From: a virus | DNA: 35,135 bases | Direction: 5' to 3' (one strand) | Virus record (IMG/VR): IMGVR_UViG_3300031957_000570 | Coordinates: 1 to 35,135 of that record | Shown here: positions 1-35,135 of the stretch, piece by piece | How the letters are laid out: each line of letters opens with the position of its first letter | Position numbering within the stretch: position 1 is the stretch's first letter | The notes under the pieces: model-generated | The model's input: the letters and a program-made list of their open reading frames with translations, nothing else | Databases searched by the model: none | Told to the model about the DNA's origin: nothing | Translations under genes and position numbers: made by a program

Positions 1-1644
1 GATGAATCAAAATATAATCCAGCATCCCCCGAATATAATGATGCAATGCGTGAGAAGAAAAAACTCAAAGAAGAAGAGAAGAAAGCACGCAGGTCAAAAA
101 TTAAACATCTTAAAATTAGTTCCAAACAACCACTTAGTGGTGAAGAATCTCCTGTTGGTATAGACGACGGAAACAAGCGTGACGATGAGCGTGAGATGGG
201 ATTACAAGGTGGCCCTGCTGGAAGTAGGGGTACACTACTCGACCTTGCAACAGGTGCAAAGTCGGGTACAGGTTCAGCAATGAGTCCCGGCCTTCCTATT
301 GCGATGAGCGAGCCGATGGAGGATGCTTGGTCTGAATTGTTGAAAGAAGAAGAACCTACTGTTCATCCCGGTTATCCAAAGAACATGTCAATTCAAGACC
401 TTGTGAATATGGGAATTGATTATCCATTTAATACAGAAAGATTTCCTCAATATGAATCGTTAAAAGATGAACATATAACAGAATATGGAAAAACCCCATT
501 TAATCCCCATGAACCTGAACACGATGAAATGGCACAATATTCTTTAGAGTATAATAATTTTAAACCTGATGGTTACTTACCTTCTCCTTTACAAATGCGA
601 GAGCAAGTTATAGTACCTGATAAAAGCCCGTCTAAGAGAGATATTGATAGTTACCTTGACATGCCTGACGAAACAGGTGCCGCAAGAGTACAGTCATTTG
701 CAGGTACTCCTTTTAATGAGAAAACAAACTTCACTATGAGCGAGCCGATGGAGGATGCTTGGTCTGAAATACTCAAGCGTGATACTGCAAAAACTATTGC
801 GGCTCGCAGAAGAAGAGAATCACGACAACAGTTTAGACCATCTACAGGTCAATTCAAAACACCACCGGGCGGTATGAGTGGCGGTGTAGGTGCTACTAAA
901 AGACGACACGCTGCAAGAATGCGTGGTATATCCAGTGGTAAGAAAACTGGATTGATGAAGCCGCACTTGTCTGTAGAAATGAGCCACCGTGGTATTGCTA
1001 CAAAACAACCAATGAGTAAAGACCCGCAGAAATATACTGCTTACCGTGGTCAATCCGAAGCCCGTAAGATTCAGGGTAATGTTCGCACTCCATTCTCACC
1101 TCGTGGTAGATACGGTCAGAGAAGTTTCACTGCTGGCCCTACTGGTGCTGGTCGTCTTAGTGGGTTACTTGCAGGTCAGCGTGGACAAATGAGCCAACCT
1201 GCTTTAAGACAATTAGGAGTTAGGCGACCAAGAATTAGGCGACCAAGGGCACCACCTATGCCTCGTATGCCACAAATGCCAATGGGTCAATCTTCTGTTC
1301 CAAATATGCCAGCATCACCATCAAGCATTATGATGAGTGAAGATGCACAAGTGTACAGTGATTTGTTAAAAGCAAAAAACATAGTACAGAGATTTGAATT
1401 GCTAAATCTAATGCGTAGATTAATTGCGGCTAAAGAAAAAGAAGCCAAGATTAAGAAATATGTTCAAGGTGGCGGTTCTGCTTTTGAAGATGGACATGTA
1501 CCTGACCACCCTGCGGGTGTTCATCAACATGAAGATGAAGAGGAAAAGAATGATGGGCCAACACAAAACTTGGAGACTAACTCAAGTCGTTTAGGTCTTG
1601 ACCCTGCTGGTGCGTTAATATCCCGAAGGGGGCATATGGGATGA
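1..1644 (+). CDS. Arg-rich disordered virion protein, 5' partial
   Basis: The frame is open from the first base, so the gene begins upstream; the ATG at 46 is only the first Met inside the window. I do not recognise a family. The visible 548 residues are low-complexity. The first part is Lys/Glu-rich. The middle, about nt 790-1290, is very rich in Arg, Gly, Gln and Pro, with clusters such as RRRRESR and RRPRIRRPR, which gives a strongly basic, probably disordered stretch that could bind nucleic acid. A Met-Ser-Glu...Asp-Ala-Trp-Ser-Glu-Leu/Ile-Leu-Lys motif occurs at 304 and 736, with a degenerate form (SEDAQVYSDLLK) near 1333. The end is acidic. The stop overlaps the next start (ATGA). Its place just upstream of the packaging genes suggests an internal head or DNA-associated virion protein; this is inference. 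Confidence 0.75.
   Translation, partial: DESKYNPASPEYNDAMREKKKLKEEEKKARRSKIKHLKISSKQPLSGEESPVGIDDGNKRDDEREMGLQGGPAGSRGTLLDLATGAKSGTGSAMSPGLPIAMSEPMEDAWSELLKEEEPTVHPGYPKNMSIQDLVNMGIDYPFNTERFPQYESLKDEHITEYGKTPFNPHEPEHDEMAQYSLEYNNFKPDGYLPSPLQMREQVIVPDKSPSKRDIDSYLDMPDETGAARVQSFAGTPFNEKTNFTMSEPMEDAWSEILKRDTAKTIAARRRRESRQQFRPSTGQFKTPPGGMSGGVGATKRRHAARMRGISSGKKTGLMKPHLSVEMSHRGIATKQPMSKDPQKYTAYRGQSEARKIQGNVRTPFSPRGRYGQRSFTAGPTGAGRLSGLLAGQRGQMSQPALRQLGVRRPRIRRPRAPPMPRMPQMPMGQSSVPNMPASPSSIMMSEDAQVYSDLLKAKNIVQRFELLNLMRRLIAAKEKEAKIKKYVQGGGSAFEDGHVPDHPAGVHQHEDEEEKNDGPTQNLETNSSRLGLDPAGALISRRGHMG
304..336 (+). repeat. 33-nt exact direct repeat, copy 1
   Basis: This stretch encodes MSEPMEDAWSE and is identical, base for base, to 736-768. 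The flanking bases differ at both ends. Identity at third codon positions points to recent duplication or recombination of the motif. In this copy the peptide continues LLKEEE. Confidence 0.9.
736..768 (+). repeat. 33-nt exact direct repeat, copy 2
   Basis: Second copy of the 304-336 repeat, 432 bases downstream in the same reading frame. Here the peptide continues ILKRD instead of LLKEEE. Confidence 0.9.
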
Positions 1645-3587
1645 TAGGAATAAGAGGTATGCCTATTATCAAGGCATGGAGTCTTGTGGGTCACCCACCT
1701 GAAGGGCCAGCCGTTTACACTAATCCTCCTGAATCTCATTTTATGCCTGACGGCGAAATGGATATTCCAGCCTTTGCACATAATGGTAGAGGACAGCACT
1801 TAGAAGGCCAATTCGATATTGGTGAACATGGAGAACATGTTTATCGAACAGGGTCAGGAGATTTTAGACACGGTATGGATGCAGTAATACATCATACCGG
1901 AGAGTTTCTGCGTGCAAGAGGCATACCTATATCTTCAATAGAAGTTGTAAATAACGCACTAAAGCATTTCAATGAAACTCATTCCAATAAAGATAAACAT
2001 GAAGCAAACGATGCATCTTCAAAAGAATGGAGAAAGATTCGTGGAAACGCATTACCTCCGGGTGATTCTACGGAAACAGAAACTAATCGCCCAGTAAGAA
2101 CACATAGTGGAAATAAAATTACCATGCTTACAAATAAGAATCACGCACAAACTCCTATGGGTAAGTTTCTTGAATCTTATTATGTACCTTTTAATCAATC
2201 ACTAATGAGGGAATTGAAAGGCTTAGGTATTCCTGAATCTGAAATAAAACAAGCATTACCGTTTACTAAATATCCTTACATCTATGCACACATGACAGCC
2301 CCGGAAGGTTTCTTACGCTCTCATGCAAAGCAACATCCAAGTGAAGCAGATGCTTCTATGATGGGTCATGCACCTGAAGGTTACTATGGCGATACAACTA
2401 ATGTGCATACTTGGGAGGTAGCGCACCATTTACCTGATATTTTCTATTATCCTAATTTAAAAGAGAATATGCAAAAGAAAGGTAAGGCACCCACCAAGTT
2501 GTATCAAGCGGCTCATGCAATGATAGACCAAGCAATGCAACAAGGATTAGACCATATTCCAAATATGAATGTTACAATTAATCGTGGTAGCATGGCCGCA
2601 CCTGACATGATTAACAGGCCACTTCATGAAATACTTCAAACTCCTGATTTGCGAGATGCAATGGTAAAGGATATGGCACATGTACCGGCTATGATGTTTT
2701 TGTTTGGCCGTAGCGGTCAAGGAGATTTTCATAAATTATACAATCACATGATGACTAAGTACGGTGCTAATGAAGATTCACTTTCATTAGATGAACAGGC
2801 AAAGTATCTTCGTGCGGGTGAAAAAGGTGGGCAAGGTATGCACACCAGCGCAAAAAGATTGTTTGCACTTGCTCGTGCTTCAGGAGAAGGTAGCGAAGAA
2901 GGTCGTAGTCGGTTTGGAGAACATAAAATAACTGCTGATGAATTAAAAGCGGCTAATGTTCATTATAGCGACCCTCTAATGTTACAGGTCAATAGGTTTA
3001 GAGGTGTTATTGAAGCATTGGCTGACCATCAAGCAAGCGCAAGAGGTCATGAACCAAAGCGTGGGCTTGGTGAAATACCTACTGAGCCAATGAGAACCTA
3101 CAACATACATGGTTATCCAATGATGGATGATGCTACTGGTGAATATTCATCTAACGCACTTGAGCCACACATGGATGATTACATTTACGATTTGCACCAC
3201 TTCGCACCAACAGCAGCATTCGACCCCGGATTATCCCCTACAAAACCTACAGTCCCGACAGGAAGTGAATTACCTCCTGTTACTACCACGACAGAGGGGC
3301 CACCTGCTGGTGTGGCCCCGGCACTTCCTCCGCAACCTGTCGGGACACCTCCAAGATTTCAAGATGTAAGACAGCAAATTGGTGGTCTTAACCCTGCACA
3401 GTTTAGACAAATGCTACAAACAGCAGGTCGTGGTGCTGTAGCACCTCCTGTTTCACCTGAATTATCCCCTATAGAAAGCAGGGCACAGGCTTCACTGGCA
3501 GACCCAAGACAAAGATTACTTTCGCAATACTATAAATCAGAAGATGTGATGGATAGGGTAATGGCTGTATTAAAGGGGAGGCGATGA
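1641..3587 (+). CDS. unknown virion-associated protein, 648 aa
   Basis: I do not recognise this family. The ATG overlaps the previous stop as ATGA, and a G-rich run at 1627-1632 may serve as the ribosome site. The N-terminal two thirds look folded, are rich in His, Met, Asn and Pro, and have no transmembrane segment or catalytic motif I can name. From about residue 530 the chain becomes Pro/Thr/Val-rich (linker-like). It ends in a short helical tail, KSEDVMDRVMAVLKGRR, which resembles the SED...LLK motif of the preceding protein. It is followed one base later by the next gene. Position upstream of terminase and portal suggests a minor head or internal virion protein, but this is inference from context. 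Confidence 0.75.
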   Translation: MIGIRGMPIIKAWSLVGHPPEGPAVYTNPPESHFMPDGEMDIPAFAHNGRGQHLEGQFDIGEHGEHVYRTGSGDFRHGMDAVIHHTGEFLRARGIPISSIEVVNNALKHFNETHSNKDKHEANDASSKEWRKIRGNALPPGDSTETETNRPVRTHSGNKITMLTNKNHAQTPMGKFLESYYVPFNQSLMRELKGLGIPESEIKQALPFTKYPYIYAHMTAPEGFLRSHAKQHPSEADASMMGHAPEGYYGDTTNVHTWEVAHHLPDIFYYPNLKENMQKKGKAPTKLYQAAHAMIDQAMQQGLDHIPNMNVTINRGSMAAPDMINRPLHEILQTPDLRDAMVKDMAHVPAMMFLFGRSGQGDFHKLYNHMMTKYGANEDSLSLDEQAKYLRAGEKGGQGMHTSAKRLFALARASGEGSEEGRSRFGEHKITADELKAANVHYSDPLMLQVNRFRGVIEALADHQASARGHEPKRGLGEIPTEPMRTYNIHGYPMMDDATGEYSSNALEPHMDDYIYDLHHFAPTAAFDPGLSPTKPTVPTGSELPPVTTTTEGPPAGVAPALPPQPVGTPPRFQDVRQQIGGLNPAQFRQMLQTAGRGAVAPPVSPELSPIESRAQASLADPRQRLLSQYYKSEDVMDRVMAVLKGRR

Positions 3588-3588
3588 T

Positions 3589-5037
3589 ATGGGTAAAATC
3601 CTCGTTAAGCAAGCCAATGTACAGCAATTTCAAGATATAGGTGCAGGTGGTAAACGCCCGTCTATTACTCGTTTAGCAAGAAGAGCATTTGGTCGAGGGG
3701 GAACTGGTGAAGTAGGCACTGAAGCAGGGCCAACAATGGGTCAAAGAGCCGCCGCAGGTGCAGGTTTACTTGGTAAATTAGGCGCATTGGCGGCTACTGG
3801 TATTCAAACTGCAAACTCTCTTCAAGGTGGGAATATATCAGCACCTTTTAGTGCGCCATTAAATTACCAAGGACTTGACCCTACTACTTCAAGTAATTTA
3901 GGTGCTATGGGATTCACACAAACGGCAGAACAGGGTTTAGCATCTTCTGATAATAATATGATTCAAGGCCCAACAGTTCCATCAAGTTACGGTAGTGTTC
4001 AAGACAGCAAATTAACAAGACCTGAAGTTTCAGCAGCACAAAATCCAGCACCTCCAATAGCAAATACTCAAGGTAACATAAATCCAACAACGGGAGAAGC
4101 GATAAGTGTACCACTTCCAACTACTTCATCTACCCCTGCTGCTCAACCTGCTCAACCTGCTCAACCTGCTCAACCTACTCAACCTACTCAACCTACTCAA
4201 CCTGCTCAAGTGGGTCAATCAGGCCCATTGAACACTACTTTACCTAATAATAACCAAGTCCAAACTTTAGGGGCAAGTGTAGCAACACAAAATGTTTCAG
4301 GTGTGCCTCAACCTACTACTCCACCTGCACCAGCCGCCCCTGCACCACCTGCACCTCAACCTGCTCAAGCACCCGTAGAACCCCATTTACCGGGTCGCCA
4401 ACTAACATTCAATCAACCTCCGGCACCTGCTGCACCTGCACCTGCACCTGCTACTCAAACACAACTCCCTATTCCCGAACCCGGTAGTAAGAATATAATG
4501 CGAGAAGGGCAAAAAGTAACTTTATCACCTAATCATCCATCAGTAGTAGCAGCAAGAAAAAGAGAAGAGGAAATGAGAGCAGCAGGGATTACAGGCCCAC
4601 CACCTGCTGCACCACCTGCTGCGGCACCTGCTGCGGCACCTGCTGCGGCACCTGTAGACCCTATAGATGCTTTAATCAATGATGGTCGTTTCCAACAAAA
4701 TCAACAACCGATGGCATCTGATATTGATAGGGCAAAAATAGATGCTATGCAAATGCCTAATACTGATGCTCAAATGCAAGAGTTAGCGGCTCAATTCCCA
4801 AATGTATCTGCTGAAGATTTACAAGCGCACATAAGAGATATGCAAGAAAGAAAAGCAAGGTCTACTGTTTATCGAATGAAAAATCCTGTTAGAAAACCAA
4901 TTACAGTGCCTAATAAACATTTTAGAAAGTTTGTTGATATGATATTCAACGAGTTTGGTGATTTATTCCACAAGGCTGACCCGCATGAAGTTGGCTCTAT
5001 CGTCATGGGATTGTACTTAGATAAGATGGTCAGGTGA
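3589..5037 (+). CDS. Pro/Ala/Gln-rich linker protein, 482 aa
   Basis: The start ATG follows a GGGGAGGCGAT ribosome site. The N-terminus begins MGKILVKQ, close to MGKILIKA of the gene at 21228. An Arg-rich patch (residues about 20-40) is followed by an Ala/Gly-rich hydrophobic stretch (residues about 47-70) that could be a membrane-active or packing helix. Residues about 180-360 are low-complexity Pro-Ala-Gln and Pro-Ala-Ala-Ala repeats, so this part should be an extended flexible linker. The last about 90 residues are predicted helical, ending FNEFGDLFHKADPHEVGSI and a short tail. No enzymatic motif is visible. It may be a flexible internal or minor structural protein; function unknown. Confidence 0.75.
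   Translation: MGKILVKQANVQQFQDIGAGGKRPSITRLARRAFGRGGTGEVGTEAGPTMGQRAAAGAGLLGKLGALAATGIQTANSLQGGNISAPFSAPLNYQGLDPTTSSNLGAMGFTQTAEQGLASSDNNMIQGPTVPSSYGSVQDSKLTRPEVSAAQNPAPPIANTQGNINPTTGEAISVPLPTTSSTPAAQPAQPAQPAQPTQPTQPTQPAQVGQSGPLNTTLPNNNQVQTLGASVATQNVSGVPQPTTPPAPAAPAPPAPQPAQAPVEPHLPGRQLTFNQPPAPAAPAPAPATQTQLPIPEPGSKNIMREGQKVTLSPNHPSVVAARKREEEMRAAGITGPPPAAPPAAAPAAAPAAAPVDPIDALINDGRFQQNQQPMASDIDRAKIDAMQMPNTDAQMQELAAQFPNVSAEDLQAHIRDMQERKARSTVYRMKNPVRKPITVPNKHFRKFVDMIFNEFGDLFHKADPHEVGSIVMGLYLDKMVR
4141..4209 (+). repeat. 9-nt tandem repeat encoding P-A/T-Q
   Basis: After an initial gctcaa there are seven consecutive 9-base units, cctgctcaa or cctactcaa, encoding Pro-Ala-Gln or Pro-Thr-Gln. The order is three Ala units, three Thr units and one Ala unit, as expected of slippage or unit duplication. 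Copy number probably varies between relatives. Confidence 0.9.
4615..4653 (+). repeat. 12-nt tandem repeat encoding P-A-A-A
   Basis: Three units of cctgctgcggca followed by a partial cct, all in frame, encode Pro-Ala-Ala-Ala blocks in the C-terminal half of the linker region. Confidence 0.85.
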
Positions 5038-5041
5038 TTAC

Positions 5042-6535
5042 ATGACCGATATGAATGAGTTTATCATGGACATGGACAGAAAGATGTCTGCCAAGTCCTT
5101 CCAATACTTCTTCACCGAAATCTTAGGATTTGATTATTCAGACCACCACAAAAGTTGGGATGAGGGTTTGGAAGAAAACCGATACTATTGCGTTAAAGCA
5201 AGTCGTGACCACGGTAAATCTGTTTTCTTTATGAGTTACGCTCTATGGATAGCCGCTTTTCAACCTAACACACATGTAATGATTTTCTCTCACTCTCTTG
5301 AACAGACTCTTGAACATATGCGTTTTATTCGTAATAATATAGAAGGAACCCCGATACTTAGACATCTTATTCCTGAAGGTAGACCTTGGAGAAAAACCTA
5401 CTTTGAGTTTAACAATGGTAGCCGTATGATGGCTAAATCTACTGGTGGAGGTACTCGTGGATTCCACCCGAATGTCGTAGTATGTGACGATATTTTGTGG
5501 GGTACTACTGGTACTGAATTACAGCGTGCGGCTGATTGGTTCTACGGTGTATTACTTCCTGTACTGCACCACACAGGTAGATTAATGATGGTAGGTACAC
5601 CGTTCTCGTATAACGATTTATACTCTCAACTTGAGCAAACTGAAACATTTACTGTTGAAACTTATCCGGCTATTAACGAGCAGGGTGAGGCACTATGGCC
5701 TGAAAGGTGGGATTTAGATTCTCTTGAACATAGGCGTTTATCTATGCCAGCGATACAATTTTCTCGTGAATATCTTTGTGAACCTATTCATGATGTTGCA
5801 AGTATGTTCCCTAATACAGTATTAGAAAATGCTCGTAATAAAGAATTGGTTTTACTTGACAGGGCTGATACAGAATATAACGAAGATGGTGAAGCGGCTG
5901 GTGTATTTGGACAGCACTTCATAGGTTGGGACACAGCAATTGCTTCTGATAAGAATGCTGACTTTACCGCTATGGTGGTGCTTCGTACCCCACCGGAAGA
6001 TAATATAAAGCAAATTGTAGGTGTATTCCACGAAAAAGGAGTTAGTGGTTTAGCGCAGAAAAAGCAGATTCTTTTGATGAATAATCGCTTTCAACCCGAT
6101 TTAATAGAATTAGAAGGTAACAACTTCCAGCGAATGTTCGCCGCAGAATTGCAAGAGATGAGGAATGATATTCCAATTAAAACATTCATGACTACCCGAC
6201 AGCGCAAAGAAAGTATGTTTATGTCATTACTGATGGCATTTGAGCAAGGGCAGATTCAAACTCCGTATGGGGATAAAAGAAGTAGAGAGTTTACTCACAA
6301 ATTAGAAACAGAATTGAACCGCTTTGGTATGCAGAAGAATGGTAAGTTAGAGAGTGTAGGTACTCATGATGACTTGGCTATGGCGTTAGCACTTGCTAAC
6401 TGGGCTACAAAGGAGTTTAAGGGTTCAATAGTACTACTCGATGATGTAATGCCCGGATTTGATGAATGGCTAACCGGCAAACCACATAGAAACCACAAAA
6501 CAGATAGTTTAGCAGATGGATGGATGATACCATGA
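5042..6535 (+). CDS. terL: terminase large subunit (TerL)
   Basis: This is the packaging motor ATPase and headful/cos nuclease. The start follows AGGTGATT. The Walker A-like P-loop is SRDHGKS at residues 54-60. Walker B is VVVCDD with Asp149-Asp150, followed by ILWGTTGTE. The motif VGTPFSYNDLY fits the coupling (C) motif. The RNase H-like nuclease half shows GWDTAIASDKNADFTA with Asp297, an acidic IELEGNNF strand, and THDDLAMALALA with Asp443-Asp444, so the three acidic metal-binding positions are present. Length (497 aa) is normal for TerL. No separate small terminase is recognisable next to it. The frame is uninterrupted, so no intein or intron lies within it. Its stop overlaps the next start. 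Confidence 0.95.
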   Translation: MTDMNEFIMDMDRKMSAKSFQYFFTEILGFDYSDHHKSWDEGLEENRYYCVKASRDHGKSVFFMSYALWIAAFQPNTHVMIFSHSLEQTLEHMRFIRNNIEGTPILRHLIPEGRPWRKTYFEFNNGSRMMAKSTGGGTRGFHPNVVVCDDILWGTTGTELQRAADWFYGVLLPVLHHTGRLMMVGTPFSYNDLYSQLEQTETFTVETYPAINEQGEALWPERWDLDSLEHRRLSMPAIQFSREYLCEPIHDVASMFPNTVLENARNKELVLLDRADTEYNEDGEAAGVFGQHFIGWDTAIASDKNADFTAMVVLRTPPEDNIKQIVGVFHEKGVSGLAQKKQILLMNNRFQPDLIELEGNNFQRMFAAELQEMRNDIPIKTFMTTRQRKESMFMSLLMAFEQGQIQTPYGDKRSREFTHKLETELNRFGMQKNGKLESVGTHDDLAMALALANWATKEFKGSIVLLDDVMPGFDEWLTGKPHRNHKTDSLADGWMIP

Positions 6536-6672
6536 TAAATATGGATTATATAATGGGCTTTTTGAAAGCAAAGGGCGAAGAAGAAAAACCAAAGAAAGGT
6601 GGAATGATTATGGTAATTACTGTAGCCAAACCCAAAAAAGTCGCTGTTAAAGACAAGGATAAGAAGAAATAG
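6532..6672 (+). CDS. 46-aa Lys-rich small protein
   Basis: A short frame whose ATG overlaps the terminase stop (ATGA), suggesting translational coupling. It encodes 46 residues: a Met/hydrophobic N-terminus with GFLKAKG, a short hydrophobic strand (MIMVITV, residues 25-31), and a Lys-rich tail ending in KDKDKKK. I recognise no family. The overlap, the compact spacing and the lack of any other gene here support it being real. A role beside terminase, such as a DNA-binding accessory, is only a guess. Confidence 0.55.
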   Translation: MINMDYIMGFLKAKGEEEKPKKGGMIMVITVAKPKKVAVKDKDKKK

Positions 6673-6693
6673 TTTATTAAAGAGGTCAATTGA

Positions 6694-7998
6694 GTGGTCA
6701 TTATGTGGGGAAGTATGTTGATAGGTGATGTCTACGATTCGCCCCTCGATGTAACTGACGACTTTTCAAAAATGGTTATTCAAAATATATCACAGCACCC
6801 TCATTTTCAAAACCACACTATACCTTTAGAATCATCTACAATATTCAAAAACACTCATGTAACTAAAAAATCATTTCCTGAAAATGGAGATGGTTGGTTT
6901 GAGTCCCATTACGGCAAGGATGCTAATTCTATTATCCGTATGTGTAGAAAAATGCGCCGTCATGACAAGTCTAATAAAAATGATTATGACAGCATAATAA
7001 CTGATATTCGTACTCTCAAGGCTATGGAAGTTGATACCACAATCAAAGGATTGTCTTGGTCAGAAGGATTGGATGATGTTATCCGTAATATAGGGTTAGA
7101 TGATAAAACTCTCAAGGCTCTTAGAAAGTTTGGAGAGGCAAGAAGTACAAGTTTGCAAAAGGCTTGTCAACAATATCTAAAAGCAGTTACAGTCTTACAA
7201 CACATTAATGATAAATCTGAATGGAATACCGCAGACCAAGATAATTGGGTATCTGCTTTAGGGTTAAAGAAAGATGCTCAAAAAATGTGGAGAAATACTT
7301 TACACCAAATTGACTTATTATCTAAGCATGATATTTCAGCATTAAACTTTACATCTAATATTTTAGAAAAAGAAGGGCCACTAAATAGTCGAGAGATTTT
7401 GAGAAGAGGTATGGATGTGCTTGACAAATCTATGACCACAAGTAAGTTAGGAAGTCTAATCAAAATGTATGGTGAAGAAGTAGATGTTTACAGAGGTTCT
7501 TCAAGAGGTACATTTGTAAAAATGGGTAATGATGGGCTTATCATTAAGGACATTTGGGCATACACAGCAGGGTTTGTAGATGCTGATGGAAGCATCTTTA
7601 TCTCTAAGCGTGGTGACCCTCGTGTTACAATTGTAGCCAGTGGTGCAGAAGGTAAAATGCATTGTGAGGAATTACAAAAATTACTTGAATGTGGTCGTCT
7701 TGTATCTGACCAAAAGTTAGCAAAGAATACAGTTAAACCAGTACACCGACTTATTTTCTCTTCAAAGGATTCTATTCGTGCCTTGTTAAAAGGTATTCTT
7801 CCTCATCTAAAATTAAAATCTTTACAAGGTAAAGCAGTAATGAATTATATTGATGAAAAAGATTCAATGCGAAAGAATGAATTGTATCAACTTGTAACTT
7901 TTAATAATTGGAAAGAGCATAAAAACAAGGCCCAATCTCTCTTAAGTGAGTGGGGCTTGGATGCTGATACCATAGGCGGATATGCAGAGGGATTGTGA
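6694..7998 (+). CDS. helical protein with C-terminal LAGLIDADG endonuclease domain
   Basis: The chosen start is GTG at 6694, 6 bases after AGAGGTC; ATG 6703 is an alternative. Residues 1-285 are mostly helical and unrecognised. Residues about 286-420 carry one clear LAGLIDADG motif, AGFVDADGSIFIS (A292 to about S304; Asp296 and Asp298), followed by β-rich sequence and a second helical half, as in single-motif homing endonucleases that act as dimers. No second motif is present. The gene sits between TerL and portal, both uninterrupted, so this is a free-standing gene and not an intron or intein insertion. HNH nucleases in this neighbourhood assist terminase in many phages, so a packaging role is a possible alternative to homing. 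The stop overlaps the portal start. Confidence 0.85.
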   Translation: MVIMWGSMLIGDVYDSPLDVTDDFSKMVIQNISQHPHFQNHTIPLESSTIFKNTHVTKKSFPENGDGWFESHYGKDANSIIRMCRKMRRHDKSNKNDYDSIITDIRTLKAMEVDTTIKGLSWSEGLDDVIRNIGLDDKTLKALRKFGEARSTSLQKACQQYLKAVTVLQHINDKSEWNTADQDNWVSALGLKKDAQKMWRNTLHQIDLLSKHDISALNFTSNILEKEGPLNSREILRRGMDVLDKSMTTSKLGSLIKMYGEEVDVYRGSSRGTFVKMGNDGLIIKDIWAYTAGFVDADGSIFISKRGDPRVTIVASGAEGKMHCEELQKLLECGRLVSDQKLAKNTVKPVHRLIFSSKDSIRALLKGILPHLKLKSLQGKAVMNYIDEKDSMRKNELYQLVTFNNWKEHKNKAQSLLSEWGLDADTIGGYAEGL

Positions 7999-9755
7999 TG
8001 GCAGAAGAAAAGGGAAGAATTAGTAGATTTTTAAGTGCCGTTGGTAGTCCGTTTAAGCGTAAAGAGTCACCTACTCCTACTATGCCACTTTGGACAAGTG
8101 GTATTCAAGAACCTGTTATGGCGCAAGGTATTACTATACCTGCATTATATGCAGTAAGCAATGAATCTCTAATTTTACGCACTGTATTGGCTAAATTAAG
8201 ACAAGAAATGTTTAGAAGAGGGTATTATTGGGAAAAGAAGTTTGCTCGTAAATGTACTGTCTGTGAAGAAGAATATCAAAGCGAAGTTGAAGCATGTAAA
8301 GAGTGTGGAGGTGCAGTTAGAACACCTGATATTGACGAATTAACATATGCTAAGTGGTTACTAAAACAAGAAAACAGTATGGAACAGTCATTTTTACATG
8401 TATTAAATGAAATTGAAGCAGACCTAAATGTAGTAGATGATGCATTTCTTATTCTTGTAAAAGAATATTTTATTGACCCTAAAACAAAAGAAGTTGCGTT
8501 CTTCCGTGTAAAAGAAATTATGCGTGGTGACCCTATCTTTATGCGTATTGTTGCAGATAAGCGTGGAGTCCGTGGTGGTCGTTATAAGACCTGTTTAATC
8601 CATAGAGAGGAAATAAAAACCAATGCTGAAGATGAAACTTGTGATATTTGTGGTTCTGAATTACATGATGTACATTATGTAAATATGGCTGGTTCAGGTA
8701 AAACACAGTACTTTACTGAAGGAGAAGTATTACATGTAAGCAAATATACCCCATCTAAACTGTATGGTCGCTCTCCTGTTAATACCATGTGGAGACAAGC
8801 AATGACACTTACCGCTATGGATAATTACATCTATACAGCGTATCAAAAGCGAAGAATGCCAAAGGGTATTGTATCTGTAACTACAGATAATCTTGAATCT
8901 ATGAAATCGTTTTGGAAGGCCGTTGATGAAAAAATGGAGCGTGACCCGCACTATATTCCAAAGGTTGGTATTGAATCTGCCACAGGTCGTGGTGGTGTAA
9001 ATTGGGTCAAGTTTATGGACACTCTTGAAGAAATGCAATACATCGCTGTTCGTGATGAAATAAGAAATCGTATGGCGGCTTTCTTTGGTGTTTCATCAGT
9101 CTTTATGATAGATAGCGGAAAATCCGGTGGTTTGAATAATGAAGGTATGCAGATACTTGTTACAAATCGTGCAGTAGAGTTTGGTCAAAAAGTTTACACC
9201 GAAGTATTATTCCCACGCCTTCTAAAGCAAATGGATATTAGTGATTGGAAATTAACTCTATATCCAAATGAAGAAGAAGATGAAATTACAAGACTACGCC
9301 GTGATGAGCAAGAGTTGAATGTTGCACAGCGTATGGCTCAACTTGGATTTGCACCTGAATTGATGGAGGACACCGCTAACCGTGATATTCGCTTTACTTA
9401 CAAGCGACCTGAACCTCAACCACAACAACAAGCACCACCTCCGGGTGGCGCACCACCTCCGGGTATGCCTCCGGGTATGCCTCCGGGTGGAGGAATGCCA
9501 ATGGGCGGAATGCCACCTATGATGGGTGCGGGGCCGCAAATGCCACCGCAAATGGCACAACAAATTATGCCACCACCACAACCGGGAGGTCAAGGTATGG
9601 GGCTTCGTAATCGTGGCCCTGCGGCACCACAAAGGCGTACTACATTAGGAAGTGGTTCACCAATTTCTAATGTCCAACAAAGAGGCCCTCCACCTACACT
9701 TCAACAAAGAAATAGTACAGCAATAAGAGATGCGAGAAACCTAAGAGGTGCATAA
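7998..9755 (+). CDS. portal protein with zinc-ribbon insertions
   Basis: This is the dodecameric DNA gate at the capsid vertex. I start it at ATG 7998 (TGATG overlap, AGAGGG 7 bases upstream) and not at the GTG three bases earlier. Family signs are the position after terminase and the central block with MTLTAMDNYIYTAYQKRRMP, then RNRMAAFFGVSSVFMIDSG and VEFGQKVYTEVLFPRLLK, typical of the portal stem and wing. Two putative metal sites interrupt the N-terminal half: C86-C89/C100-C103 and C199-H202/C215-C218. The last about 120 residues are Pro/Gly/Met/Gln-rich and probably disordered. At 585 aa it is of usual portal length or slightly long. Confidence 0.92.
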   Translation: MAEEKGRISRFLSAVGSPFKRKESPTPTMPLWTSGIQEPVMAQGITIPALYAVSNESLILRTVLAKLRQEMFRRGYYWEKKFARKCTVCEEEYQSEVEACKECGGAVRTPDIDELTYAKWLLKQENSMEQSFLHVLNEIEADLNVVDDAFLILVKEYFIDPKTKEVAFFRVKEIMRGDPIFMRIVADKRGVRGGRYKTCLIHREEIKTNAEDETCDICGSELHDVHYVNMAGSGKTQYFTEGEVLHVSKYTPSKLYGRSPVNTMWRQAMTLTAMDNYIYTAYQKRRMPKGIVSVTTDNLESMKSFWKAVDEKMERDPHYIPKVGIESATGRGGVNWVKFMDTLEEMQYIAVRDEIRNRMAAFFGVSSVFMIDSGKSGGLNNEGMQILVTNRAVEFGQKVYTEVLFPRLLKQMDISDWKLTLYPNEEEDEITRLRRDEQELNVAQRMAQLGFAPELMEDTANRDIRFTYKRPEPQPQQQAPPPGGAPPPGMPPGMPPGGGMPMGGMPPMMGAGPQMPPQMAQQIMPPPQPGGQGMGLRNRGPAAPQRRTTLGSGSPISNVQQRGPPPTLQQRNSTAIRDARNLRGA

Positions 9756-10149
9756 GTCTCTTAAACAGGTAATACATGAGAGTAACACAGCAGGGATAAA
9801 TATGGACTTAATTAAAATGCATCCTATGGCAAGAAAAATGGAACAGGCACAGAAGGCTTTTATTGATGCTTTAGAAAATGGTGATGGTAGTTTAGCCAAG
9901 CAACATCTTACTGAAGTACAAAAATTAAGTGATTTCCTTGCTGATGATTTACAGAATGAAATTACTAAAAGTGATGTAGTGTCTCCTACAGGGCCAAGAG
10001 ATATATTTGCTGGCGGTGTTCCTGTGTTGAAGTTTGAAGAACCTAAGACCAATGCTATTGCAGAAGGAAACAGACTTGGGTTTACTTCTTCCCAAAAACT
10101 TAACAAGAATTACAAACGCTCTGCCGGTTCTTACGGTAGAAAAGTTTGA
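9748..10149 (+). CDS. small helical portal-proximal protein, 133 aa
   Basis: Unrecognised. The GTG at 9748 overlaps the portal end, but no good SD precedes it; ATG 9802, after CAGGGAT, would give 115 residues and is a serious alternative. Residues about 20-75 are strongly helical (MARKMEQAQKAFIDALENG and following). The tail is Lys/Tyr/Ser-rich and basic (KLNKNYKRSAGSYGRKV). Its place right after portal fits a minor head, portal-binding or scaffold-like protein. There is no cysteine and no membrane segment. Confidence 0.7.
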   Translation: MHKSLKQVIHESNTAGINMDLIKMHPMARKMEQAQKAFIDALENGDGSLAKQHLTEVQKLSDFLADDLQNEITKSDVVSPTGPRDIFAGGVPVLKFEEPKTNAIAEGNRLGFTSSQKLNKNYKRSAGSYGRKV

Positions 10150-10158
10150 GGTGGTAAC

Positions 10159-10503
10159 ATGACTGAATCTTCGGATAATGCGGAAAGGTTGATGGGTGTA
10201 CTCATTAACAAAATGGAGATTATGGACAGTAATTTGAATGTAATTAAGGCTGAAAATGCGGCTCTTAAAAAGTTGATTAATAACCCTCAAGCATTATTGC
10301 GAAAAATGGGTCTTGTGAATGTAAGTACACCATTTACAGAAGATTTACAAGTAGACCCATTTAGAGGCGATATGGATTTATCAACTGGTATTATGAAATC
10401 TAATAAACAAAATGTTACTTCAATTTCAAATGAAGAAATGCACAATATGTCATGGGAGGATATTCATGACATGGCAAACGACGCAAGAGGTGTTGCACAA
10501 TGA
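10159..10503 (+). CDS. coiled-coil protein with scaffold-like C-terminal motif
   Basis: The start ATG has GAGGTGGT just upstream. Residues about 8-45 form a heptad-like helix (LMGVLINKMEIMDSNLNVIK and on), probably a coiled coil. The extreme C-terminus, MSWEDIHDMANDARGVAQ, closely matches the C-terminus of the protease-scaffold protein (MGWDEVHALASRTMRGE), and both are preceded by a short I-x-K-S segment. In HK97-type viruses the scaffold C-terminus often contacts the capsid protein. I infer that this small protein binds the same partner, perhaps as a portal-side scaffold or nucleation factor. Its stop overlaps the next start (ATGA). Confidence 0.75.
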   Translation: MTESSDNAERLMGVLINKMEIMDSNLNVIKAENAALKKLINNPQALLRKMGLVNVSTPFTEDLQVDPFRGDMDLSTGIMKSNKQNVTSISNEEMHNMSWEDIHDMANDARGVAQ

Positions 10504-10964
10504 AACCACGATACGACGAATCACCGTTACTAAACAAAGCAATTGAATTAGAGCAAAGGATTAACCGCATAATTAAAGCGAAATCTTGCAAAGAATGTGG
10601 TGAAGGGTCATGTACTTGTAAAGACTGTCCTGAATGTGGTGGCAAGATGACTAAGATGGGATGCATGAAGATGGGCTGCGGTGGTAAAATGGCAAAGGGT
10701 GTAGAAGCAATGGCTAACCCAAAACCTCTTCCTAAAGAAAAAATCACAGATATAAACCCTCAACTATTTACTGAATCCGGCGGTCAAACTCGCACTTCAT
10801 ATTATACCTCTAATGGTAAAACTATTGACAGTGAAGATGGTAAACCTAAAAGAGCAAAAGACAGCAAGAAAGTAGACTTAGGTAAACTCGGTGGTCGTAT
10901 GAATCCTCATGCTGGCACTGGTGTTGAAAGAGAAGATTCTGCTGGTGAAGGTTCATCGCAGTAG
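10500..10964 (+). CDS. Cys-rich putative zinc-binding protein, 154 aa
   Basis: The ATG overlaps the previous stop. A helical N-terminus (residues 10-28) leads into a Cys-rich knot with eight cysteines in 31 residues (C30, C33, C38, C40, C43, C46, C55, C60), interspersed with Gly, Lys and Met, which suggests one or two zinc sites. The C-terminal half is polar, basic and probably disordered (residues about 80-154). No family is recognised. An IIKAK segment precedes the cysteine knot, comparable to the LLK that precedes the zinc finger of the gene at 21228. A virion or assembly role is inferred from position. Confidence 0.75.
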   Translation: MKPRYDESPLLNKAIELEQRINRIIKAKSCKECGEGSCTCKDCPECGGKMTKMGCMKMGCGGKMAKGVEAMANPKPLPKEKITDINPQLFTESGGQTRTSYYTSNGKTIDSEDGKPKRAKDSKKVDLGKLGGRMNPHAGTGVEREDSAGEGSSQ

Positions 10965-10975
10965 GCGGTGAATAA

Positions 10976-13900
10976 ATGTCAACACAACATTTCGATATTT
11001 GTGCAAACGAGTTATTGAAATCTCTTGAAGATGGAATAGACCTTCGTACTTCTGCGGCTGAATATATCATCGCATACGAAAACACAGATGTCCCAACTGA
11101 CATCGTGTACAAGTCGTTAAAACTAACGGCAGAAGAAATAATCCTGAAAGAATCTGAAAAAGAAAAAAGAGAAAAAGATGCGGCGAAGCAAGAAGAAATA
11201 AATGTTTATCGCCCCGGAGAAGGATATTTACTTTCAAACCACCACACTCACGGAGAGCCTACTCGACATGTTTGGATGGATGGCTTACAAAGTCCTGAAG
11301 AAGCCCACAATAGATTTGCTGTTTGGCCTTACTTTAATCCTAAAAGTCCAAAAAGCGCATACCAAAAACATCATTTTCCCTTTCACGAATTAAATCACCC
11401 ATTGAGAAGGCAACACGCTGAAAGCGAAATGCCTCACTTTGTTGAGATGCTACGCTCTCATGTATTCAACGGACACATAGAAGATGAAAGGGAGTTTGAG
11501 CAAAAACTTCTAAAACATCTACCTTCAAGTCATTCTCTATTAGCAGGTTATCAAAATCCTAATGATAAAACTAAACATACTAAATTATTAGGTAATGTAA
11601 ACACACCTAAGACACTTAATCGCCATCAAGAAGATTTTTACCATCGAGATTTTAACCGTTGGAAAAAAGAAAACTCACAAATGAATGAAGAGTTTATCGG
11701 CATGGGTTTGAATGCTTTAGAGGCAGAAGAAGCAATGAGACACGCTCACTTTAACGATAGAGCAAATGATTGGGTTTCTAATGAACATGATGTTAGTGGT
11801 AGTGATTATATGGATGATAAAGAATATCATCCAAAAAATCTTGGTCATCGTGCGTATATGTACGGTCTTGAATGGTTTTCACCTGAAGAGCGTACTGCTA
11901 TTCAAAAACACATAGAAGAAAAAGGAGTAGACAATCACGATGAAATTGAGTTACCTAATGGTGAAAGAATACCTTCAGCCCGTTTAGCATATAATAAACT
12001 AATGAGAATGACTCCTGAAATGAATTGGGCAATTAGAGATATGGGAATGCCCGGAAGAAACTCACATTACAGACAGGAATCTAACGATACTGATTATCAT
12101 AATCATGAAGATGACAGATTTTTCCAACAAGCATTAGGTGAAGTGTCTCATACTCCTATGGATGAATTAGGTGAAAGGTCATTTGCAGACCATATTCTTG
12201 AAAGTATAAATGATGAGCATGTAAATAGTCGTGAAAAGTTAAAACACAATAAACTAAGATTTCTACCTCGATTACGGATAGGAAAAAATCCTATGAAAGA
12301 AATGGGATGGGAAGATTTACGAAGTGCATCTAACGACCATTTTAGAACACTTAAAAGAGATGGAAAATTAGGAGCAATGAAACACAAGAAGGATGTTAAA
12401 AGAGTAAGAATGACTAAAGAGGATTTACTTTATTTGGCTGGATATGACCCTTCAAATCGCCAATTATTAGAAAACCATCCTATTCATGGAAAAATAGATG
12501 GGCCAATAATTGACGATAATATGGTAGATTATATTGCAAATCTTGCGAGGACTCGTGGTACTTTACAATCACGAATAAAGGATTTTCGTAATCATCGTGC
12601 CTTATTTACTGCGGTGCATGGCCCTCACCCTGAAGAGGAAAAGCCCGATTATTGGAAACTATCTGAAGATGGTAAACATACATATGGGCCGGGTAAGTTT
12701 TGGTCACAACCATTCCAAAGTACAGGTGGAGGTGGTATGACTCTTACTACTTATCTTGAAATGATTCATTCTATTGCCGCTAATGAAGATGGTGTATCAG
12801 ATTTATTTGATGTAAGTGACACAGGAACAGAATACCTTCATCCTAATGAAAATAACAAATCTATCGCATATCACTTTATGCCTGAAAAACAAAAAGCACA
12901 TGGTAGTTATGATGAGAAAAGTAAAAAATATGTTTATCATTCTGATGCCATATCCTTGCAAAACTTACTTTCTCCAATGAATATAAGTGTACCACATAAA
13001 ACAGATGGTGGTAATTTACGAGAGGGTTTAACTGATAAAAATAATTTTGCTGAACACAAATCTTCACTTTCACCACAGTATGAACATGAAATTAGATTTA
13101 CCAGTAAAGCCGATAGAAAAAAATATGGTAGTCATTTAGCACCTAATACTTTTATTACTCATATGCCAAATAAGGTATTACGACCTGAATCATCTTTTGG
13201 TGCCAATCCTTCAGATACTCATATTCATCATGGTGCAAGAAATAGTTGGTTCTTAAATGAATTAACTGGTAGAATAAATCATCCTAATCAACCAGCACCT
13301 AAGTCAATTGTAAAGTTTAAAGATTACATGAGAGGCGATAGTGGTGTAGGTGGGGAAACCTCTCGTAAACAGTTACAAGAATTACTCGGTTGGGGTGTAA
13401 CTCAACCTAATTTTTCTAATATGAAAAATCTGTTTATTGATAACCCAAAAAACAGAATGCCCTTAAAAATTGTTAATACAATAGCAAAGATTTTACAAAC
13501 TACTAACCCTAAAGCAATTCTACATTACTTAGAAGGCGATGACCACCACGAATTAAAATCAGCGTTAGGAATGTCTCAAACCGCCGAATTAAATAAAGAT
13601 GAAATTAAAAACACATTTGATGATACAATCACTTCTCTTAATTATGAAAACGAGCAAGCAAAGACTACTCAAAAAAATAAAACGAGAGCCACAAATGGTG
13701 TCCATGATGCGATAAACAGAATGGTACGAGTTGGCGGTATGTTACCATCTCTTGAAAAAGAATCTAAATTAACAGAATACTTAGATAATCTAAATAACGA
13801 GTTTATGGGGCTTACTAACCCGGAAGAAAAAGAGGCTATTGCAAACCGAATGTCCGAAGTAGAGCAAGAGTTATCTGCTGTTCAAAGAAAGAGTATGCAA

Positions 13901-16750
13901 AGTGTTTTGGGTAAAAAGCAAAATAATTATTGGACTATAGAAGCAAACACTAAACACGATTTGGCTAAGTCTCATAGAAACTTGGTAGCAGAAGTGGCAA
14001 GAGATAAAATCATTCCAGCCATGATGGAGGCAAGACCTGATGCTTTTGACGAATCTAATCCTCAACAGTATATTGATAATACTATGAGAGCATTCCGTGA
14101 TGCTCAAAGATATATTATGACTGTACCACATAGTGTACATGGTTTAACTGCTACAGGATATGGTTTGTCCAGCGAATTAAAACCTAATCCTAAAAATGAC
14201 CCATTCCATGCAAATATGGCAAAGCATCTAAACAAACATGGTTCTATGGTAGATGGAAACATGAGTGTAAATGAAGTGTTAAACATGTTAGGAATAGAAA
14301 AAACTGCTAACGCCAAGGTTCATGCTCGTAATTTAATTGAAGAAAGTAACAAATTAAACAGTCCTTTGGCTGTATCTACAATTAAAGATATTATCACACA
14401 TGGTAATATCAAAAATATTCGTGGTGTAAATATAGAAAGTTTACACCATGATGAAGAATTAGCAAATAAAAATGAAGATGAATTATCCGATGAAGAATTA
14501 TTTTACCATAAGTTACATAATAAAGGGTATCACAATGCTTTGTTTGAAAGTCAAAAAGCATTCAAAGAAAGTGATTGGAAGGGGCATTTTGCACACGCTA
14601 TACCACGCAGAATGATGGGAATGTTAAATCCTCAACAGTTTGATTTTAGTATGCAAGCCGCAGGTATTGGAATGCTTACATCCGATGTACACGGAATGCA
14701 AAACTTATCTGCTAAAGGTAAAGAAAAGACATCAAAACAAACAAGAAACTATCTTGATAGCATAGTACATTTTAATCCAAGTGTTGAAGAAGATGAGTAC
14801 GGGGTGTTTTCTCCACCAAATGAAGTAGTAGAATCAGCCGGTCTTAGAGATGGGCCTGTCGGCGCACCAAATCCTAACAATCATTCTATCATGGACACTT
14901 TTGATAGTGGTGCTTGGCATGGTGGACATGAGTGTTATCCAAATGTAGGTTGTGAGTTTGATTCACATGGTAATATCGTGGCTGGTACTAAACCCGGCCC
15001 CGGACTATTTTATGGTGTACCTGAAGAATTACTTGATGTAGTACACGGTAAAGGTAATTGGAATCAGGTTTGGGAAAATGCACCACCTCCACAATATACA
15101 CTTCCACCATTTTATTCTATGGATTATAATACATTTGAAGCGGCAAGCGATACTCCAACTACTATCAACATGAGTGAGATGACAGAAATTATTACTTCAT
15201 TACTTGACCCTGATGTACTTCTAACAAAGAGTGATGAAGCCACATGGTCACCACCAGTTAGACCAATGCATCGTATATTCGATATGAAAGACCTTGAACA
15301 CCTGAAAGGGTTTAGTGGTTCGTGGGTTGTAAGTAAGTGGTATGATGGTCAAAGAATTATTATTGTCCGTAACGATGATGAAGTGACCGCTTACAATGAA
15401 AACGGCAAGAAAAAAGGGCTTCGTAAAACCACTAAAGAAGCATTAGAAAAAGTCAATGAAAAGAATTACACTATAGACGCAATTCTTGGGGAAGAAGATT
15501 TGAATATTATTGATATTTTAAATTACGATGATAATAATATTTCAGATATGCAGTTGTATGAAAGACTGAAAATATTACGCTCGCAGTTTGATAGTCATGA
15601 AAATGTCATAGTACCCGGCCCACACGATACAAGAATGACAGATGATGAAGGACTTGAAGAATCCGTAAAGAATCTAAAAGAAGAACATGATAATATACTA
15701 TTAAGGGACAACAAATCCACTTACATGAAAGGAGAAAGGAGACATCCTAAATGGGTATTGTATCGTAGTAGTAAAGACTACAACTTTATTGTGCTTGATA
15801 GGAGGGGTAAAGGGCCATATACCTATCAATTAGGGGCAGGGCCAATAAATCAAGGTGAAGATTTAGGTAATCGTGCAATTGAACATGATGATAATTATTA
15901 CATGGATGTAGGTACAGCACACAACCAACAAAGAGTATTCAAGATTGGGGATATTGTACGAGCATCTATTACTGGTGTTACTAAAAAGAACCGTAAAGAG
16001 CGGGCAGTTTACAATGTACAATTTAAAGAGATAGAAAGTGAAGGAGAAGGAGAGGGGGCCGCAAGTGTAGAATCTCTTGATTTACTAACTAAGTCATTTG
16101 CGCCTATTCTAATTCCACATGATTTAGAAGTAGATGATAACCATATTCAAATAATCATGAAAGATTTAGATATAGTAAACTACTCTTATGAAGAATTAAA
16201 TGGTGCGTGGGTAATACATTCACCTACAAGTGCAATAGGCTCTCTAAAGAAAACAGATTATCCTGTAGTGCTGGCTGAAAGCCTTCTACCGTTTTGGTCA
16301 TCTGTTGCACCCCTTATGATTTCAGGTAACATAAGAAAAGAAACTGAAATCATAGATATTCCTGATAAACCTTCAGAAGAACGCACAGAAAGAGAAAGTG
16401 CTGGAATAATTGAGGAAGATGATGAAAATATAATTCTAAAACCTGAAAATAAGAAGAAGGCTTTAGAGATAATTATTCGTACTTTAGATGCAATAACAAA
16501 AGAAAAAATGACTTGGACAGGGCCAAAAGGACTTGGAATTGATGTTGGAACGCCTCAAGAATCACCTCGTGGCCCCACCCAGTTAAGAGATGAATCAACA
16601 CTACCTGATTTCGATGGCGAAAAGAAAAACAACGATGAAAAGAAAGTGCCTGAAAAAGAGCGACTGAATCACATTAAAGTCCAAACCGATGAAGGAGAAA
16701 ATCTTTCTATAGACTATGACAATGACCAGCCAATTGTTTCTCAAGGTTAA
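10976..16750 (+). CDS. 1924-aa giant protein with degenerate DNA-ligase-like domain
   Basis: The start follows GGCGGTGA. Residues 1-70 are helical with ELLKS at 12-16. Residues about 70-1400 are unrecognised, rich in His, Asn, Asp and Lys, and contain no detectable transmembrane segment or tandem repeats. Residues about 1435-1690 show the order of an ATP-dependent DNA ligase: a motif I-like KWYDGQR (1454-1460), motif III-like YTIDAIL (1498-1504), IIIa-like IDIL (1512-1515), IV-like DNILLRD (1572-1578), V-like PKWVLYR (1591-1597), then an OB-fold-like FKIGDIVRASITGV. The expected catalytic Lys position holds Trp1455, and other key residues differ. Identical LLTKS pentapeptides flank the domain (1415-1419 and 1703-1707). 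The C-terminus is acidic and disordered. A large protein at this place between portal and protease may be packaged in the head; this is inference. Confidence 0.85.
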   Translation: MSTQHFDICANELLKSLEDGIDLRTSAAEYIIAYENTDVPTDIVYKSLKLTAEEIILKESEKEKREKDAAKQEEINVYRPGEGYLLSNHHTHGEPTRHVWMDGLQSPEEAHNRFAVWPYFNPKSPKSAYQKHHFPFHELNHPLRRQHAESEMPHFVEMLRSHVFNGHIEDEREFEQKLLKHLPSSHSLLAGYQNPNDKTKHTKLLGNVNTPKTLNRHQEDFYHRDFNRWKKENSQMNEEFIGMGLNALEAEEAMRHAHFNDRANDWVSNEHDVSGSDYMDDKEYHPKNLGHRAYMYGLEWFSPEERTAIQKHIEEKGVDNHDEIELPNGERIPSARLAYNKLMRMTPEMNWAIRDMGMPGRNSHYRQESNDTDYHNHEDDRFFQQALGEVSHTPMDELGERSFADHILESINDEHVNSREKLKHNKLRFLPRLRIGKNPMKEMGWEDLRSASNDHFRTLKRDGKLGAMKHKKDVKRVRMTKEDLLYLAGYDPSNRQLLENHPIHGKIDGPIIDDNMVDYIANLARTRGTLQSRIKDFRNHRALFTAVHGPHPEEEKPDYWKLSEDGKHTYGPGKFWSQPFQSTGGGGMTLTTYLEMIHSIAANEDGVSDLFDVSDTGTEYLHPNENNKSIAYHFMPEKQKAHGSYDEKSKKYVYHSDAISLQNLLSPMNISVPHKTDGGNLREGLTDKNNFAEHKSSLSPQYEHEIRFTSKADRKKYGSHLAPNTFITHMPNKVLRPESSFGANPSDTHIHHGARNSWFLNELTGRINHPNQPAPKSIVKFKDYMRGDSGVGGETSRKQLQELLGWGVTQPNFSNMKNLFIDNPKNRMPLKIVNTIAKILQTTNPKAILHYLEGDDHHELKSALGMSQTAELNKDEIKNTFDDTITSLNYENEQAKTTQKNKTRATNGVHDAINRMVRVGGMLPSLEKESKLTEYLDNLNNEFMGLTNPEEKEAIANRMSEVEQELSAVQRKSMQSVLGKKQNNYWTIEANTKHDLAKSHRNLVAEVARDKIIPAMMEARPDAFDESNPQQYIDNTMRAFRDAQRYIMTVPHSVHGLTATGYGLSSELKPNPKNDPFHANMAKHLNKHGSMVDGNMSVNEVLNMLGIEKTANAKVHARNLIEESNKLNSPLAVSTIKDIITHGNIKNIRGVNIESLHHDEELANKNEDELSDEELFYHKLHNKGYHNALFESQKAFKESDWKGHFAHAIPRRMMGMLNPQQFDFSMQAAGIGMLTSDVHGMQNLSAKGKEKTSKQTRNYLDSIVHFNPSVEEDEYGVFSPPNEVVESAGLRDGPVGAPNPNNHSIMDTFDSGAWHGGHECYPNVGCEFDSHGNIVAGTKPGPGLFYGVPEELLDVVHGKGNWNQVWENAPPPQYTLPPFYSMDYNTFEAASDTPTTINMSEMTEIITSLLDPDVLLTKSDEATWSPPVRPMHRIFDMKDLEHLKGFSGSWVVSKWYDGQRIIIVRNDDEVTAYNENGKKKGLRKTTKEALEKVNEKNYTIDAILGEEDLNIIDILNYDDNNISDMQLYERLKILRSQFDSHENVIVPGPHDTRMTDDEGLEESVKNLKEEHDNILLRDNKSTYMKGERRHPKWVLYRSSKDYNFIVLDRRGKGPYTYQLGAGPINQGEDLGNRAIEHDDNYYMDVGTAHNQQRVFKIGDIVRASITGVTKKNRKERAVYNVQFKEIESEGEGEGAASVESLDLLTKSFAPILIPHDLEVDDNHIQIIMKDLDIVNYSYEELNGAWVIHSPTSAIGSLKKTDYPVVLAESLLPFWSSVAPLMISGNIRKETEIIDIPDKPSEERTERESAGIIEEDDENIILKPENKKKALEIIIRTLDAITKEKMTWTGPKGLGIDVGTPQESPRGPTQLRDESTLPDFDGEKKNNDEKKVPEKERLNHIKVQTDEGENLSIDYDNDQPIVSQG
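15278..16045 (+). other. ligase-like nucleotidyltransferase plus OB-fold region
   Basis: Sub-domain of the giant protein, residues about 1435-1690. The motif order I, III, IIIa, IV, V and OB is that of ATP-dependent DNA ligases. Compared with KxDGxR, the sequence reads K-W-Y-D-G-Q-R, so the nucleophile position is Trp and the Lys is one residue too early. Motif III lacks the usual DGE (it has DAI), and motif V lacks the first Lys. The fold seems kept while catalysis is doubtful. Confidence 0.65.
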
Positions 16751-16757
16751 GATTAGG

Positions 16758-16765
16758 TATAAATA
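16758..16765 (+). promoter_or_regulatory. archaeal TATA box, leaderless promoter candidate
   Basis: TATAAATA lies in one of the few gaps between genes and is centred 28 bases before ATG 16790. Archaeal TATA boxes centre about 26-28 bases before the transcript start, so transcription would begin at or next to the start codon. No SD precedes the protease start, unlike nearly all other genes here, which fits leaderless translation. The promoter would drive protease, scaffold and major capsid genes. Confidence 0.55.
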
Positions 16766-16789
16766 CCATTACAAGTACTTCTTGTGGCA

Positions 16790-18160
16790 ATGTTGGCAAT
16801 TCAGCGACCTACCGACGGTATCTCTCTTCTCAAGAGTGGTTCCGATTTAGTAGTTGCTGGATATGCTTCTGTAGAGTTAGTAGACAAGCAAGGTGACTTG
16901 ATTACACAAGGCGCACTAAACAGTGCTTTTGGTAACTTTATGAAGAGTGACAGATTCCGAAATGTACAATTAGCGCATTCCAATATACAAGTAGGAGAAG
17001 TAATTGACTCCTATGTAGACAACAATGGTAGAATGTGGAAGTCTGAAGTAGACGACACAGGAATGTTTGTTGTAGTTAAACTCCGTAACGATATAGAGAA
17101 GGCTCGTGAAGTAGCCGCCGAAATCCGCAAAGGTAACCTTCGTGGATTTTCCATTGGAGGTCAGGCATTCAAAAGAGTGCGAAGGTCTGATATGGAAAAA
17201 GGTGACTACCAAGAGATTTCAAAAATGGAGTTACATGAGATTACAATTTGTGAAAAAGGAATTAACCCTGAAGCACAATTTCGTATATTGAAGGAGGATA
17301 GAAACATGACAGAAACAGACATGGCAGATATAATGAACAGACTTGAAAAGAGGCTTGACGAAATGGAAAAAGGTGAAATGCCACCTGCTCTAAAAGAAGC
17401 AATTGCTGATAAAAAAGAATCTAAAGGCGATGATGAGCCTAAAGAAGAGAAAGAAGAAAAGAAGGATGAAGAGGGTGATGACAAGATGGCATACATGAAA
17501 GGTAACGAATACAGCGATGTAATTACTTCTGAATATCTAAGTTGGATGGAAGGTACTCTAAAGTCTGCTGGTGTAGATACACAAGCGGCAAGACTACACT
17601 TTGACCAAATGGAAAAAGCACAACTTGGTGGCTTTGACAATCCTGATGCAGTTGACGGTGCTGACTACTTTGGTGGTCAAGTCCGTGGCCGTGGACAGGA
17701 AAACGGTGGCCCATCTACTGGTGCAATTAACGCAATCACTTCCAGTGGCGGCAAGACTCCATCAGGGGCACTTGGCCCAGTTTCAATGGCTAAGGGTTAC
17801 CTAAACCACGGAAATGTTTCAGATTCGGACATCGAAGCGGCTTACGAAGTTTACAAGGCGGCTGCTACAGAGCAATCATTCCGCAGTGACCTTGAAGGAC
17901 ACTTTGCAAACAGATTCAACAGCGAATTACAAATCGCAAAAGCAAACCAAGAAAAGGCGGCATTTGATGCAAGAGAGCCACTTGGACAAATCATGAAGAC
18001 CCTTGAAACTCTTAATGAGCGAATAGACAACATTGGAAGCGGCGGAGTAGCAATACAGAAGTCTGCATCTAACATCGAGATTCCTTCCACACAGGACTTG
18101 GCAAACATGGGTTGGGATGAAGTCCACGCCCTTGCTTCAAGAACCATGAGGGGAGAATAA
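16790..18160 (+). CDS. prohead maturation protease fused to scaffold
   Basis: A serine protease of the HK97 prohead family, which cleaves head proteins during maturation. I prefer ATG 16790 because of the upstream TATA box; GTG 16784 is an alternative. Numbering below is from 16784. The protease core, residues about 20-165, opens LVVAGYASVELVDKQGDLI, has catalytic His65 in NVQLAHSN and Ser123 in LRGFSIGG, and ends with MELHEITICEKGINPEAQF. An acidic Lys/Glu segment (about 195-230) and a helical region follow as scaffold, ending in a coiled coil and MGWDEVHALASRTMRGE. SLLKS at 14-18 and RILKED at 168-172 bracket the protease core and may be self-cleavage sites. Codons in the C-terminal part end in C more often than in upstream genes. 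Confidence 0.92.
   Translation: MLAIQRPTDGISLLKSGSDLVVAGYASVELVDKQGDLITQGALNSAFGNFMKSDRFRNVQLAHSNIQVGEVIDSYVDNNGRMWKSEVDDTGMFVVVKLRNDIEKAREVAAEIRKGNLRGFSIGGQAFKRVRRSDMEKGDYQEISKMELHEITICEKGINPEAQFRILKEDRNMTETDMADIMNRLEKRLDEMEKGEMPPALKEAIADKKESKGDDEPKEEKEEKKDEEGDDKMAYMKGNEYSDVITSEYLSWMEGTLKSAGVDTQAARLHFDQMEKAQLGGFDNPDAVDGADYFGGQVRGRGQENGGPSTGAINAITSSGGKTPSGALGPVSMAKGYLNHGNVSDSDIEAAYEVYKAAATEQSFRSDLEGHFANRFNSELQIAKANQEKAAFDAREPLGQIMKTLETLNERIDNIGSGGVAIQKSASNIEIPSTQDLANMGWDEVHALASRTMRGE
17291..17299 (+). promoter_or_regulatory. internal Shine-Dalgarno for nested scaffold
   Basis: AAGGAGGAT lies inside the protease gene, 6 bases before the in-frame ATG at 17306. It is among the strongest ribosome sites in the window and sits exactly at the protease-scaffold boundary. 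It also encodes Lys-Glu-Asp, part of the proposed cleavage motif, so chance cannot be excluded. Confidence 0.6.
17306..18160 (+). CDS. nested in-frame scaffold protein (internal start)
   Basis: An in-frame internal ATG after a strong SD would yield 284 residues (METDMADIMNRLEKR-like start once the first residues are read) made only of the scaffold part: helix, acidic disordered stretch, globular or helical middle, coiled coil, and the C-terminal MGWDEVHALAS motif. Phage lambda uses the same plan, with Nu3 scaffold made from an internal start in the protease gene C. This gives an excess of scaffold over protease. Evidence is the position of SD and ATG at the domain boundary; expression is not shown. 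Confidence 0.55.
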   Translation: MTETDMADIMNRLEKRLDEMEKGEMPPALKEAIADKKESKGDDEPKEEKEEKKDEEGDDKMAYMKGNEYSDVITSEYLSWMEGTLKSAGVDTQAARLHFDQMEKAQLGGFDNPDAVDGADYFGGQVRGRGQENGGPSTGAINAITSSGGKTPSGALGPVSMAKGYLNHGNVSDSDIEAAYEVYKAAATEQSFRSDLEGHFANRFNSELQIAKANQEKAAFDAREPLGQIMKTLETLNERIDNIGSGGVAIQKSASNIEIPSTQDLANMGWDEVHALASRTMRGE

Positions 18161-18184
18161 GGAAATATAAAGGAGAGATGAAAA

Positions 18185-19285
18185 ATGGCAAGAGATTATA
18201 TCAGGAACATTCACGACATGGAACGCTACTACTACGGTGCTGGCAACGCTATGGGTTATTCCTACTCCGGTAGCGAATTACTCAAGGCTGACGCACCTAT
18301 GATGAGTACCACAGCAGGTACTTATCAAGCAATTTACGGGCGCAAAGTATGGAGTCAGTTGAACCAAGAGTTTAACGCATTCTCCATTCTACCTAAGCGA
18401 CCTTGGGAACGCAGTGGTTGGAGAGTCATCACCGCACGCCCATCATTCACTGTTGGTGGCGGTGTTGCAGAAAACGCAACCCTACCGGACACAACCAAGC
18501 CTACCTTCCAGCACATTGCTGCAAAACCTAAGACAATCGTACACACATTCGATATGTCTGAAACTGCAATGTTCCTTGCTGACAAGGATGACGGACTTGG
18601 CGACATTCGTGCTATCCTAAAGGAAGAAATGGGTAAGCACCACGCTGAACATATTAACAAGATGCTAACTACAGATAAGGCTACTGTTGCTGGAAATGAC
18701 TTTGAGTCATTAGACCGTGTAACTACTGGTGCTGCTGGTGGTTCAGCAGAAGATATGTACTCTATTGACCGAAGTGCAAACTCATGGTCTTTGGCAGAAC
18801 ACAATGAGAACAGTGGTACTGACCGTGTTCTTTCACTTGACCACCTTGACGACCTGTTCCAAAAGTGTTGGACTCGTGGTGGTAATCCAAAGGTTATCCT
18901 AACTGGATATGACACTTTGATGAGACTACAGCAACTTCTACAATCTCAACAGAGATTCATGGAAGAGAAGAGAGTCACACCTACCTATAACGGTGTTAAG
19001 GGTGTACCGGGTATTGAGGCTGGATTTATCGTAGCAACATACAACGGTGTACCAATTATCCCTTCCAAGGATGTACAGACTGACACACTAAGCAGAATGT
19101 ACTTCCTTGACACAGATTATCTATACTTTAGTACAGCAATTCCAACACAGTACTTTGAGTCCGGTATTGAAACTGGCGACCCATTCGCTATCAACCGCCT
19201 TGGACAAGAAGGAATGTACCGCACTATGGGAGAGTTATGGACTACTTTCTTTGGAGGTCACGGTTCAGTCCGAGACTTGAAGTGA
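18185..19285 (+). CDS. major capsid protein, HK97 fold
   Basis: The shell protein. The start follows AAAGGAGAGATG. It lies directly after the protease-scaffold gene, its length (366 aa) is typical, and the sequence pattern fits HK97-fold capsid proteins: an N-arm, an extended loop region around KPKTIVHTFDMSETAMFLAD, spine helix LGDIRAILKEEMGKHHAEHIN, A-domain strands PKVILTGYDTLMRLQQLLQ, and the late IPTQYFESGIETGD segment. ELLKADAP (Lys34) in the N-terminal region is a candidate maturation cleavage point, which would remove about 34 residues. The gene prefers C-ending codons (AAC, GAC, TTC) far more than upstream genes do, as expected for the most highly expressed virion protein. Confidence 0.9.
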   Translation: MARDYIRNIHDMERYYYGAGNAMGYSYSGSELLKADAPMMSTTAGTYQAIYGRKVWSQLNQEFNAFSILPKRPWERSGWRVITARPSFTVGGGVAENATLPDTTKPTFQHIAAKPKTIVHTFDMSETAMFLADKDDGLGDIRAILKEEMGKHHAEHINKMLTTDKATVAGNDFESLDRVTTGAAGGSAEDMYSIDRSANSWSLAEHNENSGTDRVLSLDHLDDLFQKCWTRGGNPKVILTGYDTLMRLQQLLQSQQRFMEEKRVTPTYNGVKGVPGIEAGFIVATYNGVPIIPSKDVQTDTLSRMYFLDTDYLYFSTAIPTQYFESGIETGDPFAINRLGQEGMYRTMGELWTTFFGGHGSVRDLK

Positions 19286-19320
19286 GGATGTTTGGAGATA
19301 AAATAAGGAGATGATTTATT

Positions 19321-19791
19321 ATGACAACAGAAACAAAAACACAAAAGGGATTAACAATATCTTTCGATGATGGAGATTTCGATACTGGAACAGTCTCGGT
19401 TCTTTTAGACCTTGACATGCGTACAGGAACTCCTGTTGATGAAACAGCATGGCTTGACGGCGGTGCAGCAGCAGGTTCTTATCCGGGCGCACTTGATGGA
19501 TTCAAAGCAAAGAACACTAACACCACAAACGCAAACGGTAGTATGAGATTAGTACAAATCGCATTCACACTTGCTGATGCGGCTGAACAGGTATTGGTTC
19601 TTACAGAAGGGGCTTCAAAAATTATTGGAGTACTCGGTACTACTTTTGCAGTAGCAGACAAGACACTATCTGCAACCTTTACTAACACAGGAAATGCACC
19701 AGCCTCTAAGACTGGTGCTGCTCTACCTGCAATCGTTCTTCACGGAGAAGCGGCTGGTGCGGGTACTGTAACGGCGGTTTTGCTTAACTGA
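19321..19791 (+). CDS. putative capsid decoration protein, 156 aa
   Basis: AAGGAG lies 10 bases before the ATG. The protein is rich in Ala, Thr, Gly, Asp and Val, has no Cys and only one Trp, and looks all-β: alternating strands such as GTVSVLLDLD, MRLVQIAFTLAD, and a C-terminal VTAVLLN. It follows the capsid gene directly, where decoration or cement proteins are usually encoded. I do not recognise a family. The assignment is from position and composition only. Confidence 0.7.
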   Translation: MTTETKTQKGLTISFDDGDFDTGTVSVLLDLDMRTGTPVDETAWLDGGAAAGSYPGALDGFKAKNTNTTNANGSMRLVQIAFTLADAAEQVLVLTEGASKIIGVLGTTFAVADKTLSATFTNTGNAPASKTGAALPAIVLHGEAAGAGTVTAVLLN

Positions 19792-19801
19792 GGGTGATTA
19801 A

Positions 19802-20143
19802 GTGCCTTCCGTAACCTTTCTTGGGCCTTTCTATGAAAGGCGCAGAGCAGACACTATCGGCCCTTGGTTAAGAGGGAAAGTAGTAGAAGTTACTCAAGAA
19901 TGGTTAAACGAGTGGAGACACACACTTCCTCTATCACACTTTGAGATAAGTGATGAAGAGGAAGTAGTGTCTTCCAATAGTCGTGAAGGTATTCCTGACC
20001 CTACATGGAGTCGAAGAGACATTTTACAATGGCTTGCAGACAACAATGTAGATATAGGCAGTGGCTATGTCACTAAGACAGGGGCACTTGCACTCGTTGC
20101 AGGGCACTTAAATCCAATAACAGAATTAGGAGATGAACAATAA
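19802..20143 (+). CDS. small head protein with HeH/SAP-like motif, 113 aa
   Basis: GTG start preceded by GAGGGTGATT. Residues 1-50 form a small β-rich unit (VTFLGPFYERR, RGKVVEVTQEW). Residues 69-103, starting WSRRDILQWLADNNVDI and ending KTGALALVAGHL, have the helix-extended-loop-helix spacing of HeH/LEM/SAP-type motifs. Such motifs often bind DNA or proteins and occur in phage head proteins. The stop and the next start overlap (TAATG). A capsid or head-vertex role is inferred from its place between capsid and neck genes. Confidence 0.7.
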   Translation: MPSVTFLGPFYERRRADTIGPWLRGKVVEVTQEWLNEWRHTLPLSHFEISDEEEVVSSNSREGIPDPTWSRRDILQWLADNNVDIGSGYVTKTGALALVAGHLNPITELGDEQ

Positions 20144-20682
20144 TGGCAGCAAGTAATACAATAGATGTACGAACACATGTAATGGGTGATATGCTCATGC
20201 TTACTGGGACTTTCACTGATGGTGGTACAGATGTATCATTCGATGGACTACTAACTAATGTCTTTGCAGCAGGTGGTCATGTAACAAGTCTATACGACAC
20301 CGGAGTTAAAATTAACATGGGTGGTAATTTAGCAGCAGGTGCAACCGCTATTACAGTGGATTCAGTTGATGCAAGACTACATTGGAACATAGGAGAAACA
20401 CTCTATACTGATGTAGGTAAAAGAGTTGGAGTTATTACTGCTATTGGTAGTGCAACTTCCATTACCGTAGCCGGTGGTGTTTTGACTGGTGGAGATATGG
20501 TAGATGATGAAAACCTCCATAAACTCGGCCCTGACCAAAGCGCAGTTACTCTAAACAATGGTAGCCTTGCAGTTTCTATTGATACAACTAATAATGTTGT
20601 AGTATTTGGAAACGGCAATCTTGGTAACACAAGCACAGCACACACTCAAGATGGTCGCTGGTGGATTTTAGGACAGCGTTGA
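20143..20682 (+). CDS. β-rich virion protein, 179 aa
   Basis: The start overlaps the upstream stop and follows GGAGATGAAC. The protein is Gly/Thr/Val/Asp-rich and all-β. Its core, ATAITVDSVDARLHWNIGET followed by GVITAIGSATSITVAG, is the type of small β-module that also recurs in the adaptor, tail tube, distal tail and fibre proteins of this window. It ends in GRWWILGQR. No family name can be given. Location suggests a capsid-surface or neck accessory. Confidence 0.7.
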   Translation: MAASNTIDVRTHVMGDMLMLTGTFTDGGTDVSFDGLLTNVFAAGGHVTSLYDTGVKINMGGNLAAGATAITVDSVDARLHWNIGETLYTDVGKRVGVITAIGSATSITVAGGVLTGGDMVDDENLHKLGPDQSAVTLNNGSLAVSIDTTNNVVVFGNGNLGNTSTAHTQDGRWWILGQR

Positions 20683-20693
20683 GGTGATGAACC

Positions 20694-20912
20694 TTGGCAG
20701 TATTAAGTGGCTACGGTAGTCGAGTAATTGGCCCCTACAGTCCTAAAATGATGTCTGATGGAACGGCAACTGCGCTTATACAAGCGGACATTAGAGCCAC
20801 TGGTGGTACTGGTGCGCTTGGTGTATCGGCTGGTAGTACAACCGCACTCATTAGCATAGAACCGTTTACATCACTTGGTAATCATTATTTCTTACTTACC
20901 TACACAGTTTGA
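20694..20912 (+). CDS. 72-aa β-rich protein, TTG start
   Basis: The TTG start is supported by GAGGTGAT ending 5 bases upstream and overlapping the preceding stop. The protein is small and rich in Gly, Ala, Thr and Ser, likely all-β (TALIQADIRATGG, GSTTALISIEPF), with no Cys. Its size and order, after the 179-aa β-protein, suggest a small capsid or neck accessory subunit. I do not recognise it. Confidence 0.6.
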   Translation: MAVLSGYGSRVIGPYSPKMMSDGTATALIQADIRATGGTGALGVSAGSTTALISIEPFTSLGNHYFLLTYTV

Positions 20913-20923
20913 GGTGAGTAAGT

Positions 20924-21223
20924 ATGGCATTCGATGTTAGGAACATTGACCTTTCTGATGTAGTCAGAGGGGGCAAACAAGGCACCAAGGCTGATTATCA
21001 GTACGGTGGCGATGTAGTTAGTAACACGGACAAGCCTTTGGCGGGCGTTACACAACAACAACGCCAACGCAACCGTGATATAGGGGATATACTAAACATA
21101 GGTGCAGGTACAAGATGCACCGACTGTGGTTTTCTACATTTTATGTGGAGAGCAACATGCGGTGCGTGTGATAAACCAATGGAATATAACTTAGGCCATC
21201 GAGATGAAAGTAAAAGGATGTAA
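20924..21223 (+). CDS. zinc-ribbon protein, 99 aa
   Basis: ATG preceded by GAGGTGAG. Residues 1-60 are polar and probably flexible, with Gln/Arg clusters (TQQQRQRNRD). A zinc ribbon follows: CTDC (C65, C68) and CGAC (C79, C82), ten residues apart, with aromatic residues between them. The zinc ribbon could bind DNA or stabilise a contact inside the virion. The gene lies between capsid and neck genes. Family unknown. Confidence 0.75.
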   Translation: MAFDVRNIDLSDVVRGGKQGTKADYQYGGDVVSNTDKPLAGVTQQQRQRNRDIGDILNIGAGTRCTDCGFLHFMWRATCGACDKPMEYNLGHRDESKRM

Positions 21224-21227
21224 TACT

Positions 21228-21950
21228 ATGGGAAAAATACTCATTAAAGCAATTAGACCTCATAGACAGAAAGTACTTACAGCCGAAGGTGAAGAATTAA
21301 AACTTCAACAGTGGGCTAACAAGAAAGCCGCACAAGCATTGAGAGGGGCTGGCGGTGACTCTTCAGGAGAGCAATTCACTCAAGCAAGAGAAGCACTCAT
21401 GAGACAGGCATTAGAAAATCCTGATGAGCATGGACTCAAGTTTATGGGCGAAAGAGTACCGTTTGAAGGTCAAAGACTTGAAGAAGAATTATCCGAGCCT
21501 GACCCTGAAGGTGAGATGGCGGCAATTGACAGTCAGTTTGCACCCGGAAAAGAACACGATGAGGAAGAAACACTTACATCTAATAATATGATGAGAGATA
21601 ATAGTGATTATCACACTACCCCTGAAACTGAAAGAACAATGAACGCTGGTAAGTTAGTCAATGCTAAAAGAGGCAGTAATTTGTTTGATGATATGGGCCG
21701 ACTTCGTGAGACTCTAAAGCCCAATGAAGAAGATGCGGCTGAAAGGCAACATGTGCCTATGGATGCTGACCATCCTGATTACTTTAAGACATCAAGACAG
21801 ACCGCATTTAGAGATGCTTGGAGTTTGTTAAAACAAAGCATGTGTGAAGAATGTGGAGAAAAACCAGCAACTCATACTTATTACGGCACATCCGGTTGTG
21901 CAGAATGTTTAGGAGCAGATTCTTGGAACATGAATGCAATTCCATTGTGA
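21228..21950 (+). CDS. 240-aa protein with C-terminal zinc finger
   Basis: I choose ATG 21228, after AAAAGGATG, over ATG 21204, because it avoids overlap and gives MGKILIKA, like MGKILVKQ at 3589. The body is polar, acidic and largely disordered (Glu, Asp, Asn, Arg-rich). Near the end DAWSLLK (residues 196-202) repeats the DAWSELLK motif of the first protein of the window. It is followed directly by a four-Cys finger, CEEC (206, 209) and CAEC (224, 227). The peptide may be a targeting or cleavage tag. Function unknown; a minor virion protein is likely. Confidence 0.7.
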   Translation: MGKILIKAIRPHRQKVLTAEGEELKLQQWANKKAAQALRGAGGDSSGEQFTQAREALMRQALENPDEHGLKFMGERVPFEGQRLEEELSEPDPEGEMAAIDSQFAPGKEHDEEETLTSNNMMRDNSDYHTTPETERTMNAGKLVNAKRGSNLFDDMGRLRETLKPNEEDAAERQHVPMDADHPDYFKTSRQTAFRDAWSLLKQSMCEECGEKPATHTYYGTSGCAECLGADSWNMNAIPL

Positions 21951-21963
21951 GGGGGAATAAAGT

Positions 21964-23544
21964 GTGCCAATGGTATTCAGCCCCGGAGAGCCGGAAACTC
22001 GGCCTCTTGACCCTGAAGCAGTAGCGTACACTACAGCCCAAAAAGTTGCAGACCTCCTTGAGATTAGCGCACAAGACGCTATACTAATGAGTGCTGACGC
22101 TGACACTGATGCAATCTATATCACTGGTAATGAATACAGAGATGTAGGTTTTAGCGTGGGTGACAAGATTCGTATTTACAGTGACGCTGACCCATTCGGC
22201 CATGATGATTTAGAAATAACCGCTATAGCAAGGGGTGCATCTTCTAAAGCAGGTCATGTTAAAATTACAGTTAGTGGTGCAACATTAACCACTGCTGATT
22301 TTCAAGTAGCAGATAACGGGTATGTACAGAATAAAGCCTCGTTTACTAATGGCCGCACTCGTGGATTAACTAAAGCCAAGGTAGAAAATGTCATCTTAAA
22401 AATGCAAGATAAGATAGATAACATGACTCGTAATGCTTGGCGACCTTATCTTGTAGCGGCTGAATATATTAATTTCGATACCTACAAACCATATCGCCGC
22501 CGATACTATACTGATTATGTAGGTACAAGCCCACTTCTATTCCGTAATGTACAGCAGATGCTTCGTATTGAGTTATGGCAAGGTGACGATTATCGTGAGA
22601 TATGTGGTGCTGAAGTGCGAATAAAGTTTGATGATGTATCTGATTTAGCATCTTCAGCAATTTACATGTCAGCAGGTAATGGTTCTGTAGCAACTTTAGC
22701 CCAAGGCACAGGTACTACTCAATGGAGAGATGATTTTGATGCTACTACTGTTGCACAAAATCTTGCTGACCTAATTAACAAAGAAGATAGAGTTGGTAAA
22801 ACAGCATGTGAGTTTTCTCCTACTTTTACATTGGAAGGGTCTACTTCTAATGTAGCAATTCATAATGAGTTTTTGGCTTCTGCTAATAGCGATTACGGCA
22901 CTGGTGTAGTAAAGGTGACTTCTATGCGCCCTGTTAAAGCAGGGGAGGTTTGTAGCATAGTTACTTCATCCTCCGACATTTCATTAGACCAAACACAGAC
23001 TAATTCAACTACTTTCTCAAGTCTTGATTCTACAACAATCAATGTTGCATCTACTACAGGTTTCGTAAACGCTGGTGTAGCGATAGATGCAAGTGGTGAT
23101 GTTTTCCGTTATACGGGGAAAACTGCCACATCTTTTACCGGATGTGTAGCCGTAACTGGTAGTTTAGGTGCTATAACAGGTGCTATTACACAGCAATCAT
23201 TCTTAGTAGATTTACAGGGTGGTAGTGGTAGTGGAGATGTTGGTCGCCTTCGTGACTGGTGGATTGACCATGAAATGGGTATAGTTTACTTCAACAACTC
23301 CTATCCTTTCTTTGAGTGGAACGCAATTAAAGTAGCATATATTTATGGTGAAAGATATGTGGAAAAAGCCATTGAGGATATATGTACTAAGTTAGTTGCT
23401 ATTGAATTACTAATGTCTGATGACCGTTCTGTACTAATTCCTGAAGGAACACAGAATATTGACCTTGCAAGTAAGGTACAATTATATCAGGCTGAAATAG
23501 ATAGAACACTGCCAAAATATATCGAAATGGTGGTATTTGAATGA
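21964..23544 (+). CDS. head-tail adaptor candidate, 526 aa
   Basis: GTG start after GGGGGAATAA; ATG 21970 is possible. The N-terminus, PEAVAYTTAQKVADLLEIS, and the helical segment TKAKVENVILKMQDKIDNM with NAWRP resemble head-tail connector (gp6/gp15-like) proteins, but the usual connector is 100-200 aa. Here β-modules are inserted: residues about 43-120 (DAIYITGNEYRDVGFSVGDK) and about 345-400 (TTINVASTTGFVNAGVAID with RYTGKTATSFTG). The C-terminal helix AIEDICTKLVAIELLMSDD fits the connector helical bundle. Order (after capsid genes, before tail terminator) supports an adaptor role. The stop overlaps the next start (ATGA). Confidence 0.7.
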   Translation: MPMVFSPGEPETRPLDPEAVAYTTAQKVADLLEISAQDAILMSADADTDAIYITGNEYRDVGFSVGDKIRIYSDADPFGHDDLEITAIARGASSKAGHVKITVSGATLTTADFQVADNGYVQNKASFTNGRTRGLTKAKVENVILKMQDKIDNMTRNAWRPYLVAAEYINFDTYKPYRRRYYTDYVGTSPLLFRNVQQMLRIELWQGDDYREICGAEVRIKFDDVSDLASSAIYMSAGNGSVATLAQGTGTTQWRDDFDATTVAQNLADLINKEDRVGKTACEFSPTFTLEGSTSNVAIHNEFLASANSDYGTGVVKVTSMRPVKAGEVCSIVTSSSDISLDQTQTNSTTFSSLDSTTINVASTTGFVNAGVAIDASGDVFRYTGKTATSFTGCVAVTGSLGAITGAITQQSFLVDLQGGSGSGDVGRLRDWWIDHEMGIVYFNNSYPFFEWNAIKVAYIYGERYVEKAIEDICTKLVAIELLMSDDRSVLIPEGTQNIDLASKVQLYQAEIDRTLPKYIEMVVFE

Positions 23545-23918
23545 ATGAGCGTGACTTTAAAAAAACGGCTGAAAATATTCATATTAGAATGCAAGAAGAG
23601 ATATTCAAGAAAGACAAGCAGATGCAACAGCAGTTTCGTCAGCAATTCACTACTCAACCCGCCGCATATCGTGAGCGAATGCAATTAATTGAAGCGGGTG
23701 CTATGGGGTACAGTATTCAAGACGGCTATCCCATCAAAAATGATACTAAAGAACCGGCTACTGAACAGCAGAATGCTTCTATTCAAAAGGCTACAGACAA
23801 GGCTATGTTGCGCTCCAATCCTGATTTAGATAAATACAACATGAAGTATGAAAATGGTTTTTTTATTCCAATAGATTTTAAAGACTTGATTAAAAAAGGT
23901 GAAACAGTGGAGGGCTGA
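23541..23918 (+). CDS. neck-region helical protein, 125 aa
   Basis: The ATG overlaps the adaptor stop. The first 60 residues are long, charged, Gln-rich helix (MQEEIFKKDKQMQQQFRQQ). The C-terminal part is compact, ending FIPIDFKDLIKKGETVEG. It occupies the place of a head-closure (stopper) gene between adaptor and tail terminator, but stoppers are β-barrels and this is helical, so I do not assign that function. Possibly a neck or chaperone protein. Confidence 0.65.
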   Translation: MNERDFKKTAENIHIRMQEEIFKKDKQMQQQFRQQFTTQPAAYRERMQLIEAGAMGYSIQDGYPIKNDTKEPATEQQNASIQKATDKAMLRSNPDLDKYNMKYENGFFIPIDFKDLIKKGETVEG

Positions 23919-23920
23919 AC

Positions 23921-24370
23921 ATGGTAGCAACATGGACTGAAGGGCTTGATGCCGTTATTGCTCTATTCAAAGATAACTGGAATAGAGGCAATACCAGTAA
24001 TTATCGCCCTGTAGTCGTAGATATTGCTGATACATCAGCAGAGCATGGTAAGCGTCTTGATTTACAGAAGCATGACTATGTTCTGTGCTATGAGACAGCG
24101 CATAACGAAGAAGCACCGGAATTGTTTTACGATTTCGTTACGACACGCATAAATATAACTGTTGATGTGAGAAGCACTAAGGGGCGTAAACACTTACAGG
24201 CTCTTGAAAATGAAATACGGAGGTTGATACATACGAAGCGTAAAGGCGACGGCACTAACTTTGACCGATTAGTTTTCAAAACTCGGACAGATTTGAGTGA
24301 CCGAAGCAAGTTTTTGTTTCGTATGACCTTCCAAGTAGAAGTAGTAATACTTGCGGAATTGATACCATAG
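23921..24370 (+). CDS. tail terminator / tail completion protein
   Basis: ATG follows GGAGGGCTGA. The pattern matches tail terminators of the lambda gpU / SPP1 gp17 kind: an N-terminal helix (LDAVIALFKDNW), a central strand pair (FVTTRINITVDVRSTKG), the helix LQALENEIRRLIHTKR, and a final long strand (FRMTFQVEVVILAELI). Length (149 aa) and position immediately before the major tail gene agree. It would cap the tail tube and join it to the head. Assignment is by pattern and order. Confidence 0.75.
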   Translation: MVATWTEGLDAVIALFKDNWNRGNTSNYRPVVVDIADTSAEHGKRLDLQKHDYVLCYETAHNEEAPELFYDFVTTRINITVDVRSTKGRKHLQALENEIRRLIHTKRKGDGTNFDRLVFKTRTDLSDRSKFLFRMTFQVEVVILAELIP

Positions 24371-24381
24371 GTGAATAGAAC

Positions 24382-26352
24382 ATGCCATCAACAGTGTATA
24401 AGGGTGACTTAGCAGAAGTATCTTTTGCTCCCGAAACAGGATTACAAATTAGAATAGGAACCAATGCCGCATCAGATTGCGGTTTAAGTATAGCAACAAC
24501 TCATGGAAATGGATATACCACATTAACTTTTAAATTAGAAGTTAATACTACCTTATTTCAAGCACAAGATGATTCTGACACACCAAGAAGAAATGCATTG
24601 CGATACCCTAAAAACATGTTAGTTGGCTCTCAATTAGTATGGACAACCGCAGGTGGTATAGGTGCTGATGATATAGAAGAAGCAGATTTAGCCAACACAA
24701 GTAATGGTGGTCGAGTTTTTACTATTATTGAAAATGACGGTGTGACTATGAAAATTACACCTGAAATGTTTACACCTGATATTGCCACAGTAGGGCCGGG
24801 AAATGTATTAGAAATCCTTCCTTACAAAACCCCTCCAATAGATGTTTCTTCGGCACTGGGTACGGCTACTGAATCAGTAAAGACTGACCAATTTTTAGGA
24901 ATTGCAAATGCAATTACACTTCCTGAAACTAAAATAGACCTAAAAAGATTCCATGTTGTAGGGCTTGGTCGTGATACAAGTGTACAAGTGCCGGGTAAAA
25001 TTACCAATGAAGGTGGTTCTTTTGAAGTCGCTATGCACAGCGCACGCTGGTTGAAGTATTGTCTTGGACAAGAATTGATTGGCCCAATTCAAGTTGCTCT
25101 TGATAGTGACCTTACGCCAACTCTTTCTAACGATACTGTAGCGGGACAATCTCAAGTTGTAGTTTCTGCCGCAGGTGGCGATGTTGTAGTAGGAACATAC
25201 CTTGAGATTCATGACCCCGGAAATCAAGTACCAATAGTAAGTGACCATGAACCTGACGGTGGGGCTTGGGATGGTTCACTCACACCTAATTCTGATAATG
25301 GATTTAAGTTTGATACCGCCGCAAAAAATGAAATTAGAAGGATTATTGGAATATCAGAAAACGATAATACACTATATTTAGATGAGCCTTTATCCTATGC
25401 TCACGCTTCCGGTTTAACTTGTGAGATACGAAAAATAGGTGACGCTGATACAAACTGCGTAGCAATAAGTGCTTCAGGTGCTATTACTAATCCTATGACA
25501 CATCTTATTTATTCCCGAAGTACAGTACCTTCTTTTTCACTTGAAGTATCTCAACGCCAAAGAGATATGGACACAGATGATACTACAGTTGATGGTGGAG
25601 TCGGAGACAGTAAAGAGTTGACTCGTTTATTCCGTGGTTGTAAGGTTACAGATTGGAGTATGACTACTGACAATGATGCGGCGTTACGACTATCAGTTAA
25701 TTTCAATGCGGCTCTTTGTTACACTGATACAGGCCGTCTTGAAGGCACCCCAATTACACGATACGCTTCTCATCGTATGTTTGAAGATACCGCCGCTACA
25801 GAAGCAAAACGCATTGAATCGGGTATTGGTAAGGGAACACAAAAACCATTTATGTTTTACAATGGTGGTATTCATCTTGCTGGACAACAAGTTGCACAAG
25901 TTTTCAATTTCACTTTAACAGGACAAAACGGCATACAATCTTTCCATACAATAAATGGACACCACCAAACTACTTCTCCTATTGCCGACCAAGTAGCATT
26001 TGCTGGCGCAAGAAATGCAAATCTTATGGTGGAAGGAAAAACATCGTATGAAATGACAATGGAAATTGGAGTTGATGACCCATTATTCTATCATAAGATG
26101 CGTAGTGGAACCGAGTTTAGCGTTAATCAAGAAGACTCAACTTCTAACCAAATACGCATTGAGTTTGAAAAGAATCTAAGCGGTGGCACAGCCGCAGGTG
26201 CAAGTGAAAAAATGGTTTTAATTATTGATGATTATTATATTATTGAAGCCCCACTTCAAATCCCTGAAGATAAAGGCATTGTAAAATCCATGTTAAAAAT
26301 TATGCCAAAGGCTGTAAAGGTAATCGCAAGAGATTCCATCATGAAGTATTGA
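24382..26352 (+). CDS. major tail tube protein, enlarged
   Basis: Start after TAGGTGAATAG. The 656-aa protein lies between tail terminator and chaperone/tape measure genes, the usual site of the tube subunit. Tube-like segments include KRFHVVGLGRDTSVQVPGK, FSLEVSQRQRD, LFRGCKVTDWSMTTD with ALRLSVNFNAAL, and late NFTLTGQNGIQ. At 656 aa it is two to three times larger than common tube proteins. The extra length seems to be an N-terminal β region and an insertion at residues about 239-353 (SQVVVSAAGGDVVVGTYLEI to NTLYLDEPLSYAHASGL), a β-module like those in neighbours, probably exposed on the tail surface. Confidence 0.75.
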   Translation: MPSTVYKGDLAEVSFAPETGLQIRIGTNAASDCGLSIATTHGNGYTTLTFKLEVNTTLFQAQDDSDTPRRNALRYPKNMLVGSQLVWTTAGGIGADDIEEADLANTSNGGRVFTIIENDGVTMKITPEMFTPDIATVGPGNVLEILPYKTPPIDVSSALGTATESVKTDQFLGIANAITLPETKIDLKRFHVVGLGRDTSVQVPGKITNEGGSFEVAMHSARWLKYCLGQELIGPIQVALDSDLTPTLSNDTVAGQSQVVVSAAGGDVVVGTYLEIHDPGNQVPIVSDHEPDGGAWDGSLTPNSDNGFKFDTAAKNEIRRIIGISENDNTLYLDEPLSYAHASGLTCEIRKIGDADTNCVAISASGAITNPMTHLIYSRSTVPSFSLEVSQRQRDMDTDDTTVDGGVGDSKELTRLFRGCKVTDWSMTTDNDAALRLSVNFNAALCYTDTGRLEGTPITRYASHRMFEDTAATEAKRIESGIGKGTQKPFMFYNGGIHLAGQQVAQVFNFTLTGQNGIQSFHTINGHHQTTSPIADQVAFAGARNANLMVEGKTSYEMTMEIGVDDPLFYHKMRSGTEFSVNQEDSTSNQIRIEFEKNLSGGTAAGASEKMVLIIDDYYIIEAPLQIPEDKGIVKSMLKIMPKAVKVIARDSIMKY

Positions 26353-26361
26353 GGTGTAAAC

Positions 26362-26850
26362 ATGAGAAAATCTTTACAAAAATATCGTAAAATGGGTGCA
26401 TTAGGATATGCTCGATGGGTATGTCAAGCAAACGGTGTAGAGTTTAGCGAAGAAATGATGACTGACTTAGATAATCACGGTATTCATGCTATGGTATCTG
26501 ACCTTTTACACCCTGTAGAAGAGGTATTAGTTGAAGAAATTAACCCTCTTGTCCAAGAAGAAGTCGCTAACCCATTCCCTGAAGAGATTCAAAAGTACGA
26601 TTCACTTACTGTAGTAGAGTTGAAAGCAATATGTGTAGAGCGTGGACTACCAGTTTACGGCACAAAAGCAGATTTAATTTTACGATTAAAGCAAAATGAT
26701 ATTCCCGAAGAAGAATCTGATGGCCCTACTGAAGAAGTAGCCCCTGAAGACAATTCGGAAGCCCCTACCGACGAGGTAGCCGCATCCATTGGAGAGGAAA
26801 ATAATGAAGAACACAATAGTGACCAACAAGAGCCTGTTATTGAAGAATGA
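26362..26850 (+). CDS. SAP-domain protein, 162 aa
   Basis: ATG follows GAGGTGTAA. The N-terminus is basic and helical (MRKSLQKYRKMGALGYARW). Residues about 79-111 match the SAP motif: YDSLTVVELKAICVERGLPV followed by GTKADLILRLKQ, a helix-extension-helix known in DNA-binding proteins. The tail, from residue about 113, is very acidic and disordered. It lies between the tail tube and tail chaperone genes, an unusual place for a DNA-binding motif. It may instead use the fold for protein contacts. The gene overlaps the next one by 47 bases in another frame. Confidence 0.75.
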   Translation: MRKSLQKYRKMGALGYARWVCQANGVEFSEEMMTDLDNHGIHAMVSDLLHPVEEVLVEEINPLVQEEVANPFPEEIQKYDSLTVVELKAICVERGLPVYGTKADLILRLKQNDIPEEESDGPTEEVAPEDNSEAPTDEVAASIGEENNEEHNSDQQEPVIEE

Positions 26851-27175
26851 TGATACAATTAAACACACAATCAGTATAGACCCTGATGATGAAAGTTTAG
26901 TTGTTGAAGTTTGGGTGAGGGATATTTCCTTCCTCGACATACAAAACGCCGCACAAAAAATGATTCGTGTAGAAAAAGGCGATGTAACATTAGACTTAGC
27001 AGGTTATTGGGGCTACGCACTCTCCAATTGGATTACAAAAACTAACCCTAATTTATCCAACAAAGAATTACTTTCACTCAAAGGATATGTCGGTGAGCAA
27101 ATCTGTAAGGTATTACCTCAACCTACAGAAATGATGGAGGCTCTGCAAGGGGGGTTTACCAAGCAGACCGAGTGA
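26804..27175 (+). CDS. tail assembly chaperone, upstream frame
   Basis: I choose ATG 26804, 6 bases after GGAGAGG, over the TTG at 26789. The 123-aa product has a β-strand N-terminus (SIDPDDESLVVEVWVRDISF) followed by helices, the style of tail assembly chaperones. It is encoded between tail tube and tape measure genes, as chaperones usually are. A run of six G residues lies near its end and the next frame is open through it, so a share of ribosomes may shift -1 and make a longer G-T-type fusion of about 214 aa. Confidence 0.75.
   Translation: MKNTIVTNKSLLLKNDDTIKHTISIDPDDESLVVEVWVRDISFLDIQNAAQKMIRVEKGDVTLDLAGYWGYALSNWITKTNPNLSNKELLSLKGYVGEQICKVLPQPTEMMEALQGGFTKQTE
27149..27155 (+). promoter_or_regulatory. 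candidate -1 frameshift slippery site
   Basis: GGGGGGT lies in the 0 frame as GGG GGG T. A -1 slip moves the second Gly codon onto GGG again. From here the -1 frame has no stop and runs straight into the gene at 27172. Tail assembly chaperones of long-tailed phages commonly use -1 frameshifting at this point. The A-site re-pairing is imperfect, so efficiency is uncertain. Confidence 0.55.
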
Positions 27176-27447
27176 GGGTGGAAAAGTTTCTTAAAAAGGA
27201 AAAATATGATAGTGCAGATGACTTTAGTACACAAATAGAATTGTGGGCCTATATCATTGCAAAGCACTATAATATATCCCTCACAGAAGTATATTCAATG
27301 CCAAAGCAAATCTTCAAGCAATCGCTTGTTTGGGCTATGGTATCTACTGATGAAAAAAATAAAAACATTGAGCGTACAAAACAACAAGCAAAGAGTGGAG
27401 ATAGAGAAGTAGTAGGATTAGACTATTCGTTTTTAGATTGGGAGTGA
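27172..27447 (+). CDS. tail assembly chaperone, downstream (T-like) frame
   Basis: Ninety-one residues if started at GTG 27172 (GTGA overlap); GTG 27178 is also possible. Neither has a recognisable ribosome site. The sequence is helical: DSADDFSTQIELWAYIIAKH, then LTEVYSMPKQIFKQSLVWAM and a Lys/Gln-rich segment. It is most likely expressed as the C-terminal part of a frameshift fusion with the preceding chaperone gene, which lies in the +1 frame relative to it. It is directly followed by the tape measure gene. Confidence 0.7.
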   Translation: MRVEKFLKKEKYDSADDFSTQIELWAYIIAKHYNISLTEVYSMPKQIFKQSLVWAMVSTDEKNKNIERTKQQAKSGDREVVGLDYSFLDWE

Positions 27448-27451
27448 AATT

Positions 27452-28750
27452 ATGTCAATGTTATCCATGTTAGGCAGTATATCCGGTTTAGTATCGGGTA
27501 TTGGCCCCGCATTTCAAGCGGCGGGTAAGTTTGCTGTAGATGCGTTTAACAAAGTTTACGAAGTAATTGATGAGTATATTATTCAACCAATGAAAGATTT
27601 CTTTGAAATGGTTGGTGAAGGATGGGAGAGTGTAAAAACTTGGGCTGGTGATGCATGGGAAGCCACAGGAGAGTTTTTAGATGAATGGCTTGTACAGCCC
27701 TTACAAACATTTTGGGGCTGGATGGAAGAAGGTTGGGTGTTGTTAGCAGGTTGGGCTTCTGATGCTTGGTCATCTATTGGTGCTTGGTGGAATGAGTGGG
27801 TTGAAACCCCAATATCAAACTTTTGGGAAGGTACAAAACAAACTTGGGAAGAGTTGAAAACATGGGCTTCTGATTCATGGACTTCTATTGGAGATTCATG
27901 GGATTTTAATGTAGTGCGACCAATAGAAAACTTTTGGCAAGATACAGAAAATGCTTGGACTTCATTACAAACATGGAGTAGTAATGCTATATCTGCTATT
28001 GGGGATTGGTGGGATGAATGGATTGCGCAACCGATTAGCAATTTCTTTGCAGATGTTAGTTTACTCATAGATATAATGAAGGCCAATTTCAATAGCGGTA
28101 TTTCAAGCATAGGAGATGCTTGGGATGATTATATTGGTGACCCAATCTTTGGCTTCTTTGAATCTTTAGGTGAAAAATGGGATTCAATAACAGATTCTAT
28201 AGAAACTGGTTGGGATAATTTAACCAGTATATTTGATTTTAGTTGGAGTGACCTTTTACCTGATTGGAGTTGGAGTGATATTATTCCTCAACCTTTGAGT
28301 GATTTCTTTTCAATGGACAACTTAGAAATGATATGGTCAGGTATTACAGGTTTATTTGATTCATTTTTCGCACCGATTAAGGATGCAATAAATGATTATG
28401 TTATAGATACCCTTAATGATATAATAGAGTATGAAATACCATATACAGGTATATCTTTAGACGATGCACCGGGAGTTAGTACAATACCTAAACTTGCTAA
28501 GGGCGGTATAGTAAAAAATCCAACTCTTGCTATGATTGGAGAGGATGGGCCGGAGGCAGTTATTCCACTCACCCAAAGAAATAACCCCGGCGGTGTTGGT
28601 ATGGGCGGGGGCACATACAATATAACAGTCAATGCAGGGGGTATTACTGACCGCACAGACAAGCGTAGCCTTGCTCGTGAAATTGGTAATATGATTCAAC
28701 AGGAAATGGCTCGTAACATCGGCGGTTCAACAATGAGAGGTAGATACTGA
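27452..28750 (+). CDS. tape measure protein, Trp-rich repeats
   Basis: ATG follows GGAGTGAAAT. The protein sets tail length by lining the tube during assembly. The N-terminus is Gly/Ser/hydrophobic. Residues 46-267 consist of six 37-residue units that start Pro-Ile/Leu/Met and carry Phe-Phe/Trp at positions 5-6 and Trp near 13, 19, 24 and 34; a degenerate unit precedes them (9-45). Residues about 347-372 have KGGIVKNPTLAMIGEDG then PEAVIPL, a C-terminal signature common in tape measure proteins. At 432 aa it is short; as an extended helix (0.15 nm per residue) it predicts a tail of about 65 nm. The stop overlaps the next start. Confidence 0.88.
   Translation: MSMLSMLGSISGLVSGIGPAFQAAGKFAVDAFNKVYEVIDEYIIQPMKDFFEMVGEGWESVKTWAGDAWEATGEFLDEWLVQPLQTFWGWMEEGWVLLAGWASDAWSSIGAWWNEWVETPISNFWEGTKQTWEELKTWASDSWTSIGDSWDFNVVRPIENFWQDTENAWTSLQTWSSNAISAIGDWWDEWIAQPISNFFADVSLLIDIMKANFNSGISSIGDAWDDYIGDPIFGFFESLGEKWDSITDSIETGWDNLTSIFDFSWSDLLPDWSWSDIIPQPLSDFFSMDNLEMIWSGITGLFDSFFAPIKDAINDYVIDTLNDIIEYEIPYTGISLDDAPGVSTIPKLAKGGIVKNPTLAMIGEDGPEAVIPLTQRNNPGGVGMGGGTYNITVNAGGITDRTDKRSLAREIGNMIQQEMARNIGGSTMRGRY
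27587..28252 (+). repeat. six 111-nt (37-aa) coding repeats in tape measure
   Basis: Six in-register units begin at 27587, 27698, 27809, 27920, 28031 and 28142. Each begins with Pro (PMKDFF, PLQTFW, PISNFW, PIENFW, PISNFF, PIFGFF), and most end with an acidic-aromatic stretch such as WDEWIAQ. DNA identity between units is moderate, so the repeats are old and held by selection on protein. The last two units are the most diverged. Confidence 0.85.
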
Positions 28751-30105
28751 TGGGTACTCCAATTAATTTAGTGCGTAATGACGGTGGGCTTATTCCACTA
28801 ATGTGTACTACTTTAGTTATGAATGTAGATAGAAGAGTTGTACCTATACCCGTACCATTTGGAGGCGGCTCAAGATTGGGTTTTGACCTAAACTTACCCG
28901 GTGCTACAATAACATTAGAGGGTATAATAGCCGACGAAGATAAGTTTTCAAATGCAGGTGCTAAAAAAGCATCTGCAATAATAGATTTTGATGAGGTAGT
29001 ATCACTTAACTTGTCTAATTTTGGTGCATTTCCATTTTCTACTTCTGATAATCTTGAGAAAATAGTTGATACTGGTACAGTAAACACACCACTTAATTCT
29101 AACCATGCAATTAATATACCAAACGGTAGCATTTTTCTCACTAAAAACACTACTAATTTTACTGTAAGTGCCAGTTACAATAATGACCCTACTATTACAG
29201 TTGGTTCTACAGATTCACTTTCAGTTGGGTTATCAGTAGCAGGTACAGGTATTCCCGGTGGTGCTACTATTGCTTCGATTACTAATGCAACTACATTTGA
29301 ATTAAGCGCATCTACTACTGGTGGTGCTGTATCAGGTGGTACACTTACTTTCAGTGGTTTTTATGGGAAGCATAAGGGCAGTGGTTTAAATTGGGTAGGA
29401 GTGTACAATACTACTACTTCCACAGCACGAACAGCCGCAGAAATAGCGGCAGATTTTGCCGCTTTAGTAAATCAAGAAACTGCTACATTTGGCGTAACGG
29501 CCAATACAATTAATTCACCAAATACTGGTGGTAGTGCTAAGGCTGTAAGGCTTGAGCAAAACGCCGCAGGTAAGGCTGGAAATGTAAATCAACCTTCGTT
29601 TGCTATATGGGGTTCAAATGCTGTTAAACCATTTCATACTCAATTTGATGGCGGAAAAGAAAATACTTCAGCAAGCGGCTACAGTGCAGGTGACAGGGTA
29701 GCAGAATTATATGCGGTGCTAAACAACTCTAACAACGGTGGCTTAGGTGCTGTTTTAGGCTCTATACCTGCTATGGTATCTGAATCTTTTGGAGAAGATG
29801 ATAAAGGATGGAACCCCTTAGATAACAAATACGGTGATTATATTATAGCATTACAAATACCGTTCACATCAACAGTGAATAGTAATGCATCTTTATTTTA
29901 TATGCCTACAGGCCCAATGAAACAAAGACAAGATAAAACAGTAGACAACGCTCTGCCTGTAGGAACAGAAATGATAACAAGTTTCGGGGCATATGAATAC
30001 ACTGGTATCAAAGGCGCAGTTGCTAACGCTACATTTACTCAACTTGGTGGAGAACCACTATACTCCTTTACAATTAACTTTGTACCTATAGACTGGATTG
30101 TGTGA
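28750..30105 (+). CDS. distal tail / baseplate candidate, 451 aa
   Basis: TGATG overlap with the tape measure gene; GAGAGGTAG is upstream. It directly follows the tape measure, where distal tail proteins are encoded. The N-terminal part is β-rich (VRNDGGLIPLMCTTLVMNVD, GATITLEGIIADED), as in distal tail hubs. Residues about 158-203 hold a β-module with GTGIPGGATIASI and TTFELSAS, also found near the end of the fibre gene. The C-terminal part (EPLYSFTINFVPIDWIV) returns to the hub-like β pattern. Assignment is by order and pattern; the inserted module may be an exposed decoration. Confidence 0.65.
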   Translation: MGTPINLVRNDGGLIPLMCTTLVMNVDRRVVPIPVPFGGGSRLGFDLNLPGATITLEGIIADEDKFSNAGAKKASAIIDFDEVVSLNLSNFGAFPFSTSDNLEKIVDTGTVNTPLNSNHAINIPNGSIFLTKNTTNFTVSASYNNDPTITVGSTDSLSVGLSVAGTGIPGGATIASITNATTFELSASTTGGAVSGGTLTFSGFYGKHKGSGLNWVGVYNTTTSTARTAAEIAADFAALVNQETATFGVTANTINSPNTGGSAKAVRLEQNAAGKAGNVNQPSFAIWGSNAVKPFHTQFDGGKENTSASGYSAGDRVAELYAVLNNSNNGGLGAVLGSIPAMVSESFGEDDKGWNPLDNKYGDYIIALQIPFTSTVNSNASLFYMPTGPMKQRQDKTVDNALPVGTEMITSFGAYEYTGIKGAVANATFTQLGGEPLYSFTINFVPIDWIV

Positions 30106-30109
30106 TATT

Positions 30110-33100
30110 ATGGTAGCAATAGGTCGTAGTAGTCACGCATATTTCTTTGATGGGGTTTCTGATTCTATTATTATACCACAGGGTAGGTTTAGAAAAACAG
30201 GTACTACTAACCCCCAAGGAAATAAAGTTTCAATAAATACTCTTGATAGTAGTGATGATAGAACCAACATCAATAGAAAAAATGACTCGGAGTTTATTAT
30301 AGAAACTTGGGTTATACCTGACTGTGGTGGGATTATCGCATCTCGTGATGGGCAGTTTACTCTTGAGATAGGTACAGTAGATACTCCCGGCCCCGCCGTA
30401 TTTACTATTGCTACAGAATCTATGCAAGGACAATCACTCGTTAAATTAACTACAGCGTTTGATGTAACAACAAGATGGGATGGGATAGTGTACCCTCAAC
30501 AAGAACATGCAGGTATGCATTTTTCTTACAATAGATACGATTCTTCTGCATATAATGAGGCTACAAATCTTAACTTCAATAACAGACCTTTGTACCATGT
30601 AGTCGCTGGTTTATCAAAAGGTTCAGTATTCCTTGCAATAAACGGTGAAACAGTAGCATCTCAAACCGTATCTGAAGATGTTTATGTTGCACGCAGTACC
30701 AGCCATGTGTATATTGGTGGTCAAGGAGGACAATTCCGTGGGGCTATAGAAGCAATCCATATGACTAATGATTACGACGAAGAGATGGCACTACCACACA
30801 TTCCTGTTAAGGGTAATCATACAGCCGCATTGTATCGCTTTGAAGAACCTATTGACATCATTGAAGAGTCTTATTCGTTTAGTGCATTTACTGCCGCCTC
30901 TAACGGTACTACTACAACTCTCACCATACCAGCCGCAGATGCTCAAGCGTTGATTGCTCGATTAACTGGTAAGGCATACGATTCAACTTCCCCTACTACA
31001 GATTTTAGAGCAACCCCATACAGTATGGGTAACTACAAATTAACTGATTATTTCACAAGTCCTACTTCTCCAACTACTATCGCTACAGCACACACTCCAT
31101 ACAACCTTTTGATAAATCCCGGTGCTGTAAATCGTAACTCTCACAAACCAAATCAATCTCCGCCTGAAAGAGTAAGGTTACACAGTATAAATGGGTCATC
31201 AGGAGTAATTACTGTATCAAGCATTCATGTAGATTTTATTAATGGAACCAATGGACTACGAGGTGTACTTCACTCTCGTACTGCTGATGTTGACAATTAT
31301 TTCGTAGTTGTTGGTGCTGACCTTTTGATAGACAATGGTACTGGTAAACCATATCAGCCACCACACTACGGTACACAGATATTCGATAAAACAGGACAAA
31401 TGACTATTGATGAAAGTAACTTTGAGAATCATGGTTTTGTATATTCATCTCGTATGGCTACTACAACAAGCGACCCAAACAATCCGTTTGCTGTAAATTG
31501 GCCCGCCACCATAGATGAGTTATTCCAAATAGGTCACAGTGGAAGGCATGTATATTCTCATATAACTGGACATGACTACATGCGCCGCTTCCCTAAACCT
31601 ACTGACTTAATCTTAGACCAACAAATAGATGGCTCTGCTGACATAGTAGAAATGGTGTATGATAATTCTACCAAGTCAATTAAAGATATGTTTACTATGA
31701 ACAGTTTAGTTGATTTCTACAACCCCGCTATAAACGCCCCAATAGTACGAATTAAAAATACATCATCAGTTGCAACTATAGTCAATAACGGATTACCTGC
31801 CGCACAAAGAGAATTGATTGCTATAGGTGGTTCAGGGTTTGATTATGCGCCATTCGCACTAAAAGGGCCGGTGCCTGAATATGGAGATATAAACGATACC
31901 ACTCGATTATATCACTTAGTACCCGAAACTAAAAGTCGTGTAGCACTACTTCATCTTCCGGCATTAAAAGCATCTCATGATTATGCGCCGTTTGTAGAGA
32001 TTCATTATAATGCAATAGATTTGACTGGCGCAAGCATGGGTGTTTCAGGGCCGATGTTGATGGTTGAAAAAACAGTACCAGCAAGTAGCCATTTAATTTC
32101 AGGGTCTACAAGAATACTTGATGTAATTACAACTGACCTTGCTAATGCTACTCTATATTCACCCGGCGGAATTGTCACCATAGGGTCTGCAATAGATGGA
32201 TTCGGTGCTTCTTTGGAAGATTCTCATACACTTCTTGGAGACAATACAGGTGGTCAAGAAAATGATAGTGAATTAGATTACAGTACTACCCCTGTACTCT
32301 ATACCCCTGATAACGATGCTACTGCTATACCTGCTTCACCTCCAAAAGCAATAGCACGCTCTCATAATAGTGGAGTTCATGAATCTGTATATCACAAGTT
32401 ATGTATTGAGCCGAGAACATCTACTGCTCAAAACTCTAAAACAGATAGTGATAATATTGGAAACTTTACACTACAACCATTAACAGAAAAATCCGGTACA
32501 GGTGTATTTGATATTGGGCCAACTTCTTCTTCAACAAGCCATTTTGAAATATTTGATATTATAGACAATATTAGGATTTACGATGAAGTTGGTGTGTATT
32601 GTAAGTTATTTGTCCAGCCTTCAAATAAATTAAGGAGTAATCAATTATCTTCAATCAATACTTCAGAAGCAGATACTATTCCAAACATAGCAGGTATTCT
32701 AACGCTAATGAGTAGATGCCGCATCCGTGGTGTAAGAACCACCGAAGATACTGAAAGAAATGCAAACATTACTACTGTGTTAGGTAAGGGTATTGCTGAC
32801 AGTTTCGTTAATGAAAATGTAACCGCAATAGGTAGCGGTTCACCTGACTCTCACATACTCAAAGAAATTGAGCCTAACGCCCCTGTAGTTACAGTAAATC
32901 TTGGTGGGCCGGGGCAGGGGGCGGTGAACACCAAGCCTACATTTGACCCAAGCCCACTGATGAGGCTACCCGGCTCTACAAGGCGTAACTGTGTAGTACA
33001 GGCTGTATTCATAGATACAACTGATGCATTAACTCACAATACATTATCAGTAACACCGCTTAACAATGCTTCTCCTGATATGCAATCTTGGGGTACAATT

Positions 33101-35135
33101 TGTTTCCCAAAGGTTGGTAGAATATATCTTGAAGATGGTGCAAGTGCGGCTTATACTTCTAAGTTAGGTGCAGGGTTTTACTTTGATGGTGATAATTCAG
33201 ATGCTATACAAGAAGGTAGATTCTTAGATGCGGCTGGTGTAGCCTATGCTACTATACACGAATGGGCTAACGCTACTGGGTTATACACTCAAAGCACTGC
33301 TGGTGATTTTCAAATATCAGCCTACATATCTAATGACCCTAACTTTGATAATAGTAATTTAGTGCAAGATGGAAGCACTGTAAACGATAGATTATTTCAG
33401 TCTATGGATGGTGTCACTCACGATTATCAACTTGGTACACAATATGCCAGCACAAGGGCAATGGTAGAGATACCAGTATTCCCTAAACAATTCTTTGACC
33501 ATACTGCCGAGGCTATATTCCCCGGCCCTGATAACAGTATGAAGTTGCATATTGATGCAACCTATACAGCCCACACTTGGAATCCTTCTCCTGTAGGTCG
33601 CAGGGCTGATGACATAGAAGTATCTGACAAGTCAGCATATTCAGCGTATTCATATATTGTAAAAAATAAGGATTATGTAAAATCAGCGACTATTACTAAG
33701 GTAGAAGAAGTTAGTAATTATTTACGACTTTTTGTTTCACATCCAAAAATGTTCCCTGATGGTTCAGGTGAGCAACACTTTGGTAATTTGGAAGCAAGAA
33801 AAACAAGGCGTAGAGTATTTTTGAGTACAGGTGATTGGGGTGTGTATGACAATACTCCATCGTCTAACGGTTATATCGCCATTCCATTAAATGCAACTGG
33901 TAAGTATAGTAAAGGACTTACTGAAACATTTAGACAGAATGCCACAGTAGGTACTAAAATCCATATTGGTGCTGGAATCATTAACGAAACATTAGTTCCT
34001 ATAGCATCTGATTTAGACACACCATCATCTGATTACGAAGGTCGCTCACCGTTCTATTATGACAGTGCAAACATGCAAACACAAGGTGGTAACCTTGACT
34101 ATGGATTACGGCAATATGCAAGTGCTGTGGAGTTTAAGGCTGGCCCGTTAGCAAATCCTCATGCCTCTCGTATAGAAAATAAAAGAGCAAGTGCTAAAAT
34201 TGTAAATGTAACAAGCATGGTAACTTCAGGTGTGACTCATTTAATGATTACTTTAGATGATGCAAGTATGTTTCCTGATATAGAATTATCATCAACACTC
34301 GGTGGTTTTGAAGCAGGTGATAAAATATATGTTGGAGAAATAGGTACTGCTACTGCTGTAGAATGTTACTATCTCGGTAGGGATTTATTGGCTCAAGCAG
34401 TAGGTAAGGAAAATACTATTCTTGCTGTTTTACCGGGTAATACTTCTGTAACATTAAATGATTTAATTGGAGTTGATTTTACTTTACTAAGAGCAGGTCA
34501 TACCTTAAAAGCAATTTCCGACCCTGCTAATGCATTAGGTACATACGAATTACAATTAAACACATTCCTTCCTCCTACAGCAGAAAAATGGGCACCGAGT
34601 GTTGCAAGCAGTGCAGGTACAGTTACAGAGTTTAACATAGCACCCACTACTGCTACAAGAATTGCAAATGCAAATACCATCGGATTAAACATAAGAAAAG
34701 GCGATAAATTATTTGGTTTGGCTGGCTCTAACTATACATACATAGGTGAAGTATCTGAAGTACAAGACCCTACTTATTCTTTTGATAGTAAAATTATAGA
34801 TTCTACTTGCGATACAGACCACACATCAGGCAGTGGCACTACATTTGGTGATAATCCTAAAATTATAAAATGTGATTCAACAGCAAGGTTTCATGTAGGT
34901 ATGCTTGTAACTGGCACTGGTATTCCTTCAGGTAGTACCGTAAGAATTACAGCAATTAATTCATCAACTTTATTCACTGTAAGTCATGATACCGATGCCA
35001 CAAATAACAATCAATCACTTACATTTACCGGAGATACAAGAATTAAACTTACTGCCGCAAACACTGGTGCTATTGCTACTAATCAAACTATAGTAATAGG
35101 TGCAGGTAGTGTAATGCAAGATGACCAAGATGCTA
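30110..35135 (+). CDS. giant tail fibre/spike-like protein, 3' partial
   Basis: The ATG at 30110 opens a frame that has no stop to the window end, giving at least 1675 residues. Residues about 58-245 look like a LamG/concanavalin-type jelly roll: FIIETWVIPDCGGIIASRDG, LYHVVAGLSKGSVFLAINGE, VYIGGQGGQFRGAIEAIHM, then ALYRFEEPID. Such domains bind glycans or surface proteins, which suits host recognition. The rest is Thr/Ser/Asn/Gly-rich β sequence with no catalytic motif I recognise. Near the end the module GTGIPSGSTVRITAI recurs from the distal tail protein. No SD is obvious at the start. It probably forms the tail tip, spike or fibre. Confidence 0.75.
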   Translation, partial: MVAIGRSSHAYFFDGVSDSIIIPQGRFRKTGTTNPQGNKVSINTLDSSDDRTNINRKNDSEFIIETWVIPDCGGIIASRDGQFTLEIGTVDTPGPAVFTIATESMQGQSLVKLTTAFDVTTRWDGIVYPQQEHAGMHFSYNRYDSSAYNEATNLNFNNRPLYHVVAGLSKGSVFLAINGETVASQTVSEDVYVARSTSHVYIGGQGGQFRGAIEAIHMTNDYDEEMALPHIPVKGNHTAALYRFEEPIDIIEESYSFSAFTAASNGTTTTLTIPAADAQALIARLTGKAYDSTSPTTDFRATPYSMGNYKLTDYFTSPTSPTTIATAHTPYNLLINPGAVNRNSHKPNQSPPERVRLHSINGSSGVITVSSIHVDFINGTNGLRGVLHSRTADVDNYFVVVGADLLIDNGTGKPYQPPHYGTQIFDKTGQMTIDESNFENHGFVYSSRMATTTSDPNNPFAVNWPATIDELFQIGHSGRHVYSHITGHDYMRRFPKPTDLILDQQIDGSADIVEMVYDNSTKSIKDMFTMNSLVDFYNPAINAPIVRIKNTSSVATIVNNGLPAAQRELIAIGGSGFDYAPFALKGPVPEYGDINDTTRLYHLVPETKSRVALLHLPALKASHDYAPFVEIHYNAIDLTGASMGVSGPMLMVEKTVPASSHLISGSTRILDVITTDLANATLYSPGGIVTIGSAIDGFGASLEDSHTLLGDNTGGQENDSELDYSTTPVLYTPDNDATAIPASPPKAIARSHNSGVHESVYHKLCIEPRTSTAQNSKTDSDNIGNFTLQPLTEKSGTGVFDIGPTSSSTSHFEIFDIIDNIRIYDEVGVYCKLFVQPSNKLRSNQLSSINTSEADTIPNIAGILTLMSRCRIRGVRTTEDTERNANITTVLGKGIADSFVNENVTAIGSGSPDSHILKEIEPNAPVVTVNLGGPGQGAVNTKPTFDPSPLMRLPGSTRRNCVVQAVFIDTTDALTHNTLSVTPLNNASPDMQSWGTICFPKVGRIYLEDGASAAYTSKLGAGFYFDGDNSDAIQEGRFLDAAGVAYATIHEWANATGLYTQSTAGDFQISAYISNDPNFDNSNLVQDGSTVNDRLFQSMDGVTHDYQLGTQYASTRAMVEIPVFPKQFFDHTAEAIFPGPDNSMKLHIDATYTAHTWNPSPVGRRADDIEVSDKSAYSAYSYIVKNKDYVKSATITKVEEVSNYLRLFVSHPKMFPDGSGEQHFGNLEARKTRRRVFLSTGDWGVYDNTPSSNGYIAIPLNATGKYSKGLTETFRQNATVGTKIHIGAGIINETLVPIASDLDTPSSDYEGRSPFYYDSANMQTQGGNLDYGLRQYASAVEFKAGPLANPHASRIENKRASAKIVNVTSMVTSGVTHLMITLDDASMFPDIELSSTLGGFEAGDKIYVGEIGTATAVECYYLGRDLLAQAVGKENTILAVLPGNTSVTLNDLIGVDFTLLRAGHTLKAISDPANALGTYELQLNTFLPPTAEKWAPSVASSAGTVTEFNIAPTTATRIANANTIGLNIRKGDKLFGLAGSNYTYIGEVSEVQDPTYSFDSKIIDSTCDTDHTSGSGTTFGDNPKIIKCDSTARFHVGMLVTGTGIPSGSTVRITAINSSTLFTVSHDTDATNNNQSLTFTGDTRIKLTAANTGAIATNQTIVIGAGSVMQDDQDA

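Follow-up and report, generated by a model that had tools for sequence, protein, structure and literature searches.

The window, the whole stretch of 35,135 nucleotides analysed here, is a 35-kb fragment of a virus genome, and its source is a magrovirus, a tailed virus of Poseidoniales archaea. The features of Magrovirales, namely an HVTV-like major capsid protein (MCP), a portal, a terminase and an S78 protease, are all present, and the MCP aligns with other marine loci. Members of the order are further characterised by a replication module encoded on the opposite strand and by genomes of 90-110 kb. The portal protein (7995..9755; this and every feature below lie on the plus strand) matches PF04860 and phrog_18178, the S78-type prohead protease (16784..18160) matches PF04586, PF14550 and, at 29%, HVTV-1 gp119, and the MCP (18185..19285) matches PF17236, phrog_24667 and, at 37%, the HVTV-1 MCP. 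The portal and protease matches confirm the setting given in the original prediction for a giant protein of 1924 residues (10976..16750), which is encoded between these two genes and carries a pseudo-ligase module near its C-terminus. The order TerL-HNH-portal-small ORFs-giant-protease-MCP recurs in the magrovirus clades looked at, and full-length homologues of the giant ORF (1.8-2.6 kaa) occupy the same genomic position in all magrovirus clades sampled.

Toward the other end of the giant protein, an N-terminal region (residues 60-760; 11153..13255) has a confident structure prediction (pLDDT 83, pTM 0.82), for which a fold search against the PDB returned no significant match, and Pfam recognises no domain there. 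The N4 virion RNA polymerase was considered as its fold and dismissed as a chance match (Foldseek E 0.5-0.9, TM 0.07, no Z of 2 or more). Beyond the module, a conserved C-terminal peptide, KEKMTWTGPKGLGIDVGTPQESPRGPTQLRDESTLPD (residues 1842-1878; 16499..16609), is mostly predicted to be disordered.

Fold and active site of the ligase-like module

It had been proposed that the stretch at 15218-16096 follows the ligase motif order and adds an OB-fold, and this span agrees with the fold now placed at residues of about 1420-1690, which, as modelled, is the nucleotidyltransferase (NTase) plus OB fold of ATP-dependent ligases. PF01068 (ATP-dependent DNA ligase) matches above its curated cut-off when the whole window protein is searched (E 5e-6, 26.8 bits) and matches the isolated C-terminal part at E 2.3e-7 (31.2 bits), and the archaeal ligase 4eq5 is among the hits (E 5.3e-8) of a profile made from 24 divergent relatives. 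Structure prediction, the check named beforehand, gave a ligase fold: the AlphaFold (AF2) model of residues ~1422-1690 has a pLDDT mostly of 83-93 (~90), Foldseek ranks an archaeal DNA ligase first (E 2.8e-13), and VIA aligns 268 of its residues, covering both NTase and OB, with the Pyrococcus furiosus ligase 2cfm (Z 22.1, rmsd 3.5). The NTase-fold part, which resembles a ligase adenylation domain (residues ~1420-1600; 15233..15775), was delimited from PF01068, the AF2 model and fold searches; the OB-fold-like part (residues ~1601-1690; 15776..16045) was delimited from AF2 strands 200-288 of the model and from the VIA alignments to 2cfm and 3gde, which extend into it as far as model residue 308-309. 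PF04679, the profile with which motif VI was sought, did not match the OB part, and hhalign of the domain against two true viral ligases was weak and aligned the IIIa-V part alone.

Erosion of the active site was counted over 60 non-redundant relatives, less than 95% identical. Within the degenerate motif I, W1450-VVSKWYDGQ-R1460 (15323..15355), the window reads S-K1454-W1455-Y-D-G-Q-R, and the earlier view that Trp1455 takes the nucleophile position of KWYDGQR is upheld by its codon (TGG, 15338-15340) and by its ungapped alignment with the catalytic Lys of 4eq5. That position is W in 52 relatives, Y in 5, M in 3 and K in none; a regular KxDG, which by the terms of the original prediction would have spoken against it, occurs in 0/60 of the aligned homologues, and queries independent of motif I (A2, the C-terminal peptide pattern, MCP) recovered no giant-protein homologue with one. 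Because all relatives have the altered motif, a local sequencing error is ruled out. Motif III, DGE in ligases, is D1501-A-I, as first read, and has lost its Glu; together with motif IIIa (I1512-D1513, the aromatic mostly lost) it occupies 15467..15520, without the usual intervening loop. With motif III assigned from the predicted beta-hairpin (strands 1498-1504 and 1509-1517), in a stretch that HMM alignments shift slightly, the Glu position (residue 1503) is I in 51 relatives, V in 8 and M in 1. Of motif IV E-G, the Glu position is variable (E in 17/60) and the Gly position is never Gly (0/60). The first Lys of motif V K-x-K, reported as missing from the window, is missing throughout, with L/V/M/I in 60/60, and the second is R in 42 and K in 2; the window has L1595 and R1597 at these positions.

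Judged from sequence and model together, the module is almost certainly dead as a ligase. In the alignment, the positions of the ligase Lys (I), Glu (III), aromatic (IIIa) and Lys (V) are almost always taken by bulky hydrophobics (W/Y/M, I/V/M, mostly I/V and L/V/M/I, respectively); these probably fill the nucleotide pocket, in which case ATP would not be used.

Conservation and spread of the module

No other part of the giant protein is as well conserved as the ligase-like module, whose NG86 dN/dS is 0.03-0.09, compared with 0.08-0.37 for the first 1400 residues; these values are to be read with dS near saturation for the more distant pairs. The module is under strong purifying selection and, although almost certainly dead as a ligase, is constrained more tightly than the remainder of its protein. 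An invariant M1431-H-R-I1434 (15266..15277; 60/60) stands at the position of the ligase 'PML' strand, and the motif IV/V region is replaced by a new invariant block, ILLRDNKSTYMKGERRHPKWVLYR (residues 1574-1597; 15695..15766), in which L1576, D1578, M1584, G1586, E1587, R1589, H1590, P1591, K1592 and W1593 are identical in 60/60. Across relatives the signature of the module is MHRI...W...G...LLRD..STYM.GE.RHPKW.

Among 53 testable magrovirus-like loci, located via the MCP and thus independently of ligase motifs, 52 have the module. It is absent from the haloviral relatives found in the MCP-based survey, and tblastn found no relatives in INPHARED phages. A cellular origin or a provirus was also considered, and a pattern-based scan of genome contigs, limited in reach, gave no relative.

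Possible roles and the replication ligase

The reading we favour, and regard as reasonably probable, is that the module is a non-catalytic binding unit exapted from a ligase core, in a head-assembly or internal virion protein. The chemistry of a ligase core (NTase plus OB) would have been lost ahead of the divergence of the sampled magroviruses, and the dead core would have been retained, fused into the giant head-cluster protein, as a non-catalytic binding module. Its place between portal and prohead protease is fixed. The motif I Arg that is retained and the invariant polar residues H1432, R1433, D1578, E1587, R1589, H1590 and K1592 would form a new conserved surface with which the module would hold either DNA or a partner in the head, be it portal, scaffold or protease; the C-terminal peptide would act as a docking or targeting tail. 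Position among the head genes makes it likely that the giant protein is a virion or prohead component, a place among late genes not in itself being proof of incorporation into the virion. Whether the module contacts DNA rather than purely protein is, from its sequence and predicted structure, an even call. There are precedents for such a history: an inactivated Cas4 nuclease became the nucleocapsid protein of an archaeal virus (PMC4625639), and catalytically dead yeast ligase IV keeps a role bound to DNA ends (PMC3694833).

Several other readings can be envisioned. The giant may be an injected multidomain effector ('polyvalent protein'), the dead ligase being the part that serves its packaging or that binds a host target. 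It is encoded with virion components, between portal and prohead protease, where HVTV-1 has gp113 and gp115, of which gp115 is annotated as a zeta toxin. In portal-terminase phages such proteins are as a rule packaged, and they may include inactive nucleic-acid enzymes, as with PBECR in Mu gp30 (PMC5512222). Divergence is rapid in the N-terminal region of the giant protein, no homologue of which is recognised in 15/236 relatives, and a first BLAST clustering suggested swappable N-terminal cargo. However, jackhmmer finds N-terminal homology in the other 221/236, which argues against a freely swapped cassette, Pfam detects effector domains in none of eight diverse giants, and the giant protein has no significant sequence similarity to HVTV-1 gp113-gp116, so that we consider this reading unlikely, albeit worth keeping in mind.

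Quite unlikely, in our estimate, is a reader of nucleotides or nucleic-acid ends, in which the dead domain would keep its pocket and stack a ligand on W1450, W1455 or W1593. W1450 and W1593 are invariant (60/60), and snurportin grips its cap via Trp107 and Trp276 (PMC3278928). PF21974, the m3G-cap-binding domain of snurportin, comes second in frequency among the Pfam matches, being found in 15/24 divergent members (best E 4e-5) and 24/46 (best 3.4e-4), and the snurportin chain 1xk5 appears in a PDB profile search at E 0.039; in the structure searches (Foldseek, VIA) ligases fill the best 50 listed and snurportin is not among the matches listed. Yet the snurportin matches shown fall below the curated cut-off (16.8 bits for a window-type member, cut-off 27 bits) and do not reach the strength of the ligase matches. 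The OB domain likewise indicates ligases, and the snurportin-1 family is not known to have one. Moreover, Tyr or Met can stand in for W1455, nearly all members have hydrophobic residues at the pocket positions, and Trp1593 is also common in ligase motif V.

The original prediction had also raised an altered nucleotidyl transfer by way of Lys1454, the residue just ahead of the usual position. This is the part of it that found no support: Lys1454 is invariant within the window's subclade in the tree, but residue 1454 is Lys in only 39/60 members (elsewhere Ser, Ile, Ala, Asn, Val, Asp, His, Thr or Leu), and because it varies, and because no member has the Glu of motif III, the Gly of motif IV or the first Lys of motif V, such shifted chemistry is very improbable. 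Least credible of all is that the module serves the viral replisome as an active DNA ligase, which is implied by published annotations that count ATP-dependent DNA ligase among magrovirus genes (ICTV profiles and a survey; PMC12999244, PMC10768690, PMC10160649). No member has the catalytic Lys, the module sits in a giant protein of the head module, and one magrovirus (a 102-kb contig) additionally encodes a separate canonical ligase of 379 residues with RKFDGVR alongside the dead domain.

That contig bears on the published lists. A separate KxDG ligase is found on 1 of 11 contigs above 80 kb, and therefore what has been counted as the replisome's "ATP-dependent DNA ligase" in magroviruses is probably the dead domain in many cases, and the functional lists that place it there need correcting. 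PolB is found on 10 of the 11 related contigs (80-115 kb), and in 9/10 of these the sole ligase match found is the dead domain; hence these viruses may need the ligase of the host.

To return to the non-catalytic binding unit, its widest form is one that we offer tentatively and lean slightly against: that order-wide a ligase turned into an obligate non-catalytic DNA grip of the virion or prohead (e.g., on genome ends or nicks, in packaging or ejection), that the listed replisome ligase is mostly this protein, and that most magroviruses depend on a host ligase. The module is a rare example of an enzyme fold that an entire virus order has retained despite the loss of its chemistry. It also offers a candidate for an unusual component of the head in uncultured viruses whose hosts are among the most abundant groups of archaea in the sea.

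Comparison with known systems

With archaeal ATP-dependent DNA ligases (PF01068 core; 4eq5, 2cfm, 3rr5) the module shares the predicted NTase plus OB fold, the motif order, the motif V W, the motif I G and R and the motif IIIa D. It differs from them in that all members have lost the nucleophile Lys together with the Glu of motif III, the Gly of motif IV and the first Lys of motif V, in that no N-terminal ligase DNA-binding domain is recognised, and in that it sits inside a head-cluster protein of 1.8-2.6 kaa. Polyvalent and MuF-associated phage proteins (PMC5512222) are likewise very large, encoded among portal, protease and capsid genes, and able to contain a dead nucleic-acid enzyme domain, whereas no effector, MuF or ART domain was detected in the window protein.

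The m3G-cap-binding domain of snurportin-1 (PF21974, 1xk5) resembles mRNA guanylyltransferase yet is a binder, a nucleotidyltransferase-like fold put to such use elsewhere. Its profile similarity to the module is weak but repeated, running over motif I to IIIa in matches below cut-off, and its ligand, eukaryotic capped snRNA, sets it apart from a module of an archaeal virus. TP1 of TTV1, the inactivated Cas4 nuclease (PMC4625639), has another enzyme fold, belongs to another virus and is a known capsid protein, whereas the magrovirus protein is a putative virion component; the likeness is that TP1 is an archaeal-virus enzyme, without its catalytic residues, that was recruited as a DNA-binding virion protein.

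The ligase fold and its locus

The 1924-aa giant protein is encoded by ORF 10976-16750 (+) and lies, as the original prediction had it, between a portal gene upstream (PF04860, phrog_18178) and a gene for a prohead protease downstream (PF04586/PF14550). Beyond the latter comes an SU10/HVTV-like major capsid gene, whose product is 37% identical to the capsid protein of HVTV-1 (Druskaviridae). Hundreds of IMG/VR contigs carry the family, for which the nearest published description is that of the magroviruses, a group of tailed viruses of Poseidoniales archaea (PMC12999244, PMC10768690, PMC10160649). The window, an IMG/VR virus record of 35,135 bases, is assigned to the magroviruses by its capsid, portal and protease matches and the published ligase-beside-protease layout rather than by an identical reference genome. 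Elsewhere in the window, an HNH endonuclease-like ORF (6694-7998) sits between terminase and portal, a position kept in several magrovirus clades; directly after the tail tube gene, a SAP-domain ORF (26362-26850) overlaps 26789-27175 in a different frame, the pair (26362-27175) being a candidate frameshifted tail assembly chaperone by analogy with the annotation of HVTV-1 gp129/gp130; and an ORF of at least 1679 aa (30098-35134), which extends past the window end and has no Pfam match, possibly encodes a tape measure or adhesin.

The ligase-like module (15218-16096, residues ~1420-1690) was predicted to combine a ligase fold with an OB part, and this fold is real. PF01068 scores above its cut-off in the giant protein, and a profile of 24 divergent relatives matched archaeal DNA ligases in the PDB (E 5e-8). 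The AlphaFold model, built with 46 aligned relatives, has pLDDT mostly 83-93 over residues ~1422-1690; Foldseek ranks an archaeal DNA ligase first among its PDB matches (E 2.8e-13), and VIA-align superposes it on the P. furiosus ligase with Z 22.1 and 268 aligned residues across the NTase and OB parts. The viral protein A0A516LT18 in BFVD (827 aa; 25% identity to the module across 394 columns, E 1e-24) probably belongs to the family too, either as a shorter protein or as a fragment. Residues 60-760 (11153-13255) also yield a large, high-confidence prediction (pLDDT 83, pTM 0.82) without any significant PDB match, and may represent a new fold.

Active-site loss under constraint

Relatives were gathered by four routes, namely the domain itself, a query without motif I, the C-terminal peptide and the capsid protein, the last being independent of the giant protein. 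Residues were counted in the 60 of 302 domain sequences that are less than 95% identical. The nucleophile position is never Lys (W 52, Y 5, M 3), the motif III Glu is replaced by I/V/M, the motif IV Gly is present in 0/60, and motif V has L/V/M/I at its first position and mostly R at the other; the motif I Gly is invariant and the motif I Arg is retained in 59/60. Judged from this alignment, the erosion first noticed in one protein extends to the whole group, in which the active site is lost. Lys1454, proposed as a substitute nucleophile, occurs in only 39/60 sequences, all of which fall within a single part of the tree; the others have S, I, A, H, V, T, N, D or L there. A takeover of the chemistry by this residue therefore fails as a family property.

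The conservation pattern indicates that the module is under strong constraint. Across 35 representatives, conservation along the giant protein is highest at 1401-1720 (~0.8 vs ~0.5 for the N-terminal 1400 residues), and NG86 dN/dS in the pairs tested spans 0.03-0.09 for the module against 0.08-0.37 for the N-terminal 1400 residues, with distant pairs near saturation and one close pair giving equal values in the two regions (0.08-0.09). Newly invariant, in 60/60, are M1431-H-R-I, W1450, L1576, D1578, M1584, G1586, E1587, R1589, H1590, P1591, K1592 and W1593. A second conserved element close to the C-terminus reads KE..TWTGPKGLGID..TP.ESP.GPT; the peptide at 16499-16609 (residues 1842-1878; TGPKGLGID..TP.ESP.GPT......PD.D) is near-invariant in almost all magrovirus giant proteins, is predicted to be disordered, and resembles a tail used for docking or targeting.

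Distribution and the replication ligase

Among 59 magrovirus-like loci (L305-L363) obtained via the capsid protein, 52 carry the domain, encoded upstream of the capsid gene as part of a very long ORF; five are truncated near the capsid gene, L330 starts only within the giant ORF, at its C-terminal end, and L357 is the sole locus counted as lacking the domain. The domain was not found in the haloviral relatives L286-L302 or in loci L303/L304, nor was any relative found in the cellular genomes or INPHARED phages searched. The equivalent genomic slot of HVTV-1 is occupied by gp113-gp115 (L030:146-8480), which have no sequence link to the giant protein; gp113 contains a metalloprotease-like motif, HEMGH, and the C-terminus of gp115, a protein annotated as a zeta toxin, looks ADP-ribosyltransferase-like.

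Published profiles credit the magrovirus replisome with an ATP-dependent DNA ligase (PMC12999244, PMC10768690, PMC10160649). The module is not the replication ligase. Of 11 related, possibly incomplete contigs spanning 80-115 kb, 10 encode DNA polymerase B. In all but one of the 11, PF01068 corresponds to the dead domain alone; the exception, a 102-kb magrovirus contig (L365, G041:C1:12920-13522), has a genuine 379-aa KxDG ligase (RKFDGVR) beside the dead domain. RNA ligase was found in 0/11 of these contigs and NAD ligase in 0/7 of the subset tested. The replisome ligase annotation of magroviruses needs checking and is probably due for revision.

A possible role in the head

The pocket positions of Lys (I), Glu (III), the aromatic (IIIa) and Lys (V) hold bulky hydrophobics almost throughout the family, and the nucleotide pocket is therefore likely filled; a binding surface is suggested by the Arg of motif I, which is kept, and by the basic and acidic residues that are newly invariant. 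Given these features and the gene's place in the head cluster, the module is best read as gripping DNA or a head partner without catalysis, in a protein that would be built into the prohead or virion, possibly with the C-terminal peptide as a docking tail. The main rival for the domain, that it reads nucleotides or ends in the manner of snurportin-1 (PMC3278928), draws on repeated though weak profile matches. For the whole giant protein, a packaged multidomain effector (PMC5512222) is a rival; against it, a Pfam search of eight diverse giant proteins found no effector domain, and the N-terminal region is mostly homologous among relatives, not swapped.

The re-use of dead enzymes in virions is already known, as are binders built on dead nucleotidyltransferase folds; the open-access literature searched yielded no order-wide, ligase-derived case within a giant head-cluster protein. 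For a non-catalytic grip, one precedent is the nucleocapsid protein of TTV1, which derives from Cas4 (PMC4625639), and yeast ligase IV provides another, having a catalysis-independent role at DNA ends (PMC3694833).
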